DNA of 64,000 nucleotides from Spongiibacter sp. IMCC21906. GTDB taxonomy: Bacteria > Pseudomonadota > Gammaproteobacteria > Pseudomonadales > Spongiibacteraceae. Location: NCBI RefSeq assembly GCF_001010805.1, contig NZ_CP011477.1, positions 2,846,501-2,910,500 on the forward strand, written 5' to 3'. Both the position numbers and the translations under genes were made by a program. Shown here piece by piece: positions 1 to 64,000 of the stretch (position 1 is its first letter; the number at the start of each line of letters is the position of its first letter). Under the pieces are notes generated by a model. The model saw nothing but the letters and a program-made list of their open reading frames with translations, made no database searches and had not been told where the DNA came from.

Positions 1-232
1 ACTAAGGCAACTATACTGCCCCTAACCATGCCTGTATCTCCAGAATTAATGCAAGCCGCTAATGGTACTGGCCAGTGCAGCCCAGCTCAAGGGACAAATC
101 AACACTATCCGAGGGATTCATGCGTCTTGAAACCATTCGCTTGATCCCCCATCTAACACTTATGGCTATAATTGCCGCCATATGATCAAAAGCTTCGCCA
201 CCGAAAGCTGAGTTTAACCGGAGAATAAAATA
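1..232. other. Upstream stretch, no gene recognised
   Basis: No convincing coding frame is seen on either strand. One frame is open from the window edge for about 50 codons but resembles nothing I recognise. The last bases carry a GGAG ribosome-binding site (about 220-223) that belongs to the gene starting at 233. Confidence 0.4.
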
Positions 233-721
233 ATGCGTCTACTGTATTTGAGCCTGATTTTACTATTGACTCCTTTGGCCCAGGCCGCAGAGCCGTTACG
301 GGTCGACCCAATAACGCCCTTAGACCAACGATTTATGGACAATGCCACCGCCGAACTGAACAGCTTAGCTCAAATTAAGACAGGGCGTAGCTTCAGTGGT
401 GAGCGGGAGCGAGACCTGGAGCTATTGCAACTGATGTTAGACCGCAACCTGGTAGATGGCGACGACACCAAGCTCATGCAGGCGATGGGCATCGTGATGG
501 CCCAACATTTACAAAAAGCCCACAATCTTAAGTGGGTTATCTACGTCGACAATGTCGGGCGTAGCCGGGCATTGGAAGTGCCGTTTAAAGAAGATTTTAT
601 TTTCCCAGTGACGCAAATCTCCAGTCGTGCTGCCGTCGGCGCCGACATTAATGTGCAAGCCATCTACGATAAGCTAGAAAAGGAAGTCGCCCAAATTCGT
701 AAAAAAATTATTGTTCATTAA
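233..721 (+). CDS. Secreted DUF3806-like hypothetical protein
   Basis: A 162-residue protein with an N-terminal signal peptide (hydrophobic LLYLSLILLLTPLAQA, probable cleavage after AQA near residue 18), so it is exported to the periplasm. The body is a small alpha/beta domain. The pattern of a variable-length helix, LDRNLV and a later VIYVDNVG strand reminds me of the DUF3806 family, whose function is unknown. The start is the ATG at 233, with GGAG about ten bases upstream. It is monocistronic and converges on the AEC transporter, with a shared hairpin between them. Being a real gene is well supported; the family assignment is from memory and moderate. Confidence 0.75.
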   Translation: MRLLYLSLILLLTPLAQAAEPLRVDPITPLDQRFMDNATAELNSLAQIKTGRSFSGERERDLELLQLMLDRNLVDGDDTKLMQAMGIVMAQHLQKAHNLKWVIYVDNVGRSRALEVPFKEDFIFPVTQISSRAAVGADINVQAIYDKLEKEVAQIRKKIIVH

Positions 722-724
722 ACC

Positions 725-746
725 TTATTCAGGCGCTGCTGAATAA
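725..746. terminator. Inverted repeat between convergent genes
   Basis: TTATTCAG (725-732) pairs perfectly with CTGAATAA (739-746) across a 6-base loop, four bases after the stop of the DUF3806-like gene. Flanking A/T runs are short on both sides. It could end transcription of both convergent neighbours; the stem is AT-rich, so efficiency is uncertain. Confidence 0.5.
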
Positions 747-758
747 AAGGTCACAAAA

Positions 759-1646
759 TCAAAGGCCAATGAAATACAACAATAAGGGAATGGTAAAAAA
801 GCTCAGTAGCGTTGACCACAATACCATTCCCGCCACCGCATCGGGCTGACGCCGGTACTGCAACGCCAGCAAGTAATTAAACACTGCTGCGGGTGTTGCC
901 GATTGCAGCAAAATCACTTTTCTCATCAAGCCCTGCAAATCCAGCAAATGTACGGTCAACAACCCTGCTCCCAGTCCTACTGCCAGCCGCAAACAGGCTA
1001 AAAGAAGAGCCTTAGCCACACCACCCGGACGCAAACTACTCAGCGACACACCCAGCGTAATTAGCATTAACGGCACTGTCACCCCGCCCAGAATATCCAA
1101 GGTGTTTATCGCCGCCTTGGGCAACTGCCAGGCGCATATCACCATCAATCCCGCAAACACACCAGCATAGACAATCGGTGAGCGGGTCACTGCACCGATT
1201 GCTCCAGGCCCATTCAGTATTGCCACACCAATGGAAAAATGCGCCAGCGTAGTAACAACAAAAATCCCCAGTCCAATAGCCAAACCCGGCTCACCAAAAG
1301 CAAATAAGCACAGTGGTAAGCCCATATTGCCGTAGTTGCCAAATACCAGCGGCACCAAAAAATCCCGCGCAGGAAAACGAAACACCAGGCAAATAACCGC
1401 CGCAATCAACAGTGATAAAAACAGCAGTAGTAGGGTTGCCTGAGCCGAAATACGCAACTGCTCCAGTGAAACATCCACCGTGGCGAAGGTACCCACAATC
1501 AATGCAGGCGCACCCACCCACATGACCAAGCGACGTACAAACTCTTGATCGAAGGGTTGATTTGTCCGCGCCCAAACGATCCCCAGGCCGGCACACAGCA
1601 TCACAGGTAAAATAACCGGCAGTAAAGGGGTTACAATGGAGAACAC
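759..1646 (-). CDS. AEC family (auxin efflux carrier-like) transporter
   Basis: A 295-residue integral membrane protein with about ten hydrophobic segments spread over the full length and no large soluble domain. Sequence features such as VFGNYGNMGLPL in the first half and a late LLQSATPAAVFNYLLA segment, with the conserved Asn-Pro/Gly region in between, match bacterial AEC permeases (Mem_trans family), which move small carboxylates or other anions across the inner membrane. Length is normal for the family (about 300). The start is a GTG at 1646 with a weak GGA upstream. The substrate cannot be deduced; the only co-directional neighbour is pyruvate kinase, about 95 bases upstream. Confidence 0.85.
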   Translation of the reverse strand: MFSIVTPLLPVILPVMLCAGLGIVWARTNQPFDQEFVRRLVMWVGAPALIVGTFATVDVSLEQLRISAQATLLLLFLSLLIAAVICLVFRFPARDFLVPLVFGNYGNMGLPLCLFAFGEPGLAIGLGIFVVTTLAHFSIGVAILNGPGAIGAVTRSPIVYAGVFAGLMVICAWQLPKAAINTLDILGGVTVPLMLITLGVSLSSLRPGGVAKALLLACLRLAVGLGAGLLTVHLLDLQGLMRKVILLQSATPAAVFNYLLALQYRRQPDAVAGMVLWSTLLSFFTIPLLLYFIGL

Positions 1647-1741
1647 ATTGATATCCGATTAATTAGTGGTCACCACCCCAATAGCGGAGATGGCGGCGAG
1701 AAAGCAGAAGACGGCTTTCTCTACCCAAAGAGACTGACTGA

Positions 1742-3163
1742 CTAACTGAGCCGAAGCATTTTTAAGGTATTGGTGTGGCCATCGACTCCTACCGTGTCGC
1801 CCATGGTCACCAGAATCAAATCACCACAACTTACTTCACTGCGGGCCTTCAAGGCCGTTACGCAATCATCGATAGACGCATCGGCGCTATCTGTTGGCAA
1901 CGCATATACTCCGCGATACAAACTGACTCGCGTGCAGGTTTCCCGGTTGCGACTAAAGGCATAGATAGGAATACCCGAGGTTAAGCGCGACATCAATAAC
2001 ACCGTGCGCCCCGTTTCCGTGAGCGACACAATCGCCTTAACGCCTTTTTGATGATTAGCAGCATAGACGGCGCTCATCGCCAGGGTTTCTTCCACCGACT
2101 CAAACTGTCGTTCCAATCGATAACTGGACTTGCGCGCTGAGGGATACAGCTCGGCACCCTCGCAGTTTCTTGCCATGGCGATAACCGTTTCCACCGGGTA
2201 CTGCCCCGAAGCGGTCTCAGCTGACAGCATCACCGCGTCAGTACCATCCAGAACAGCATTGGCGACATCAAACACTTCTGCCCGGGTCGGAACCGGGTTC
2301 TGAATCATCGACTCCATCATCTGCGTCGCGGTAATCACTGGGCGATTTAACACCCGCGAGCGTTTGATAATATGCTTTTGCAAACCAATCAAACTGGCAT
2401 CGCCAATTTCGACGCCCAAGTCACCGCGAGCCACCATCACCCCATCGCAGGCGCGAATCAAATCATCTAAATGCTCGTCATTAGCGACGGCTTCAGCCCG
2501 CTCAATTTTGCCAATAATATGGGCAAAACAGCCAGCCTGTTGCAGTTTAGCTCTGGCATCACGAATATCTTCAGCGCTGCTGGGAAAGGACACCGCGATA
2601 AAATCCAGCCCCAACTCGGCAGCAAGATCAATGTCCACCATGTCTTTTTCCGTCAGCGCCGGTGCCGAGAGGCCACCACCCAGTCGGTTGATGCCCTTAC
2701 GGGAATGCAAATTACCGGCGCTTTCAGAGATACAAAACACCTCTTCTCCTTCCACACGATCTACTAACAATCGCAGGCGACCATCATCCAGCAGTAAAAT
2801 ATCCCCAGCCGCAACAGAGCGGGCGAGCGGCTCATAATCAACACCAATATGCGTTGCATCACCCTCGCCATCGGCCAGGCGGGTATCCAGCACCAACTCC
2901 AGACCCGGTTGTAAACGAATGGGGTCCTCAGCCAACTTGCGTAACCGGATTTTGGGACCTTGCAGATCACCCAAAATACCCACATAGCGTTCTTGCTTCG
3001 CCGCAATTTCGCGAATCAATGCCGCCCGGGCTTTATGCTCATCACCGGTACCATGAGAAAAATTCAGACGAAAAACATTCACGCCTGCGCGGACCATCTC
3101 GGCCAACAACTCAGGAGAATCACAGGCGGGGCCTACCGTAGCTACGATTTTGGTTCGACGCAT
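1742..3163 (-). CDS. pyk: Pyruvate kinase
   Basis: Catalyses phosphoenolpyruvate + ADP to pyruvate + ATP, the last step of glycolysis, in the cytoplasm. The 473-residue protein opens with RRTKIVATVGPACDSPE, has the NFSHG substrate motif near residue 35, the DLQGPKIR motif near 70, the metal/PEP-binding block GVMVARGDLGVEIG near 240 and the PVITATQMMESM signature near 275. An allosteric C-terminal domain follows. Length is typical of the PykA type. It stands alone, with 215 bases to the next upstream gene. The ATG at 3163 gives the correct family N-terminus, although the ribosome-binding site is weak. Confidence 0.97.
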   Translation of the reverse strand: MRRTKIVATVGPACDSPELLAEMVRAGVNVFRLNFSHGTGDEHKARAALIREIAAKQERYVGILGDLQGPKIRLRKLAEDPIRLQPGLELVLDTRLADGEGDATHIGVDYEPLARSVAAGDILLLDDGRLRLLVDRVEGEEVFCISESAGNLHSRKGINRLGGGLSAPALTEKDMVDIDLAAELGLDFIAVSFPSSAEDIRDARAKLQQAGCFAHIIGKIERAEAVANDEHLDDLIRACDGVMVARGDLGVEIGDASLIGLQKHIIKRSRVLNRPVITATQMMESMIQNPVPTRAEVFDVANAVLDGTDAVMLSAETASGQYPVETVIAMARNCEGAELYPSARKSSYRLERQFESVEETLAMSAVYAANHQKGVKAIVSLTETGRTVLLMSRLTSGIPIYAFSRNRETCTRVSLYRGVYALPTDSADASIDDCVTALKARSEVSCGDLILVTMGDTVGVDGHTNTLKMLRLS

Positions 3164-3378
3164 GGAGAATAAAACCTTATTTCAATGGGAGGTTTAACAG
3201 ACTTACAATATTACACAGGTTCACGGAGGGCTTCGATAGGAAGTCTGTCATTGGCTGTAAACAAGCCTATTTCACGAAGTATCAGACACTTTTTGATTGC
3301 AGTAACCACGTGGATAGAATGGGCGGATTGAATGGATAGCATCAATGCGTTAACGCAGTGGAGTTAATCCCAACAGCA

Positions 3379-4134
3379 TTACCGCAATAAGGCCTGACCG
3401 CCATCGACCGGTATGGTGTGACCAGTGATATAAGCCGAATCGGCACTGCACAAAAACACCACCACCCGGCCAATATCTTCTTCGCAATCACCTACGCGCC
3501 CCAATGGGACGGTTTCCAGAAAGTCAGCGACCTCGTCTTCACCGCTTTCTACCCAGCTGGCCATAGCCGGTGAATTAGCCAAAGGCATGATGCAGTTCAC
3601 TCGGATATTATCGACACCCCATTCGCAAGCTGCTGCCCGGCTTAACGCTCGAATCGCTTCTTTAGCCGCAGCGTAAGCACCATAACCAGCAGAATCGGCT
3701 TTAACTGCAGCAGAGCTGGCTACATTGACCACAGCACCTTCCCCGCGTAAAAAAGGGTAACAGGCTTTAAGAAAACGAAAGGTGGCCAAGGGACCGGAAT
3801 CCATCCCCAGGTGATACTCGTCTTCACTGAGTTCCAGAATATCGCCCAAGGGCAGGATTTGAGCATTGTTGATCAGGATATCGATGCCGCCAAACTCATC
3901 AACAACCTCTTGCACCGCTGATTCAATATCCTCAAGCTCCATCACGTCACACACAAAGGCTTCCGCCCGGCCACCTCGGCGATGAATTTCAGCGCAGGTC
4001 GCTTCCAAGCTCGGCAGGTTTCGACCCAATACTGCAACCGCTGCACCTTCCGCCGCCAAGGCCAACGCAATACCCGCCCCAACGCCTTGCCCGCCGCCGG
4101 TAACGAGTGCGACCTTTTTGTCTAAAACTGACAT
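3379..4134 (-). CDS. SDR family NAD(P)-dependent oxidoreductase
   Basis: A 251-residue classical short-chain dehydrogenase. The Rossmann glycine motif TGGGQGVGAGIA is near residue 11, the active-site Ser lies in NVASSAAV, and the YxxxK pair is in YGAYAAAKEA. It ends with the usual SAYITGHTIPVDGG. The usual NNAG motif reads NNAQ (LINNAQIL), a mild departure in the structural motif near the active site. The start is well fixed by GGAGG seven bases before the ATG. It is transcribed alone. The alcohol or ketone substrate is unknown; 3-oxoacyl reductase or secondary alcohol dehydrogenase roles are both possible. Confidence 0.88.
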   Translation of the reverse strand: MSVLDKKVALVTGGGQGVGAGIALALAAEGAAVAVLGRNLPSLEATCAEIHRRGGRAEAFVCDVMELEDIESAVQEVVDEFGGIDILINNAQILPLGDILELSEDEYHLGMDSGPLATFRFLKACYPFLRGEGAVVNVASSAAVKADSAGYGAYAAAKEAIRALSRAAACEWGVDNIRVNCIMPLANSPAMASWVESGEDEVADFLETVPLGRVGDCEEDIGRVVVFLCSADSAYITGHTIPVDGGQALLR

Positions 4135-4335
4135 TTTCCACCTCCAGCAGAAACCACTACGGATGCAAAAGCCTGCACACTACACAATAAAGCGCTTTAG
4201 GAGTATAGACTAGAACAAGCCTTTCACGCTTAAAAGGTAAAAGACATCCGCTGCTGAGACAGGTAACGCAAAACGCGGTGAAAAGGGATTGCAACCCAGG
4301 CCAAACATTAACAGATTTAGTGATGTTGCCAGCGA

Positions 4336-5214
4336 TTAGGACACTCTTTCCACATCAACTGCCACAGACAGTTTTTGATTGCTGCCGCCGCCAAACACGA
4401 TGCCCTTGAGCGGGGTCACATCTGAATAATCTCGACCCCAGCCAGTGGTGACATGCTGATCTGCCGGAATAATGTCATTCGTCGGATCAAAATCTAACCA
4501 GTCATCACCCGGCACAAAAACAGAAAACCACGCATGGGAGGCATCGGCACCTTGCAGCTTCACCTGCCCCGGTGGCGGCAGGGTCTCCAGATAACCGCTC
4601 ACATACCGGCTTGCGTAGCCAAGGCTTCGCAGCACAGCTATAGCAAGATGAGCAAAGTCCTGACAAACACCCCGTCGGTTTTTCATAACATCCGCCAACG
4701 GCGTGGCCACGGTAGAAAAACTGGGGTCGTACTGAAAATCCTTATAAATACGGCTATTGAGCGCCGTCACCGCCTCAACAAAAGCATTCTCTGGCAAAAA
4801 CAGATCCCGAGCATAATCGCCAATTTCCTGGCTGCCACTCAACATCGGCGAGTCAAAACAAAACTCCGACGCTTCTATATCATCTTGGGACTGACCGCTA
4901 TTTAAAGCTGCCAGCACCTCGCCACAGGTAATACCGCTGCTAAGCAATCTGGATTCAGAGGGAGCGACTTCTATTTCACTTTCTACCGTCACCTCAAGGC
5001 TCCGATGGGGCTTTTCTACCGAAAAATGGCACACCACATTGCCGTAATAATCCTCTCGGCGGATTCGTGTCGCCGGGATAGGATCAATACTGATATTGCT
5101 ATAAATCACCCGCTGACCACGACAATCTCTAGGAATCAAATAGGCGATGTTATAGCCCTGGCTCACTTGATCGGCGTAGTTATATTTAGTGGTGTGACTG
5201 ATGCGATATCTCAT
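4336..5214 (-). CDS. Transglutaminase-like protein of ATP-grasp/alpha-E cluster
   Basis: A 292-residue cytoplasmic protein with an N-terminal bacterial transglutaminase N domain (beta-rich, RYRISHTTKYNYADQV) followed by a papain-fold transglutaminase core. The likely catalytic triad is complete: Cys184 in RRGVCQDFAH, His227 in DASHAWFSV and Asp243 in WLDFDPTND. In this family the fold acts as a peptidase or amide-exchange enzyme. Its start codon overlaps the stop of the upstream ATP-grasp/alpha-E gene by four bases, so the two are translationally coupled. In published comparative genomics such genes travel with circularly permuted ATP-grasp and alpha-E proteins and are thought to process a peptide made by them; the substrate is unknown. 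Confidence 0.9.
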   Translation of the reverse strand: MRYRISHTTKYNYADQVSQGYNIAYLIPRDCRGQRVIYSNISIDPIPATRIRREDYYGNVVCHFSVEKPHRSLEVTVESEIEVAPSESRLLSSGITCGEVLAALNSGQSQDDIEASEFCFDSPMLSGSQEIGDYARDLFLPENAFVEAVTALNSRIYKDFQYDPSFSTVATPLADVMKNRRGVCQDFAHLAIAVLRSLGYASRYVSGYLETLPPPGQVKLQGADASHAWFSVFVPGDDWLDFDPTNDIIPADQHVTTGWGRDYSDVTPLKGIVFGGGSNQKLSVAVDVERVS

Positions 5215-7775
5215 TGCAAGCCCCTGCCACTCATCTCGATAGGCTGGGGACCAGACGCGTGCTCAAAATAGCGATCTGCCAGACAACGAGCTGCGGCCTT
5301 GAGGTCTTCATCCAAGGTTTTCAGAAAGATATCGAGCTGCAGGAAATGACCGCTTTCGGTATCCAGCTTAGACAGCTCGGTTAAAGAAGACAGCAGCAAG
5401 CTATTAATGGCTCGAATAACACAGCGCATATCATCACCCACCTGCACGCCACGAGTTGGCCCGGTTACATCTTCAAGGTGGCCTTTTAATGCTTCTAACT
5501 GGAACAGTACCGAGCGGGGGTTCTCGGGGTCGAAGATAAGCAATTCCAAGCCCTTATCCAAACGATAACCCACCCGATAATAGCGCTTATACACAATCCT
5601 CGATTCCAAGCTGGCCAAAACCGGTTTGAGCAGTGGCACCCCGTGACCGTCGGCCCCGGCAACCAAGGTGTGGCGCAGCAATTCCACGGTGCGTTGGGCG
5701 CGCTCAATACGCCGACCAATTTCCATAAACCGCCAAGCTCGGCTGCGCACCATGCTTTCTTGGCTTAAACCCGACAAGGCCAGCAAGGTGGTAATCAAGG
5801 GATCTAATAGCTCTTCTGGTGCCGCTTGTAAGCTAGAGGCCAAATTGCTATTCAGATATTCCATGCCGTCTCTGACATCGTTTATCAGCCGCAGCATATC
5901 ATTGGACAACAGCTCTTTTACGCCACCTGCAGAATGCAGTATGGATTCTAGGCAATGGGCGATACTACCCTGGCGGGCACGGTTTGCCACCAAATCTAAA
6001 AGCTCTTGCTCAGGGGCGGAAAAATCCGCATTTTTGGCAGTAAAACCGGGGTAGCTGGCAGTCAAATGGGTGACCGCTCGCAACAATGATCGGCGCATAT
6101 TCTCACGTAAGGGCTCAATGCTATTGAGTTCTTCAAACGCGGTGCGCACCAGGCGCAAACCCGACTCCGCCCGTTCCGCATAACGACCAAACCAATACAG
6201 GTTTTCAATAACCCGGCTAGGCAAGCTAAAGCTGCGATCCATTTTTTGCCGAGCCATAAAGTCATCAGGCTGGGCGTCTTGCACCTCTGGCTCGGATTCG
6301 AGTATCCACGTATCTTTGCTGGCGCCAGCAAACTGACTGACAATATGCAAGGTATCTTCGCTACTGCCCACACGGGTCAGGCCGCCGGGCATCACGTTAT
6401 AGGAGTTGCCACTGGCAACCGTAAAACCTCGCAGGACCAAAGGGCGACTACTAAACGAGGCGCCACTGAGAACCGGCGTCTGAGAGGGCGTCACCGCAGC
6501 TTGAGCAACGTAATCATTGGGTTTGGCCAAAACGTGATTTAACAGCTCTTGGCGCTTTTCTGGCGGCAAATCACTGACAAAAAGACTGTGCTTACCCGGC
6601 AAACGGAATGTCGGTCGTATTAACAGTTCATTAAAATGCGCTTTTACATATGCCAAATCGGCCGGGTCGCCACACCACCAGGTTTGTACCGAGTTCAGCC
6701 GCAGCTCTCGCCCTAAAAAGTGCTGGGCGATAGCGGGCATATATTTCGCTAATACCGGATTTTCCAGTACGCCACTCCCCACTGGGTTGGCAATGACCAC
6801 TCCGCCGCTGCGAGCCACTTCCAATAAGCCAGGCACCCCCAGAGACAGATCCTGGCGCGCCACTAGAGGATCGGTATAAGCATCATCCACCCGCCGCAAG
6901 ACCACATCGACCCGGCGCAAGCCGTCCAGCGACTTTAACCACACACTGCCTTTGCGAACGGTGAGATCTCGGGATTGCACCAACGGGTAACCAAGATAGT
7001 TAGCCAGATAGGCATCTTCAAAGGAGTTTTCTTTAAACGCACCTTCGGTCAGATAAACCACCAAGGGCGAATCTTTCGATTGGCTGAGTTCGGCCATTTT
7101 CCGGCGCCAAGCCAGAAAGAAGTTAGACAGACGATGCACATGCGCATCCCGGAACAAACTGGGCATTACCCGCCGCAACACGGTGCGGTTTTCAAGTGAA
7201 TACCCTGTTCCTGAAGGCGCTTGAGTACGATCGCCAATCACCAGCCACTCGCCGTTGTTATCCCGCACTAGGTCGGAGGCATGAAAAATCAGCTGATGTT
7301 CGCCGGGCACGCGAATACCGTCACAGGCTCGCATAAAGCCCCGATGCCCGTATAACGCGGCAGGAGGGATAATTCGATGTTTGAGTAGATTTCGCTCGCC
7401 GTAAATATCATCGAGAATCAGGTTGAGCAACTCTGCCCGTTCTCTCAGGGCGTTTTCTATCACTTCCCACTCTTGACTGGACAGGATCAGCGGCAGCAGG
7501 TCCAGGTTCCAAGTGTGACTGATATTAAGCTGATCGCCAGGGCTGTAACTGGCGCCATCATCTCGAAGAATGCGTTTTGCAGTGCGCTGACGCTCAAGCA
7601 AGGCTTCGGGTCCCATGCTGCGTAAAACCTGCATGGGGTAATGCCAATGCTCCCGAATCGCGCCCTGCTTATCGACAACCTCATCGTACTGGTTATGTTT
7701 GGGCGTGTAGTTAAAGCGGTCTAAAGGCATAGAATTGGAACCGCCAGATTGGGATTGAGTCGCCGTTTTTTGCAT
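5211..7775 (-). CDS. Fused circularly permuted ATP-grasp + alpha-E protein
   Basis: An 854-residue fusion. Residues about 80-500 are a type-2 circularly permuted ATP-grasp domain, with segments such as GDRTQAPSGTGYSLENRTV, VVLRRVDDAYTDPL and ANPVGSGVLENPVLAKYMP, and a late SKDTWILESEPE. Residues about 530-840 are an alpha-E helical domain beginning SRVIENLYWFGRYAERAESG. ATP-grasp enzymes form amide bonds from carboxylates, so a peptide ligase role is likely. The two halves correspond to the two separate proteins encoded just upstream, so the operon has one fused and one split module. The alternative start at codon 16 (MPLDRFNY) has a GGCGG upstream and is equally plausible. The downstream transglutaminase overlaps by four bases. 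Confidence 0.9.
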   Translation of the reverse strand: MQKTATQSQSGGSNSMPLDRFNYTPKHNQYDEVVDKQGAIREHWHYPMQVLRSMGPEALLERQRTAKRILRDDGASYSPGDQLNISHTWNLDLLPLILSSQEWEVIENALRERAELLNLILDDIYGERNLLKHRIIPPAALYGHRGFMRACDGIRVPGEHQLIFHASDLVRDNNGEWLVIGDRTQAPSGTGYSLENRTVLRRVMPSLFRDAHVHRLSNFFLAWRRKMAELSQSKDSPLVVYLTEGAFKENSFEDAYLANYLGYPLVQSRDLTVRKGSVWLKSLDGLRRVDVVLRRVDDAYTDPLVARQDLSLGVPGLLEVARSGGVVIANPVGSGVLENPVLAKYMPAIAQHFLGRELRLNSVQTWWCGDPADLAYVKAHFNELLIRPTFRLPGKHSLFVSDLPPEKRQELLNHVLAKPNDYVAQAAVTPSQTPVLSGASFSSRPLVLRGFTVASGNSYNVMPGGLTRVGSSEDTLHIVSQFAGASKDTWILESEPEVQDAQPDDFMARQKMDRSFSLPSRVIENLYWFGRYAERAESGLRLVRTAFEELNSIEPLRENMRRSLLRAVTHLTASYPGFTAKNADFSAPEQELLDLVANRARQGSIAHCLESILHSAGGVKELLSNDMLRLINDVRDGMEYLNSNLASSLQAAPEELLDPLITTLLALSGLSQESMVRSRAWRFMEIGRRIERAQRTVELLRHTLVAGADGHGVPLLKPVLASLESRIVYKRYYRVGYRLDKGLELLIFDPENPRSVLFQLEALKGHLEDVTGPTRGVQVGDDMRCVIRAINSLLLSSLTELSKLDTESGHFLQLDIFLKTLDEDLKAAARCLADRYFEHASGPQPIEMSGRGLQ

Positions 7776-7946
7776 GAGTTTCGGGTTTCCGCGACGCGAC
7801 GGTCATTACGATAACAGTTATTACGATAGTAAGGGCCGCGGGTCCCTTAATAGCGGGCAATCGCGAGAAAGCAGACTACCGCAGTTCCCCACATCCAGCA
7901 AACGCATTACACCGCAAATTTCTGCTCTGTTGAGGGTAACCAGCCT

Positions 7947-8879
7947 TCAGCTGGGCGTAAACCAGGTGTCATTGATGACATTATTCAGCCCCCCTAAACT
8001 CCGTTGCAATTCATCCAGATGGGCGGGCAAACCCTCAAAAACATCGTCGTAATGGTCACCCTTTTCAACCTTTTTGATCAACTGATCCAAGAATTTGCCC
8101 ACCGGCATTCCGCCCGGCAGGACGCCTGCAGAGCTACGCATATCCAATAAGCATGCCGCAACAGCCCGGGGAAACAAGGTGTCTTCTAACAAGAATCGAG
8201 CAGAATCCTCGCCGTTCAACGACACTTTCATGGTCCGACGGAAGGGCATAATCGCATTGAGGGTGCCCAGCACACTGCTCCAAACCGCATCGGTGACGTG
8301 AACGCTGTCATGCTCAAAACAATCGACCGACATTCTTGAGCCAGCTTCCAGCGTTCGCAGGGTCATATCTGCGGTTTCCAAACTGCGCCCCAACACCAGA
8401 AAATGCCAAGCATCGTCTCGGCGCATGGTGTCAGAGATCAAACCATTAATTTGCTGGCAGGTTTTGATGATATCGCCGAGAAATTCATTACGGTGGCGGC
8501 GGTTGATGCCCTGCTGCATATTCTCGTTAACAAAAATCTGAAACTCATTCACCAGCTCCCAACATTCAGCGGGCAAAATATCCCGTGTGGTACGAATATT
8601 TTCCCGCACCATGGTCAGTGATGACGTTAATGACGACAAATTACTGGTATCTTCCAGTAAAAATTTAATAACGCGCTTCTCATCTTTTACCGAAAACCGT
8701 CGCTCATACTCCTGGTGACTCCCACTGGCAACCACCAAATTATGCCAGCTGATGCCGGTATCTTTGGGTAAATCAAACAACAGCGAGGTATAGACATTAA
8801 TCAGCCTAGCCATGCTCTCAACCCGCTCTAAATACCGGGCAAACCAGTAAACCCGCTCAGCAACTCGAGATAACATCAT
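7947..8879 (-). CDS. Alpha-E domain-containing protein
   Basis: A 310-residue, almost wholly helical protein of the alpha-E (DUF403) family. It opens MLSRVAERVYWFARYLERVE, the same signature that starts the C-terminal half of the neighbouring fusion protein. The fold has no known enzymatic activity; it is found next to circularly permuted ATP-grasp proteins and is presumed to assist them. Its ATG overlaps the stop of the upstream ATP-grasp gene by four bases (ATGA), so translation is coupled. 171 bases separate it from the fusion gene downstream; no gene is seen in that gap. Confidence 0.9.
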   Translation of the reverse strand: MMLSRVAERVYWFARYLERVESMARLINVYTSLLFDLPKDTGISWHNLVVASGSHQEYERRFSVKDEKRVIKFLLEDTSNLSSLTSSLTMVRENIRTTRDILPAECWELVNEFQIFVNENMQQGINRRHRNEFLGDIIKTCQQINGLISDTMRRDDAWHFLVLGRSLETADMTLRTLEAGSRMSVDCFEHDSVHVTDAVWSSVLGTLNAIMPFRRTMKVSLNGEDSARFLLEDTLFPRAVAACLLDMRSSAGVLPGGMPVGKFLDQLIKKVEKGDHYDDVFEGLPAHLDELQRSLGGLNNVINDTWFTPS

Positions 8880-10363
8880 GATTTTTTACCTCCCTGAGCC
8901 ACTATCCACGTATCTTTACTGCCTCCCCCTTGCGAGGAGTTCACCACCAAAGACCCTTTTGTTAAAGCCACTCGGGTTAAACCGCCGGTGGTCACGGTAG
9001 TAGTTTTACCTTGCAGGACAAAGGGGCGCAGATCTAAATGCCGAGGCTCAACTTGGCCCGGCCCAGTAATGACCGGGGTGGTCGAAAGCTGCAACGTCGG
9101 CTGGGCAATGTAATTGCGGGGGTTTTCTTTCACCAATTTACGAAAGGCATTATGCTCTTTTTCCGTAGCGTGGGGGCCCACCAACATGCCGTATCCACCG
9201 GATTCATTGGCGGGTTTAACCACCAGCTTTTCAATATTTGCCAGGACATACTCCAGCTGCTCGGGATCATCGCAAAGATAGGTTTCCACATTGGGCAATA
9301 TCGCTTTCTCGCCCAAATAATATTCAATCATTTTGGGCACGTAGGCATAGACTACCTTGTCATCGGCCACCCCCGCTCCCGGTGCATTCACCAGCGCAAC
9401 ATTGCCCGCCTTCCACGCCCGCATTAACCCGGCACAACCAAGAATGGAGTCGGGGTTAAATGCCTCAGGGTCGAGAAACAAATCGTCGATGCGTCGGTAA
9501 ATCACATCTACCCGCTCAAGACCCGAGATGGTACGCATATAAACGCAGTCGTCGTCAGCCACAAGCAAATCGCTGCCTTCCACCAATTCCACCCCTAACT
9601 GCTGGGCCAAAAAGGCATGCTCAAAATACGCGGAGTTAAAAATTCCGGGGGTTAAAATAACAATCTCTGGCTGACGTACTTTGCGGGGAGAAACCGACGC
9701 CAGCATGCTAAAGAGTTTTTCGGGGTAATCATCTACAGGTAAAATATCGATGCTTTCGAACAGCTCAGGCAACACCCGCTTGCTGATTTCCCTATTTTCC
9801 AGCATATAAGCCACGCCCGAGGGCACGCGTAAATTGTCTTCCAGCACATAAAATTTGCCATCGATGTCTTTCACCAAATCGCAGCCGCAGATATGCGCCC
9901 ACACCCCTCTTGGGGGATTAATACCCACACATTCCGGGCGAAAGTTTTTAGAATCTTTGAGTAGATCTTCGGGAACCACGCCATCTTTAAATATTTGCTG
10001 GTCGTGATAAACATCGTTGATAAACATATTCAGCGCTTTAACGCGCTGTTTTAAGCCTTCTTCGGTGCGCTTCCATTCAGCCTCACCAATCACCCGGGGA
10101 ATAAGGTCGAAAGGCCAAGCCCGATCAATATTGCTGCCATCCATATACACGGTAAAGCTAACACCCATATCCCGCACGGTTCGATCTGCAGCCACCCGCC
10201 GGCTTTCTAACTCTTCATCACTCAGTTTGGATAACGCACTCACAACACTGCGGCTGGCGGCTCGAGGATTGCCTTTCTCAGAAATCATTTCATCAAAAAA
10301 CTCCCCAAGGGGGTAACTGCTCCAGTCAATGCCGACAGAATCCTTGTCCTTACCTGTACTCAT
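8876..10363 (-). CDS. Circularly permuted type 2 ATP-grasp protein
   Basis: A 495-residue stand-alone ATP-grasp enzyme and the probable first gene of the four-gene operon. Recognisable blocks are DNLRVPSGVAYMLENREI, the VDVIYRRIDDLFLDPEAF segment, a Lys/Asn-containing VVKPANESGGYGMLVG loop and a C-terminal GGGSKDTWIVAQGG, which closely parallels SKDTWI in the fusion protein. It probably ligates amino acids or an amine to a carboxylate using ATP. The start is ATG at 10363 with a poorly placed GGA upstream. The product of this cluster is not known. Confidence 0.9.
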   Translation of the reverse strand: MSTGKDKDSVGIDWSSYPLGEFFDEMISEKGNPRAASRSVVSALSKLSDEELESRRVAADRTVRDMGVSFTVYMDGSNIDRAWPFDLIPRVIGEAEWKRTEEGLKQRVKALNMFINDVYHDQQIFKDGVVPEDLLKDSKNFRPECVGINPPRGVWAHICGCDLVKDIDGKFYVLEDNLRVPSGVAYMLENREISKRVLPELFESIDILPVDDYPEKLFSMLASVSPRKVRQPEIVILTPGIFNSAYFEHAFLAQQLGVELVEGSDLLVADDDCVYMRTISGLERVDVIYRRIDDLFLDPEAFNPDSILGCAGLMRAWKAGNVALVNAPGAGVADDKVVYAYVPKMIEYYLGEKAILPNVETYLCDDPEQLEYVLANIEKLVVKPANESGGYGMLVGPHATEKEHNAFRKLVKENPRNYIAQPTLQLSTTPVITGPGQVEPRHLDLRPFVLQGKTTTVTTGGLTRVALTKGSLVVNSSQGGGSKDTWIVAQGGKKS

Positions 10364-10821
10364 ATATAATTATTCCAGCCTATGTGAAAACCCAAGACAT
10401 GCCTTCATGCACTGTGAAAGGGCAATCAAAGTTAAGACTACGCACTGGGGCAGCGCAGCAAACCCAGGAAATGATCCGCCCAATGAACATGCTTAAATTT
10501 ATGCCTGCAAACGATGCGCCAACTTGCACAAGAAAAGTGAGGGGCATTCGGAGAAATCGCCATTGCGATACGGTGGATAACAACCGATATTGAGCGTCGC
10601 CAGGCCGAGGCTTGGCAAGCAAAGATGTACTGCTTGGGGGTTGAACAATCAAGCCGGACCTCCGCAGCAATTCCCAAGAGGGAAAAGTGTTACGACGGCG
10701 CCGCAACACTACAAATATAGCGCACAGAAGCCGTCCCTGCGAAGTACCCAGCCTAAATTAGGCCCTAAAAAAGTGGCATACATTATATGCCACGTGTATG
10801 CCACGGCTTCTGCAAATCGAG
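10364..10821. other. 458-base intergenic stretch with inverted repeats
   Basis: This holds the upstream region of the ATP-grasp operon and the 3' end of the aceEF transcript. Short open frames on both strands resemble nothing known. It contains a 13-base perfect palindrome centred at 10757 (GCCTAA-A-TTAGGC) and the hairpin listed at 10773-10804. Confidence 0.5.
10773..10804 (-). terminator. Repeat-rich hairpin after aceF
   Basis: GTGGCATAC (10773-10781) is the exact reverse complement of GTATGCCAC (10796-10804). A third copy of the core, ATGCCAC (10787-10793), lies between them and can also pair with the first arm. The element starts 17 bases after the aceF stop, so it is probably the 3' end structure of the aceEF mRNA; on the minus strand the stem is followed by CTTTTTTAGG, a short U-tract. 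Confidence 0.6.
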
Positions 10822-12531
10822 TTATAAAGCTAATCTACGAATATCAGCAAGCAATCGATTTAACTCAGTCAAAAATTGGCCTGCATCCGCGCCATTGATC
10901 GCGCGATGATCGTAGGACAACGACAGCGGCAACATTTTACGCGGCTGAAAGCTTTCGCCATCCCAAACGGGTTTTACTGCCAGTTTAGAGACACCCAAAA
11001 TAGCGACTTCCGGCGCATTAATAATCGGGGTAAACCCAGTACCACCAATACCGCCTAAGCTAGAGATAGTAAAACAGCCACCCTGCATATCTGCGGGCCG
11101 GAGCTTTCTGTCTTTCGCCTTTTGAGCCAGCTCAGCGGTCTCTGCAGCCAAGTCCCAAATACTTTTTTTATCGACATCTCTCAGCACTGGCACAACCAAT
11201 CCTGCTGGCGTATCCACTGCGATGCCGATATGCACGTAGTCTTTGTAGATAATGTCTTCACCATCATTGCTTAGCGAAACATTAAATTGGGGGTGGGCCC
11301 GCAGCGCAGCGGCAGCCGCTTTCAGTAAAAATGGCAAGGGCGTAATCTTCACGCCCCGTTGTTCTGCCTCAGCTTTCAAGCTCTTACGGAAGTCCTCAAG
11401 TTCTGTGATATCCGTTTCATCAAATTGCGTCACATGGGGCAGGTTCACCCAGCTGCGATGCATATTTTTGGCGGTAAGTTTGGCTAACTTGCTGCGCGCT
11501 TCAAGCCTCACCGACCCAAACTGGGAGAAATCAACATCGGGAATAACGGGCAGACCCGAGCCAGACCCAGCGCCATCCGACTCAGTTAATGTTTTCACAT
11601 AGGCCTGTAAATCTTCCTTAACAATACGACCGCGAGGCCCCGAGCCTTTGACCTCTTCTAAAGGAATAGAAAACTCTCTGGCCATTTTTCTTACAGCAGG
11701 CCCCGCGTAAACACCGGGATGAGTCTCGACAGTAGGGCCCGATACGGCCTCCGACCCCTTCGCCATAGCAGGATTGGACGACTGGAATGAGTCATCGCCA
11801 GAGTCAGCCGTCTTCTCAGATTTCGCTGCAGACTCTTTTGCTTCAGGCTCTGGTGCCGGGGTACTGTCGCGGTCTTCTGCCGACGCTGTATCAGGTTTTG
11901 TTTCGGACTCAGCCTGTACTTCTATTTCTCCTAGCAGACTGCCTTTGGCAACACTGTCGCCTACCTTCAATTTAAAGTTGCGTATTACGCCAGTGTAAGG
12001 CGAAGGCACTTCCATGGATGCTTTATCTGACTCCAAAACAACCAGAGAGTCACCTTCTTCAACCTCATCGCCCTCAGCAACACAAAGCTCGATCAGCTCT
12101 GCTTCGCCGCCAATATCAGGCACTTCAATTTTGCGCACCGAGCTGCTCTTAGGTTTATCACTAGCGGCTTTAGATTGCTCGGCTTTTTCTCCTTGGTCGT
12201 CTGACGATGCTTTTTCATCCTCCTCGACCTCGCCTTGTTCTTTCTCTTCCTCGTCGCCAGCGTCGTCAGTGGCAGACTCATCTTCACCCGCTGACTCGAT
12301 TTCGATCTCAAACATGTCGTCCCCTTCGCTGACAGTATCGCCAACATTTACGAGGATTTTGCTAATTTTTCCGGCTTTTGGGGCAGGCACTTCCATAGAA
12401 GCCTTGTCAGACTCCAATACCAGTAGCGAGTCTTCTGCGGCAATGGTGTCACCCACCGCCACACTCACTTCGATAATTTCTACGCCGTCGGCGCCACCCA
12501 AATCGGGAATCTTGATGGTTTCATTAGCCAC
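10822..12531 (-). CDS. aceF: Dihydrolipoyllysine acetyltransferase, PDH E2
   Basis: The 569-residue E2 core of pyruvate dehydrogenase, which passes the acetyl group from E1 to CoA. It has two lipoyl domains with lipoylation sites in ESDKASMEVP (Lys43 and Lys170), a very acidic linker between them (about residues 79-127), an E3/E1-binding domain near 275-312 (VYAGPAVRKMAREFSIPLEE) and the acetyltransferase domain with the DHRAINGAD catalytic motif near the end. It starts at GTG 12531 with AAGGA seven bases upstream. It lies 22 bases after aceE, so the two form one operon. No lpd (E3) gene lies next to it. Confidence 0.97.
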   Translation of the reverse strand: MANETIKIPDLGGADGVEIIEVSVAVGDTIAAEDSLLVLESDKASMEVPAPKAGKISKILVNVGDTVSEGDDMFEIEIESAGEDESATDDAGDEEEKEQGEVEEDEKASSDDQGEKAEQSKAASDKPKSSSVRKIEVPDIGGEAELIELCVAEGDEVEEGDSLVVLESDKASMEVPSPYTGVIRNFKLKVGDSVAKGSLLGEIEVQAESETKPDTASAEDRDSTPAPEPEAKESAAKSEKTADSGDDSFQSSNPAMAKGSEAVSGPTVETHPGVYAGPAVRKMAREFSIPLEEVKGSGPRGRIVKEDLQAYVKTLTESDGAGSGSGLPVIPDVDFSQFGSVRLEARSKLAKLTAKNMHRSWVNLPHVTQFDETDITELEDFRKSLKAEAEQRGVKITPLPFLLKAAAAALRAHPQFNVSLSNDGEDIIYKDYVHIGIAVDTPAGLVVPVLRDVDKKSIWDLAAETAELAQKAKDRKLRPADMQGGCFTISSLGGIGGTGFTPIINAPEVAILGVSKLAVKPVWDGESFQPRKMLPLSLSYDHRAINGADAGQFLTELNRLLADIRRLAL

Positions 12532-12553
12532 AACAGAATCCTTTTCGCTTTGC

Positions 12554-15217
12554 CTATCGGTACAGAGGACTGGAGATGTCAGGATTAATACCCAGCGTTT
12601 TTATCGCCTTGGCCACATCAGCCGCTGGCAATTGACCATCATCGCTGAGGGCTTTTAACGCAGCCAACACCACATAATTTCGATCTACTTCAAAATGATG
12701 ACGCAACTTAGCGCGAGTATCCGAACGACCATAACCGTCGGTACCCAACACAACATAGCGCGACTCAATATAGGGCCGCAGCTGCTCGCCATAGCTCTTA
12801 ATATAGTCGGTGGCACAAATCACCGGACCCTGACGCCCTTTAAGCTGCTGACCAATATAAGGAATACGCGGCGACTCTTCTGGATGGAGCATATTCCAAC
12901 GCTCGCAATCCATACCATCCCGGCGCAACTGATTAATACTGGTGGCACTCCACACATCAGCATCCACTTTAAATTTGCTTTTCAGTATCTCGGCAGCAGC
13001 CTCGACCTCACGCAAAATAGTGCCACTGCCCATTAGCTGTACTTTGAGCTTCGGCTTTTTAACGGTGGATTCTTTAAGACAATACAGACCTTTAATAATG
13101 CCAGTTTCAGCGCCTTCTGGCAGGTCCGGGTGGTAGTAGTTTTCATTCATCACCGTGATGTAATAAAACACGTTTTCTTTCTCGTGATACATCCGTCGCA
13201 TGCCATCTTGAACAATCACCGCCAACTCATAGGAATAGGTCGGATCATAAGACACACAATTGGGCACCATATTGGCCATTAAATGACTCTGGCCATCTTG
13301 ATGCTGTAAACCTTCACCATTCAGCGTAGTTCGCCCCGAGGTCGCGCCGATCAAAAAGCCTCGGGCCTGAGAATCCCCCGCGGCCCAGGTTAAATCCATC
13401 ACCCGCTGGAAACCAAACATCGAATAAAAAACATAGAACGGCACCATTGGATAATGATGGTTGCTATACGAGGTCGCCGCCGCCAACCACGCTGAAAAGG
13501 CGCCAGACTCGGTGATGCCCTCTTCAAGAATTTGGCCTTTTTTGTCTTCTTTATAAAACATGATCTGGTCAGAATCATGCGGGGTGTAGCGCTGGCCCTG
13601 AGAGGAGTAAATACCCAGCTGCCGAAACATACCTTCCATGCCAAAAGTACGGGCTTCGTCAGGCACAATCGGCACGATGCGCTCGCCTACCGTTTTGTCC
13701 TTAACCAATGAAGACAGTATCCGGACGAATGCCATTGTGGTGGACACTTCGCGCTTGCCAGTACTTTTCGTTTGCGCGGCAAACTTGTCCAAAGCAGGTG
13801 TTTCCAGTGCGTCAAAATCCGCTTGCCGGGCCGGTAAATAGCCACCTAACTCTTGACGGCGTTTATGCATATACGCCATTTCTGGGCTATCTGCAGGCGG
13901 CCGATAATAGGGCACGTTTGCCAGATCGTCGTCGCTAATCGGCACCCCAAAACGGTCTCGAAATTTCTTTAATTCCTCAACATCCAGCTTTTTGACGGAG
14001 TGGGCCTCATTCTGGGCTTCACCGCCCTCGCCAAGACCGTAGCCTTTCACCGTCATCGCCAGCACGACGGTAGGACGCCCCTTGGTTTCCATCGCATTGG
14101 CATAGGCGGCATACACTTTATAGGGATCGTGGCCACCCCGGTTCAGATACATAATATCGTCATCGGACAGGTCTTTAACCAACTCCAGCAGTTCTGGATA
14201 TTTGCCAAAAAAATGTTCCCGGGTATAGGCACCGCCATTCGCTTTGTAGTTCTGCAGTTCACCGTCGACAACCTCGTTCATGCGTTTGCGCAATAAACCG
14301 GTGGTGTCTTTTTCCAGCAGCTGATCCCAGAGTCGGCCCCATATAACCTTGACGACATTCCAACCTGCGCCCCGAAAAACCCCTTCAAGCTCCTGAATAA
14401 TTTTGCCATTACCCCGCACCGGGCCATCTAAACGCTGGAGGTTGCAGTTAATAACAAAAATTAAATTGTCGAGTTCTTCACGACCTGCCAGCCCGATAGC
14501 ACCCAAAGACTCGGGTTCATCGCACTCACCATCCCCCATAAAGCACCACACTTTTCGGTCACCGTGGTCAAGCAACTCACGGCTGTGCTGATACTTCATA
14601 ACATGGGCCTGATAAATCGCCTGTATCGGCCCCAGCCCCATGCTCACTGTGGGAAATTGCCAATAATCCGGCATCAACCAAGGGTGGGGATAAGAAGACA
14701 AGCCATTACCATCCACCTCACGGCGGAAATTATCCAGCTGGGATTCTTCCAGACGTCCCTCTAAATAAGAACGGGCATACATCCCCGGTGAACTGTGGCC
14801 TTGGTAGTAAATTAAATCGGCTTTTTCACCGCCGCGAAAAAAGTAGTTAAATCCCACATCGTACAATGTGGCTGACGAGGAGAACGACGATATATGACCG
14901 CCCAATGCGTCTTCATTATCATTTGCCCGCATCACCATCGCCAATGCGTTCCAGCGTATTAAAGAGCGAATTTTACGCTCCATAAACAAATCGCCAGGCA
15001 TGCGTTTTTCATCGCGAGGTTCAATGGTGTTTCGAAAAGAGGTGGTGATGGCAGAGGGTAACTGGGTGCCTGAACGGGCCGCATACTTGGCCAGCCGCTG
15101 CATTAAAAACGTGGCCCGGCTCCGGCCGCCATATTTTAAAACGCCTTCTAGCGCTTCAAGCCATTCTTGAGTTTCTTGGGGATCTTGATCTTCACGCAAA
15201 TCGGGATCTTGATACAT
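12554..15217 (-). CDS. aceE: Pyruvate dehydrogenase E1 component (homodimeric)
   Basis: Thiamine-diphosphate-dependent E1 that decarboxylates pyruvate and acetylates the E2 lipoyl groups. The 887 residues match the usual length of the single-chain gammaproteobacterial type. Recognisable are the N-terminal DPQETQEWLEALEGVL, the ThDP-binding GDGECDEPES near residue 230 followed by NCNLQRLDGPVRGNGKIIQ, and C-terminal ATDYIKSYGEQLRPYI. The ATG at 15217 has AAGGA eight bases upstream. It is the first gene of aceE-aceF. A 356-base gap upstream contains the promoter; no pdhR regulator is adjacent. Confidence 0.98.
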   Translation of the reverse strand: MYQDPDLREDQDPQETQEWLEALEGVLKYGGRSRATFLMQRLAKYAARSGTQLPSAITTSFRNTIEPRDEKRMPGDLFMERKIRSLIRWNALAMVMRANDNEDALGGHISSFSSSATLYDVGFNYFFRGGEKADLIYYQGHSSPGMYARSYLEGRLEESQLDNFRREVDGNGLSSYPHPWLMPDYWQFPTVSMGLGPIQAIYQAHVMKYQHSRELLDHGDRKVWCFMGDGECDEPESLGAIGLAGREELDNLIFVINCNLQRLDGPVRGNGKIIQELEGVFRGAGWNVVKVIWGRLWDQLLEKDTTGLLRKRMNEVVDGELQNYKANGGAYTREHFFGKYPELLELVKDLSDDDIMYLNRGGHDPYKVYAAYANAMETKGRPTVVLAMTVKGYGLGEGGEAQNEAHSVKKLDVEELKKFRDRFGVPISDDDLANVPYYRPPADSPEMAYMHKRRQELGGYLPARQADFDALETPALDKFAAQTKSTGKREVSTTMAFVRILSSLVKDKTVGERIVPIVPDEARTFGMEGMFRQLGIYSSQGQRYTPHDSDQIMFYKEDKKGQILEEGITESGAFSAWLAAATSYSNHHYPMVPFYVFYSMFGFQRVMDLTWAAGDSQARGFLIGATSGRTTLNGEGLQHQDGQSHLMANMVPNCVSYDPTYSYELAVIVQDGMRRMYHEKENVFYYITVMNENYYHPDLPEGAETGIIKGLYCLKESTVKKPKLKVQLMGSGTILREVEAAAEILKSKFKVDADVWSATSINQLRRDGMDCERWNMLHPEESPRIPYIGQQLKGRQGPVICATDYIKSYGEQLRPYIESRYVVLGTDGYGRSDTRAKLRHHFEVDRNYVVLAALKALSDDGQLPAADVAKAIKTLGINPDISSPLYR

Positions 15218-15573
15218 TGCACAGTCCTTAACTCGATATTAAGTGGGCTGATGGCACCTAAGACCAGCAAGCATCGCGCTTGTGCGTGTTCCGTTTACAA
15301 CCGGCTCGATTGCCCGCGATCAGCGTTCAATCATGTGTGTCAGCCTGCTCGTGACGGTTATCACCTGGCTAGGTCCGGGCGAGAATCCGGCCTTTTGAGC
15401 CAGAAAAACCCCTATTATCTGTGTTATTTCGCAGCTTGGTGGTCACGTTCCACCTTGCAGCAGCGACAATGATTCTACCGCCGCCGCATTATAAATCAAG
15501 AAAACCTAGGTATTTATTTAAAAAATACATATAGTTTCCATTATCAAAAACAATCACTTAGCGCATTTTTCAA
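15218..15573. other. aceE leader and promoter region
   Basis: 356 bases with no convincing gene. The half next to the M16 peptidase is AT-rich (about 15488-15560); the half next to aceE is GC-rich and would form a long mRNA leader. I looked for a PdhR-type operator and saw none that is convincing. Confidence 0.5.
15488..15493 (-). promoter_or_regulatory. Candidate aceE -10 element
   Basis: On the minus strand these bases read TATAAT, a perfect sigma-70 -10 hexamer. The matching -35 (around 15511-15516, TAAATA) is poor. If used, it would give a leader of roughly 260 bases before aceE. This is suggested by sequence only. Confidence 0.35.
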
Positions 15574-18405
15574 TCAGTGAAATTGCTCAACTGGAAGCGC
15601 TGATTTAAACGCTGGTAACGCGTTAACCGCCTTACCCGAAGGTTGTTCATCCGGCCACTTACCCTGGGTGTAGAGCAACACACCCCGACGTTGCTGCAAA
15701 TCCTGAGACACCATCTGCCACCACTGCTGATAATTCAGCGCCTCAAGTGCCGCGATTAACTGCTCACGACTATCGAACTCAGGATAGTGCTCCAGCAAAT
15801 CACGCCAGTGCCGGTCAGCAGCCTCCCAAATATTTTCTGGCTGCTCGGCTAAACGTTTTATCAAGCTTTGCTTATGCTTGGCAAACACCTCGGGGCTGAC
15901 GCCCTGCGCTAGCCAGTTGCTTAAATAGCCAGCCACTTCCTTTTGCAGTGTTGCAGGCCCGGCCACGGGTGACTGAACAATAAAATAAATACCAGGCACC
16001 TCACGAATAGGGTAGACCCCGGCACTAACAATATAGCCCAACTGCTTTTCTGTGCGGAGCTGGTAGTAGAAATCGGCACTCATAATTTGCGCCATTAGCC
16101 CCATTGCCACTCTCGCAGTATTGCCAGTTTGGGATGACTGCAGATATTGGAGAATTGCCGCGTCATCATGACGGGTCTTTACCGGCCACAAATATTCATT
16201 CACAGGCAGCTTTGTGACCTGCTGAACCGGTTTTGTTAGTTTTGCCTGGGGTAGGTTTTGAGCCGCAACCTCAGCCAAGGCTGTGGCACTGGACTCATCA
16301 AAATTACCATCGACCAACATTGTCAAAGAAAACCCCTTCAACAATGACTCCGAGTGCGCCGCCACTGCGGCCATGTCAGCTTGGGAGGTTGCCTCGCGCG
16401 TGGCCTTTAAGCTTGCCTGGTCTTTCATCAGCAACCGGGGCAAATCCGTCACGAGCTGCTCATAGGGACCACTTTTACGCGCATTTTCAAACTGCCGCAA
16501 ACGCTGGGCTTTAATACGATCAAACCGAGCTTGATCCCATTCAGTGTGCTTAAGAGCGTCTATAACAGCGACTAGCAACTCAGCTTGCTTTTGATTATAG
16601 CCACCAATATTAATCTCAATCCCTCGCCAGCTGGAGGACAGCGAAAAACTCAATCCCGCCAGCTGAGCAGGATAAGAAAGCTCATTTAGCTGATCTTGCA
16701 CCATGCGCAACCACAAAGCTGTTTTGACCTGTTGGTTCAAGCTGCTTTCAGCTTCAGGTGTTTGCAGCAGCAAATAACTTCGGCCCTTCGGCACCTCATA
16801 CGTATCATCTGTGTTTAACCACAGCGCCACCCCGTCCACTGTCCCAAGTGACCTTGGGCCACTGGCGTTATCATTGCTCAGCAAATCAAACTCATCAGCC
16901 ACAAAGGGGTTTACCGGCGGCAGCCCCAGTTCAGATGCGGGCGCTTGCTTCCACGACTGAAATAGTGCGGGCGTTAGCTCACGAACGCCATAAGCCACCT
17001 TGTAACGCTCAACTCTTTTGCTTGTTTCCAGCCCCGGCGCGACCAGGGTAATAAAGCTGTTATCAGGACGCAGCGCATCGAGAAAGCGATCAATAATAGC
17101 GGGTTCAAAATCACTCATGACGTAGCTGCCACGAATCACTTCTTCTGCAGGATATTCTTGCAGGGCCATAGAAAGCCCCACTACATCCTGAATCACCGCC
17201 GGTGGCGTTCGGAATAAAAATTGCTGATTCGATAAGCCTCGCTGTTCTTTAAAGCGCCACGCCTCAACCCCTTCTTCTCGAAGCAGGCGGATGTTTTCAA
17301 AGACCAACGCCACAATTTGGTCGGCTTTTTCCTGTCCGGCTTGGGTGAGATTCACTTCCAGCCCGAACACCGCCCCGCCTTTGTAAGAAAAACTTTGGCC
17401 CGCACTCAGGGACTCAGCCCAGCCTTTTGCTTTAAGCACCGACAACAAACTGCCTTGGCCTTCGTGTCCTAACACATTGCCGATGTAGTTGAGAGGCTTG
17501 GTACGCCAGAACGGCTGGGGATCGGGTACCGGAAAACCAATAGACAGGACTCGCTTGTTCTGTATAGGTTCTATCTCCAACCAACGAGGTAAGGTATCAG
17601 CTACAAACAAGGGCTCGGTAATCGGCTCGATATCGACATAGCGGTTTTCAATCGTTTCAAAGCGAGGTAGCACCATCGCCTCTAACTCATCGAGGGATTC
17701 TTTACCGACAACCGTCAGGGTCATCAAATCCGCCGAGTAATACCGCTGATAAAAGCTCAGCAGCTGCTCTCGAAGCGCATCCGGTTTTTGGCTCTGCAAG
17801 GTTTGCAGGTTACCAACGGAGAACTTAGAAAACGGGTGATTTTTATTCAGCTGGGCTTTAAAAACCGACAGCTCGCGGCGCCGATCGTCCCTCAGCTTGG
17901 CGCTAAACTCGGAATTCACCGCATTCACTTCACGCTGAACAAACTCAGCGTTAAACAGCGGCGCCGAAAAAAACTGTGAAAAGCGATCTAGCGCAGGCGC
18001 CAAGGAGTCAGCACTAATATCAAAGAAGTAATTGGTATCCTCAAAGCTAGTAAAAGCATTGTGACTGCCGCCGTGGGCAACAATAAACTCCTGATACTCT
18101 CCCGCACGAGGGTATTTAGCGGTACCCAAAAACAGCATATGCTCTAGAAAATGCGCCAGGCCTTGATAGTCGGCAGGGTCTTGGCGACTGCCTACATTCA
18201 CATCTAAAGATGCACCCGCCTTGTCCGTATTGGGGTCTGAGACCAGCAGCACTTTAAGGCCGTTGTCTAGCTCAACAAAGCGGTAGTCCCGGCTATCCGC
18301 AAGGGGTTTGGCTACATTCTCATCTTTTCCTGAAAAAGGCTGCCAACTGCAAGCAGCAACCTGAAAAACAACAAATGCGATAAAGAGCTTTTTCAACTGC
18401 GTCAC
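15574..18405 (-). CDS. M16 family zinc peptidase lipoprotein, protease III-like
   Basis: An insulinase-family metallopeptidase that degrades peptides in the periplasm. It has the inverted zinc motif HFLEH (LAHFLEHMLFLGT) with the third ligand Glu in VNAVNSEFSAKLRDD, and the full four-domain length of about 940 residues seen in protease III/pitrilysin. The N-terminus is a lipoprotein signal ending in VAAC, so it is probably lipid-anchored. An upstream TTG (18423) is possible, but the GTG at 18405 has AGGAAG close by and gives a better signal peptide. It is followed, in the direction of transcription, by the aceE leader; the AI-2E permease lies 45 bases upstream. Confidence 0.92.
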   Translation of the reverse strand: MTQLKKLFIAFVVFQVAACSWQPFSGKDENVAKPLADSRDYRFVELDNGLKVLLVSDPNTDKAGASLDVNVGSRQDPADYQGLAHFLEHMLFLGTAKYPRAGEYQEFIVAHGGSHNAFTSFEDTNYFFDISADSLAPALDRFSQFFSAPLFNAEFVQREVNAVNSEFSAKLRDDRRRELSVFKAQLNKNHPFSKFSVGNLQTLQSQKPDALREQLLSFYQRYYSADLMTLTVVGKESLDELEAMVLPRFETIENRYVDIEPITEPLFVADTLPRWLEIEPIQNKRVLSIGFPVPDPQPFWRTKPLNYIGNVLGHEGQGSLLSVLKAKGWAESLSAGQSFSYKGGAVFGLEVNLTQAGQEKADQIVALVFENIRLLREEGVEAWRFKEQRGLSNQQFLFRTPPAVIQDVVGLSMALQEYPAEEVIRGSYVMSDFEPAIIDRFLDALRPDNSFITLVAPGLETSKRVERYKVAYGVRELTPALFQSWKQAPASELGLPPVNPFVADEFDLLSNDNASGPRSLGTVDGVALWLNTDDTYEVPKGRSYLLLQTPEAESSLNQQVKTALWLRMVQDQLNELSYPAQLAGLSFSLSSSWRGIEINIGGYNQKQAELLVAVIDALKHTEWDQARFDRIKAQRLRQFENARKSGPYEQLVTDLPRLLMKDQASLKATREATSQADMAAVAAHSESLLKGFSLTMLVDGNFDESSATALAEVAAQNLPQAKLTKPVQQVTKLPVNEYLWPVKTRHDDAAILQYLQSSQTGNTARVAMGLMAQIMSADFYYQLRTEKQLGYIVSAGVYPIREVPGIYFIVQSPVAGPATLQKEVAGYLSNWLAQGVSPEVFAKHKQSLIKRLAEQPENIWEAADRHWRDLLEHYPEFDSREQLIAALEALNYQQWWQMVSQDLQQRRGVLLYTQGKWPDEQPSGKAVNALPAFKSALPVEQFH

Positions 18406-18450
18406 AAAACTTCCTTTCTTCAAATAACGGCTTATTATCGAGACGATACG

Positions 18451-19536
18451 TTAATCATGGCTAGTTTCCGCTGTCGACACATCGGGTAGGCGGTCGCGTG
18501 TCGGCCAGGCGTAGAGAATAGCTTTGACCAGCGTCGCCAAGGGAATAGCAAAAAACACGCCCCATAAGCCCCATAAACCGCCAAACACCAGCACCGCGAC
18601 AATAATCGCCACAGGATGCATATTAACGGCTTCAGAAAACAACAGGGGTACTAACACGTTGCCGTCTAGGGCTTGAATCACTCCGTAGACAATCGCAAGG
18701 GTAAGAAATTCCCCTCCCCAGCCCCACTGTAAATACCCCACCAGCAACACCGGAATGGTGACTACGGCAGCGCCGATATACGGAATAACCACGGATAAGC
18801 CCACCAACAGCCCTAACAAAGCCGGATAGTTCAGCCCCATAACCACAAAACTGACATATGAGACGCTGCCAACAATGACAATCTCGATTGCTTTGCCCCT
18901 GACGTAGTTGGCCACCTGGACATTCATCTCATTCCAGATAACCGTCAACAACGGCCTCCGGTCAGGAAGAAACCCAGACAACCAATTCAAAATTGTGCGT
19001 TTATCTTTTAAGAAAAAGAACACCAATATAGGGATAAGGATAATATTAATCAGCAGCCCCACCACATTGGGCAGCTGCGCAATGGAAAATGACAGCAAAT
19101 ACTGCCCCGCCGACCCCATTTTAGTGGTAATGACCCCCATCCACTCCTTAATTTGCGCCTCTGTAAAAAGCTCAGAGCGTTCGGGCAACACCAACAAGGC
19201 CTGCTGCAACTTACGCATCATTGCTGGCGCCTCTTGAAAGAGGTTGGTGGACTGCTGCCAGACCAAGGGCAACAGCAGCGTTAACACGCCAAAAAACACC
19301 ACCAAAAACACCCCATACGCCACAGCAAGAGCCAACCAGTGACTGGCCCCCATCCTGACGAGTCGCGCAATGAGTCCCTGAATCATAAACGCCAGCACAA
19401 CACTGGCAATTAGCGGCACCAACACATTACCCAATACAAACATGAGTAAAAAGCTGCCCACCAAAATCAGCAGCAGAACAACGGTTTCTTCCTCCGCAAA
19501 CAGGCGATCAAACCATGAACGAAAGGTTGCTAACAT
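18451..19536 (-). CDS. AI-2E/PerM family permease
   Basis: A 361-residue inner-membrane protein with about eight hydrophobic helices. Typical PerM-family blocks are present: an early LLILVGSFLLMFVLG helix, a central soluble stretch around residues 95-150, GLLVGLSVVIPYIGAAVVTIPV, and the C-terminal VFGGLWGLWGVFFAIPLATLVKA. Members export varied small molecules or ions; the autoinducer-2 role is documented only for some. It starts at ATG 19536 after AAAGGAG. The upstream TusA-like gene and downstream M16 peptidase run in the same direction with short gaps, so a small operon is likely. Confidence 0.92.
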   Translation of the reverse strand: MLATFRSWFDRLFAEEETVVLLLILVGSFLLMFVLGNVLVPLIASVVLAFMIQGLIARLVRMGASHWLALAVAYGVFLVVFFGVLTLLLPLVWQQSTNLFQEAPAMMRKLQQALLVLPERSELFTEAQIKEWMGVITTKMGSAGQYLLSFSIAQLPNVVGLLINIILIPILVFFFLKDKRTILNWLSGFLPDRRPLLTVIWNEMNVQVANYVRGKAIEIVIVGSVSYVSFVVMGLNYPALLGLLVGLSVVIPYIGAAVVTIPVLLVGYLQWGWGGEFLTLAIVYGVIQALDGNVLVPLLFSEAVNMHPVAIIVAVLVFGGLWGLWGVFFAIPLATLVKAILYAWPTRDRLPDVSTAETSHD

Positions 19537-19580
19537 TGAAACTCCTTTACAGCCAGCACAACATCACATAGACGGGGCAG

Positions 19581-19811
19581 CTACTTCTTTTGTATCAAAT
19601 ATCGAAAAACGCCATGCTCCAGCTCACTTAGCAACAAAACGTTGCCACTTTGCCGTGCAAACGCATCAAAGTCCCGCTGCGATCCGGCATCGGTGGCCAA
19701 AATCTCCAAAACCTGCCCAGACAGCAATTTATTCAGTGCTTGTTTGGCTTTTAGTAACGGCATAGGGCAATCTAAGCCCTGCGCGTCCAGTTGCTGATCC
19801 ACATGCTGCAT
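19581..19811 (-). CDS. TusA-like sulfur carrier protein
   Basis: A 76-residue protein of the TusA/SirA/YedF family. It has the DAQGLDCPMPLLKAKQAL signature, including the conserved CPxP motif whose Cys carries a persulfide, and the two-helix, four-strand pattern. It may relay sulfur for tRNA thiolation or another sulfur transfer. The start is set at ATG 19811 (AGG seven bases upstream) instead of the upstream TTG at 19832, which would add seven unrelated residues. It is the first gene of the run with the AI-2E permease and is divergent from the M48 peptidase. Confidence 0.88.
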   Translation of the reverse strand: MQHVDQQLDAQGLDCPMPLLKAKQALNKLLSGQVLEILATDAGSQRDFDAFARQSGNVLLLSELEHGVFRYLIQKK

Positions 19812-19980
19812 GATGTACCTAAACACAATCAATAAATAAAAATGCCTAAACGGCGCCCAGTATAGCTCGCTACCGGCAACAGCAAACAGGCACTTATAGC
19901 GAATAATTATGTCGAACAGTCAGTGCTCTAGTATGATCAGCTAGATCGTATAAAAGAGTGAAACCGCTTAAGGGTTAATC

Positions 19981-21435
19981 GTGTTGAAACGTTTTTTGTG
20001 TATTGTTGCTTTGCTTATCACGAGCAGCACGCTGGTTATAACAAGCAGTTCTCTGGCCAGTGCCAACGATGAACTGGCGCTGCCTGACCTTGGCGATGTA
20101 ACGGCCTCCCGCTACTCCACCCAACAGGAGTACAAACTGGGCCGTACTTGGCTGAAAATCTTCCGCAGCCAAGCAGAAACCATAAACGATCCTTTGGCCC
20201 AGGACTATATCGAATCGCTACTGTACAAGCTTGCCGCCAATAGCGAGCTAAAAGATCGCCGCTTAGAAACGGTTTTAGTGGACAACCCTACCATTAACGC
20301 CTTTGCCGTTCCCGGTGGTGTCATCGGTATACATAGCGGTCTATTCTTGAATACCGACAACGAAGCCCAACTGGCAGGCGTTATCGCCCACGAGATTGCC
20401 CACTTAAGCCAACGCCATTTTTCCCGCTCCCTGGACAAAGCCGCACAAAGCACGATTCCTACACTAGCGGGGATTCTTGCCGGGGTAGTATTGGCTGCCA
20501 CCACCGGTACCGATGCAGGGCTTGCCGCCATCACCGCCACCCAAGCAGCCGCACTGGACAAACAGCTGCGCTTTAGCCGGGAACACGAGCAAGAAGCCGA
20601 CCGGGTGGGCATGGAAACCATGACGCGCTCAGACATGGACCCCAATGGCATACCCACCATGTTTGAGAACATGAATGCCCAGTACCGGTTTCGGGGGGCG
20701 AATCCGCCCGAGTTTCTGCTCACCCACCCGCTCACAGAAAGCCGTATTAACGACAGCCGCAACCGTGCCCGGCAATATCCTCGCAAGGTCTACACCGACA
20801 ACCTGAACTACCAACTCATTAAAAAGCGGATGGAAGTGCACCACAGCAGCAACAAAGCCAACCTTATTAAGCAATGGCAAAACGAGGAAGGTAGCAACGG
20901 TGAAGCCCGACGCTATGGCATCGCCTTTGCCCTCATTCAGCTGAAAAAATGGGATCAAGCCGAGGAGCAACTGCAGCCATTATTAAAGCAAGACAGCGGC
21001 CGGATCGCCTATCAACTGGCAGAAGCCGAAATACAAATGGGCAAGAAGAACTACCGCGATGCCATCATTCTACTGAAAAAACGGCTGGATATTTCTCCTC
21101 ACAACCATCCCCTCACAATGATGTTAGCTGAGGCCTTACAAGAAGCCGATCGTTTCGATGAAGCAGACGCTCTACTCAGCGAACAAAGCAAGCACCGGGA
21201 GGGTGATCCGCAACTGTGGTATGACTTAGCAGAAGTCCGAGGGCTGGCAGGTAATATTCTGGGAGTTCATTTGGCCAGAAGCGAATACTTCATTCTCAAC
21301 GGCCAGTTTCAACGTGCCCAATCACAATTGCGCTACGCCTATAAAGAAGCCCCAGAAAATAGTATTCAACGTAGCCGTATTCGAGAAAGACTACGAGATG
21401 TCGATGAGATGCGTGAGTTTCTAGAAACAATGTAA
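19981..21435 (+). CDS. M48 family metallopeptidase with TPR-like C-terminus, BepA-like
   Basis: A 484-residue exported protein with a signal peptide ending near residue 28 (SSLASA). The peptidase domain contains the zinc motif HEIAH (VIAHEIAHLSQRHF) and the downstream Glu-containing FSREHEQEADRVGM. The C-terminal 200 residues are helical repeats (TPR-like), as in BepA/YfgC, which checks assembly of the LptD outer-membrane protein and degrades failed intermediates. It starts at GTG 19981, with AAGGG about five bases upstream. It is monocistronic, divergent from the TusA-like gene and convergent with the TetR gene. Confidence 0.92.
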   Translation: MLKRFLCIVALLITSSTLVITSSSLASANDELALPDLGDVTASRYSTQQEYKLGRTWLKIFRSQAETINDPLAQDYIESLLYKLAANSELKDRRLETVLVDNPTINAFAVPGGVIGIHSGLFLNTDNEAQLAGVIAHEIAHLSQRHFSRSLDKAAQSTIPTLAGILAGVVLAATTGTDAGLAAITATQAAALDKQLRFSREHEQEADRVGMETMTRSDMDPNGIPTMFENMNAQYRFRGANPPEFLLTHPLTESRINDSRNRARQYPRKVYTDNLNYQLIKKRMEVHHSSNKANLIKQWQNEEGSNGEARRYGIAFALIQLKKWDQAEEQLQPLLKQDSGRIAYQLAEAEIQMGKKNYRDAIILLKKRLDISPHNHPLTMMLAEALQEADRFDEADALLSEQSKHREGDPQLWYDLAEVRGLAGNILGVHLARSEYFILNGQFQRAQSQLRYAYKEAPENSIQRSRIRERLRDVDEMREFLETM

Positions 21436-21507
21436 TAATTGGCATGGCCTGTTATTCAATCTAGGTAGACGGCGTGACGGCCCAGCCCCAAAACCACAGA
21501 ACAGTAA

Positions 21508-22245
21508 TCAAATGCTGTCGTCTTGAATACCCACGGTATCTTGAATAAAAGCCAGTTCGCCTTCAATTTTTCGCATATCCACCCTTGCCCTCGCAAGCGC
21601 ATCAGCAATCACCTCAGTGTTAACAGGGGGGGAGACAGCCAACCCTCTGTAAACGGTATTGGCAATATCATCCGCGACCTTTTCCAGCGGTGGTGCATCG
21701 TGATCCTTCCTGAGATACGGCCACATCTGATGCTCTATCGCCCCAAAAATAATATCCCGAACAACTGGAATAGCAATATCATTTCTAAATATACCGGTAT
21801 CGATAGCATCCCTTACCACGTCAGTCGTACGTCGCGTAAAGTCACCATTTAAGGCATAGAGTTTGGTATTGGGGTAATTACTGTCTATCCGAACATTCAC
21901 AAAAATAAACCGGGTAATGGCCGGTTCCTGATGAATAACCTCAAGACTATGAAAAATCACATTTCTCAAGCGAGTAAATATATCGCCTACTTTATCTAAT
22001 TCCGGGTCTGCTTTAATAACTTCGAGCATACGTTGCTCAGCAATCGAAACCAGTAAATCTTGCTTAGAGGGAAAGTAACGATAAATCGACCCTTCAGATA
22101 AGCCGCAACGATCCGCCACCACCGAGGGTAAAAAGTTTTCAAATTGCACTTCTGCCAAGACCTTGCGCGCAACATGCAAAATTTCTGCTTTGCGGTCTTC
22201 CGCAGAAAGCCGGGTGGCGGGTCTCGAATTTTTATTAGCTGCCAT
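21508..22245 (-). CDS. TetR/AcrR family regulator
   Basis: A 245-residue repressor-type protein. The N-terminal helix-turn-helix spans roughly residues 15-65 (VVADRCGLSEGSIYRYFPSK), followed by a helical ligand-binding domain of unrecognised specificity. The IYRYFPSKQDLL block is the classic TetR signature. It lies 155 bases downstream of the P450 gene on the same strand and is a reasonable candidate regulator for the P450-ALDH-EthD-TonB receptor set. No operator could be identified with confidence. Confidence 0.92.
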   Translation of the reverse strand: MAANKNSRPATRLSAEDRKAEILHVARKVLAEVQFENFLPSVVADRCGLSEGSIYRYFPSKQDLLVSIAEQRMLEVIKADPELDKVGDIFTRLRNVIFHSLEVIHQEPAITRFIFVNVRIDSNYPNTKLYALNGDFTRRTTDVVRDAIDTGIFRNDIAIPVVRDIIFGAIEHQMWPYLRKDHDAPPLEKVADDIANTVYRGLAVSPPVNTEVIADALARARVDMRKIEGELAFIQDTVGIQDDSI

Positions 22246-22400
22246 TAATTAAAACCTTGCCGCAATCAAAAACATTAATACAGGTAGCTCTATCACAGGT
22301 ACCGTTAGAGGCGTCATTATCACTTAATTAGACAAGCCAAGGCTAGAGTGCCCTACACCCTTACGCCCCTGGAGCAGAGCACACCCGCAAAAGTCTGTGT

Positions 22401-23702
22401 TTACCCTCCCGTATAGCGCACCGGCATTGTTTTTAAACCGCTGGTAAATGTTGCTTCTATAAACTTGGGGGTGCCCGTTAACTCGATGGAATTCAACCTA
22501 GGGATTAACTCCTGGAACAGTATCCGCATATCCAGGCGAGCAAGGTGCTGCCCCAAGCACATATGCAAGCCATTGCCAAAGGCCAAATGTTGGTTAGGTC
22601 GACGGTCAATAACAAATGCATCCGGATCAGTAAACCGATCAGGGTCCCGGTTAGCCGAAGGGTAGCAAAGCATTAAGCGGTCATTCTTGTGGATTAACTG
22701 CCCACGCAGCTCTACATCCCGCGACGCCGTCCTCATAAAATGCTTTATTGGCGTTGTCCAGCGAATCGACTCGGTCACAAACTTGTCGACCAAACCAATA
22801 TCTGATTTCAACAAATCAAACTGCTCAGGATATTGAATCAAACCTAACACCCCACCCGAAGCTGCAGTAGAAGTCGTATCATGCCCCGCTGTTGCAACCG
22901 CGATGTAGTAATCAAACTCATGGGCCTCATCAATTCGCTCACCATCAACCCGATGATTGGCAATCAATGAAATAAGATCATCTTTAGGGTTCTTTTGTCG
23001 CTCAGCACTGAGCCCCCGAAAATAATCATAAAACTCCATCATCGTCGCATGCCAGGCACGGGCCACTGCGTCAGGGCCAAGATCCACCCCCTCACGGCGC
23101 TCATCAGGATCTTCCCCCGCAAACAACTCTTGCGTCAGCTTCAGCATGATAGCTTCGTCTTCACGGGGAATGCCGATCAAATCCATAATGACGCGGAGCG
23201 GATAATAAAGCGCAAAGTCTTTAACAAAGTCGCACTCGCCACCAAGCGCAAAAAACTCATCGACAGATTCTTTGGCTATTTCACGAATACGCTGTTCATA
23301 ACGCTTTATCAGGTTAGGCATAAACCATTTCGCCGTAATATCGCGGTAGGTTTTATGCTCATGGGCATCCATAAAAGCCAGCGAATTCAGGCTACGGATC
23401 TTCCCATTCATCATTTTTCGCGTAAATTCATCACTCTCTCGGGTTTGCAGCAAAACATTGTGAATACCATTTTTATAGGTATCTGCATCCCGGGAAATCT
23501 CCATCACATCATCGTACTTGGTTACCAGCCAAATAGGGTCATACTCGTCTAGGTAAGCTTTCCCCAAAGGCATATTACCCCGCAACCATTTAAAAGCTGG
23601 ATAAATCACATCATCGTGAGCATAAGATTTACCCGAAACCACAATCCTGGCAATGTCCTCCGGAACAACAGGCTCAACGCTCTTTAAAGTTTCACTGTTC
23701 AT
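22401..23702 (-). CDS. Cytochrome P450
   Basis: A 433-residue soluble bacterial class I P450. It shows the I-helix oxygen-activation motif ATAGHDTTS, the K-helix ExxR in TESIRW and the heme-thiolate loop FGNGLHMCLGQHLA with the iron-ligand Cys382. Overall it resembles the CYP108/CYP111-like branch that hydroxylates monoterpenes, and also sterol-type CYPs; the exact family needs a database comparison. It needs an external ferredoxin and reductase, and neither is seen next to it. It sits 25 bases after the aldehyde dehydrogenase in a leftward operon, which fits stepwise oxidation of a methyl group to an acid. Confidence 0.93.
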   Translation of the reverse strand: MNSETLKSVEPVVPEDIARIVVSGKSYAHDDVIYPAFKWLRGNMPLGKAYLDEYDPIWLVTKYDDVMEISRDADTYKNGIHNVLLQTRESDEFTRKMMNGKIRSLNSLAFMDAHEHKTYRDITAKWFMPNLIKRYEQRIREIAKESVDEFFALGGECDFVKDFALYYPLRVIMDLIGIPREDEAIMLKLTQELFAGEDPDERREGVDLGPDAVARAWHATMMEFYDYFRGLSAERQKNPKDDLISLIANHRVDGERIDEAHEFDYYIAVATAGHDTTSTAASGGVLGLIQYPEQFDLLKSDIGLVDKFVTESIRWTTPIKHFMRTASRDVELRGQLIHKNDRLMLCYPSANRDPDRFTDPDAFVIDRRPNQHLAFGNGLHMCLGQHLARLDMRILFQELIPRLNSIELTGTPKFIEATFTSGLKTMPVRYTGG

Positions 23703-23727
23703 AAAATACTACCCTGCTAATTCAGAC

Positions 23728-25221
23728 TTATACGACGTGCGACGGAATATCATTCAAGATAACGGTTTTATTTTCCAAATAGGCAGCAAGTCCAGCTACC
23801 CCACCTTGCCTGCCAATACCCGACTGTTTAAACCCACCAAACCCAATCATCATGTCACTGCGAAAAACATTGTGACCAACCGTTCCAGACCGTAATTGCC
23901 GAGCAACCGCGTAAGCGCGATCAATATTATTGGTAAACACCGAATTGTTTAATCCAAATACGGTATCGTTGGCCAATTCGATGGCATGCTCCTCATTCTC
24001 GGCAGGTATTACGCAGAGAACAGGGCCAAAGACCTCTTCTCTTGCAATCCGAAAATCATTGCCCACATTAGAGAACAGCGTTGGCTGAATATAAAAACCT
24101 TGATCAAGATCGGCTGGACGCTCGCCACCAAACGCAAGAGTCGCACCTTCATTTTTTGCTATTTCAATATACTCTTCAACTCGGGCAAGCTGGCGTTCGG
24201 AAACCAAAGGCCCTAACTGCGTTTCTGGATCAAAGGGGTCACCTATTTTTATATTGGCATAAACCGCCGTTAGCGCCGCCACAAATTCATCATGTCTATC
24301 TTTAGTCACAATAACCCGGGTTAGCGATGAGCAAACCTGACCACTCAAAAAACAAGAAAAGCTTCCAATAGCTTCTGCCGCTTCCTTTAAATCGTAGTCG
24401 TCGAGAATCACCGCCGCAGATTTTCCGCCCAGCTCTAGAGTGCATCGAGCTATGCGATCCGCACAAATGGCGCCAATTTTTCTGCCCGCAACATTTGAGC
24501 CCGTAAAACTGATTTTATCAACGCCAGGGTGGCGCACCAGCCGCTCCGATGCTTCCCGGTCAGCAGTCACCACATTAAGTACGCCAGCGGGTAGACCAAT
24601 CGCCTCGGCAATCTCCGCCATGATATAGCCACCTCCGGGCGCCTCTGGAGAGGACTTAAGAACCACAGTGCACCCCGCCAATAATGCGGGGGCAATGGTA
24701 TACGCCATAATATTAATCGGCGCATTCCAAGGAATAATAGTACCGACTACACCAACCGGCTCTTTTACCAATAGTGCAATTTCCCCCCCGCCCGGAGGAT
24801 TAGGAAACGCCTCTTCAAAGGGAAAGCTCTCACTTAAATCCGCGTAATAACGGTAGACATCGGGAATCGTCGCTGAAAAAGCACCGGCAACCGCATGAAC
24901 AATACCCATTTCATTTGGCCAAATATTGGCAACGTCATCAGATCGCTTAGCCAATTCATCAGCCATTGCTCGGAGATAAGATGCACGCTTGGCATGCGTC
25001 ATTTGCGACCACGGCCCGCTATCAAAGGCATTGCGAGCGGCGGTAACGGCCAAGTTAATATCGTCTTCTGATGCTTCTGCAACTTGCATATAAAGCGCTT
25101 CAGTAGCCGGTGACTTAATATCAAACATTTTACCTGACAGAGGCTTAACCCAAGCTCCGTCTATAAAAAGGCAATCTGGATGCGCAAGTGGCACTTCTGC
25201 ATGAGATATTTTCGTATTCAT
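23728..25221 (-). CDS. Aldehyde dehydrogenase (NAD(P)+)
   Basis: Oxidises an aldehyde to the carboxylate. The 497 residues match the family length. Key motifs are present: IIPWNAPIN at the nucleotide pocket, the general base in CTLELGGKSAAVI, and the nucleophile in SGQVCSSLTR. The C-terminus has RSDMMIGFGGFKQSGIGRQGG. It starts at ATG 25221 with TTGGAG just upstream. It lies between the EthD-like gene and the P450 gene on the same strand. By context it would convert the aldehyde produced by the P450 and the PQQ alcohol dehydrogenase; cuminaldehyde is one possible substrate, by inference only. Confidence 0.95.
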   Translation of the reverse strand: MNTKISHAEVPLAHPDCLFIDGAWVKPLSGKMFDIKSPATEALYMQVAEASEDDINLAVTAARNAFDSGPWSQMTHAKRASYLRAMADELAKRSDDVANIWPNEMGIVHAVAGAFSATIPDVYRYYADLSESFPFEEAFPNPPGGGEIALLVKEPVGVVGTIIPWNAPINIMAYTIAPALLAGCTVVLKSSPEAPGGGYIMAEIAEAIGLPAGVLNVVTADREASERLVRHPGVDKISFTGSNVAGRKIGAICADRIARCTLELGGKSAAVILDDYDLKEAAEAIGSFSCFLSGQVCSSLTRVIVTKDRHDEFVAALTAVYANIKIGDPFDPETQLGPLVSERQLARVEEYIEIAKNEGATLAFGGERPADLDQGFYIQPTLFSNVGNDFRIAREEVFGPVLCVIPAENEEHAIELANDTVFGLNNSVFTNNIDRAYAVARQLRSGTVGHNVFRSDMMIGFGGFKQSGIGRQGGVAGLAAYLENKTVILNDIPSHVV

Positions 25222-25283
25222 TCTTTACTCCAAGGCCGCATGTGACACAGGTTCAATACTTGTCGGCCACGCAACTCTGACTG

Positions 25284-25658
25284 CTAGTCGCCATCATTTA
25301 TCGACAAGGCATTTACCGCGTTCATGAAAAATGTTCTACAGCGTTTAATATCAATAAAATGAAATTCATCGGGGCGAATATTATCTATGTACTGTCGCTC
25401 TTGAATAGCCAACTGCCAATGCTCTCGTGATAAAAAAGTGAGCACTGCGATACCGTCAAAATCACGAATAACATCGCCAAAAGTTTTAACACTACCCTCA
25501 ATATCAGACTCTTGATGGTATTGTTTGTAGTCAACAAGATAGCGTGAAAATTCCGTATTTTTTCTAATTAAATCGGCATGAATATCACGCCAATATTCAG
25601 AAAATTTTACAGCCGACCACCCTTGCTTACGCTTAATACAGACAATCAATGAAAACAT
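25284..25658 (-). CDS. EthD domain-containing protein
   Basis: A 124-residue ferredoxin-like-fold (dimeric alpha/beta barrel) protein. The opening FSLIVCIKRKQGWSAVKFSEYWRDIHADLI is typical of EthD-like proteins, with the conserved F/W-x-Y and H pattern. EthD was first found as a small protein required for P450-dependent ether degradation in actinobacteria; its exact role is not settled. The location, 62 bases upstream of the aldehyde dehydrogenase and P450 genes in the same direction, agrees with a P450-linked function. It starts at ATG 25658 with AGG upstream. Confidence 0.85.
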   Translation of the reverse strand: MFSLIVCIKRKQGWSAVKFSEYWRDIHADLIRKNTEFSRYLVDYKQYHQESDIEGSVKTFGDVIRDFDGIAVLTFLSREHWQLAIQERQYIDNIRPDEFHFIDIKRCRTFFMNAVNALSINDGD

Positions 25659-25764
25659 GGTACTTGCCTGTCTATAATACCAATGACTAAAATACTCAAA
25701 ACCGATGTTGCATATGACTTATCACATACAACACCGGCCAGCACGGCAAATAATCAGCCTGTTA

Positions 25765-28047
25765 TTAAAACTTCATACCCAGTGTTACACCAAATGTTCT
25801 TGGCGGCTCAACCGCACCGTATCTCGGGAAACCCGACAAGCCAACACCCAAGGTGATATTGCTGGCAATATACTCATCGGTAATATTTTTACCCCACAAC
25901 GTAACGGAATAATCACCACCAGCACTTTCATAGCGAACAAGGGTATTTATTTTGGTCACACTCTCTTGCGAAATTGCCTTGTCATTAAACTCAGAGAAGT
26001 AAATGTTGTCGCTGTAAGATGCATCCAATCGTGCGGTAACTAAAGCGCCACTATCCATTGGAACCGTATAAGAGAGACCTATGCCAGCAGCATACTCCGG
26101 TGCGCCAGGCAACTGGTTGCCCGTTAAATCTTGCTCTCCTTCATCCGGAAATAATGGGTTAGTAGAACTAAAGTCTGTAAACGTTGCATCAATCCATGTG
26201 AGGTTAGCATCCAAGGCAATACGCTCTGTAAGCTGAGCCCGGGTAGCCAATTCAATACCTTTGTTTTCTGCTTCACCCGCATTCACTGTCAGCGTCGCAA
26301 TTCCTATGATTTTGTTAACTTGAAGGTCAGTGTAGTCATACCAAAAACCTGCACCAGATAACTCCACACGGCCATCCATGAGACGGGATTTAAACCCTAC
26401 TTCATAGGCTTGCACTTCTTCCGGATTGACAACACCATCTGGATTACTTTCTGAAGAATTATTTTGACCTACATTATAGGTACCGCTTTTAAAGCCTTCA
26501 GTCCAAGAAGCATATAGCAAGGTATCGGGTGTCACATCGTATTCAAATCCGACTTTTGGCGTTACAGAAGACCAGGTTTTATCTGCATCGGTGTTGTAAA
26601 CAGGAACAAACAGCCCCGTAAACTGGCCCACATGCTCTCTGGTTTCACGGCTATACCTCAACCCTAAAGTCGCTCTAAATTTATCCGTTACAGAATACGT
26701 TGCCTGGGTAAATGCCGCTATTGCAGATATATCCATTGTTCCATCTTGAATATACTCAACAGGTGGCTCCCCTGGCTCATCAAACTGCACAAAAGGCACC
26801 AATACGTAGTTAGTAATGTCTTCTTCGTAATAATACAAACCCGCCACTACACTCAAATCTGCAGCTTCGTAGTTCAGCTGAAACTCTTGGCTAAATTGCT
26901 CATTATCTTCATGGTAATAAGTGTTAATCAAACCCGCAGAAGTATTGTCAGAGTTGGTGTCATTGACACGACTGCCTTTTCGCCAACCGGTAATAGAGCT
27001 AAATGAAAACATATCGTTGATATCATAATTCACCAACGCCGTCAGAGCAGATGCCTCTCGTGTGTTGGTATTACCACGTAAGTCCGTAGCCGCGTCAAAA
27101 CTGTTACTTTCTTCAATGCCCGCAGGAATATCGCCGGTATCAGAGACCCCCTCCAAGGTATAGCCGGGGTAGGCCCCAAATGACATGGTGTAATAGTTAT
27201 TGTCATTTTCAAGGTGATGCTCAGCTATTAAAGTAACATCCAGATCATCGGAGGGGAAAAACTCTAATGTTCCGCGAAACGAACGTTGATTGGCGTCATT
27301 CACAGGATGATTTTGTGCAAGGTCAGTACCGTAACCATCACGGTTCAAGGTATTGAAGGCCAAACGTCCACGAACGCTACCTTCAGTGTTGAGAGGACCA
27401 GAGACAGCGCCCGTGGTACTTAACAACTTATAGTTACCTGCCGTAATATCCACATAGCCACTGAACTCTTCAGTCGGACGCTGAGTTAACAAATTCACAG
27501 CCCCAGCCGTGGCATTTCGCCCATAAAGTGTACCTTGAGGACCTCGCACCACCTCAAGGCGGTCGACATCAAAGAAAGAGGTAATTTGAAAGCTTGGACG
27601 CCCTACAAACACACCATCAACATAAAACCCGGCGCTGGCATCACTTCCCGACGCAAAGGATTGCAGACCAATACCACGAATAAATAGCCGATTCACACCG
27701 TTGGTCATACCGCTCCTCACACCGGGAGCCACTAGATTAATATCCTCAAGAGAATCAACCTGTCGATCCTCCATAGACTGGGAATTAAGCGCTGTTAATG
27801 ACAGCGGCGTGTCCATTGCACTTTCTTCTCGCTTCTGTGCAGTAACGACTATTTCTTCTAAAACAAGTTTCTTCTCAGGTTCAGCGGCATTGGCGCTATG
27901 TGCAGATAATGCCGCTGCAGCCATAAGCAAGCATCCACCGTATCCAAGCTTGGGTTTATGACGCTGAAACTTCGCTGACACAGAAACTTCTTGAACCAAT
28001 CCCTTGGAAATACTGTTGCTGGAATAGTACTCATAATTGATTTTCAT
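25765..28047 (-). CDS. TonB-dependent outer-membrane receptor
   Basis: A receptor of about 760 residues that imports a ligand across the outer membrane using TonB energy. After a signal peptide ending near SANA it has the TonB box region LEEIVVTAQKREESAMDTPL, a plug domain with VRGPQGTLYGRNATAGAVN, and a 22-strand barrel that ends in Phe (FGVTLGMKF). The EIVVTAQKRE type is common among proteobacterial receptors of unknown or non-iron substrates. An upstream GTG (28068) is possible, but ATG 28047 gives a better start. It heads the leftward run with the EthD, ALDH and P450 genes, suggesting it takes up their hydrophobic substrate. Confidence 0.94.
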   Translation of the reverse strand: MKINYEYYSSNSISKGLVQEVSVSAKFQRHKPKLGYGGCLLMAAAALSAHSANAAEPEKKLVLEEIVVTAQKREESAMDTPLSLTALNSQSMEDRQVDSLEDINLVAPGVRSGMTNGVNRLFIRGIGLQSFASGSDASAGFYVDGVFVGRPSFQITSFFDVDRLEVVRGPQGTLYGRNATAGAVNLLTQRPTEEFSGYVDITAGNYKLLSTTGAVSGPLNTEGSVRGRLAFNTLNRDGYGTDLAQNHPVNDANQRSFRGTLEFFPSDDLDVTLIAEHHLENDNNYYTMSFGAYPGYTLEGVSDTGDIPAGIEESNSFDAATDLRGNTNTREASALTALVNYDINDMFSFSSITGWRKGSRVNDTNSDNTSAGLINTYYHEDNEQFSQEFQLNYEAADLSVVAGLYYYEEDITNYVLVPFVQFDEPGEPPVEYIQDGTMDISAIAAFTQATYSVTDKFRATLGLRYSRETREHVGQFTGLFVPVYNTDADKTWSSVTPKVGFEYDVTPDTLLYASWTEGFKSGTYNVGQNNSSESNPDGVVNPEEVQAYEVGFKSRLMDGRVELSGAGFWYDYTDLQVNKIIGIATLTVNAGEAENKGIELATRAQLTERIALDANLTWIDATFTDFSSTNPLFPDEGEQDLTGNQLPGAPEYAAGIGLSYTVPMDSGALVTARLDASYSDNIYFSEFNDKAISQESVTKINTLVRYESAGGDYSVTLWGKNITDEYIASNITLGVGLSGFPRYGAVEPPRTFGVTLGMKF

Positions 28048-28375
28048 TGACTGCTTACACTCCGTCACAAATTATTTTTTTGTAATGACTACACTTTATT
28101 TTGATTATCTATTAGGCCACCAAGCTTTGATTTCGATGCAGATACCTAGGAAGCCATTTCATGCTAGTAAGCTCAACTCATTATGTCAACATTATTTTTG
28201 CGCATCACATGTATTAAAACAAATTAAATGAGCTATACTTACTTGCATAAATCGGCGTCCTCACCGCTTACCAACACCGGTAAGCGGTATCGTGATCGAC
28301 CGAAGAAAATCTATAAAAACCAAATAAATACAATAACTTAAACAAAATAACGTTTTATCAACAAAGGACGAAACC
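28048..28375. other. Divergent promoter region
   Basis: About 330 AT-rich bases between the TonB receptor (leftward) and the SnoaL-like/PQQ-dehydrogenase operon (rightward). No gene is seen. A possible rightward -10 (TATACT, 28234-28239) lacks a good -35. The clear 26-base inverted repeat at 28263-28288 lies downstream of it. Confidence 0.6.
28263..28288. promoter_or_regulatory. Candidate operator: perfect 10-bp inverted repeat
   Basis: ACCGCTTACC (28263-28272) and GGTAAGCGGT (28279-28288) are exact reverse complements separated by six bases. The element is about 88 bases before the ATG of the SnoaL-like gene and 24 bases after a TATACT box, where a repressor would block transcription. The GC-rich repeat stands out in AT-rich surroundings. 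It could instead be a hairpin in the 5' leader. Confidence 0.5.
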
Positions 28376-28858
28376 ATGAATAAAAACCACGACTCAACCA
28401 CCACAACAATCCACACCCGCAATCCAGTCGCGCTGCAAAACATTGAAATCATTAAGGAATTCTTTTCACTTTACTTAAAAGACAAGGCTCGGTTTTACAC
28501 GCTCTGGGTAGACGACATCCCTAGCGTTCTGACACCTTTTGTGAGTGATGATGTTGCGGTGTGTAAAATTGGTGTCCACTCCGGCTGGGACGCTGTCAAA
28601 GCCTTCTGGGACCCAATATTTGATGAAATGACGGGTTCTTTTGAGTGGACAATTGATGACTTTATTGTCGGGGAAGACCCCAATACGATTGTCACTAAAG
28701 CCCAGAGTGCAATTGATGTGCAAACTGGCGACACATGGGGAAACAAGCACCTTCGATACAATGGTCGCTATGTGCAAATATTTCGCTTTAGAGACGGTAA
28801 AGTAGAATCATTTGAAGAATACTATGACACCGCATTGCTCAACGCTCAATATTCATAA
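28376..28858 (+). CDS. SnoaL/NTF2-like protein
   Basis: A 160-residue protein with the cone-shaped NTF2-like fold pattern. There is an N-terminal helix (VALQNIEIIKEFFSLYLKDK), a second helix region (GWDAVKAFWDPIFDEM) and a C-terminal sheet ending FRFRDGKVESFEEYYDTALL, which is very typical of SnoaL-like proteins. Such proteins act as isomerases, hydrolases or dehydratases on small ring compounds, or as binding partners. AAAGGA lies six bases before the ATG. It is the first gene of the rightward trio and stops 18 bases before the PQQ dehydrogenase ATG. The substrate is unknown. Confidence 0.85.
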   Translation: MNKNHDSTTTTIHTRNPVALQNIEIIKEFFSLYLKDKARFYTLWVDDIPSVLTPFVSDDVAVCKIGVHSGWDAVKAFWDPIFDEMTGSFEWTIDDFIVGEDPNTIVTKAQSAIDVQTGDTWGNKHLRYNGRYVQIFRFRDGKVESFEEYYDTALLNAQYS

Positions 28859-28876
28859 ATAAGGGGCTTGAGTGCA

Positions 28877-31069
28877 ATGTCTTTACAAATAACAAGTCGA
28901 CTTGCTGGATTGACTAGCACGCTGATAAAAAAGAGCTTACTCACCGCCCTTTTTGCTGGCAGTCTCATTGCAGCAACCACCTCCGTTGCCGATGAGAGTG
29001 ACACTGCCAATGTTAAAACACGGCTAGCCCAAGCAGATAATGAGCCCCAGAACTGGTTGAGCCACGGTCGTAATTACAGTGAGACCCGCTACAGCCCCCT
29101 TAAGCAAATTAATACTGAAACCATTAACGATTTGGGCTTAGCCTGGTCCTACGATTTAGATACCAGCCGGGGGCAAGAATCGACGCCCCTTGCCATAGAT
29201 GGCGTTCTGTACACCACCAGTGCCTGGTCAAAGGTCCAAGCCTTTAATGCCACAACGGGGGAACTACTCTGGCAATACGATCCAGAAGTGCCCGGCGAAG
29301 CGGCCGCAAAAGGCTGTTGCGATGTTGTTAATCGAGGGGCGGCATATTGGGATGGTCACATTTATGTTGGCGCCTTTGATGGACGCTTAATTGCTCTAGA
29401 TGCAAAAACGGGTGAACAACTCTGGTCAACAATGACCGTCGACCCCGACTTGAATTACACCATTACAGGCGCGCCCCGAGTTGTTAAAGGCAACGTTATT
29501 ATTGGTAATGGTGGCGCCGAATTTGGTGTCCGGGGCTACATCAGTGCTTACGACGCTAAGACCGGCGAGCAAGTATGGCGTTTTTACACCGTCCCCGGTA
29601 AGCCAGGCGTTAAAGACAACGCGGCGTCCGATCCCATTTTAGAAAAGCTTGCCCAAGCTACTTGGAGCGGCAAGTGGTGGTCTAAAGAAGGCGGTTACGG
29701 CGGCGGAACGGTTTGGGACTCTATGGCCTACGATGCCGAGCTTGACCTTCTGTATGTTGGCGTTGGCAATGGCTCATTTTGGAACCGGGCCATTCGCTCC
29801 CCCGGCGGAGGAGACAACCTGTTTATCTCCTCTATTCTCGCTTTAAAGCCGGATACCGGTGAGTACGTTTGGCATTTTCAACAAGTCCCCGGCGAGGAGT
29901 GGGACTACACCGCTACCCAGCACATGATATTGACCGACCTAAAAATCAAAGGTCAAGTTCGGCAGGTCTTGATGCAAGCCCCCAAAAACGGATTTTTTTA
30001 TGTTTTGGATAGAAAAACAGGTGAATTCATATCCGCAGAACCCTATACCCCCCTTAACTGGGCAACGGGTGTCGATCCAAAAACAGGGCGACCGAACATA
30101 AAGCCCCAAGCCAGATATTCAAAAACAGGTAAGCCTTGGCTGGCCCTGCCAAGCTCCCTCGGCGGCCATAACTGGCAACCCATGGCCTATAATCCCGTAA
30201 CACAACTCGTGTATATCCCCACCCTAGAAGTACCGGGTTTATATAAAACAGATCCCGAATTTAAACCCATGGCCAAAGGCATGAATCTCAGTATTGATCT
30301 TGCCCCCTTTACCCCTCCTACAGACAAAAAAGACATTGCCAAAATTAAAAAAAGCCTAAAAGGGAGGCTGATCGCATGGAATCCGGTTACCCAAAAAGAA
30401 GTATGGCGAGTCACACACAGCGGTCCCTGGAATGGCGGCGTCCTTGCCACAGCGGGGGGATTAGTATTTCAAGGTGATGGCGATGGTTTTTTAAGCGCCT
30501 ATCACGCCACTACCGGCCAAAAGCTATGGACATTTGATGCTCAGTCCAGCATTCAAGCGCCACCCATTTCTTACGCCGTTAATGGTAGGCAGTACATCTC
30601 CATCGTTGTGGGTTATGGCGGCAGCATGCCAATGAATGCCGGAGAATTACTCGCTAATAGCACCTACCCTAAAAGCAATAAAAGTCGCGTGCTCACTTTT
30701 CAAATCGGCGCAAGTAACCAGCTTCCAGAGAAAGTGCCTGTAGTAAAACCCAAGCTGACACCCCCAGCCCAAGTTGGTGATGCCGATGCCATCGCTCGGG
30801 GAAAACGCTACTACCATGCCGTTTGCACTTTTTGCCACGGTGGCGGCGCGGCGGGAAGCGGCCTTCTGCAAGACTTGCGCTACAGTGGTTTTTTAGCCAG
30901 CAAAGAAGCGTGGAAAGAGGTGGTTTATAACGGAGTTTTAAGTTCAATCGGGATGGTGTCCTTTAAAGAAAACTTTACCGCCGACCAAGTTGAAGATATT
31001 CGAGCTTATGTCATCCACCGCGCCATTCACGAGGCGCAGTACCAAGAAACAACACAGGAGATAAAATAA
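28877..31069 (+). CDS. PQQ-dependent quinohemoprotein alcohol dehydrogenase
   Basis: A periplasmic enzyme of about 730 residues that oxidises an alcohol to an aldehyde and passes electrons to its own heme c. After a signal peptide (SLIAATTSVA) comes an eight-bladed propeller with repeated tryptophan-docking segments, the adjacent-cysteine ring KGCCDVVNRG and the catalytic-Asp block GEEWDYTATQHM. The C-terminal cytochrome c domain has CTFCHGG with a late Met ligand (SIGMVSF). This layout is type II (quinohemoprotein) ADH. The ATG at 28877 with AAGGGG ten bases upstream is preferred over the TTG at 28868. No pqq biosynthesis genes are nearby, so the cofactor is made or obtained elsewhere. Confidence 0.95.
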   Translation: MSLQITSRLAGLTSTLIKKSLLTALFAGSLIAATTSVADESDTANVKTRLAQADNEPQNWLSHGRNYSETRYSPLKQINTETINDLGLAWSYDLDTSRGQESTPLAIDGVLYTTSAWSKVQAFNATTGELLWQYDPEVPGEAAAKGCCDVVNRGAAYWDGHIYVGAFDGRLIALDAKTGEQLWSTMTVDPDLNYTITGAPRVVKGNVIIGNGGAEFGVRGYISAYDAKTGEQVWRFYTVPGKPGVKDNAASDPILEKLAQATWSGKWWSKEGGYGGGTVWDSMAYDAELDLLYVGVGNGSFWNRAIRSPGGGDNLFISSILALKPDTGEYVWHFQQVPGEEWDYTATQHMILTDLKIKGQVRQVLMQAPKNGFFYVLDRKTGEFISAEPYTPLNWATGVDPKTGRPNIKPQARYSKTGKPWLALPSSLGGHNWQPMAYNPVTQLVYIPTLEVPGLYKTDPEFKPMAKGMNLSIDLAPFTPPTDKKDIAKIKKSLKGRLIAWNPVTQKEVWRVTHSGPWNGGVLATAGGLVFQGDGDGFLSAYHATTGQKLWTFDAQSSIQAPPISYAVNGRQYISIVVGYGGSMPMNAGELLANSTYPKSNKSRVLTFQIGASNQLPEKVPVVKPKLTPPAQVGDADAIARGKRYYHAVCTFCHGGGAAGSGLLQDLRYSGFLASKEAWKEVVYNGVLSSIGMVSFKENFTADQVEDIRAYVIHRAIHEAQYQETTQEIK

Positions 31070-31070
31070 C

Positions 31071-31874
31071 ATGGGAAAATTAAGCAACAGAAAGGTCATC
31101 GTTACTGGCGCTGCTCAAGGTATGGGTCGCGCTATTGCTATTGAGGCCGCCCGGGAGGGTGCCAGTTTCGTTACCATTGTAGACATTAAAGACAGCGGCG
31201 AAGATACCGCCAATGAAATCCGGCAAATGGACTGTCAGGCATTATTTATAAAAACAGACCTCAGCAAACTGTCAGATATAGAACATATGATCAACAGTTC
31301 CGCAGAGGCTGCAGGTGGCATTGACGTATTAATCAACAATGCTGGCCTAACCGATGACGGTGCTACAGGCGGCCCCCAGACCCTTGATTCATTAACAGAA
31401 GAGACCTGGGATTTGCTAATGAACATTAATGTTAAAGCCATCTGGAGAGCAACCCGACTTGCCCTGCCCCACCTTAAAAACTCAAGCTTATCTCCCGCAG
31501 TGGTTAACGCAGCATCTGTGGCCAGCTCAGTGGCCTACCCAGGAATTCCTGCTTACTCGGTTACCAAAGGCGCGGTAAAATCCCTGACTCAATCCATGGC
31601 GGTTGATTTAGCAGCCTATAATATCCGCTGCAACGCCTACGCACCCGGCGCCATAGAAACGCCCATGCTTACCCATAGCCTTGATACGTTTTCATCTGAA
31701 GAGCGAGCCATTACCGAATCAAGACTCTCTGGACCTCATTTGATTAAACGGCTTGGTAAGCCGGAAGAAGTGGCAAAGCTGGTATGTTTTCTAGCCTCCG
31801 AAGAAGCCTCGTTTCTTACTGGCTCGATCTACCAGATCGATGCAGGAACACTTGCTTGGCGAGGCAATGAGTAA
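31071..31874 (+). CDS. SDR family oxidoreductase
   Basis: A 267-residue classical short-chain dehydrogenase with TGAAQGMGRAIA (residues about 12-23), NNAG, a Ser in NAASVASSV and YSVTKGAVK as the YxxxK pair. Asp at the end of strand two (VDIKD) suggests NAD preference. It starts one base after the stop of the PQQ dehydrogenase, with its AGGAG inside that gene, so the two are tightly coupled. It may oxidise or reduce a hydroxyl group of the same substrate in the cytoplasm. It ends the rightward trio at a strong hairpin. Confidence 0.92.
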   Translation: MGKLSNRKVIVTGAAQGMGRAIAIEAAREGASFVTIVDIKDSGEDTANEIRQMDCQALFIKTDLSKLSDIEHMINSSAEAAGGIDVLINNAGLTDDGATGGPQTLDSLTEETWDLLMNINVKAIWRATRLALPHLKNSSLSPAVVNAASVASSVAYPGIPAYSVTKGAVKSLTQSMAVDLAAYNIRCNAYAPGAIETPMLTHSLDTFSSEERAITESRLSGPHLIKRLGKPEEVAKLVCFLASEEASFLTGSIYQIDAGTLAWRGNE

Positions 31875-31887
31875 TCACCAGCAACTG

Positions 31888-31914
31888 AGTAAGGCCCGCT
31901 GAGCGGGCCTTACT
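31888..31914 (+). terminator. Strong 12-bp hairpin ending the PQQ-dehydrogenase operon
   Basis: AGTAAGGCCCGC (31888-31899) pairs perfectly with GCGGGCCTTACT (31903-31914) across a TGA triloop, 14 bases after the SDR stop. The stem is very stable but no U-tract follows (GTCCTACTAC), so it may act as a transcript-stabilising or Rho-assisted end. Confidence 0.65.
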
Positions 31915-32084
31915 GTCCTACTACACCGAACTCACTATAAATGCATCGCTAGAAAAAACGTCAACGATTAACGTAATCAGCAATCCCTCTTACTCAAAGA
32001 CTCAGCCAATGTGATACATGCATCGTCAACCCAGCAATAGCCAAGCCCACGCTCCCATGGTAATCCCCCGATCACGGCTTGACG

Positions 32085-33368
32085 CTAATTACCATACCAA
32101 TCTTTAGCTAGCCGTTTTCCAGCCAATCCATAAAAGATAGTCGCCAATGGGTAAAGCACCACGGCACAACTTAATAATGAGTATCGCAAGGACTCTTGAA
32201 CATAACGATCTGCAAAGAAATCTGACAATGCCCCCAAAATCGTCGCACCCAAACCCAGACCAATGAGGTTAACAACAAATAAATAGCAGGCAACGATGGT
32301 GGTTCGCATTGCAGGTGGCCCCAGATTCTGGATGGCCACCGCAACCGGTGAAGAGGCAATCACTCCGCAGGCCTGGGGAATAATAAACAGCAAAAATGCC
32401 AAAGTAAGATTATTCACCCACAGCGCACCCAACAACAGTGGCAAACCAATAAGAAAAGCAAGGCTGGGTATATAGCCGTAATAAGCAGGTTTCGCACTTC
32501 CTAGTTTGTCACCAAACCAACCACCTAAAAAGTTACCCAACAAACCACCGATCAACACCAACGCGCCAAACAGCCAGGCCGTATATTCCAGACCCAGACC
32601 ATGGCTACGCTGAAAAAACGTTGGCAACCAAAAACCAAAGCCGTATAAAACCATTGCACCAGTCGCCATTCCCAAGGATAAAAGCCAAAAACTCGGACAG
32701 CTAAACACGTGACGAAATGTGGCTGGAATACTGTATTCAATTTGGTCTGAGATATTATCGTAACGCCCTCTTTTGGGTTCCCTTACCGTCCAGAAAATTA
32801 ATGGCGCAATCAACACACCAACAAGCCCGAGCGTAATAAATGCCACCCGCCAGCCATAAGTTGCTGCAAGTACCCCACCAACCACTAAGCCGAGTGCCGA
32901 GCCTATCGGTATACCGCAGCTCATCACTGCCAATGCACGAGTGCGTTGATGAGGAGGAAAATAATCCGCCAGAATAGAGTACGCAGGCGCGACACCTCCC
33001 GCTTCCCCTACCCCCACACCTAAGCGGAACCCAAATAACTGCACAAAGTTTGCTGCGACACCACATAACGCTGTAAAGCCACTCCAAATCGCAATTGAAG
33101 CGCCAAGAATACGCTTGCGATTAGATCGGTCTGCCAGCAGAGCAATCGGTATTGCAAACGTTGAATAAAATAATGCAAAGGCGAAACCACCCAGCAAGCC
33201 CAACTGGAAATCAGTTAGTCCTAGTTCATTTTGAATCGGCACAGCAAGTATTGCGATCAACTGCCGGTCCATATAATTCAGGGTGTAGTGCAAAAAAATT
33301 AATGCCAAAACATAGAATTTGTAGTTTGGCTTCTCTGCAAATGGCGTATCGAGCAGCTTATTATTCAA
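32085..33368 (-). CDS. MFS transporter, spinster-like
   Basis: A 427-residue inner-membrane carrier with twelve predicted helices. The first loop has YMDRQLIAILAVPIQNELGL, and LLADRSNRKRILG is the MFS motif A after helix two; a second half-repeat is seen around residue 225 onward. The DRQ-containing start resembles the spinster-like MFS group common in catabolic clusters of Proteobacteria. It probably takes up an organic acid. It starts at a TTG (33368) with AGG seven bases before. It lies 137 bases downstream of the acyl-CoA synthetase gene, with a large inverted repeat in the gap. Confidence 0.92.
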   Translation of the reverse strand: MNNKLLDTPFAEKPNYKFYVLALIFLHYTLNYMDRQLIAILAVPIQNELGLTDFQLGLLGGFAFALFYSTFAIPIALLADRSNRKRILGASIAIWSGFTALCGVAANFVQLFGFRLGVGVGEAGGVAPAYSILADYFPPHQRTRALAVMSCGIPIGSALGLVVGGVLAATYGWRVAFITLGLVGVLIAPLIFWTVREPKRGRYDNISDQIEYSIPATFRHVFSCPSFWLLSLGMATGAMVLYGFGFWLPTFFQRSHGLGLEYTAWLFGALVLIGGLLGNFLGGWFGDKLGSAKPAYYGYIPSLAFLIGLPLLLGALWVNNLTLAFLLFIIPQACGVIASSPVAVAIQNLGPPAMRTTIVACYLFVVNLIGLGLGATILGALSDFFADRYVQESLRYSLLSCAVVLYPLATIFYGLAGKRLAKDWYGN

Positions 33369-33384
33369 TTTTTTACCTGTCGTA

Positions 33385-33465
33385 AAGACCCGCGTTGCTA
33401 CAGAGCAATACTTACAGAGCTGTGTCTACAAAACTGTAGTGCAGCTCTGTGGCAACAAAGGTCTT
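33385..33465. repeat. 81-base imperfect inverted repeat with alternative pairings
   Basis: Three paired blocks in order: AAGACC (33385-33390), GTTGC (33394-33398) and ACAGAGC (33400-33406) match GCTCTGT (33444-33450), GCAAC (33452-33456) and GGTCTT (33460-33465). A second ACAGAGCTG (33414-33422) can pair instead with CAGCTCTGT (33442-33450), and CTACA/TGTAG forms an inner stem around AAAC. It lies entirely between the acyl-CoA synthetase and MFS genes. Confidence 0.7.
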
Positions 33466-33505
33466 CCTTTGGTTTATTATTAAAATCGTCTGTTAAGCAC
33501 TATGT

Positions 33506-35167
33506 TTATGGCTTAACGCTAATGCCCGAAAGCTCTACATCCCAGCAGTCTTTGGTAACACCTTCGTCCTTAAGCTTATATTTTTCTACTCGATCACTCG
33601 GTGTTTTTGGCAAGCTGTCGCGATAGGCAATGTAACGAGGCACACAGAAATAGGCCATCCGCGCTTTACACCATGCAATTAAATCCGCATAGGGCAAGGT
33701 ATGTCCTTCTTTCAATACCACCACTGCTTTGACATCCTCTTCACCTAAGTCAGACGGCACACCAACTACGCAAGACTCCATAACAGAATCATGCTCATTG
33801 ATGACGCCCTCAACTTCGAAGGACGAGATATTTTCTCCCCTGCGCCGGATTGCTTGTTTTTTCCTATCGGCATAATAGAAATAGCCATCTTCATCCTGGC
33901 GAGCCAGGTCGCCAGTGTGGAACCAGAAATTTTTCATTAGCTCCATACTTTCCGAAGGCATTTTGTAATACCCCGAGGTCCCCAAATACATACTTTCAGG
34001 CTGAACAATAACCTCACCAACGGTGCCAGTTTCAACCTCTTCGTCATTCTCGTCGACCAGTTTGACTCGATAACCATTAATCGGCTTACCGCAAGAACCT
34101 GGTCGCCGGGCATCATAGGGGTTGACGAGATTAAACAGGCACTCGGTAGCGCCATACAATTCAAGTAAACTCACATCAAAGCGTTTTTGAAAGGCATCCC
34201 ACAATTGCACCGGCGCAGCCGCACCTACCATCAAACGAACTGGATTATCCCAATCATCAGGCTTTTCATCCTGTTTCATGAGAATAGACACCATACCGCC
34301 GATGTAATTTACCACCGTACAATTCCAGCGCCGTACATCATTAAACATCTGACTGGCAGAAAACCGCTCGACTATGACCGCCTTACTATCAGCCAATATC
34401 GCTGGCAAGATTGTCATACCTCTAGCAGCAGAATGAAAAAATGGCATCGCGGTATACAGCACATCTTCGTTAGTAATACGGCAGAACTCCACCAGTGACA
34501 TTGCCGCGCGATACCAATAATGGTGCGAGATCATCACGCCTTTGGAACGGCCCGTGGTACCCGATGTGTACAAAATACTCGATAAGTCTTTAAAACAACC
34601 CGATGCTTCTGCCGCAGTGTCTGGTTGCTTGCTAAATTCTGAGTACAACAGCGTTTTCAAATTTGGATAATTGCCAGCCTCAGTAGTTTGTTGTTCACGA
34701 TCGACAATCACAATAAAACCAAGTTTTGGCAGCTGATCAATAATCTTCTCAACATGCTCTAAATAGTCGCGATAGATAACGAGACCAACACAGTCTGCAT
34801 AATCGATCTGATAGGCGAGAGATGACCCTCGCTGAGCAGTATTAATGGGCACATCGACAGCGCCAATCCGGTTTAATCCAAACCAGCAGTACAGATGCTC
34901 GGCACAATTTGGCAGCATGACGGCAACGTTCTGACCTTCGTCCACACCCAGCTCTCGAAAGCCATTTGCGGCCTGATTAATACTGGCATTTAACAGCTGA
35001 AAACTGATCGGCTCATCACCAAATTGAAAAATGATGTGATTTGGTAGCGCCTTGGCTTTGTCATCAATTATTTTAGAAATAACACGATCACACTGGGGAT
35101 AACCCTTCAGCGTCCAGCCAGTGTCATTGCTTTCTACAGGATTCGATTTTCTCGCAAGGTCAGTCAT
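33506..35167 (-). CDS. AMP-dependent acyl-CoA synthetase/ligase
   Basis: Activates a carboxylate to its CoA thioester via an acyl-adenylate. The 553-residue protein has the phosphate-binding loop LYTSGTTGRSKGVMISH (near residue 200), LLELYGATECLF, WFHTGDLARQDEDGYFYYAD and RRRGENIS at the domain hinge, and a late catalytic Lys in the C-terminal lobe. It resembles the CaiC/crotonobetaine-CoA ligase branch of the family. GGAGA precedes ATG 35167. As the CoA-forming enzyme next to an acyl-CoA dehydrogenase and a dehydratase-type radical enzyme, it probably supplies their substrate; the acid is unknown. Confidence 0.93.
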   Translation of the reverse strand: MTDLARKSNPVESNDTGWTLKGYPQCDRVISKIIDDKAKALPNHIIFQFGDEPISFQLLNASINQAANGFRELGVDEGQNVAVMLPNCAEHLYCWFGLNRIGAVDVPINTAQRGSSLAYQIDYADCVGLVIYRDYLEHVEKIIDQLPKLGFIVIVDREQQTTEAGNYPNLKTLLYSEFSKQPDTAAEASGCFKDLSSILYTSGTTGRSKGVMISHHYWYRAAMSLVEFCRITNEDVLYTAMPFFHSAARGMTILPAILADSKAVIVERFSASQMFNDVRRWNCTVVNYIGGMVSILMKQDEKPDDWDNPVRLMVGAAAPVQLWDAFQKRFDVSLLELYGATECLFNLVNPYDARRPGSCGKPINGYRVKLVDENDEEVETGTVGEVIVQPESMYLGTSGYYKMPSESMELMKNFWFHTGDLARQDEDGYFYYADRKKQAIRRRGENISSFEVEGVINEHDSVMESCVVGVPSDLGEEDVKAVVVLKEGHTLPYADLIAWCKARMAYFCVPRYIAYRDSLPKTPSDRVEKYKLKDEGVTKDCWDVELSGISVKP

Positions 35168-35289
35168 AATTTATTCTCCGTAGCGACTGCGCTAGGCTGC
35201 CTTTTAGCTATATATTCGGGCAAATGATTTAATGTAAGTCTCTTAATTTTTTATGACCATTCACACTAAAGCTTTGCCACTTATTAACA

Positions 35290-36162
35290 TTAGGAAGATC
35301 TATCACTTAAAACTTTAGGTAGCACTGAACGGTGAAAGCCATCAAAAGGCTGATTTTTTTCACTCTTTTCCAACGTCCAAGTTTGTCTGGAATTTGGGGC
35401 GCCCCCATCAACTCGAATACAAGTACCCGTAATATAGGCGGCAGCCGGTGAGAGCAGGTAAGTAATTGCTGCTGAGACTTCAGACTCCGTGCCGTAACGT
35501 TGTAGAGGTACACGCTCAGGGTACTCGTATAACTTCTTTCTGATTTCGGGCGCGTAAGTATCAAAACCGCTGGAGGCAATACCACCTGGCGCTACACAAT
35601 TGACGCGTACATTTGCCGCTGCCCATTCGCAAGCAGCACTTTCAGACAGTGTCAGCATGCCGCCTCGGGCCGCACCAGAATGGGCAAAATCAGGCCAGCC
35701 ATTCCAGATATCGGCAATCATATTAACGATACTGCCACCATGTTCCGCCATCCAACGGTTATAGACTTCACGCATAAAAATAAACCCGCCAGTGAGATTA
35801 TTTTTAACCACAGCCTCAAAACCTTTAGTAGAAATAGTATTCATCGGTGTCCGGTACTGTCCGCCGGCATTGTTAACCAAACCATGGATACAGCCATATT
35901 TTTCTAGCGTTTTATCAATAACAGACTTAACGTTTTCCTCATCGCGAATATCACAGGTCAAGGTCATAACCTCGCCACCATCAGCAACAATTTCGTCTCT
36001 TACTTCATCCAGCTTTTCTTGGCTGCGCCCAACAATGACAATATTAGCGCCTAAAGACGCCAGTTCATGGGCAGTACACCGGCCGATTCCACTACCACCG
36101 CCAGTAATAATAATGGTCTGATCCTTAAATAAGCTTGCTGCAAATACTGATTGATAACCCAT
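35290..36162 (-). CDS. SDR protein of the enoyl/dienoyl-CoA reductase branch, non-canonical active site
   Basis: A 290-residue Rossmann protein with TGGGSGIGRCTA near residue 19 and NNAGGQYRTPM. The canonical YxxxK is absent: the aligned segment is AHSGAARGGMLTL, with Ser and Arg at the usual Tyr and Lys positions. The HSGAAR-x-G pattern is characteristic of peroxisomal trans-2-enoyl-CoA reductase and 2,4-dienoyl-CoA reductase SDRs, so an enoyl-CoA reductase role is more likely than alcohol oxidation. It ends 128 residues later with PAAAYITGTCIRVDGG and a 40-residue tail. It is followed by the synthetase gene after 122 bases and preceded by the APH-like gene 13 bases away. Confidence 0.85.
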   Translation of the reverse strand: MGYQSVFAASLFKDQTIIITGGGSGIGRCTAHELASLGANIVIVGRSQEKLDEVRDEIVADGGEVMTLTCDIRDEENVKSVIDKTLEKYGCIHGLVNNAGGQYRTPMNTISTKGFEAVVKNNLTGGFIFMREVYNRWMAEHGGSIVNMIADIWNGWPDFAHSGAARGGMLTLSESAACEWAAANVRVNCVAPGGIASSGFDTYAPEIRKKLYEYPERVPLQRYGTESEVSAAITYLLSPAAAYITGTCIRVDGGAPNSRQTWTLEKSEKNQPFDGFHRSVLPKVLSDRSS

Positions 36163-36175
36163 ATTAATAACCCAC

Positions 36176-37195
36176 TTACGCTTCTTTCATTAAAATATCG
36201 ATGCCACGCTTGGCATAAGCTTGAGCAAGACGATTTCCTGTTTTTGTTGCATCAGAAGTAAAGGCATTACCCGCTATACCTCTTGCCGCAATGCCTGCGC
36301 TACCCACCGCCGCCCTGAACATGGCAAACACTCTATGGAAGGTTGTAACTCGCTCCTCACACCCCGACAGCTCGTAATACCAGTCGAGATACTCAGACTC
36401 TTCTGGAATACCCAGGGCCGACAAATCCAGTCCCAGCAGCCCCCCGTTTTCGTCCGGTGCCATATGGTAGGCCTGAGTGTTAAACGCCACATCGGCCAGT
36501 GGGTGCCCAAGGGTCGATAGCTCCCAATCCAGAATGCCAACGACCTCAGTGGATTGCGGATGAAACATGACATTCGGCACCCGGAAGTCGCCGTGGCAAA
36601 TGCTGAGTAACTCACTGTCGGGAATATTGTCTGCCAGCCAGCTAATCATCTGGTCAATAAAGGGATTTTCATCAACGTCGAATTTTTCCCACTGCCTAGA
36701 CCAGCCATGGAACTGCCGCACAAAGTAGTTACCCGGCTTGCCGTAATCAGTTAAACCTGCACCTTGCCAGTCAAACTTATGCATTGCGGCCATTGCTTCG
36801 CACATAGCGCGATAATAACCTCGCCGACTGCCCACGACTCCCGGCAGCTCATATTCATCAAACACCCGACCGTCGATTTTTTCCATAATGTAAAATGGCG
36901 TGTCGAGAACATCTTTGTCGGCGTGGTACAGCATCGGCTCCGGAACGGGAACACCTGAACCATGCAAGGCGCTCATGACACGAAATTCTCGATCGATAGC
37001 ATGAGCTGACTTTACGGAAACGGACGCGGGCTGCTTCCGCAACACCGCCTGCCAATCTCCCACCTTGACAAAATACGTCGGATTAGAAAATCCACCTGCC
37101 GTTCGAGAGACAGATAAATCCCCCTGAAGACCGGTAAAATTGTTCCGTAAAAAATCCGACACCGCGTCGAGTGGCAATTCGTTGTTACTCATCAT
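36176..37195 (-). CDS. APH-like phosphotransferase family protein (ACAD10/11 N-domain type)
   Basis: A 339-residue kinase-fold protein of the aminoglycoside phosphotransferase family. It has the catalytic HGDFRVPNV (His-Gly-Asp...Asn) near residue 207 and the metal-binding DWELSTLG near 228. This sub-type is regularly found beside acyl-CoA dehydrogenases, and in animals it is fused to one (ACAD10/ACAD11), where it phosphorylates 4-hydroxyacyl-CoA so that the hydroxyl can be removed. The gene overlaps the acyl-CoA dehydrogenase stop by four bases (ATGA), which supports a joint role. A function in hydroxyacyl-CoA metabolism is inference. Confidence 0.9.
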   Translation of the reverse strand: MMSNNELPLDAVSDFLRNNFTGLQGDLSVSRTAGGFSNPTYFVKVGDWQAVLRKQPASVSVKSAHAIDREFRVMSALHGSGVPVPEPMLYHADKDVLDTPFYIMEKIDGRVFDEYELPGVVGSRRGYYRAMCEAMAAMHKFDWQGAGLTDYGKPGNYFVRQFHGWSRQWEKFDVDENPFIDQMISWLADNIPDSELLSICHGDFRVPNVMFHPQSTEVVGILDWELSTLGHPLADVAFNTQAYHMAPDENGGLLGLDLSALGIPEESEYLDWYYELSGCEERVTTFHRVFAMFRAAVGSAGIAARGIAGNAFTSDATKTGNRLAQAYAKRGIDILMKEA

Positions 37196-38433
37196 CGTGC
37201 CGCTTTACCAAAGTTAAACAGGTATTGGGCCACTCTTCGCATTTGCACTTCTTCAGAGCCTTCGGTAATGCGATAACGGCGATGATGACGATAGATATGC
37301 TCAAAGGGCATCGCCCGGGTATAGCCCAAACCGCCGTGAACCTGCATCGCTCGATCTGCTGCGTTACAGCACAGCCGATTGGCGCGGAAGTTACATATCG
37401 ACACCTTGTCACTAATCTCGATAGGATCAATCTCATCCATCAATGCCGCGGTTTTAAACAGATAATTACGCAGCATTTCACACTCTGCATAGAGCTCAAC
37501 AAGCGGCCATTGGATACCCTGGTTAACGGCCAAAGGTTTACCAAAAACAATACGCTCACTGGCATATTTTGCCGCTTCCGTAATACAGTAACGGGCAGCG
37601 CCAATACTGGCAGCCGCTTGACGAATGCGGTTTTCGTGAACAAAACGTTGAGCGATGATAAGACCTTCACCTTCCTTGTGAAGAATGGCTGAGTCAGGCA
37701 CTTTCACATTGGTAAAGCCCACTTCAGGGTGATCACTGGGCATATTGAATGTCCAGTGATTGAACAATATTTCTACACCCGGTGTAGACATGGGAACAAT
37801 AAACGCTGTCACCCCTTTAGCATCGCCATCTTTGCCTGACGTACGCGCAAATACCAAGTCGGCCTTGGCCCGATACACTTGGCTATTCCAGCGTTTAATG
37901 CCGTTAATCACCCATTGATCGCCCTCTTTATGGGCCGTAGTATCGATCCAGGTTGCATCACTACCATGGCCCGGTTCAGTCAACGCAAAAGCAAGATGAT
38001 TCTCTCGGCCGATAATGCCTTCGATGTATTGCTTTTGATCTTCGGTGCCATATTCATTAATGATAGGGACGATAGGGTAGTTACCTACAATAGATGACTC
38101 ATCCTGCAGGTCGTTGTGTAAACCTAAGCCCTTTGCTGCTAAATGTTCACGAATAGCTGCATTAGCTAGATTAGAACCTTCTTGTCCGCCACAAGATTTG
38201 GGCAAACAATAGCGCAAGTGACCCGCTTTATCGGCACGGCGCTCCATTTCTGCAATCAGGTCTTCCCACTCTTTGCGAGGCACACCGTCGTTATCCCAGT
38301 CAGTGCGAGCATGTTCACGGCGGTAATCAAAAAACTGAATATTCTCTTCTTCAAGCGGCTTTATTTCCGCTTCAATAAATTTGTCCAGCTCTTCAAGTTT
38401 GTTAGTAATCTCTACCGGTAATTCAAAATTCAT
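37192..38433 (-). CDS. Acyl-CoA dehydrogenase
   Basis: A flavoprotein of 413 residues that introduces a double bond into an acyl-CoA and feeds electrons to ETF. It carries the FALTEPGHGSDATWIDTTA signature near residue 150, MQVHGGLGYTRAMPFEHIYR in the C-terminal domain and the catalytic base position in YRITEGSEEVQ. It belongs to the long-chain/ACAD11-like group by general appearance. The ATG at 38433 is chosen because GGAG lies nine bases upstream; a TTG (38448) and ATG (38439) also lie in frame. It is coupled to the downstream APH-like gene. Confidence 0.94.
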   Translation of the reverse strand: MNFELPVEITNKLEELDKFIEAEIKPLEEENIQFFDYRREHARTDWDNDGVPRKEWEDLIAEMERRADKAGHLRYCLPKSCGGQEGSNLANAAIREHLAAKGLGLHNDLQDESSIVGNYPIVPIINEYGTEDQKQYIEGIIGRENHLAFALTEPGHGSDATWIDTTAHKEGDQWVINGIKRWNSQVYRAKADLVFARTSGKDGDAKGVTAFIVPMSTPGVEILFNHWTFNMPSDHPEVGFTNVKVPDSAILHKEGEGLIIAQRFVHENRIRQAAASIGAARYCITEAAKYASERIVFGKPLAVNQGIQWPLVELYAECEMLRNYLFKTAALMDEIDPIEISDKVSICNFRANRLCCNAADRAMQVHGGLGYTRAMPFEHIYRHHRRYRITEGSEEVQMRRVAQYLFNFGKAAR

Positions 38434-38510
38434 TAACATATACTCCAATTATTAATATTGTTACTTCAATGCCACCGAAATCATCAGCTCAATTAGCGGT
38501 GTTAGTTGTT

Positions 38511-39683
38511 CTAGATAGTCGACGCTCTACCTGCCATTTCCATAAAGGTTTCTAAGCGTGTTTTTACTGACTCCATAGGCATTTCTTCATGCTCAGTTTC
38601 TATCAGCAAGTTGGGAATCCCCACTGCTTCAAAAGCTTCTTTTATCTCTGGATAAAAATACATATGAGGCTCGCAAAACTTCACCATCAAGATAATGACA
38701 CCTTGGGCTTTTGCGTTTTTAACAGAATTTAACAAGTAGGTATGCCAATCGTGTTCTCTGGCAGAGCGGGTGGGGCACGGCACGCGCTTGTTACGCTCCA
38801 AATACCAATTTGTTAATGCATCGAGGGGCTCATCTGTTATCTCCACATCGGTAGAGATGTAGCGGTAACCCGTATATAAATCGTCGGCGACAACCAAACC
38901 GCCACACTCCTCGACCAAATCAAGAAGTTCTTTTTTAGGTGCGTGGCACATATGTCCGGACAGAAATACGGGTACCTTGTCTGCGAAGGAAGAGTTTTCA
39001 CCGGTGCCTTGTTCTTGAAGCGCATCCAGCACTTTCTCTAACTTTTCCGTATGTTCGGCACGGTCCATCGTCATACTGGCCTGCACAATATGCATAAGAT
39101 CACTTGAAGAAATGCGTATCTTGCCTGTCATACGCATATCATAAAGGCTTCTTAATAATGCACGGCTCTTGTTAAACACCTCAACGCTGGCATTTATATC
39201 GTCGTTGGAAATTGTCACACCAAGCACGTTTTGCAACTGATTTCTTAGCTCACCGACAACGCGACGACTTTCATTGAAGGCCCAGGGCGCCTCAATGGTC
39301 GACACTAGCTGGTCATACAAAACCGGTACTTCTGGCATATGATTACGCATGACATCTGCAGTACCCAGAAGCTGAACACAATGATCGCCTAATAAAATCG
39401 CATCTAAAAATTGAAATGCGTCACTCACTGTCTGATTCACTAAACTGCGATTAAAGCCGCAATAAAAGCTGAATATACGCTTCAGCCCTATCGTAACTGG
39501 CTCGTCATCTTCTTGAAGCACCACTGGCAGAGCGCCTGCAGCATGGGCCAATTCCGCAGGAAAATTCATTGGCAAAATGCCAACGACTGGCCGTTTATGC
39601 TCTTCTTTCCATTTTTTGGCGTAATCCAAAGGATGTTGCGCAGCAAAAATGAAGTCTTCCATTAAACTATCGTTGATTGACAT
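38511..39683 (-). CDS. 2-hydroxyacyl-CoA dehydratase/benzoyl-CoA reductase family subunit (HgdB/BcrC-like)
   Basis: A 390-residue iron-sulfur protein of the HgdB/BcrC/BadD family, one half of a radical dehydratase or reductase. Three cysteines at the expected spacing would hold a [4Fe-4S] cluster: Cys75 in FSFYCGFNRS, Cys102 in LGDHCVQLLG and Cys337 in VKFCEPHMYFYPE. VFLSGHMCHAP and CPTRSAREHDW are further family-like blocks. Length matches HgdB/BcrC (about 380). Its partner at 41572-42906 and the activase at 43005-43952 are encoded upstream with two SDR genes in between. Enzymes of this type are oxygen-sensitive. Whether it dehydrates a 2-hydroxyacyl-CoA or reduces an aromatic ring cannot be decided from sequence alone. 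Confidence 0.9.
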   Translation of the reverse strand: MSINDSLMEDFIFAAQHPLDYAKKWKEEHKRPVVGILPMNFPAELAHAAGALPVVLQEDDEPVTIGLKRIFSFYCGFNRSLVNQTVSDAFQFLDAILLGDHCVQLLGTADVMRNHMPEVPVLYDQLVSTIEAPWAFNESRRVVGELRNQLQNVLGVTISNDDINASVEVFNKSRALLRSLYDMRMTGKIRISSSDLMHIVQASMTMDRAEHTEKLEKVLDALQEQGTGENSSFADKVPVFLSGHMCHAPKKELLDLVEECGGLVVADDLYTGYRYISTDVEITDEPLDALTNWYLERNKRVPCPTRSAREHDWHTYLLNSVKNAKAQGVIILMVKFCEPHMYFYPEIKEAFEAVGIPNLLIETEHEEMPMESVKTRLETFMEMAGRASTI

Positions 39684-39783
39684 TAACGTTCTACCTTCAT
39701 ATAAAATTCAAACGACATGGACATAAACTATTTCTCGCACTTGGGAGTAAGTGACACATCAAGTGCACAGAATTTTTTTGTCC

Positions 39784-40569
39784 TTATGCAAACCTGCCGT
39801 AAGGATGAGTACTACTAATCCCACCATCCGCTGCCAGAAGCTGCCCATCCATATATGAGCTGTCATCACTGGCCAAAAATGCGACCACCGCGGCAATTTC
39901 TTCAACCCGACCTGTTCTTTTTAATGTTGTCAGCTGGCCCATTTTACTTTCTGAGCCTCGTGCCCTAGCCATCTCAAAAGTAGATGCGGTTAACTTGGTT
40001 TCGCACAACCCTGGCAACACTGCATTAACGCGAATTTGTGTACCCGCAAAGGCATTAGCCGCATTCATAGTCAGGCTATTAACAGCGGCTTTACAGGCGC
40101 TATAAGCCGCTGTTCCGCCATTAGCTCTAAGCGAGCCGGTTGAGGAATTCAGCACAATCGAACCGTAACCGGTCGTTTTCATATGACGACCTGCGTATTT
40201 CACCCCAAGAAAGGCGCTAATGGTGTTATCTCTAAACTGGGTTTCCCACGCCTCAACCGTTTGATCGAGTAGAGAAACAAAACTGTCGGTATTACCCGCA
40301 TTAGCAAAGAAAATTTCCAAACCACCCAATTTCTCTACGCAATAATCAACACTTCCAGAAATATCACTTTCTTTAGTTGCGTCAGCAACAAAAGCGTCTG
40401 CTATGCCGCCTTGCTCGCTAATGATGGAAACCGTTTCTTCAATATTTTCTCGGGTTCGGCCTACTGCAAGTACCGCAGCACCTTCTGAGGCAAAACGTAT
40501 TGCAGTCGCTCGCCCTATTCCACTGCCAGCACCGGTTACTATTGCTCTTTTACCTTTTAATCGCTCCAC
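39784..40569 (-). CDS. SDR family oxidoreductase
   Basis: A 261-residue classical SDR with [20 protein letters not shown], Ser in LNSSTGSL and YSACKAAVN as the intact YxxxK pair. It starts at GTG 40569 with AGGGGA five bases upstream. It lies within the dehydratase/reductase gene set on the same strand, between the HgdB-like subunit and another SDR, so it may act on a 3-hydroxyacyl-CoA or alicyclic alcohol of the same pathway. The start [14 protein letters not shown] is normal for the family. Confidence 0.92.
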
Positions 40570-40671
40570 GCCTATCCCCTCTTTTTATACTTAGCTGCGA
40601 CGCTATATTGCTATGTGACCTTGCCATTGAGATGGCGATATCACTTATCGATTGCAGCTAAACGACGTACA

Positions 40672-41469
40672 TTACGCTGCTGAAATCCCACCATTGACAC
40701 TAATGGCCTGCCCCGTAATTTTTGATGATTCTGGGCTAGTCAGAAATATAATGGTTTTTGCTAAATCCTCTGGCACACACACACCTAAATGTGCAGCCTG
40801 AGTTGCCTTGGAAAACAATTTTCCCGCAAACTCCTGGGTCATCATGCGTTGATTAGTCAGCGTGCCTTCGATTACCGATGGCGTAAGAACATTAACTCTA
40901 ATGCCGTTGCGCTTGGTTTCCATTGCCATCGCTTTGGTAAACATAATAATGGCCGCCATCGCTGCGCCTAGCACTGTTTCTCCTGGCGTTGTCGTCTTAC
41001 CCGCATCTGAAGCAATATTAACGATGGCACCACCACCGTTACTTGACATCATCGGTAGCAAAATCCTGCTAGTGAGCATGGGCGCCATTACTTGATCAAA
41101 AATAATGCCTTGTATTTCAGGTACAGGAATATCTTTAAGTAATACCGGGCCGGCCAAACCTACTGTCGAATTCACTAAAATATCGACACCAGATAAGAAA
41201 TCCCACGCTGCATTACACACATCGTCGGCACCACTTTCTGTATTACAGTCACCGGCGATAAATTTTATATTCGCCTGGGGATAATGCTCTTTAACATAAG
41301 CACAAGCTTGTTCGCCACGCTCAGCATTACGGCCGTTGACAACAATGCCTCTGGCACCGGCTTTCGCATATAACAATGCTGCAGATAAGCCGACACCCGA
41401 GGTACCACCTGTTATCAACACACCTGATTCAGAAATTTCTTTGGGCTCATACTGCGCAGACTTGCTCAT
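40672..41469 (-). CDS. SDR-fold protein with degenerate active site
   Basis: A 265-residue Rossmann protein with TGGTSGVGLSAA near residue 20, so it probably binds NAD(P). The NNAG motif is replaced by VNSTVG, and the YxxxK segment reads VLGAAMAAIIMF, with Leu and Met at the Tyr and Lys positions. The remainder, including SKITGQAISVNGG, is normal. The changes suggest either altered chemistry (for instance enoyl-CoA reduction or isomerisation of CoA thioesters) or a non-catalytic role. The gene is intact and lies between the two dehydratase-type subunit genes. Confidence 0.85.
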   Translation of the reverse strand: MSKSAQYEPKEISESGVLITGGTSGVGLSAALLYAKAGARGIVVNGRNAERGEQACAYVKEHYPQANIKFIAGDCNTESGADDVCNAAWDFLSGVDILVNSTVGLAGPVLLKDIPVPEIQGIIFDQVMAPMLTSRILLPMMSSNGGGAIVNIASDAGKTTTPGETVLGAAMAAIIMFTKAMAMETKRNGIRVNVLTPSVIEGTLTNQRMMTQEFAGKLFSKATQAAHLGVCVPEDLAKTIIFLTSPESSKITGQAISVNGGISAA

Positions 41470-41571
41470 ATCAGATAATTCTCATTTCATTATTTATAAT
41501 TTTGGCATAACCACACCATCGTTTTAGTGGCTATGAACATGCTTACTCATAACCACTAAAAGAGGTAAATA

Positions 41572-42906
41572 TTAGGCGACGTCTTTTTTCTCACTCATGG
41601 CTTCAACCATGGCTTCTAAGCGAGTGTTCAATAGCTCATCTTTATAGAAAGACTCGTCTGCCACATCGCCTTCAAAGAAGATGGCTTGTCTATTGTTGCG
41701 CACTGCCGACTCGGTGATTAAAAACTGCTGATTTGTCATACCACGACAAGTTCGTGAGGCGTGGCAGACAACACCATCTATATCAAAGGTATCGCAGACT
41801 TTCTCAATTTCACCGATCATGATTGGTGCACCGTGATTGTTTGGACAGATCAGATAGTTCTGAGCCATCCCACGCACTGGATTACTTAAATCAATCAGAT
41901 CTGGTTGCTGCCAGAAAGACATATGCGTGTAACGACCTGCGACAACGGTGGCATCGACTGCCGCAAACTTGTCAGCCAACCAACCCACTTTGTTCCAATT
42001 CATCATGCCATCAAAGAAGAGACGATACTTCTCGTTTGGCACCGCGCCTTCACCGCGCTCGATCCGTTCCTGTATCTCGTCTTTAAGAGACTGAAAATAA
42101 TCAACCAGGGCTTGCTCACCTGGCAGAAAATTGACGTGGGCGATACTGACAATCCAATCAAAAAAACTAGCGGGAGCGGGTTTAGCTTTGCAAAGTTCCA
42201 TAGCTTCTAAGCGTAATTCAGCGGCTTTTTTAATGTAGCCCATAACTTCGCTAAGTCGGTCCCAGTCAAATTTTCTACCGGTGTTTTCTTCAAGAAACTT
42301 GGTCATCTCGACAAGCTGCATAGAGACGTAGTCAGACTTCTCCTCCCACTCTTGTCCGTAAAGATAGTCGGCGTCTGGCTTGCCTCCCCACAACAGTGGG
42401 ATATTGACGTTAAAGATGGGGACTTTTTTACCATGCATACGGTACATAAGGTCATCCCATTGCTGCCCTGAACTGCAATAGGGGTAGGCATTAATGATCA
42501 TGTCCGGCAAAGGCAGTTTTTTAATATCCTCTGCTCGTGGATCAGAAGCAGCAATAGTGCCGTCTTCTACCATGCCTTTTTCGATCAAGGCTTGCCCAAT
42601 ATGAGTGCGGGCATAAGAACATAATTCTCGATCAAAGCCTTTATCTTCGCCTGCTTGCTGTGCGTCGCCTTCTAAATGCTTAGCCGCCAAATATGCTGAC
42701 CATGCTTCGCCATGAACCCATGCGAGGTCATGGGCGTGGAAAAAAGGCGGTATATATGTGCCGTTATACCAAACGACTTTTTTACCTTCTTCTTTGGCTC
42801 TAAATAAGCCTTCCCAATAATCATTAACCAGCTTGCCGCCCAGTTTGGTTGCTTTAAGACGGTTCGCCTTTTTATCACTAGCGTGTACACCTTTTTCGTG
42901 TTGCAT
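41572..42906 (-). CDS. 2-hydroxyacyl-CoA dehydratase/benzoyl-CoA reductase family subunit (HgdA/BcrB-like)
   Basis: A 444-residue partner subunit of the HgdB/BcrC-like protein. Candidate cluster ligands are Cys96 (RELCSYART), Cys144 (NAYPYCSSG), and Cys381/Cys387 in VVCHASRTCRGMT. The arrangement, with a mid-protein DMIINAYPYC block and a late DGVVCHASRTC block, is that of BcrB/HgdA proteins (about 430-480 residues). It would form a heterodimer that receives one low-potential electron from the activase. AGGAG precedes ATG 42906. The activase gene lies about 100 bases upstream on the same strand. Confidence 0.9.
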   Translation of the reverse strand: MQHEKGVHASDKKANRLKATKLGGKLVNDYWEGLFRAKEEGKKVVWYNGTYIPPFFHAHDLAWVHGEAWSAYLAAKHLEGDAQQAGEDKGFDRELCSYARTHIGQALIEKGMVEDGTIAASDPRAEDIKKLPLPDMIINAYPYCSSGQQWDDLMYRMHGKKVPIFNVNIPLLWGGKPDADYLYGQEWEEKSDYVSMQLVEMTKFLEENTGRKFDWDRLSEVMGYIKKAAELRLEAMELCKAKPAPASFFDWIVSIAHVNFLPGEQALVDYFQSLKDEIQERIERGEGAVPNEKYRLFFDGMMNWNKVGWLADKFAAVDATVVAGRYTHMSFWQQPDLIDLSNPVRGMAQNYLICPNNHGAPIMIGEIEKVCDTFDIDGVVCHASRTCRGMTNQQFLITESAVRNNRQAIFFEGDVADESFYKDELLNTRLEAMVEAMSEKKDVA

Positions 42907-43004
42907 TGCACTCTCCTGTCTCTATTTCGGCCAAGCCAAATCGTGAGCTCTACATACTGCGTTTATGGTTCTGTAACGTTATTTGTTTACTGTCTATCTT
43001 GGAC

Positions 43005-43952
43005 TCAATTACGACTCACTGTAGTAACTTCTACTACTTGAACCGTGCTTTCTTCGCCCGCCTTTTCTGGATCACCTTTACATTTTGGTACGCAAGCGGC
43101 CATGGCACCGTCCATCTCACCTTCCAGCGCCATATCGCTGCCGTCCAAGGCTTTAATTTCCTTCTGGCTTTTCACATATTCTTCCATCGCCAACAATGCC
43201 GCGCCCAAAGCACCAGCTATTTGCGGCTCGCTCGGCAGCAAAAATTCAGCACCAAATGCTTGCTCAAGGTAATGAACCGCCGCAACGTTCTTAGCGACGC
43301 CACCAGTCATCACGACGGGGCCCTTCTTCCCGACACGGGAAGCCAAGCCTCGAGTTCGGTTTGCTATTGAGGCATGAACGGCACCTAAAACATCTGGCTT
43401 GGCGTGCCCTTCGGCAAGCAAGGAAATCACTTCGCTTTCAGCAAAGGTTGCACACATACTGGAGATCTTCAGGGTGTTTTCGGCCTTCATGGCTTCGGGA
43501 CCCATATCGGCCAGCTCTATATTCATCGCCCTAGCCAACACTTCTAAAAACTTACCCGTTCCCGCAGCACAGCGATCATTCATCGAAAACTGAGAAACCA
43601 CACCTTTATCGTCAATAGAGATAACCTTGCTGTCTTGGCCGCCTATATCGATAACCAATCTTGCCTCCGGAACCATCTCCAGCGCGCCTCGGGCATGACA
43701 GGTGATCTCGGTATAATTTTTATCTGCGATATCCAGCATGCGGCGGCCATAGCCCGTGGATACCGTTTTCACCATATCCTGCTGTTCTAAACCGGCTTCG
43801 TCCAAGGCCCCTTTAATAGAAGCCAAAACGCCATCGTTACTCACCGCACCCATAGATTTAATACATGAACCAACAATATTTTTATTGGCATCTAAGATGA
43901 CCGTCTTTGCCGTGGTTGAACCAAAATCCACGCCCATCACATAAGGTTTCAT
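43005..43952 (-). CDS. Acyl-CoA dehydratase activase (BadF/BcrA/HgdC-type ATPase)
   Basis: A 315-residue ASKHA-fold ATPase that drives an electron into the dehydratase/reductase at the cost of ATP. It shows the phosphate loop GVDFGSTTAKTVILD, the IDIGGQDSKVI block, and the two cluster-bridging cysteines Cys128 (NDRCAAGTGKF) and Cys167 (ISSMCATFAESEV), whose positions match those of HgdC. It has a tail of about 55 residues beyond the usual 260, containing ACVPKC. Only one activase gene is present, so a homodimer is expected. The start is set at ATG 43952 (GAGG five bases upstream); the open frame extends 28 codons further without family similarity. Confidence 0.93.
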   Translation of the reverse strand: MKPYVMGVDFGSTTAKTVILDANKNIVGSCIKSMGAVSNDGVLASIKGALDEAGLEQQDMVKTVSTGYGRRMLDIADKNYTEITCHARGALEMVPEARLVIDIGGQDSKVISIDDKGVVSQFSMNDRCAAGTGKFLEVLARAMNIELADMGPEAMKAENTLKISSMCATFAESEVISLLAEGHAKPDVLGAVHASIANRTRGLASRVGKKGPVVMTGGVAKNVAAVHYLEQAFGAEFLLPSEPQIAGALGAALLAMEEYVKSQKEIKALDGSDMALEGEMDGAMAACVPKCKGDPEKAGEESTVQVVEVTTVSRN

Positions 43953-44467
43953 ACATACCTCAATCAATTTTGCTGAAGAACGAAAACTGCTCCAACGATC
44001 AGTTACGCCCTTTTGCCTACCACCCAACTCAAACATTGCGCGCCACCGTGAGCATCAAGGGCATCACGATCAGCCCACTGGAGGCGATAAAGCAGCTGAA
44101 ACTCAGTATAGATGAGTAAAGCTCACTTAATCAATACGAAATTTGTTTTTACAGTAAAATATTACCATCACTAATGAGTTTAGCTTACATTTATATTCAC
44201 CCCACCTATCTAATGAGTCTATTTAAATACAAGCCCACCAAAGCTTCTGCAGCCTACGTTTAAGCATCTCAGCAGCAAAGCTGCTGAAACCTGAAACCAC
44301 AACAAAAGCAACGAAAACGCAGTTAAAATCCTAAAAAGAGCAAGAAAACTGACATAGATCTGTAGTGAGCACTGACTCACAAGAGCCCCTGTACAAAAGA
44401 GGAATATTTTCGAGTTATCGCGTAACCTTGAAGCCAAAATAAAAAGCCAGTGCCAATAACAAATACA
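43953..44467. other. Intergenic stretch upstream of the activase
   Basis: About 515 bases, AT-rich from about 44100. It holds a short rightward frame with protein-like composition ending at 44119 (possible gene remnant), three copies of ATGAGT/CTAATGAGT (around 44114, 44171 and 44210) and a perfect hairpin at 44269-44287. No intact gene is seen. Confidence 0.45.
44269..44287. repeat. Short perfect hairpin
   Basis: TCAGCAGC (44269-44276) pairs with GCTGCTGA (44280-44287) across an AAA loop. It lies in the non-coding stretch between the divergent activase and outer-membrane-like genes; no U-tract follows on either side. Function is unknown. Confidence 0.4.
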
Positions 44468-45313
44468 ATGCTAAAGTCTGAATATATATCGTTCATCTTT
44501 TCTATGCTCCTCTGCATAAGCCTTGCGAGTCAGCAAGCTCTTGGCAAAAATGAGCCATCCTCATGTGACGCCGCGATCTGCCCTACAACTTCCGCCAAGC
44601 ACAATCGTTTATTGCTAGCGCCTTATGCCTTCATCCCCTCGATAGAGGGCAGGTCTGAAGCACTTGAGATGAAAACAGAATTTGAATATGACGCAAAAGA
44701 ACTGGCAAGCGGTCTCAATCTTGGCGGTTTGGCTTATTTGCAGTGGGACCGGGGGCGGGATTTTTTATATTTTGATGGACTGGGGGTTCGCTATAAAGAC
44801 CGACTTAGTGAGTTTAGAGAAAGACGCTTAAATATTGAGATTGCGTTACTGGAAATCGGTTATGGCCGCAAATTCTGCATCGCTTCCAAGCGCCTCGATA
44901 CAAACTGCACAATTGGCTTTGATCCTTATTTGGGGATCCGTCATTCTCGCTTTAATGTGTCTGCAAAAATTAACGAAGGCGGTCTAGAAGGTTTATTGAT
45001 TAGCCTGTCGGACCTCCCCGACAGCTACCAAGCCAAAGAGCGCTGGCTAGACCCGGTCGTCGGCTTTATTAGCCACTACCAATTAAGCCAACGCAACAGG
45101 CTTTACCTAAAGGCCGACGCCGCTGGCTTAGGCCTGGGTCGCAATGATTATTGGAACATAATGGGATTTTTAAATTTTCAATTAAGCGCGCACTGGAGTG
45201 TTTCTGCCGGTTATAAAGCGACAGAGTTTGATGCAAAATCCGGAGGGGAAAACAAACTAAACCTTAAACTAAGGGCCAGAGGCCCCATAGCCGGTATTAT
45301 TTATTCATATTAG
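44468..45313 (+). CDS. Putative outer-membrane beta-barrel protein
   Basis: A secreted protein of about 281 residues with an N-terminal hydrophobic segment (FIFSMLLCISLASQQALG), followed by alternating polar/hydrophobic strands and a C-terminal aromatic residue (GIIYSY) as in outer-membrane barrels. I do not recognise a named family with certainty; the glycine- and aromatic-rich strands (DFLYFDGLGVRYKDR, HWSVSAGYKATEF) fit a small outer-membrane protein of the MipA or porin-like kind. The start is uncertain: ATG 44468 or GTG 44450, neither with a clear ribosome-binding site. It stands alone and converges with nadA. Confidence 0.7.
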   Translation: MLKSEYISFIFSMLLCISLASQQALGKNEPSSCDAAICPTTSAKHNRLLLAPYAFIPSIEGRSEALEMKTEFEYDAKELASGLNLGGLAYLQWDRGRDFLYFDGLGVRYKDRLSEFRERRLNIEIALLEIGYGRKFCIASKRLDTNCTIGFDPYLGIRHSRFNVSAKINEGGLEGLLISLSDLPDSYQAKERWLDPVVGFISHYQLSQRNRLYLKADAAGLGLGRNDYWNIMGFLNFQLSAHWSVSAGYKATEFDAKSGGENKLNLKLRARGPIAGIIYSY

Positions 45314-45352
45314 AACGATAAACGTATCTCACCCTGAGACAAGGCAGCAGGC

Positions 45353-46396
45353 TTAACGCTTACCAGCACCAAAGTCCAACATACGGGTCAACGGCTTCAT
45401 TGCATCTATCGCGATGGCAGGGTCAACAAAAATTTCATTACCGCCATTTTCTAGCACCGCTACTAAATTATCCAACGCATTCATTGCCATCCACGGGCAA
45501 TTTGCACAACTGCGACATGTGGCACCACTACCCGCAGTGGGTGCAATAATAAATTCCTTATCGGGCACCAACTGCTGAAGCTTGTAGAAAATACCCTGGT
45601 CGGTCGCCACAATCATTTGTGGATTAGGAAGGTCTTTAGCGGCATTGATAATCTGAGTGGTAGAGCCAACCACATCGGCTAATTCAACAACGGATGCAGG
45701 GGATTCGGGATGAACCAAGACCGCAGCATCTGGATAAACTTGCTTCAACTCCAAAATGCCTTGGGCTTTAAACTCTTCGTGAACAATACAAGCACCATCC
45801 CAAAGCAATACATCTGCGCCGGTCTCTCTGCGCACATAATCACCTAAGTGCTTATCGGGTGCCCAAAGAATCTTCTCGCCTTTGCTATCAAGGTAATCCA
45901 CCACATCCAAAGCAATACTAGAGGTCACCACCCAGTCTGCCCGAGCTTTTACCGCCGCTGAAGTGTTGGCATAAACTACCACAGTACGATCTGAATGCTG
46001 ATCACAAAAGGCCGCAAACTCATCCGCAGGACAACCGATATCCAGTGAGCAGGTAGCCTCCAGGGTCGGCATCATCACCGTTTTTTCTGGCGAGAGGATC
46101 TTGGCGGTTTCACCCATAAATTTTACCCCAGCCACAATCAACTGAGACGCTGGATGGTCACGACCAAAACGAGCCATTTCTAAAGAGTCCGAAACACAGC
46201 CACCGGTTTCTTCCGCCAATGCTTGAATCTCAGGATCGGTATAGTAATGGGCCACTAAAACCGCATCGCGAGCAATGAGCAGCTCCTTAATACGCTGGCG
46301 CAATTCCTCGCGCTGCGCGGAAGGAATTACAGGCTGCTCTTGAAGACTCGCCAAATGATCGCGAACGATGTCTTGGGCTGTTGCGTGTTCCGCCAT
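45353..46396 (-). CDS. nadA: Quinolinate synthase
   Basis: Condenses iminoaspartate with dihydroxyacetone phosphate to quinolinate in NAD biosynthesis, in the cytoplasm. The 347 residues are typical of the proteobacterial form. Three cysteines for the oxygen-sensitive [4Fe-4S] cluster are recognisable in [27 protein letters not shown] and [12 protein letters not shown]. The substrate-binding start [19 protein letters not shown] is clear. It is monocistronic here; neither nadB nor nadC is adjacent. Confidence 0.97.
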
Positions 46397-47122
46397 AAGC
46401 TTTCTCTACCTTTGCGGACCGTCGGCCTTCTAGTTTAGCAGACATGTCCCAAATCACTCCAAACAGCTTTGCCGTCAGCGCGACAAAAAAGGATGCCCGG
46501 AGTTTTGAGTTCTTAGTAGGCAATGATGATGCTCACACCATTATCGTCTACTAGTTAAAAATCAACCTTCGGAGGGGAATTGCGATAAAAATCAACCATT
46601 TAACAATAGCCAAGCCTCACAACTTCTTGCGAATACAGCCCGTAAACCATTGATTTTAAAAGGTTCCTAATTAACTGCGAAACAGTTACGACACCTTCTA
46701 TAAACGTAAAATTTACCCTAGACCCACTCATTACAGATACATAGCCAACCCCTTACCGAGAATGCAAGAAGATTAACGAGGCGCATTCTATGCCTTCTAC
46801 CAAAGAAATCCAAGCTGCCTCCCCTGCCTGTCACTGCTGATAAACAGGTCTACGGCAATCACTGGAACGTGAAAATACAACAGCAAAGATGGCACACGCT
46901 CCATCAGTGCACAGCTGTGATACGGTTGAAGCAATAATCGCTATTGAGATAAAGAAGGACAGGATAGCGGTTAATAATCGGCCTGAAATGAGTACGCTGT
47001 CGCATGCAATGATAAGAACACTAAGTCCTCCGCCGGTCTTATAGGAAAATCCACCTCAGTTGAATGCAACAGGAGCAGAAGTAACACCAAGCTCAACAAT
47101 CCTTAGTTTGCAGGAGGCAGGC
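46397..47122. other. 726-base stretch without a clear gene
   Basis: Between nadA (leftward) and the LuxR gene (leftward). No intact gene above 60 codons with a start is seen. It contains the 16-codon frame listed at 46790-46840. On the minus strand about 75 open codons around 46840-47075 would encode a hydrophobic segment but have no start codon; this may be a decayed gene. Confidence 0.45.
46790..46840 (+). CDS. Possible 16-residue peptide ending Cys-His-Cys
   Basis: ATG at 46790 follows ACGAGG by eight bases, an acceptable ribosome-binding site. The frame encodes MPSTKEIQAASPACHC and ends with TGA followed at once by TAA. The length and the terminal Ala-Cys-His-Cys recall precursor peptides of modified natural products or metal-binding leaders, but I recognise no family and no maturation enzyme lies adjacent. 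It could be chance; nothing else in this stretch is clearly coding. Confidence 0.25.
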   Translation: MPSTKEIQAASPACHC

Positions 47123-47845
47123 TTATAACAAAGACTGGTTTTGCAAATGAGCTAATAACGCAGTTCGGTTGCTTACCTTAAATTTGCGGTACAGCCGTTT
47201 GAGATGATTCTGAATGGTGTATTCCGATAACATTAATTGCGCGGCGATTTGCTTATTGCTTTTTCCAGTACTCAACGCCAGCACCACCTCTTTTTCTTTA
47301 GGGGTTAAATGTTCGGAGGAGGCTGGTAGTAAGCTTTGATTTTCGATCGGGAACATTCGACTGATACTGTGATTAAGGATATCACTGGCACTACGTGCGA
47401 CCAGATCATCCAACGCGCTCATCACCTGCTCACCATCCACCGGACAATAATTCGCTCCTCGACGCTGTCCCATTAAGCCGCCAATTAAGAAAATATCTGC
47501 TGTAAATGGATGAATTGACGCGACTATTTCTCCGTAGCCTGCACTATCGATATAGCGCCAATATGCTCTGGAGGCATCCCCCTTCTCCTCCAGCTGACGC
47601 CTTTCCAGCAAGGTAGGGCGTTCGAATTCACGATTGTCATTAATAGAAAGTAAGAAAGGATCATGAGCCCATAAGCCCGCGCTGTAATCACGCCGAACTT
47701 GCTCACTCATACCCTCATTACAAAGAAAGTTCACCGCGCCCTGGCGACGGTTAGTATGAAACAGAAACAGGCAAAAGTTATTGGCACCCGAACGACCCAT
47801 TAACTCTTGACCAACACGTAAATGCTCAGGGGGAATACAGTACAT
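47123..47845 (-). CDS. LuxR family transcriptional regulator
   Basis: A 240-residue regulator with a C-terminal LuxR/FixJ-type helix-turn-helix (LTPKEKEVVLALSTGKSNKQ ... YTIQNHLKRLYRKF, about residues 175-230). The N-terminal 160 residues form a sensor domain without a phosphoacceptor. A segment YSAGLWAHDPFLLS loosely recalls the Asp-Pro pair of acyl-homoserine-lactone-binding domains, but the other hallmark residues are not evident, so the ligand is unknown. ATG 47845 has GAGG five bases upstream. It lies about 100 bases downstream of a TonB receptor on the same strand and may regulate it. Confidence 0.9.
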   Translation of the reverse strand: MYCIPPEHLRVGQELMGRSGANNFCLFLFHTNRRQGAVNFLCNEGMSEQVRRDYSAGLWAHDPFLLSINDNREFERPTLLERRQLEEKGDASRAYWRYIDSAGYGEIVASIHPFTADIFLIGGLMGQRRGANYCPVDGEQVMSALDDLVARSASDILNHSISRMFPIENQSLLPASSEHLTPKEKEVVLALSTGKSNKQIAAQLMLSEYTIQNHLKRLYRKFKVSNRTALLAHLQNQSLL

Positions 47846-47951
47846 CACTACCTCAGGGGCGTTATTATAAAGTTACATTGCCCACTGGCATTAGCTGTGT
47901 CAAGAATGAAGGGAGCGGCCGACCAGTGAAACCAGTCGGCCGCCAAGGTGC

Positions 47952-50108
47952 TTAGAAGCGATATTCGACTTCTACGCCAAAGGTAAGTGGGGGCGCTGCA
48001 GCAACAAAATCGCCAAAGCTACTTTGCTGGGAATAGTAAGAATACTCAGAATCCAGCAAGTTACGTCCAAACAGGCGGAAACGCCAGTTTTCATCTTTTG
48101 TGGTTAAGGCCACTTCGGCATTTAACACATCATAAGATTCCTGCTCGGTACGGTTATCTGGCTCCCAGAAAAAACCGTCGTTGTAGTAATAAGCAATATT
48201 GTAGTTCAGCTCACCCAAATCAGTATGCTGGCGGTAATTCGCACTCACCGTGTAAGTGAATTCCGGCGCTCGAATCATTTCATTACCAGACAAATCATTA
48301 CCTGTTGTAGAAACAACATTGCCTGATCCAGAAGGATTAGGAGCAATGACAGGGCCATCAGGAAAATCAGTGTACTCAGAATCCAAGTAAGACATTGAGA
48401 AGTTCAAATCAAGGTCAGCATTGACGAAGTACGTTGTCTCCAGTTCGGCCCCTTGCATTTCCGAGTCGCCAACATTGAATAGGAAAATCGCCCCACCCAG
48501 CACTTGCTGAGCTTGAAGATCATCGAATTCATAGTAAAAGGCCGATGCATTTACCCGCAGGCTGTTATCAAAAAAGTCGCCTTTAAAACCGATTTCATAA
48601 GCATCAAGAATCTCAGGGTCAACCGGGGTAGGCGCCTGACCAAACACAGTCAATGTATTATAAACGCCACTTTTAAAGCCGCGATTATGAGACGCATATA
48701 AAAGCACCTCATCATTGAGCTGATGGTCTAATGCAATACGCCAAGTTGGCTCTTCCCAAGACTCTTGTCTATCTAAAAAGGGTTGCGAAGAGTTAATCGG
48801 GTCACCGGTAATAATACTCGTAGTACGCCCCTCAAATTCTCGCTCGTCCAATGTCCAGCGGGCACCAAGGGTTAACTTGGTTGCTGAAGTAAAATCATAT
48901 GACACCTGCCCATAAGCAGCATAAGAACGGGTTTCTTGCTCGGTGTCCATATTGATATTAAACGCGGGTGTAGCGGACGTAGTTTGGGTTGGATCATTCT
49001 CAGCAAGAGAATGCATAAAGAAAAGCCCACTAGTCCATTGCAGGGCGCCACCATCTGTCGAATTAAACTGAAATTCCTGGGTAAACTGATTGTTCTTTTC
49101 GTTAACAACAAAGTTCACCACATGAGATGGCCCTGAGTCCTGATCCAACAGTGTGTAAGAAGACACATCCGCCAATGCGGACGTCGCGATCAACTCAACA
49201 CCCTCGAACTGGTGGGTAAGTTTGAAAGAATAGGCACGCTGACTGGAGTCGATCATTGGCGTCCAATCGGAATTGATATCTTGGTAATCGCCAGTGTATG
49301 TACCGCCACCGGCCGCAAGGGTTCCCTCTGCAGGTTGACGCGCGATACCCACATCACTGATTCGCGATGCATACAGAACCGAGAACAGCATTGATGTTTT
49401 TTCATTCATATCAAACAGCAACTTGCTTCGCAGCGAGCGATCTTCTTCACCGACTCGATCACTGCCGCTAAAAATATTTTTACCGTAGCCCGCATCGCGC
49501 TTTTTATAAAGCACCGAAATATCCGCAGCAACCCTGTCGCTCAAGCCCGTGGTGGCATAGCCGCCCAACTTCCAACTATCGTAGTTACCGCCGCCCGCTT
49601 TCAGTTTGCCAGAGGTTTCAAATTGTGGATCTTTGGTGACCACGTGAATTAAACCGCCTGTTGCGTTACGACCAAACAAGGTGCCCTGAGGTCCCCGTAA
49701 CACCTCGATACGTTCAATGTTATTGAACTCCATCACCGAGGCCACCATTGAAGAATAGTAAACGCCATCGACATAAGTCGACACACTACTCTCATCGCCT
49801 GCCGAGGAATTCTTTGTCCCCACGCCCCGGATAAATGGCGTTGCAGAACCTAACTGACGTGTGTATTGAAGGTTAGGAACAACCATAGACAGCTCATCAC
49901 TACCGGTAACACCCGATTTCTCCAGCCCCAGCTCAGACACAGCGGTCATTGCAATTGGAACTTCCTGAGCGCTCTCGGAGCGTTTTTGCGCCGTAACGAC
50001 CACCTCTTCTAGCTGCGCATAGGCCATATCGGCAACGAGCATAGAACTGATACTGGCTACAAAAGCAGCTAACGGCCGCTTAGCGAATTTGAAATTAGTA
50101 TTTTTCAC
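47952..50108 (-). CDS. TonB-dependent outer-membrane receptor
   Basis: A 718-residue receptor. Signal peptide (ISSMLVADMAYA), TonB-box region LEEVVVTAQKRSESAQEVP, plug domain with VLRGPQGTLFGRNATGGLIH, and a barrel ending with aromatic FGVEVEYRF. It is similar in type to the other receptor in this window but clearly not a recent duplicate. The chosen start is GTG 50108, which has GGGGAG eight bases upstream and gives a normal signal peptide. It is divergent from the TetR gene at 50619 and lies next to the p-cumate operon, so uptake of an aromatic acid or its precursor is possible. Confidence 0.94.
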   Translation of the reverse strand: MKNTNFKFAKRPLAAFVASISSMLVADMAYAQLEEVVVTAQKRSESAQEVPIAMTAVSELGLEKSGVTGSDELSMVVPNLQYTRQLGSATPFIRGVGTKNSSAGDESSVSTYVDGVYYSSMVASVMEFNNIERIEVLRGPQGTLFGRNATGGLIHVVTKDPQFETSGKLKAGGGNYDSWKLGGYATTGLSDRVAADISVLYKKRDAGYGKNIFSGSDRVGEEDRSLRSKLLFDMNEKTSMLFSVLYASRISDVGIARQPAEGTLAAGGGTYTGDYQDINSDWTPMIDSSQRAYSFKLTHQFEGVELIATSALADVSSYTLLDQDSGPSHVVNFVVNEKNNQFTQEFQFNSTDGGALQWTSGLFFMHSLAENDPTQTTSATPAFNINMDTEQETRSYAAYGQVSYDFTSATKLTLGARWTLDEREFEGRTTSIITGDPINSSQPFLDRQESWEEPTWRIALDHQLNDEVLLYASHNRGFKSGVYNTLTVFGQAPTPVDPEILDAYEIGFKGDFFDNSLRVNASAFYYEFDDLQAQQVLGGAIFLFNVGDSEMQGAELETTYFVNADLDLNFSMSYLDSEYTDFPDGPVIAPNPSGSGNVVSTTGNDLSGNEMIRAPEFTYTVSANYRQHTDLGELNYNIAYYYNDGFFWEPDNRTEQESYDVLNAEVALTTKDENWRFRLFGRNLLDSEYSYYSQQSSFGDFVAAAPPLTFGVEVEYRF

Positions 50109-50618
50109 CTTGTGTGTCTCCCCTTTAAGAATCAAAAATTATTCTTCAGTCGTTTATTGATTTCTTATGACGCTACCAACGCTTCCTTTCTCTGTTATGG
50201 ATTGGATTATTAGAGTCCATATTTTTAAAGCCTTACTTTAGAAATATGCTACAAAACAGCCTTACATATAGAGCCTATATCCAGAGGTAAATAAAGACAA
50301 GTCGAGTTATATAGTCGACAAATCTAACCACCAAGCACACCGGTATGAAAAGCTGTTTAGTGTACTGCCGCAATCGATAAAATTGTTAGAATTCACTGCA
50401 ACCCAAAGGTCTATTTATGTTTATTTACTTAGTTTATAACGTAGCTCAATAGTATTTTTTAGCTACAAGGCCGTCAATAGCTTAAACCCAGCTTTAGGCT
50501 TTTAATACTAGCAGCGTAACAATGGCAGGCACCGAAGCCGCAAGTAAACAAAATCGCGTCTCATTCATAGCGAAATAGCCTCAACAAACCACTATAATAG
50601 ACCTATCTAATTCCATCA
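50109..50618. other. Divergent AT-rich promoter region
   Basis: About 510 bases between the leftward TonB receptor and the rightward TetR gene. No gene is seen. A TATAAT box (50593-50598, in CACTATAATAG) lies about 20 bases before the TetR start and could be its -10. Several AT-rich runs could hold the receptor promoter, but none could be fixed. Confidence 0.5.
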
Positions 50619-51263
50619 GTGACACACAAAAGCAAGAGATTATATATTTTGGCAGAAACAACAAAAAAAGTTAGAGTGCCTCAAGCTGAACGGACAGCCA
50701 CAATGCGAAGCCGCTTGGCCAAAGCAGCATTTGAGGTGATTAAAGAAAATGGCTTTGCGAACTTTCGAACTTCTGCTGTCGCCAAACAAGCGGGGGTTTC
50801 CCAAGGCGCCCAACTTCACCATTACCGCACCAAAAATGATCTTACGCTAGCGGCGATGGAGTATGCTTATCAGCGCTCTCATCGTATTTTTAAAGCAAAT
50901 ATCGCCAAATTCACCGCTGACGAGGACCCAGTAGAAGCGGTACTTCGAGATGCGGAGGATTTCTATTTTTCAGATTATTTTTTAGTTGCCCTAGATATAC
51001 TTATGGCCGGAGGAAAAAACGAAGAGTTACGTGAACAACAAATCAGGCTCGCCCTCAACAGTCGATCCACCGTTGAACACGCATGGATTGAAAAACTGGC
51101 TTCTTTAGGTTGGGAGCAAAGCAAAGCCGAAGATATTTTAAACATCTCCTTTTGCTTGGTTCGAGGTTATGCCATCAAACTTCTGATCACTGACAACATG
51201 TCTTCTTATCAGCAAATGATTGCCCGCTGGAAAAACCTGGTAAGCCAATTAATCAGCAGATAA
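50619..51263 (+). CDS. TetR family transcriptional regulator
   Basis: A regulator of about 200-214 residues with an N-terminal helix-turn-helix (TSAVAKQAGVSQGAQLHHYR) and the following TKNDL loop typical of TetR proteins. The C-terminal ligand domain is of the TetR_C kind without a recognisable ligand. The start is uncertain: GTG 50619, or TTG 50651 with AAGAGA nearby. It is divergent from the TonB receptor and convergent with the last gene of the p-cumate operon, so it is a candidate functional counterpart of the p-cumate repressor CymR, though no such operator was found. Confidence 0.9.
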   Translation: MTHKSKRLYILAETTKKVRVPQAERTATMRSRLAKAAFEVIKENGFANFRTSAVAKQAGVSQGAQLHHYRTKNDLTLAAMEYAYQRSHRIFKANIAKFTADEDPVEAVLRDAEDFYFSDYFLVALDILMAGGKNEELREQQIRLALNSRSTVEHAWIEKLASLGWEQSKAEDILNISFCLVRGYAIKLLITDNMSSYQQMIARWKNLVSQLISR

Positions 51264-51287
51264 ACCGCAACCGCGGCCTATCTGCTG
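51254..51287. terminator. Hairpin at the end of the TetR gene
   Basis: CAGCAGATA (51254-51262), which includes the last TetR codons, pairs perfectly with TATCTGCTG (51279-51287) across a GC-rich 16-base loop; TAAAA follows. It lies between convergent genes and could end both transcripts. A second small inverted repeat, GACGAC/GTCGTC, lies just beyond. Confidence 0.45.
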
Positions 51288-51330
51288 TAAAAGCGACGAC
51301 AAATTCTAACGTCGTCCCACTGCACCCCCG

Positions 51331-53181
51331 TTAAGAAAACAGCCTTTCAGCGATTTCATCGAGAATGGCAGGGTCATCGATCGTGGCCGGCACCTTATAC
51401 TCTTCACCATTAGCAATTTTCTGCAAGGTTGCCCGAAGAATCTTTCCTGACCGGGTCTTGGGCAAGCGCTTCACTACCACCGCACGCTTAAAGGCAGCAA
51501 CGGGGCCAATTTCCTGGCGCACAATAGCCACCGCATCTTGCTCAATATCCTCAACAGGGCGATCAACACCGGCATTGATAACGAGCAAACCCAATGGCAT
51601 TTGGCCTTTCATATCATCGTTAACGCCAAATACTGCACATTCGGCGACATCTTTTAATGATGCAAGCACTTCTTCCATGCGCCCGGTCGACAGTCGATGG
51701 CCAGCAACGTTAATCACATCGTCGGTACGGCTCATAATATGCACGTAACCTTCGTCGTCGATAAAGCCAGCATCACCCGCATTATAAAAGCCGGGGTGTT
51801 CGCTCAAGTACTTATCAATAAAACCTTGGTCATTTTTGAACAAGCTAGGCAGGGTACCGGGGGGCAAAGGTAAACGAATAGCAAGGGCGCCCATTTCACC
51901 GGCAGGCAACTCTTTACCACCTTCATCCAAAACCACCACATCAAAACCTGGCACACACTTACCAGAAGAACCGTATTTTACTGGAAATAAACCCAGACCC
52001 GCACAGTTAGCAACCGCTGGCCAGCCCAACTCGGTTTGCCACCAATGATCGATAACGGGAATATCCAACTGTCGCTCAGCCCAGTGAATTGTATCCGGGT
52101 CGGCACGTTCACCGGCTAAAAACAAATGCTTAAGACTGGACAGGTCAAAATCTTCTGGCCCCCTGCCCTCGGGATCTTGCTGTTTAATCGCCCGAATCGC
52201 CGTTGGCGCAGTAAACATCGCTTTTACTTTATGTCGCTCAATTAAACGCCAATACGTAAATGCGTCTGGGGTGCCAACAGGTTTGCCTTCAAACATAATG
52301 GCGGTAGCGCCGCGAATCAGCGGACCATAAACAATATAAGAATGGCCAACAACCCAACCGATATCTGAAGCGGCCCAAAACACATCTTCCGGGTCAATAC
52401 CGTAAATATTTTCCAGGCTCCAGTTCATCGCCACCATGTGGCTACCATTATCACGCAATACCCCTTTGGGGTTACCCGTGGTACCGGAGGTATAAATAAT
52501 ATACAGCGGATCAGTTGCCGCTAAAGGTTCACATTCGCAAGCTTGTCCAGAGGACTCAACCTCGCTCCAGTCTAAGTCACGGCCAGCCGTCATCTCTGCA
52601 GCTAACTCGGGACGCTGCAGGATGATGCATTTTTCAGGTTTGTGCTGACAGTATTCGATTGCTTGATCTAATAGCGGCTTGTAAGCAACCAAGCGGCCCG
52701 GCTCAATGCCACAGGATGCGGAAATCACCAGCTTTGCTTCGCAGTCATCAATTCTTGATGCCAGCTCGTTGGCCGCAAAACCACCAAACACAACAGAATG
52801 AACGGCACCAATTCGTGCGCAGGCCTGCATGGCCACCGCTGCTTCTGGCACCATTGGCATGTAAATGACAACCCGATCACCCTTATTAACACCCAGTTCC
52901 TTTAGCGCGCCTGCGAAGCGGGATACTCTGTCCAGCAACTGTGCGTAACTGATGTGTTCCACCCTTGCTGTGACCGGGCTGTCATAAATCAATGCGGTGC
53001 GGTCACCATTTCCCGCCGCCACATGCCTATCTAAGCTGTTGTAACTGGTGTTACAAACGCCATCACTAAACCAGCGATAAAGGGGAGCGTGACTATCATC
53101 AAGGGTAATAGTTGGCACCTTAAACCAATCGATGCCCTCAGCTGCTTGTTTCCAGCGTGCGATATTCTCTTGCTGATTCAT
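51331..53181 (-). CDS. Propionyl/acyl-CoA synthetase, PrpE-like
   Basis: A 616-residue acyl-adenylating enzyme of the acetyl/propionyl-CoA synthetase family (ACS/ACSS3 type). It shows YTSGTTGNPKGVLRDNG, HWWQTELGWPA, YNAGDAGFIDDEGYVHIMSR and the C-terminal KRLPKTRSGKILR with the catalytic Lys. It closely resembles PrpE. It is the last gene of the p-cumate operon, 25 bases after the hydratase. The pathway releases isobutyrate, so activation of isobutyrate to isobutyryl-CoA is the attractive role (inference). The start is ATG 53181 with GGGG eight bases upstream; the open frame extends further without support. Confidence 0.93.
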   Translation of the reverse strand: MNQQENIARWKQAAEGIDWFKVPTITLDDSHAPLYRWFSDGVCNTSYNSLDRHVAAGNGDRTALIYDSPVTARVEHISYAQLLDRVSRFAGALKELGVNKGDRVVIYMPMVPEAAVAMQACARIGAVHSVVFGGFAANELASRIDDCEAKLVISASCGIEPGRLVAYKPLLDQAIEYCQHKPEKCIILQRPELAAEMTAGRDLDWSEVESSGQACECEPLAATDPLYIIYTSGTTGNPKGVLRDNGSHMVAMNWSLENIYGIDPEDVFWAASDIGWVVGHSYIVYGPLIRGATAIMFEGKPVGTPDAFTYWRLIERHKVKAMFTAPTAIRAIKQQDPEGRGPEDFDLSSLKHLFLAGERADPDTIHWAERQLDIPVIDHWWQTELGWPAVANCAGLGLFPVKYGSSGKCVPGFDVVVLDEGGKELPAGEMGALAIRLPLPPGTLPSLFKNDQGFIDKYLSEHPGFYNAGDAGFIDDEGYVHIMSRTDDVINVAGHRLSTGRMEEVLASLKDVAECAVFGVNDDMKGQMPLGLLVINAGVDRPVEDIEQDAVAIVRQEIGPVAAFKRAVVVKRLPKTRSGKILRATLQKIANGEEYKVPATIDDPAILDEIAERLFS

Positions 53182-53206
53182 TATTATTCCCCGTTTGAAG
53201 TGATGA

Positions 53207-53986
53207 TTATTTAAACTCAATGGCCAGCGCGCCAATACCACTAATAGTCAGCGACATCGTATCACCTGGCTGTACTGCCTCCAGCGGCACCAGTGATCCA
53301 GAAAGAATAATATCGCCTTTACAAAGGGGTATTCCGTATTCGCCAAGGGTATTCGCCAACCACGCCACGCAGGTTAAAGGGTTGCCCAAGGCCGCCGCGC
53401 CCAGACCTCGACTCAGCTCTTTACCGTTCTTCTTAACAATCATTTCACAGCCAACAAGATCCACACTGCGAGGGTCTTTTTGATCATCTTGATTCACAGC
53501 AAACATACCGCAAGACGCATTGTCTGCAACGGTGTCCTGAATTTTAATTTTCCAATCGGCAATCCGAGAGTCAACAATCTCAAAACATGGCATCACCGAC
53601 TCAGTTGCCGCCAGTACATCCGCCTCTGTCACTCCGGGACCTTTCAAATCCTGTCCCAACATAAAGGCAATTTCACCTTCTGCCTTGGGCGCGATCATGC
53701 CTTGTAATGACAAGCTGCCGCTGCAAATCATTTTATCTGTCAAAAAACCAAAATCGGGTTGACGCACATTTAACATGTTTTGTACTGCGTCACTGGTTAC
53801 GCCAATTTTTTTGCCTATTAATTTTTCGCCATCCGCTTCGCGCATTTTTAGCATTTCAAGCGACACTTGATAGGCATCGTCGATACTAATATCGGCAAAG
53901 CGATCAGTGAGTGGTGCCACTGCCTTGCCTTCACGCAAAGCACTGTAAAGCTCCTCGCTAATCGCTGTTATTTGTTGCTGTTCCAT
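53207..53986 (-). CDS. cmtF: 2-hydroxypenta-2,4-dienoate (2-oxopent-4-enoate) hydratase
   Basis: Adds water to 2-hydroxypenta-2,4-dienoate to give 4-hydroxy-2-oxovalerate. The 259 residues match the MhpD/DmpE/TesE family. Motifs are GKKIGVTSDAVQNMLNVRQPDFGFL, AEGEIAFMLGQDL with metal-ligand Glu residues, the later CFEIVDSRIADWKIKIQDTVADN split motif, and SGSLVPLEAVQPGDT near the end. It starts at ATG 53986 with GGA nine bases upstream. It follows the dioxygenase beta subunit by 48 bases and acts after the CmtE hydrolase. Confidence 0.93.
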   Translation of the reverse strand: MEQQQITAISEELYSALREGKAVAPLTDRFADISIDDAYQVSLEMLKMREADGEKLIGKKIGVTSDAVQNMLNVRQPDFGFLTDKMICSGSLSLQGMIAPKAEGEIAFMLGQDLKGPGVTEADVLAATESVMPCFEIVDSRIADWKIKIQDTVADNASCGMFAVNQDDQKDPRSVDLVGCEMIVKKNGKELSRGLGAAALGNPLTCVAWLANTLGEYGIPLCKGDIILSGSLVPLEAVQPGDTMSLTISGIGALAIEFK

Positions 53987-54034
53987 ATATCGCGTCCAGA
54001 AAATTCGCACGCCTCGCCAAGCGAGGCATAAGAT

Positions 54035-54547
54035 CTAAAGAATAATGCTGATTTTGGCTTGGGGCCGTAAGCCATTCAAAGCCAAGTTGCAGGTTTTTTT
54101 AACGATTTTGAGCTCACCCTTCTCGTCACGCAGTACGTAATCGTAATTACCCATAAACGTATCGGTTGTGCCATTTTTTGAGCGGTAGACAACAAAGGCG
54201 GCTTTTACATGCATCTGCCCTTGTTCGTCTTCACTATCCAGAAAAATATTGCCGATCAAATGCTGAACCTTTGAACGGGGATATTCGGAATGACAGGTCT
54301 TTTTATCCAGTCGAATGACCCGCTCCTCAAGACGTGCGCGATTATCAGCAATGTAATACAAATGCTTGGCGGGATCGGCGACCTCAGCGGGCACATCGGT
54401 GGGCGGAACAAAATAACTGCCATCCTCTGTAAACATCGCCAACCAGTCGTTAAGCTGCCAGGAGTCCAGCAAGTTCGCTTCTTTGTGGAGCAAATGCTGT
54501 ATGCGATGAAACTGGAGTAGCTCGCTAATCGCTTTATCATTTGTCAT
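54035..54547 (-). CDS. cmtAc: Ring-hydroxylating dioxygenase beta subunit
   Basis: The 170-residue small subunit of a Rieske non-heme iron dioxygenase, structural in the alpha3-beta3 hexamer. It has the NTF2-like fold pattern: LLHKEANLLDSWQLNDWLAMF near the start and DNRARLEERVIRLDKKTCHSE in the middle, then RSKNGTTDTFMGNYDYVLR. It starts at ATG 54547, one base after the alpha-subunit stop, with GGAGG inside the alpha gene, so the two are coupled. It matches the p-cumate dioxygenase small subunit by operon composition; substrate range is not deducible from this subunit alone. Confidence 0.92.
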   Translation of the reverse strand: MTNDKAISELLQFHRIQHLLHKEANLLDSWQLNDWLAMFTEDGSYFVPPTDVPAEVADPAKHLYYIADNRARLEERVIRLDKKTCHSEYPRSKVQHLIGNIFLDSEDEQGQMHVKAAFVVYRSKNGTTDTFMGNYDYVLRDEKGELKIVKKTCNLALNGLRPQAKISIIL

Positions 54548-54548
54548 C

Positions 54549-55802
54549 TTATTCGCCCTCCGACTCAGTAATACGGCGGTTCCATTCCCGCCAAAACGCG
54601 CGCATTTGTAGCTCATCATCAAAGGATGGTGTCTTCGCCGTTATCCCTTTAGAAATATCATTCCAGGGGACGTTGGCAGCAGACTGAAAACCGCGCTGAC
54701 AGTTTTCCAAGGCTTCCACATCGTCAGGTGTTGCAAAGCCACCTGGGCCAATAAATTCTAAAAAGTTGGACAAGCGATACTCACGCCGCCAATCACTTTC
54801 ATCTTTCACGCCCAGAGCAAAACCATTTACCATCATCTCGTCGGGAGCAGTGGGGTAAAAGGTTCTCACCGTGATTGCCATAATGTCGTTGATGACAAGA
54901 TTGGGGAAAATAATCATATTGCGATTAAGTCCGGCCATCTGTTTGGCTTTCTCTTCGCCCAAACGCTCTACCAATTCCGCATAAACGCCATCGATCTCTT
55001 TCTTACCATCTTCGCCCCACATGGGTATCCACTGGGCAACCGGCCGCCCCCAAGGCGCACTGTACTCAATAACCGCGTGACCATTACCCAAGTCATAGCC
55101 TTTACCCGCCAGGCGAGTGGCCGTAAGACTGCCATTGGTATTCATCAGATAGTCGAGATACGTCGCATGGGTTGACTCAGCGTGATAGCCATCCACGCTA
55201 TTTTCCACCAGTAGTTTCCAGTTGGCGGCAATGGAATATTCCTGTGTGCCACCAATAATTTCCATGCCAGCCGTCGATTGGTTGGCAACAATATCCAGAT
55301 ACTCTTTTGCCCCGGCGAGATAATCCGGCAGCGGCTCAATATCTTCATTAAAGCTAACAAAGTAAAAACCCGCGTAGGAATCAAAACGTGGCACGTGGCG
55401 TAAATTGCAGTTACCTTCTTCTTTGAAGTTATCTGCATAAGCCTGCTCACCAGACAGGTGCGCAATTTCGCCAGTATTTTTAAAAACCCAACCGTGATAC
55501 ATACACTGGAAGCTTTTCGCCTTGCCCTTTTTCTCCCGGCAAACCGTTGCGCCTCGATGAGGACAGACGTTGAATAGCGCGCGAATAACCCCATCACGGC
55601 CTTTGACGAACAGTAAGTTTTGACCTGCCACTGTACGAGAAACAAACTCTCCCGATTCATTCAACTCTGATTCATGACCGAGATATAACCAGCAGTTCTG
55701 GAAAATTTTATCCCGTTCCTGCTCAAATACTTCCTGGCTTGTAAACGTGGCACGGGCAACCTTAAACCGACCCGCCTCTTTGTCATCAATAATATGGGGC
55801 AT
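54549..55802 (-). CDS. cmtAb: Ring-hydroxylating dioxygenase alpha subunit (p-cumate 2,3-dioxygenase)
   Basis: The 417-residue catalytic subunit. The Rieske [2Fe-2S] ligands are Cys80-x-His82 and Cys100-x-x-His103 (CPHRGATVC ... FQCMYHGW). The mononuclear iron site follows in [19 protein letters not shown], with Asp204 as the electron bridge, His207 and His212 as ligands and an Asp at 360/361 as the third. It would hydroxylate the aromatic ring at 2,3 to the cis-dihydrodiol. GGAGG precedes ATG 55802. Ferredoxin is encoded separately at 59466-59831; no reductase gene is in this window. Confidence 0.93.
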
Positions 55803-55878
55803 GCTCTCCTCCCAGAATGTTCTTATCTTTTGTTTTCAGTGAATTGCTAATAATCAGTCATTGTTATGTATTTAGTTA

Positions 55879-56586
55879 TCAATTTTCTTCGGTTTTCTCT
55901 TCAGGATCACCATCCGTCAAAAATTGCCACATCCGCCCAAATACATTGCCAGACATCACCTGCCGATCACGAACTTCATCTTCATCTAAAAGCCCCTCTT
56001 CAGGCGAAAAGCCTGCTGACCTAACACTTAATTCCAGTCTTGCCGTGTCTTCAAGAAACCATGCATAGCTAATAGCCTCTTCGAGAGTTTCTGCAGCCAC
56101 CACTGCGCCGTTACCTCGCATTACCAAAGCAGTTCGTTCACCCATCAGATCCGCCAACGCTTGGGCTGCCTCATCATTACGCAGTAATCGTGGATCTCGC
56201 CAAAGGGGAATATCATTGGCGAAATAAGCGCTCAAGCCATGTCGGCATTTAGGGGTTACTCCCTGAGTCGACAGCGCCATGACCGCTGGCGACATAATGC
56301 GACACACTGCAGCAATATTTGGACGGCGCTGATAAATTGCTTGATGAATCCGCACTTCGCCTAACACCCCATCAGGCAAGTCACCGCTCACCGGTACTGG
56401 AGTATTGTCAGCCCCCGCAGGAATACAGCCCATTGGCTGTGCGGCACAAACCAAAAATTCATTATCTGAGGTTCTCACACTACAATGGCCAAAAGCGTGA
56501 ACCAAACCTGCACGCCCTAGCGCCCGAGCCGCCATTCGCAGCTTTCGATGCTGTTCCGCGTCGACTTTGCTATTGTCCAAACTCAC
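55879..56586 (-). CDS. cmtD: Class II aldolase-family decarboxylase (CmtD-like)
   Basis: A 235-residue class II aldolase/adducin-fold protein. In the p-cumate pathway CmtD, of this family, decarboxylates the ring-cleavage product 2-hydroxy-3-carboxy-6-oxo-7-methylocta-2,4-dienoate. The fold blocks GHCSVR, GEVRIHQAIYQRRPN and MRGNGAVVAAETLEEA are recognisable, but the metal-binding histidines of typical class II aldolases (HxH and HHG) read CRI and GNG here, so the usual zinc site is absent. It starts at the GTG at 56586, seven bases after AAGGAG, inside the operon just after cmtG. Being non-aldolase in activity is consistent with this. Confidence 0.85.
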   Translation of the reverse strand: MSLDNSKVDAEQHRKLRMAARALGRAGLVHAFGHCSVRTSDNEFLVCAAQPMGCIPAGADNTPVPVSGDLPDGVLGEVRIHQAIYQRRPNIAAVCRIMSPAVMALSTQGVTPKCRHGLSAYFANDIPLWRDPRLLRNDEAAQALADLMGERTALVMRGNGAVVAAETLEEAISYAWFLEDTARLELSVRSAGFSPEEGLLDEDEVRDRQVMSGNVFGRMWQFLTDGDPEEKTEEN

Positions 56587-56597
56587 CGCCACGCTCC

Positions 56598-57632
56598 TTA
56601 GGATGCCATGCTGTTTTGTTTTTCTTTTGCCATAGTCAACGCAAGATCTTCAATCATATCTTCTTGTCCACCGACAGTACCACGACGCCCCAGCTCCACC
56701 AGCACATCTCTGGCAGAGATGCCATAACGCTGTTCAGCGCGCTTGGCAAATAAGAGGAAAGAGCTGTAAACACCGGCGTAACCCAAGGTGAGCGCATCGC
56801 GATCCAAACGGATTGGGTGATCCATCATCGGCACGACTAAATCCTCTGCTACATCCATTAATTTGTATAAATCAATACCCGTTTCCATGCCCATACGCTC
56901 CATCACGGCAAGCAGCACTTCCAATGGTGTGTTACCGGCACCGGCACCCAGCCCAGCAACCGAACCGTCAATACGCGCAGCGCCAGCTTCAATGGCAGCA
57001 ATCGAGTTCGCAACACCCATTGCCAAATTGTGGTGGCCGTGAAATCCGATCTCGACCTTGGCATCGATGGCTTGACGCAAGGTAGCGATTTTTTCAGTGA
57101 CCTCTTGCGGAAGCATATAGCCCGCCGAATCAGTGCAATAAATACAGTTGGCGCCATAGCTCACCATCAGCTGGGCCTGCGCCAACAATTTATCGGCTGG
57201 AATCATATGAGCCATCATCAAAAAGCCCACAGTGTCCATGCCCTGCTCCGCAGAGTATTGAATATGCTGTTGTGATACATCGGCCTCGGTGCAATGGGTG
57301 GCTACCCGAATGGTGCTCACACCACAGGACTGAGCCATGCGAATGTGATCGACCGTACCAATACCCGGAAGTAGCAACGCAGAAACCTTTGCTTGCTTCA
57401 TTTTGGGAATAACGGCAGAGAGGTACTCTTCGTCAGTATGGGCAGCAAAGCCATAGTTCACCGATGCGCCACCAAGGCCGTCGCCGTGGGTGACTTCAAT
57501 AAGCGGCATACCGGCTTCATCGAGGCCAGTCGCCACTGCAACCATTTCATCAATGCTGATCTGATGGCGCTTGGAGTGCATGCCATCCCGCAGACTCATA
57601 TCATGAAGCTTTACTTTATATTGTTCAGTCAT
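56598..57632 (-). CDS. cmtG: 4-hydroxy-2-oxovalerate aldolase
   Basis: Splits 4-hydroxy-2-oxovalerate into pyruvate and acetaldehyde. The 344-residue TIM barrel has [15 protein letters not shown] near the start, the [15 protein letters not shown] metal-ligand block near residue 200, and [18 protein letters not shown]. The family channels acetaldehyde directly to its partner dehydrogenase, encoded 16 bases upstream. The true start is ATG 57632 (GGAG ten bases upstream), not the 17 codons of open frame before it. Confidence 0.95.
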
Positions 57633-57648
57633 GGTCGTGTTCTCCAGC

Positions 57649-58545
57649 TTAAACAGCTGCAATTTCTTGCTGTTTTTGAGCAATCATCTCGGCAGTGCGC
57701 AATGCTGCCGCCGTCATAATGTCCAAGTTACCGGCATACTTGGGAAGGTAGTCGCCCAGACCTTCAACTTCCATAAAAATAGACACCCGTTTACCATCAA
57801 AAACTGGACCGTTCACCAATTTATAACCCGGAACATAACGCTGAACTTCAGCCAACATACTTTGCACCGACGCTTCAATCGCTTCTTTATTTGGCTCGTC
57901 TTCAACCAAGCAGTGAATCGTGTCCCGCATCATCAACGGTGGCTCAGCAGGGTTGATGACAATAATGGCCTTACCCTGCTTGGCGCCGCCTACTTTTTCA
58001 ACCGCACTGGCAGTCGTCCGGGTAAACTCGTCGATATTCATTCGGGTACCGGGACCAATAGACTTGGATGCCACCGTGGCGACAATCTCGCCGTAACTCA
58101 CCGTCTGCACTCGAGAGACTGCCGCCACCATGGGAATAGTTGCTTGACCGCCACAGGTGACCATATTGACGTTGTCCGCCGAGCCCGCCAGCAACTCCTC
58201 AAGATTCACCGGCGGGATACAAAAAGGCCCGATGGCAGCTGGCGTCAGGTCGATCATTTTCACCCCAAGCTCAGTTAGCTTGCGGCTATTTTCAGCATGA
58301 ACATAGGCAGAGGTGGCGTCGAAGGCAACATCAACACCATCGCTTTTAACGTGAGCCAAAATACCATCAACACCCTCGGCGGTAGTTTTAATGCCCATGT
58401 CAGCGGCTCGTTTCAAACCTTCTGACTCGGCGTCAATTCCCACCATCCAAACCGGTTCCACCCATTCGGAGCGAAACATTTTAATTAATAAGTCGGTGCC
58501 AATATTACCGGACCCAATAATGGCCGCGCGCATTTTCTTACTCAT
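57649..58545 (-). CDS. cmtH: Acetaldehyde dehydrogenase (acetylating), MhpF/CmtH type
   Basis: Converts acetaldehyde, CoA and NAD+ to acetyl-CoA. The 298 residues match MhpF/DmpF. The Rossmann start [17 protein letters not shown], the nucleophile in [18 protein letters not shown] and the [14 protein letters not shown] block are diagnostic. It forms a channelling complex with the aldolase encoded immediately downstream. AGGTGG precedes ATG 58545. Confidence 0.95.
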
Positions 58546-58601
58546 ATCCCACCTTTAAGCGTGTGCATGTTTCTTAGCATCTAATGCAATCGGAGCCGGT
58601 C

Positions 58602-59429
58602 TTAACTAAGAAAATTTTTGACCAGCTGAGCAAAGGCTTGCGGTTTTTCAACTTGCGTCCAATGCCCGCACTCGCCATAAATATGCAGCTCAGAATTTTT
58701 AAGAAGCTTGTGGCCTTTAATCGAATTTTCCATTGGCACAATCACATCTTCTCGGCCGTGCACCAGTAGAGCTGGATGAGAAATTTTGGCAATTTCCTCT
58801 TCGGGCAATGACAAGCCATCAAGTTTCTCTTGCATAGGCTCAGGGAACAGCTGCTCATAAGCTTCCTGGTAACCTGGGCGGATACTTGCTTCATAACGCG
58901 ATTGAATAATTTCCTCGCTAACCAGATCTTGGCGATAAGCAAAAATCGACATCAAGCTGCGCATCGCCTCGACAGAAGGCTTATAACCCCATACTTCGCG
59001 CAAACCTTCCGTCATCTCAAAGCGGATGCCTGCCGCCCCCATCATCACAAAGCGGTCTACTCGCTCAGGGTGACGGGCCGCCATGGCCAAGCTCAAGGCA
59101 CCACCAAAGGAGTTACCCACAAAATGGGCTTTAGACACACCCACCGCGTCCATGAAATCGCAGGTAAATTTCAGCCAGTTAGTCATGTTGTACTCATAGC
59201 CTTCTGGGTGATCGGTATACCCAAAACCAATCACATCAGGAGCCAATACATGAAAGTCATTTTCAAGCTGGGGCATTAACAAGCGCCAGTTAGCATAGCC
59301 TGTTACACCAGGACCTGAACCATGCAATAAGATGACGGTAGGATTTTCGCGACTGCCCGCTTCCAGATAATTCGCTTCGTAGCCACCAAGATCAGCGCGC
59401 TTTCCAATTTCAGGGTTATTTGTGCTCAC
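58602..59429 (-). CDS. cmtE: Meta-cleavage product alpha/beta hydrolase (CmtE-like)
   Basis: A 275-residue alpha/beta hydrolase that cleaves the carbon-carbon bond of the decarboxylated ring-fission product. For p-cumate this gives isobutyrate and 2-hydroxypenta-2,4-dienoate. Catalytic residues are visible: oxyanion-hole ILLHGSGPGVTG, nucleophile Ser in GNSFGG, Asp in VHGREDVIVP and His in GECGHWTQVE. It starts at GTG 59429 after GGAGA. It lies between the ferredoxin and acetaldehyde dehydrogenase genes. Other meta-cleavage hydrolases share these motifs, so the substrate rests on context. Confidence 0.93.
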   Translation of the reverse strand: MSTNNPEIGKRADLGGYEANYLEAGSRENPTVILLHGSGPGVTGYANWRLLMPQLENDFHVLAPDVIGFGYTDHPEGYEYNMTNWLKFTCDFMDAVGVSKAHFVGNSFGGALSLAMAARHPERVDRFVMMGAAGIRFEMTEGLREVWGYKPSVEAMRSLMSIFAYRQDLVSEEIIQSRYEASIRPGYQEAYEQLFPEPMQEKLDGLSLPEEEIAKISHPALLVHGREDVIVPMENSIKGHKLLKNSELHIYGECGHWTQVEKPQAFAQLVKNFLS

Positions 59430-59465
59430 GTTATATTCTCCAATTATTTTCCATCAATGCTAAAT

Positions 59466-59831
59466 TTATGTTTTTTTGAAGCGGCGGGGCTTAGGTTGAA
59501 TATACAGTTTGCCGTCATCTATTTTTGTTTCAAAACTACGCAACGGCGTACGACAAGGCATGGTTAAAGCTTCGCCGGTACGCACATCAAAGGTACCGTT
59601 ATGCCAAGCACATTCCACAACGTAGCCTTCCAGCTCCCCTTCATCGTACAAGGAGGCCGCCCCGTGTGTGCAGCGGTCTGTGGTGACAAACACCTCGCCA
59701 TCAATATGGTAAATAGCCAAATCCAGGCCACCAGGATGTTTTGCCGTGCTGATTTCACCCTCAGGTAAATCATCAAACTCACAAAGATAGGCCCACTCTT
59801 GTTCAGTGCTGGCGATGACATCATTACTCAT
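59466..59831 (-). CDS. cmtAd: Rieske ferredoxin component of ring-hydroxylating dioxygenase
   Basis: A 121-residue Rieske-type [2Fe-2S] ferredoxin that carries electrons to the dioxygenase. The ligands are Cys54-x-His56 (CTHGAASL) and Cys74-x-x-His77 (VECAWHNGTFDV), with the usual spacing for naphthalene/biphenyl-type ferredoxins. TGGAG precedes ATG 59831. It is separated from the alpha/beta subunit genes by four catabolic genes, unlike the usual adjacent order. Confidence 0.94.
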   Translation of the reverse strand: MSNDVIASTEQEWAYLCEFDDLPEGEISTAKHPGGLDLAIYHIDGEVFVTTDRCTHGAASLYDEGELEGYVVECAWHNGTFDVRTGEALTMPCRTPLRSFETKIDDGKLYIQPKPRRFKKT

Positions 59832-59842
59832 TTCTTACTCCA

Positions 59843-60607
59843 TCAAAGCATCGTGCTGCCGCCATTGACACTGATCACTTGACCAGTGACAAAAGCAGCA
59901 TCGTCCCCAGCGAGATAAGAAACCATAGAGGCTACCTCCGATGTTTTGGCTGCTCGTCCCATGGGGATAACGCTCAAAAATTTCGCTGCTGTTTCGGGAT
60001 TTTTTTCTAAAAACTCATCTAAAATTGCCGTCTGCACCGCGCAAGGTGCAACCGTGTTAACCGTAATATTATCTGGAGCAAACTCTCTGGCCAGCCCTGT
60101 CGTCAAACCATGGACGCCGCCCTTGGCCGCATTATATGCAGCATGTGAAGCAAGGCCGTTTCTCACCGAGTCGGCACCAATATTAATAATTCGACCAAAC
60201 TGCTTTTTTTTCATTTGCGGAATTGCCGACCAGCAGCACCACAATGCCGTCCACAGGTTTCTATTTACTGTTGCTTCCAAAGTTTCTGGGGTGTGCTCCA
60301 GAAAAGGCTTTATTACGCCGCCACCTGCGTTGTTGACCAATATATCGACACCACCCAGCTCAGCGGCTAAAGCCATCAGTGTTTCAACATCGGCCTGGCT
60401 AGACAAATCACCTGCTTGAATATGTACTTTCACGCCAATACCAAAAAACTCATCACGCAGCGCATTGAGCTTGTCTTCATCTAGATCGGCCAAGATGACG
60501 TTGGCACCTTGTTCCAGCAAGCCATAGCAAATAGCGCGACCAATATCACTGGTCGCGCCAGTTACCACCGCTAAACGATCAGCCAGAGCAGCTTCATTCA
60601 AGCTCAT
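59843..60607 (-). CDS. cmtB: cis-Dihydrodiol dehydrogenase, SDR family (CmtB-like)
   Basis: A 254-residue classical SDR with TGATSDIGRAICYGL, NNAGGGVIKPF, Ser in NIGADSVRNG and YNAAKGGVH as the YxxxK pair. It rearomatises the cis-dihydrodiol to the catechol, 2,3-dihydroxy-p-cumate by context, reducing NAD+. Its start codon overlaps the stop of the upstream extradiol dioxygenase gene by four bases, and the ferredoxin gene follows after 11 bases. Substrate assignment is by operon position; the SDR fold alone does not prove it. Confidence 0.9.
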   Translation of the reverse strand: MSLNEAALADRLAVVTGATSDIGRAICYGLLEQGANVILADLDEDKLNALRDEFFGIGVKVHIQAGDLSSQADVETLMALAAELGGVDILVNNAGGGVIKPFLEHTPETLEATVNRNLWTALWCCWSAIPQMKKKQFGRIINIGADSVRNGLASHAAYNAAKGGVHGLTTGLAREFAPDNITVNTVAPCAVQTAILDEFLEKNPETAAKFLSVIPMGRAAKTSEVASMVSYLAGDDAAFVTGQVISVNGGSTML

Positions 60608-61509
60608 TTATCCGGCCCCGCAATCACCCCTTTATTACTAAACTGAGGTTTGGGGCGACCACCCCAGAGGTCCATCGTTCTTGCGGAGTTTTCTAACATT
60701 CGGGGCTGGCGAGCACCTTCAACAGGAAATTCTTCCATACCAAAACTAAATTCTGCGGTCATTCCATCGGGGTCAAGAAAATATAAAAACACGCTACCAG
60801 ACGGTTTATGACGGCCCGGCCCAAAGACAATCTCTACACCAGCATCCAGCAGTCGGTTTCTCGCCCGACCGACATCATCCAGCTCACTCACCATAAAGTT
60901 AACGTGGTGAAGACCGTCTTCCTCACTCCCCACCAAGGCAAAGCTATGATGCAAGGGGTTGGGATAACAGCGCGCCCAAACCGCTTTATCAACAACATAA
61001 TCAGAGGGAAGTAAGCCGAAATTTTCAGCCAGTGACGCCCAGCATTCGTCTAACCGAGTAGTGCGAATAACGACGTGACCCAAACGCTGGATTTTTGCCA
61101 AGCGAGGTACAAACGCTTCACCTGGCTCAATCATATTATCGAAAAATTCGAAGGTGATACCGGTTTCAGGCTCAAGCACTCGAAAGGCTTGATCAATTTT
61201 CAAAAACGGTTTTTCACTTTCGGGGACATCCCATACATCCAGCCCTTTGCTACAAAAAAACTCACGGGCTTTATGAAGGTCTTCAAGAGAAGCTAACTGA
61301 AAACCGACCCGCCGCAAGCCAACGCTTTCAGACTGGTAGAGCGCCAAGCTCATCGCATGCGTATCGCAGCGCATAGCAACACTACGCCCTTCGTCTTCAC
61401 CAGACACATCAAGCCCCATCATGTCACGGTAAAACAGCTTCGAACGCTGCAAATCAGACACATTCAGAGCCACATAGGCCAACCGTCTATACAGAAAAGG
61501 GATGCTCAT
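60604..61509 (-). CDS. cmtC: Extradiol ring-cleavage dioxygenase (CmtC-like)
   Basis: A 301-residue two-domain VOC-superfamily dioxygenase. Probable Fe(II) ligands in the C-terminal domain are His in LGHVVIRT, His in GLHHVNFMV and Glu in TAEFSFGM. It opens the ring of the catechol produced by the SDR next door; in the p-cumate pathway the substrate is 2,3-dihydroxy-p-cumate, cleaved 3,4. It is the first gene of the leftward operon and starts at ATG 61509. The homologous N-terminal domain has lost the ligand residues, as usual for the family. Confidence 0.92.
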   Translation of the reverse strand: MSIPFLYRRLAYVALNVSDLQRSKLFYRDMMGLDVSGEDEGRSVAMRCDTHAMSLALYQSESVGLRRVGFQLASLEDLHKAREFFCSKGLDVWDVPESEKPFLKIDQAFRVLEPETGITFEFFDNMIEPGEAFVPRLAKIQRLGHVVIRTTRLDECWASLAENFGLLPSDYVVDKAVWARCYPNPLHHSFALVGSEEDGLHHVNFMVSELDDVGRARNRLLDAGVEIVFGPGRHKPSGSVFLYFLDPDGMTAEFSFGMEEFPVEGARQPRMLENSARTMDLWGGRPKPQFSNKGVIAGPDK

Positions 61510-61600
61510 CTTCTTGGACCTTATTCATTATGTGTACTTGGACTGTCCGGCTAAAGCCTATTACAGCTCAAGAAAATAACATACAGTGTAGACGCATCGT

Positions 61601-61615
61601 AAGTTTATTAAACTT
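61601..61615. promoter_or_regulatory. 15-base palindrome, candidate MarR operator
   Basis: AAGTTTA-T-TAAACTT is a perfect palindrome about 92 bases upstream of the first operon gene. MarR proteins usually bind palindromes of this size. A partial copy of the core (TTTATTAA) occurs at 62323-62330, about 30 bases before the MarR start, which would fit autoregulation. Confidence 0.45.
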
Positions 61616-61750
61616 TATCGTCAACTGCTATTTATCAAAAATGCTTATAAGGTAAGGGCCACGTAAAGCTGAATGCTGTGATGACAAGGCCGACGCTTAT
61701 CTGGCCAAACACTGTTGTTCTTTTAAGTTATTGTTATTAGCTTATTTTTT

Positions 61751-61776
61751 CGAGGCCTTCTATTCAATAGGCCTCG
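61751..61776 (-). terminator. Hairpin after the MarR gene
   Basis: CGAGGCCT (61751-61758) pairs perfectly with AGGCCTCG (61769-61776) across a 10-base loop, nine bases after the MarR stop. On the minus strand it is followed by AAAAAATAAG, so it lacks the U-tract of a classical terminator; it may separate MarR from the operon downstream. Confidence 0.5.
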
Positions 61777-61784
61777 TTCAGACT

Positions 61785-62291
61785 TCAAGCCAAGCCGTTT
61801 TTAATCGACTTTAGATTTCTGTTAAGTTTACGCAAGGTTTCTATGGTGTTCAAAATTTCATCAAAATCGATGCCTTTGAGCATCTTCTCATTGCTATCCA
61901 GAGTCAACTGTCGCATCTCTTTAATAACCCGACGCCCTTCCTTAGTAATGAAAATACGCTTAATACGTCGATCAGAGGGATCAGAACGGCGTTCTACCAT
62001 GCCAACGTCTTCCAGGCGATCAATAAGACCACTCAAGGTGACTTTCCCCAAGTTCATATCATCGGCCAGATCAGATTGAGTCAAACCATCTCGGCGAGAC
62101 AAAAATGCCAATGCCCAAGCCTGAGAACGCGTCACTCGCAGGGGCCGAAACACCTCATCGATAACAATTCTTCGCAGACGAGCCGCATCGTGAATTAAAA
62201 ACCCCAGCCTTAGCTTTTGATCTTCATCCGAAATCTGCACCTCACTAGAAAGGGCGTCGTTATAGCCTTTCGAACTGGATGATTTCTCCAT
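61785..62291 (-). CDS. MarR family transcriptional regulator
   Basis: A 168-residue winged helix-turn-helix protein. The recognition part LTQSDLADDMNLGKVTLSGL and the wing with RRSDPSDRRIKRIFITKEG are classic MarR. Such proteins usually repress an adjacent operon until a phenolic or aromatic ligand binds. It lies 275 bases upstream of the p-cumate-type operon on the same strand, separated by a hairpin and a palindrome, so it is a good candidate regulator of that operon. The start is set at ATG 62291 with GGGGA nearby; an in-frame GTG lies at 62306. Confidence 0.92.
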   Translation of the reverse strand: MEKSSSSKGYNDALSSEVQISDEDQKLRLGFLIHDAARLRRIVIDEVFRPLRVTRSQAWALAFLSRRDGLTQSDLADDMNLGKVTLSGLIDRLEDVGMVERRSDPSDRRIKRIFITKEGRRVIKEMRQLTLDSNEKMLKGIDFDEILNTIETLRKLNRNLKSIKNGLA

Positions 62292-62527
62292 TGCTTCCCC
62301 AACCACTCATCTATTTACATGAATTTATTAACTGTTCACATAGTAACAGTATTTATGATAAATGCACCTCCCCCAAATCAATGGAAACCTGCAAAACAGC
62401 CCCTCTGGGCGATACCTCAGACTAGAGCTACCCGGAAAAGTAGCCTTATGGGTGCAATGCTACATACGCTTATAAATAATGCATTACTTTAATGTTCGCT
62501 TGCTAAGCGTTAGTGACAAAACGATCA

Positions 62528-62556
62528 TTGAGAGAATAAAAACACTTTGTTATCTT
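62528..62556 (+). promoter_or_regulatory. Promoter of tRNA-Pro
   Basis: TTGAGA (62528-62533) and TATCTT (62551-62556) are separated by 17 bases, close to the sigma-70 consensus. The -10 ends 29 bases before the tRNA start, the usual spacing for a short 5' leader. Confidence 0.6.
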
Positions 62557-62585
62557 TTCTAATTAAGCAAAGACCACATAAATTA

Positions 62586-62662
62586 CGGAGTGTAGCTCAG
62601 CTTGGTAGAGCACCGCCTTCGGGAGGCGGGGGCCGGAGGTTCAAATCCTCTCACTCCGACCA
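62586..62662 (+). tRNA. tRNA-Pro (anticodon CGG)
   Basis: A 77-base tRNA with a complete cloverleaf. The acceptor stem CGGAGTG pairs with CACTCCG, the anticodon stem CCGCC pairs with GGCGG around loop TTCGGGA, so the anticodon is CGG (reads CCG codons). The T-arm has TTCAAAT, and the 3' ACCA, including the CCA end, is encoded. It closely resembles E. coli proK. No tRNA cluster or adjacent integrase is seen. Confidence 0.97.
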
Positions 62663-62880
62663 GCAGATCTCAGACAGCCTCTATGCCGAATCAAACCTGA
62701 CCCACCCAAATTCAGCCTAGCCAATGGATACCACCCTTTTTAGCTGCAGAATGTAGCCAGACATTCTTTGACTTTTTGATGGTGTGAATAACAAAAATAG
62801 GCTAAAAGTTTATTTAGCAACACTCTAATTAAGCTTTTGGCCATTCCAGAGCGCGTGTCCAAACCAGAACAGGTCGCCCT

Positions 62881-63858
62881 ATGTCATTCACAGCAGAACT
62901 CAGTCAATTAATGGCAGCGGTGTTAGGTCGAGAGCCCACGCTCAATGAAATGATTCTGATCCCAATGGTGCCGCTATTTGTGGCAGGGTATTTAGTCGAG
63001 TGGTCATCCTTTCGTCTTAACAGTGGAGGCTGGGGAACAGCTCAGGGAAAGCCGTTTTATCTTCGTGAGGTGATCGCCAATTTTTCATTAGGTACGGCTT
63101 ATTACGCATCCAGTGCCATTATGAACATCCTCTATGTTGCCGCCGTGTTTGCCTTTGTATGGGAACACCGAATACACACTATTCCCATCAGTTTTGGCAC
63201 AGTGATATTGGCATTTTTTGTACAGGAATTTTGCTACTACTGCTACCACCGAACGTCACACCGCGTGCGCTGGTTCTGGACTCAACATGTGTCCCATCAC
63301 TCAGGGGAAATTATGAATATGTCTACCGCAGCCCGGCAAAGTATTCTTAATGGCATCGTCGGTACATGGATTTTTTATGCCCCTGCCGTATTTATTGGTT
63401 TTAACCCCGATTTGATTCTTGGATTGCTAGGCGCCAACCTTGCGTTTCAATGGTTTGTACACACCGAATCCGTCGGAAAGCTTCATCACTGGATCGAATG
63501 GTGGATCAATACACCGTCTAATCACCGTGTTCATCACGGTCGCAACTCTGCCTACATCGACAAAAACTATGGCGGTGTCATTATGTTATATGACCACCTA
63601 TTTGGAACCTATCAAATCGAACATGAAAAAGTGAGATACGGTATTCGGCAGCAAATAAAAAGCCATAATTTCTTAGTGCTTAACGTCCATGAATTTATTG
63701 ACATGCTTCGTGATGTAGCTGCGCCAGGAAGATTTAATGAGCGTTTGAAACATATATGGAAGCCGCCAGAATGGACCCGCGCCGACCACAATCCAATTCA
63801 CACTTGGCCAGTAAAAGGAGAACATCCATCAGCGCAAAAACCTAAAGACACATTTTAA
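62881..63858 (+). CDS. Sterol desaturase/fatty acid hydroxylase family protein
   Basis: A 325-residue integral-membrane di-iron oxygenase. It has four or so hydrophobic helices and the three histidine clusters of the family: CYHRTSHR, QHVSHHSGE and NHRVHHGRN. It would hydroxylate or desaturate a lipid or alkyl chain with O2. Bacterial members have varied, mostly unknown substrates. The start is ATG 62881 with AGGT upstream. It is monocistronic and converges with the thiolase gene at the window end. Confidence 0.93.
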   Translation: MSFTAELSQLMAAVLGREPTLNEMILIPMVPLFVAGYLVEWSSFRLNSGGWGTAQGKPFYLREVIANFSLGTAYYASSAIMNILYVAAVFAFVWEHRIHTIPISFGTVILAFFVQEFCYYCYHRTSHRVRWFWTQHVSHHSGEIMNMSTAARQSILNGIVGTWIFYAPAVFIGFNPDLILGLLGANLAFQWFVHTESVGKLHHWIEWWINTPSNHRVHHGRNSAYIDKNYGGVIMLYDHLFGTYQIEHEKVRYGIRQQIKSHNFLVLNVHEFIDMLRDVAAPGRFNERLKHIWKPPEWTRADHNPIHTWPVKGEHPSAQKPKDTF

Positions 63859-63933
63859 AAAATATTGTCGCGTCAAAAGCAGCAACTAACCGTCAACAAT
63901 ACAGACGATCACTTTCAAGCATGCTACAAAAAA

Positions 63934-64000
63934 TCACACTAACTCAATAGCAATCGCCGTCGCTTCACCACCACCAATACACAAGCTTGCAACGCCACGC
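63934..64000 (-). CDS. Thiolase (acetyl-CoA acyltransferase), C-terminal end
   Basis: The last 22 codons of a leftward gene whose start lies beyond the window. The translated end RGVASLCIGGGEATAIAIEL, then Val and a stop, carries the thiolase C-terminal CxGGG motif with its active-site Cys. The stop is at 63934-63936. Thiolases cleave 3-ketoacyl-CoA; the exact type cannot be told from this fragment. Confidence 0.85.
   Translation of the reverse strand, partial: RGVASLCIGGGEATAIAIELV

Follow-up and report, generated by a model that had tools for sequence, protein, structure and literature searches.

The window, by which we mean the whole 64,000-nucleotide stretch of DNA from the marine bacterium Spongiibacter sp. 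IMCC21906 analysed here, carries three intact ORFs on its minus strand that match the subunits of BCR/HAD-type radical enzymes. The beta subunit gene (P0001, HgdB/HadC/BcrC-like; 38511–39683, 390 aa) matches PF06050 with an E-value of 2.1e-71 (241.7 bits), and the nearest solved chains to its product are BzdN, HadC and MbdN. The gene for the alpha, or catalytic, subunit (P0002, HgdA/HadB/BcrB-like; 41572–42906, 444 aa) matches the same family (E 8.4e-50, 170.7 bits). HadB is its best match by sequence, and a Foldseek search with its AF2 model (pLDDT 82) returned MbdO, HadB and BzdO, with MbdO on top by E-value, marginally over HadB. The third gene (P0003; 43005–43952) encodes an HgdC/HadI-like ATP-dependent activase with a C-terminal CxxxC tail; it matches PF01869 (E 8.6e-60) and TIGR00241 (247 bits, cut-off 125) and, among characterised activators, HadI (232 bits) and HgdC (214 bits). 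Its ORF extends to 44036, and the start is likely the internal ATG at 43952, near which the conserved part begins.

Chance can be excluded for this three-gene system because of these E-values and the relatives present at 71 other loci; a second copy lies in the same genome (L005, 8782–12255). Together, the two PF06050 subunits and the BadF/HgdC-type activase are confirmed at the sequence level as a complete BCR/HAD-type radical enzyme system, as the original prediction had it, with cluster cysteines invariant throughout the clade alignments described below.

Catabolic island

The system had been described as a unit within 38511–43952; the three genes do lie there, but the unit is larger, a catabolic island of 23,917 bp (21436–45352) between an M48 peptidase gene and nadA. 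Homologues of these flanking genes are convergent and 28–386 bp apart, with the island absent between them, in 13 of 17 congeners; in one more they stand in tandem, 189 bp apart, and in the other three they are apart, in two of these on different contigs. Judged from this gene order, the catabolic gene set is an inserted island.

In order of position, the island encodes a TetR-family regulator (21508–22245, minus strand; PF00440), a cytochrome P450 of the P450terp (CYP108) group (22401–23702, minus; P450terp 1cpt 470 bits, P450tol 420 bits), an aldehyde dehydrogenase (23728–25221, minus; PF00171, 505.7 bits), a TonB-dependent receptor (25765–28068, minus; PF00593, PF07715), a SnoaL-like protein with only weak PDB matches (28376–28858, plus; PF12680, 3.7e-7), a PQQ-dependent alcohol dehydrogenase with a cytochrome c domain (28868–31069, plus; PF01011, PF13442), SDR1 (31071–31874, plus; PF13561), an MFS transporter (32085–33368, minus; PF07690) and an AMP-forming acyl-CoA ligase (33506–35167, minus; PF00501, 234 bits). 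The SnoaL-like protein and SDR1 have homologues of 69% and 57% identity, respectively, in N. colocasiae (L033). SDR2 (35290–36162, minus) is 2,4-dienoyl-CoA-reductase-like, its best NCBIfam model PRK07677 scoring 199 bits, under the cut-off of 318; among the matches listed, 69–77% identical homologues occur in nine loci. Beside it are an APH-fold kinase resembling the ACAD11 kinase domain (36176–37195, minus; PDB 3dxp 4.2e-76, ACAD11 8v3v 5.6e-58), a candidate hydroxyacyl-CoA kinase, and an acyl-CoA dehydrogenase (ACAD) whose exact start is uncertain (37192–38448, minus; PF00441, 140.8 bits). The best matches of the latter are other acyl-CoA dehydrogenases, ACAD11 ranking lower, and 70–77% identical homologues occur in L035, L027, L047, L069 and L019. 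SDR3 (39784–40569, minus; PF13561, 175.8 bits; 73–75% identical in L015, L017 and L028) and SDR4 (40672–41469, minus), the SDR most often linked to the enzyme, are interleaved with the subunit genes. For neither the P450 nor the activase does the island show a recognisable ferredoxin or ferredoxin-reductase gene.

The interleaved SDRs had been predicted, as had the adjoining acyl-CoA dehydrogenase, APH-like kinase and acyl-CoA ligase, to which a further SDR and the MFS transporter can be added. The catabolic setting proposed at the outset agrees with the P450, PQQ and aldehyde dehydrogenases, ligase and kinase on the island; of the P450, PQQ dehydrogenase and Rieske genes named as its neighbourhood, the first two belong to the island and the Rieske gene (54549–55802) lies outside it. 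The island probably degrades a terpene-like compound.

A separate clade and its cysteines

Genomes were scanned with two peptide patterns; the best 80 of 93 matches, which represent 71 distinct loci, give a sample of the distribution and not a full census. By title, all of these 71 (best 80 of 93 matches) belong to Pseudomonadota or Actinomycetota, with Rhodococcus, Nocardia, Gordonia, Paracoccus, Novosphingobium and Zhongshania as examples of carriers. Trees of 57, 34 and 27 selected rows, with PDB references as partial chains, included HadB, BzdO, MbdO, a TIGR02260-labelled BcrB, the Bcr-like row L092 and unlabelled homologues as references. Alpha, beta and activase each group in a single deep clade (support 100/100, 100/100 and 100/99), separate from the HadBC, BcrBC, BzdNO and MbdNO rows; around its sister-group position the trees have long stems and open forks. 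As to whether these proteins belong to a group already characterised in aerobes, no characterised member lies inside the clade among the tree rows, from which HgdA, LcdA and FldB were absent, and a search of the available literature library returned no paper on the clade, nor any linking the BCR/HAD family to Rhodococcus or other aerobes. The clade is apparently a distinct, uncharacterised branch in aerobically respiring bacteria.

Ligand positions were read from alignments of 83 alpha, 78 beta and 54 activase clade members, and no ligand cysteine is missing. In BzdO the cluster ligands and catalytic Glu are C95, C128, C380 and E65 (PMC11971306); alpha C96, C144 and C387, present in 83 of 83, and the conserved E67 align with these and with HadB. 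The activase has the expected ATPase motifs, and each of its subunits carries two cluster cysteines, C156 and C195 (54/54; 343-aa ORF numbering), aligned with those of HadI and HgdC. What marks the clade is a pair of extra alpha cysteines, C354 (83/83) and C239 (82/83), and, at the end of the activase, a CxxC/CxxxC tail in which C315 is found in 54/54 and C319 in 53/54 (same numbering). Closing a helical C-terminal extension, this motif might supply one more metal or redox site, shared by the two halves of the homodimer.

The beta ligand cysteines C75, C102 and C337 are present in all 78 aligned members, as is C303, and C246 in 77; C246 is common to BcrC and MbdN in the alignment and absent from HadC. 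The double-cubane site of BzdN has six Cys ligands, including C36 and C263 (PMC11971306). Four of these six positions are Cys in beta, the two named being P38 and Y270, and the BcrC and MbdN rows also lack the full set, so its incompleteness does not separate HAD from those two. BzdO His131 aligns with the invariant alpha Gly147, and MbdO and BcrB likewise have no His there. The position of the HadB active-site residue Ser37 is an invariant Gly49 in clade alpha.

Hosts, oxygen and gene neighbours

Lifestyle markers (haem-copper oxidase, NrdD and NarG) were scored in 38 selected genomes, many of them drafts, representing 37 of the 71 loci and our own genome. Haem-copper oxidase (COX1) is present in 38/38, the anaerobic ribonucleotide reductase NrdD in 1/38 and NarG in 18/38, the other 20 being without NarG over the cut-off; anoxic use is therefore possible in part of the clade. 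The Spongiibacter genome, whose owner had been taken for an aerobe, fits that description, with three haem-copper oxidase genes and neither NrdD nor NarG over the cut-off.

Oxygen tolerance of the radical enzyme itself we infer from host lifestyle only, and the clade cysteines and activase tail perhaps aid it. A fuller proposal, possible although on the doubtful side, is that in obligate aerobes of two phyla an oxygen-tolerant ATP-driven radical acyl-CoA enzyme would be a normal catabolic step, with C239, C354, the five-cysteine beta site and the activase tail serving its protection or re-activation.

ORFs in the relatives' loci were called with homology support. Among the 71 loci (best 80 of 93 matches), homologues of SDR4 occur in 52, of the TetR-family regulator in 15 and of the P450 at only 8, together with CaiB-type CoA-transferases at 27, cyclohexanecarboxyl-CoA-dehydrogenase-like ACADs at 23 and BadI/MenB-like genes at 11, all being counts of similarity clusters named by one representative at loci some of which end at contig ends. 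The representative of the BadI/MenB-like genes scores 341 with the MenB model and 324 with BadI, both under cut-off. Loci L015 and L017 have tandem beta-alpha copies, and a Rhodococcus ruber plasmid carries a 46% homologue of the island P450 ~30 kb from its module. A steroid substrate was rejected: 470 bits for P450terp compare with ~200 or less for natural CYP125/CYP142 chains and 282 for a reconstructed 'CYP125MRCA'.

Elsewhere in the Spongiibacter genome, off the island, are BadH-like and BadI-like genes (310 bits vs cut-off 431, and 435 vs 468, both under the equivalog cut-offs). Their products are 59 and 65% identical to those on Azoarcus KH32C plasmid pAZKH, where the BadH/BadI-like genes lie ~27 kb from the radical enzyme module; for MrcD/MrcE, the enzymes of monoterpene ring cleavage in Castellaniella, the closest proteins named are those of KH32C (PMC4109377).

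Reaction and known systems

We see about an even chance that the system performs a dehydratase-type radical step, like that of 2-hydroxyacyl-CoA dehydratases, in aerobic alicyclic or terpenoid acid catabolism. The homodimeric activase would hydrolyse ATP and send one low-potential electron into the beta cluster and onward to the alpha [4Fe-4S]-OH2 site, where a ketyl radical would be made from the thioester and water then eliminated. The electron would be recycled over many turnovers, so that an aerobe would need only catalytic amounts of low-potential electrons. The substrate may be a hydroxylated acid of alicyclic or terpenoid type in CoA-ester form, with the P450terp-like P450, the PQQ alcohol and aldehyde dehydrogenases and the ligase as its source; a second hydroxyl at a more distal position would be taken off by the ACAD11-like kinase and ACAD, and BadH/BadI-type ring cleavage would follow. 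This substrate class is suggested by the island P450 and its R. ruber homologue, by the cyclohexanecarboxyl-CoA-dehydrogenase-like and BadI/MenB-like genes at the loci, and by the BadH-like and BadI-like proteins of the Spongiibacter genome that resemble those of pAZKH.

In class I BCRs the ATPase module consists of two subunits (PMC11971306). Activase-like ORFs of the 71 loci (best 80 of 93 matches) number one in 52 and two, lying apart, in 3, with none within the stretch covered in 16; pairs within 1.5 kb occur in 0/71, a count that would miss a very divergent second ATPase. A dehydratase is favoured because no second ATPase gene was seen, the double-cubane set is not full and a CaiB-type CoA-transferase accompanies 27 of the 71. 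The original argument from a single activase to a dehydratase-like enzyme thus stands as to the one gene and the favoured reading, but beta C246, common to BcrC and MbdN and not HadC, leaves room for a reductase. Gly49 at the HadB Ser37 position and the marginal lead of MbdO in Foldseek speak against the dehydratase reading; a terpenoid pathway would not obviously pass through a 2-hydroxy acid. The scarcity of the P450 among the loci, the 16 loci with no activase-like ORF in the stretch covered, the NarG of 18 carriers and NrdD of one, the slightly higher MenB score of the BadI/MenB-like representative and the lack of a recognised ferredoxin gene on the island also run counter to the explanation as a whole.

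Such a reductase, rather unlikely in our estimate, would be ATP-driven and act on an aromatic or conjugated dienoyl-CoA ring with two electrons per turnover, like class I BCR/MBR, with SDR2 and ACADs processing the product. The alicyclic ring context with its BadI/MenB-like and cyclohexanecarboxyl-CoA-dehydrogenase-like genes, the presence of SDR2 on the island, the shared C246, MbdO ranking first by a hair and the tandem copies in L015 and L017 would all suit it, whereas no second ATPase subunit was seen at the loci, double-cubane ligands are incomplete (as in aligned BcrC and MbdN), Gly147 replaces His131 (also lacking in MbdO and BcrB), scores fall far under all BCR equivalog cut-offs, and an oxygenase-bearing host would have little reason to spend ATP and electrons stoichiometrically. 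That the enzyme is an ordinary oxygen-sensitive member of the family, used by otherwise aerobic bacteria in micro-oxic or anoxic niches with no oxygen adaptation, strikes us as quite improbable: Azoarcus and Paracoccus include denitrifiers, respiratory NarG occurs in 18 of the 38 carriers, and the Azoarcus module has a Crp/Fnr-family regulator and genes for a cbb3 oxidase at a distance of ~45–52 kb, but 20 carriers have no NarG over the cut-off, our host has neither NrdD nor NarG over it, and an O2-requiring P450 starts the island. TudS, a family member with changed function (PMC11971306), gives precedent for a redox-inert or repurposed homologue retaining the fold only, such as a protein for CoA-ester binding or sulphur transfer; with catalytic and relay cysteines, Glu67 and activase cysteines conserved throughout the clade sample, and the activase forming a clade as the enzyme does, we give this very little credence. 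Also set aside were a classical four-subunit BCR (low scores, a single activase and a double-cubane ligand set with gaps), a degenerate homologue (ligands strictly conserved) and filing under HadBC (equivalog scores far under cut-off).

The electrons generated by BCR/HAD enzymes are among the most reducing known in biology; to our knowledge all characterised members of the family come from anaerobes or denitrifiers. An aerobic clade would show that such low-potential radical chemistry is possible in oxygen-breathing cells, its carriers would give tractable systems for cluster survival in oxygen, and it could supply missing steps in alicyclic and terpenoid acid degradation.

Among known systems, HadBC with HadI ((R)-2-hydroxyisocaproyl-CoA dehydratase; PDB 3o3m, 4eht) shares the alpha/beta fold, three-Cys alpha cluster, catalytic Glu, single activase gene and lack of a full double-cubane set. 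A CaiB-type CoA-transferase, HadA in the HadBC system, is often nearby in the clade as well. HadBC differs in sequence (24% identity in the fold search; 157 bits vs cut-off 700 and 156 vs 750 with the HadB/HadC equivalog models), and the clade, unlike it, has alpha C239/C354, beta C246, the activase tail, SDR4 and acyl-CoA ligase partners and aerobic hosts. The class I enzymes BzdNOPQ and BcrABCD, and MbdONPQ, share family, fold, catalytic cluster ligands and alicyclic context, but have two ATPase subunits to the one activase gene seen here and form a separate clade; C36/C263 of BzdN and His131 of BzdO are absent here, and BcrB/C and BzdN/O equivalog models score 78–154 bits against cut-offs of 421–487. 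The ctm/mrc island of Castellaniella defragrans, as far as the available part of its description goes, resembles ours in BadH-like and BadI-like enzymes, a dienoyl-CoA-reductase-like SDR and ring-cleavage logic, which there includes a perillyl-CoA-type hydratase, and differs in that no HAD/BCR-type gene or activase is found in that part (PMC4109377). DCCP and its reductase (6eno, 7yyl) share the superfamily fold, whereas the present system has two distinct subunits and a beta without full double-cubane ligands. ACAD10/ACAD11 and Lva-type routes are hydroxyacyl-CoA kinase routes; the island kinase matches the ACAD11 kinase domain and its gene overlaps the ACAD gene, the two being, unlike in ACAD11, separate genes.

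Gene cluster and island boundaries

The radical enzyme system is encoded on the minus strand, with a BadF/HgdC-type ATPase as activase (43952-43005) and two PF06050 proteins, the alpha (42906-41572) and beta (39683-38511) subunits; the ATP-driven system is thus complete, as the original prediction held. None of the curated HadB/HadC, BcrB/BcrC or BzdN/BzdO equivalog cut-offs is reached by these subunits, and the shortfall is wide: HadC, 157 bits (cut-off 700); HadB, 156 (750); BcrC, 154 (421); BcrB, 101 (487); BzdN, 154 (454); BzdO, 78 (449). The minus-strand series runs activase, alpha, two SDRs, beta, acyl-CoA dehydrogenase (ACAD), APH-fold kinase, a third SDR, acyl-CoA ligase and MFS transporter. 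Because intergenic gaps from activase to ligase are 13-122 bp by ORF coordinates, with a 4-bp ACAD/kinase overlap, this run looks like one operon. At 38511-42906 two SDR genes part alpha from beta, unlike the arrangement in 73 of 79 alpha copies (from 71 loci), where beta lies directly upstream of alpha.

The cluster is flanked on the left by an M48 peptidase gene (19981-21435) and on the right by nadA (45353-46396). In 13 of 17 congeners the two genes converge across a gap of 28-386 bp; in one they are tandem, 189 bp apart, and in the other three they do not lie together, two of these having them on different contigs. Since they are close in most congeners and 23,917 bp apart here, the intervening DNA (21436-45352) delimits a gene set and, judged from gene order, the cluster is an island. 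It carries genes for TetR, P450, aldehyde dehydrogenase, TonB receptor, SnoaL-like protein, PQQ alcohol dehydrogenase, SDR1, MFS, ligase, SDR2, kinase, ACAD, beta, SDR3, SDR4, alpha and activase; at its end is a plus-strand 287-aa ORF (44450-45313) for which neither a Pfam match nor, among the loci compared, a homologue was found. The best match to the P450 in other congeners is 44%. Island GC (46.4%) is near that of the right flank (47.5%) and lower than that of the left (50.7%). On one Novosphingobium colocasiae contig (L027 and L033), 15 of the 18 island genes have matches at 24-76% identity, with ligase at 24-26% and TetR at 33-39%; in addition, a P450 there is only 25% identical.

Of the P450, PQQ dehydrogenase and Rieske genes originally described as an aerobic neighbourhood, the first two are on the island; beyond its border, at 51-61 kb, lie the Rieske oxygenase gene and those for meta-cleavage. 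These form a separate aromatic meta-cleavage-type cluster (51331-61509) of ligase, FAH-type hydrolase, Rieske oxygenase, DmpG-like aldolase, acetaldehyde dehydrogenase, alpha/beta hydrolase and glyoxalase/dioxygenase-superfamily protein.

Distribution of the clade and lifestyle of its carriers

With two clade peptides as probes, a scan of GTDB species genomes confirmed 93 relatives, of which the best 80 were retained, representing 71 distinct loci. Their titles include Rhodococcus, Nocardia, Gordonia, Pseudonocardia, Amycolatopsis, Nocardioides and Saccharopolyspora among others, as well as Paracoccus, Mesorhizobium, Novosphingobium, Sphingopyxis, a Rhodoferax MAG and Zhongshania. RefSeq names the homologues '2-hydroxyacyl-CoA dehydratase family protein' and 'acyl-CoA dehydratase activase', so the genes are already annotated at family level. 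In IQ-TREE phylogenies the clade forms one side of a branch for alpha (support 100/100; 38 of 57 rows), beta (100/100; 24 of 34) and activase (100/99; 20 of 27), with long stems of 4.6, 1.7 and 4.5 changes per site, respectively; no sister group is resolved in these three trees. The window alpha adjoins that of N. colocasiae L027 (100/93).

Distribution is patchy. Clade-level matches were found in the own genome only among 398 sampled Pseudomonadota genomes (next best E 1e-32), and in the centre genome only among 296 sampled Actinomycetota genomes (next best 6e-55). Within the genus, 4 of 18 genomes, the own included, hold a copy; the other three have a second type alone, whose alpha shares 50-52% identity with the window alpha. 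The island copy is thus seen in the own genome only.

The own 3.48-Mb genome also holds a copy of this second type (L005 8782-12255; G000:C1 about 730,781-734,254), 50, 41 and 51% identical to the window alpha, beta and activase. Its neighbours are genes for TetR, acyl-CoA ligase, TonB receptor and SDR, and in the alpha and activase trees it clusters with a Hydrocarboniphaga MAG within a mainly actinobacterial part. Tandem beta-alpha-beta-alpha arrangements occur in Rhodoferax and Burkholderiales MAGs (L015 8728-13965, and L017); the two L015 copies sit in separate sub-branches, which suggests two different or consecutive substrates. Divergent 2-hydroxyacyl-CoA dehydratase-like genes were seen in Novosphingobium ES2-1 (L107 7890-9191), beside TRAP transporter genes and with an aligned alpha lacking the third Cys and the catalytic Glu, and in Rhizobium leguminosarum (L109 3887-6333), with two activase genes adjacent.

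Lifestyle markers were sought in 38 carriers, the own genome and those of 37 chosen loci. Haem-copper oxidase is present in all 38, the anaerobic ribonucleotide reductase NrdD in one (Paracoccus alkenifer, L018) and NarG above its curated cut-off in 18. The own genome lacks NrdD and has no NarG above cut-off; the aerobic host, previously argued from neighbouring genes, is thus well supported. By the same markers most carriers tested are likely aerobes, and about half may respire nitrate.

Pathway context and reaction type

The island P450 is nearest P450terp (470 bits), the alpha-terpineol methyl hydroxylase, and the kinase resembles the kinase domain of ACAD11 (5.6e-58). Neighbours were counted as similarity clusters over the 71 loci: SDR4 is commonest (52), followed by a second type of acyl-CoA ligase (51), activase (48; 55 by a looser BLAST count), PaaX-type regulator (30), CaiB-type CoA-transferase (27), cyclohexanecarboxyl-CoA-dehydrogenase-like ACAD (23; representative 391 bits, cut-off 575), LivF/LivG-type ABC ATPases (22 and 19), BadI/MenB-like proteins (11; representative 341/380 bits with the MenB model, 324/468 with BadI) and P450 (8). 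In Azoarcus KH32C, plasmid pAZKH carries the module at about 363-366 kb and large enoyl-CoA hydratase, BadI-like and BadH-like genes at 391-395 kb; gene order and annotation suggest that the latter encode the KH32C proteins named closest to the Castellaniella monoterpene ring-cleavage enzymes MrcD/MrcE (PMC4109377). The own-genome ACAD, BadH-like and BadI-like proteins are 74, 59 and 65% identical to their pAZKH counterparts; the BadH-like protein scores 310 bits (BadH cut-off 431), and the BadI-like protein 435/468 with BadI and 363/380 with the MenB model. These ring-cleavage-type genes are at L125 314-3278 and 11700-13302 (G000:C1 about 1,490,314-1,503,302), in the order large enoyl-CoA hydratase, ACAD, a lipid-gene block, then BadH-like and BadI-like genes. 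Together the P450terp-like P450, the ring-type neighbours and the own BadH/BadI-like proteins point to alicyclic, probably terpenoid, acids as substrates.

No second ATPase gene adjoins the activase at any of the 71 loci (16 have no activase in the stretch covered), and CaiB-type CoA-transferase is frequent; on these grounds a dehydratase type is favoured, in line with the earlier reading of the single activase. The enzyme may instead be a reductase, a reading that beta C246, the dienoyl-CoA-reductase-like SDR2 and the ring context would suit. The fold of the alpha AlphaFold model (pLDDT 82, pTM 0.85) does not decide between the two, because MbdO (6.8e-20, TM to target 0.78), HadB (1.3e-19, 0.85) and BzdO (1.9e-19, 0.75) match almost equally. 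HAD-type activation reuses an electron over many turnovers. In the favoured dehydratase, the activase would by analogy inject one electron per many turnovers, following the HAD model in PMC11971306.

Cysteine pattern compared with known enzymes

The comparison rows were solved BzdNO, HadBC and MbdNO chains and TIGR02260/TIGR02263-labelled BcrBC. Alpha C96/C144/C387 and E67 align with the BzdO ligands C95/C128/C380 and catalytic Glu65 (PMC11971306), and the three cysteines, earlier noted as plausibly placed, are kept without exception (83 of 83 clade members). Likewise borne out are both activase cluster cysteines, C156 and C195 (54/54). A C-terminal activase extension with CxxC or CxxxC is shared by 55 of the 56 clade proteins examined and is absent from four non-clade activases compared; the solved HadI, HgdC and MbdQ chains (276, 270 and 269 residues; 266, 261 and 262 matched) are too short for it. 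In the activase AlphaFold model (pLDDT 83) it forms a long helix (271-314) that stops at the motif, where confidence is low.

In the literature searched, mostly without subscription journals, '2-hydroxyglutaryl-CoA dehydratase' with Rhodococcus returned no paper, and '2-hydroxyacyl-CoA dehydratase' with Actinobacteria and aerobic turned up a single paper, on Anaerosomatales; nothing else relevant to the family in Rhodococcus or other aerobes was found. Neither 'benzoyl-CoA reductase' nor 'acyl-CoA dehydratase activase' occurs in the searched text of Rhodococcus papers that deal with naphthenic acids and with genome comparison (PMC5906575, PMC4591350). The family itself is known; within it, we rate as new a deep clade that is associated with aerobes and has a cysteine signature of its own. 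Alpha C239 (82/83) and C354 (83/83) are missing from the reference rows, the sole exception being one Cys (Proteus) in the C239 column. The BzdO His131 column is invariant Gly147 in alpha, and BcrB and MbdO likewise lack the His. At the six BzdN double-cubane cysteines C36/73/100/263/293/327 (PMC11971306) beta has P38, C75, C102, Y270, C303 and C337; with P38 and Y270 in place of C36 and C263, beta is not expected to hold a double cubane. The first and fourth of these cysteines are missing from HadC, BcrC and MbdN too, and the additional beta C246 is present in BcrC and MbdN but absent from HadC and BzdN, so that the beta cysteine set reads as a mixed pattern.
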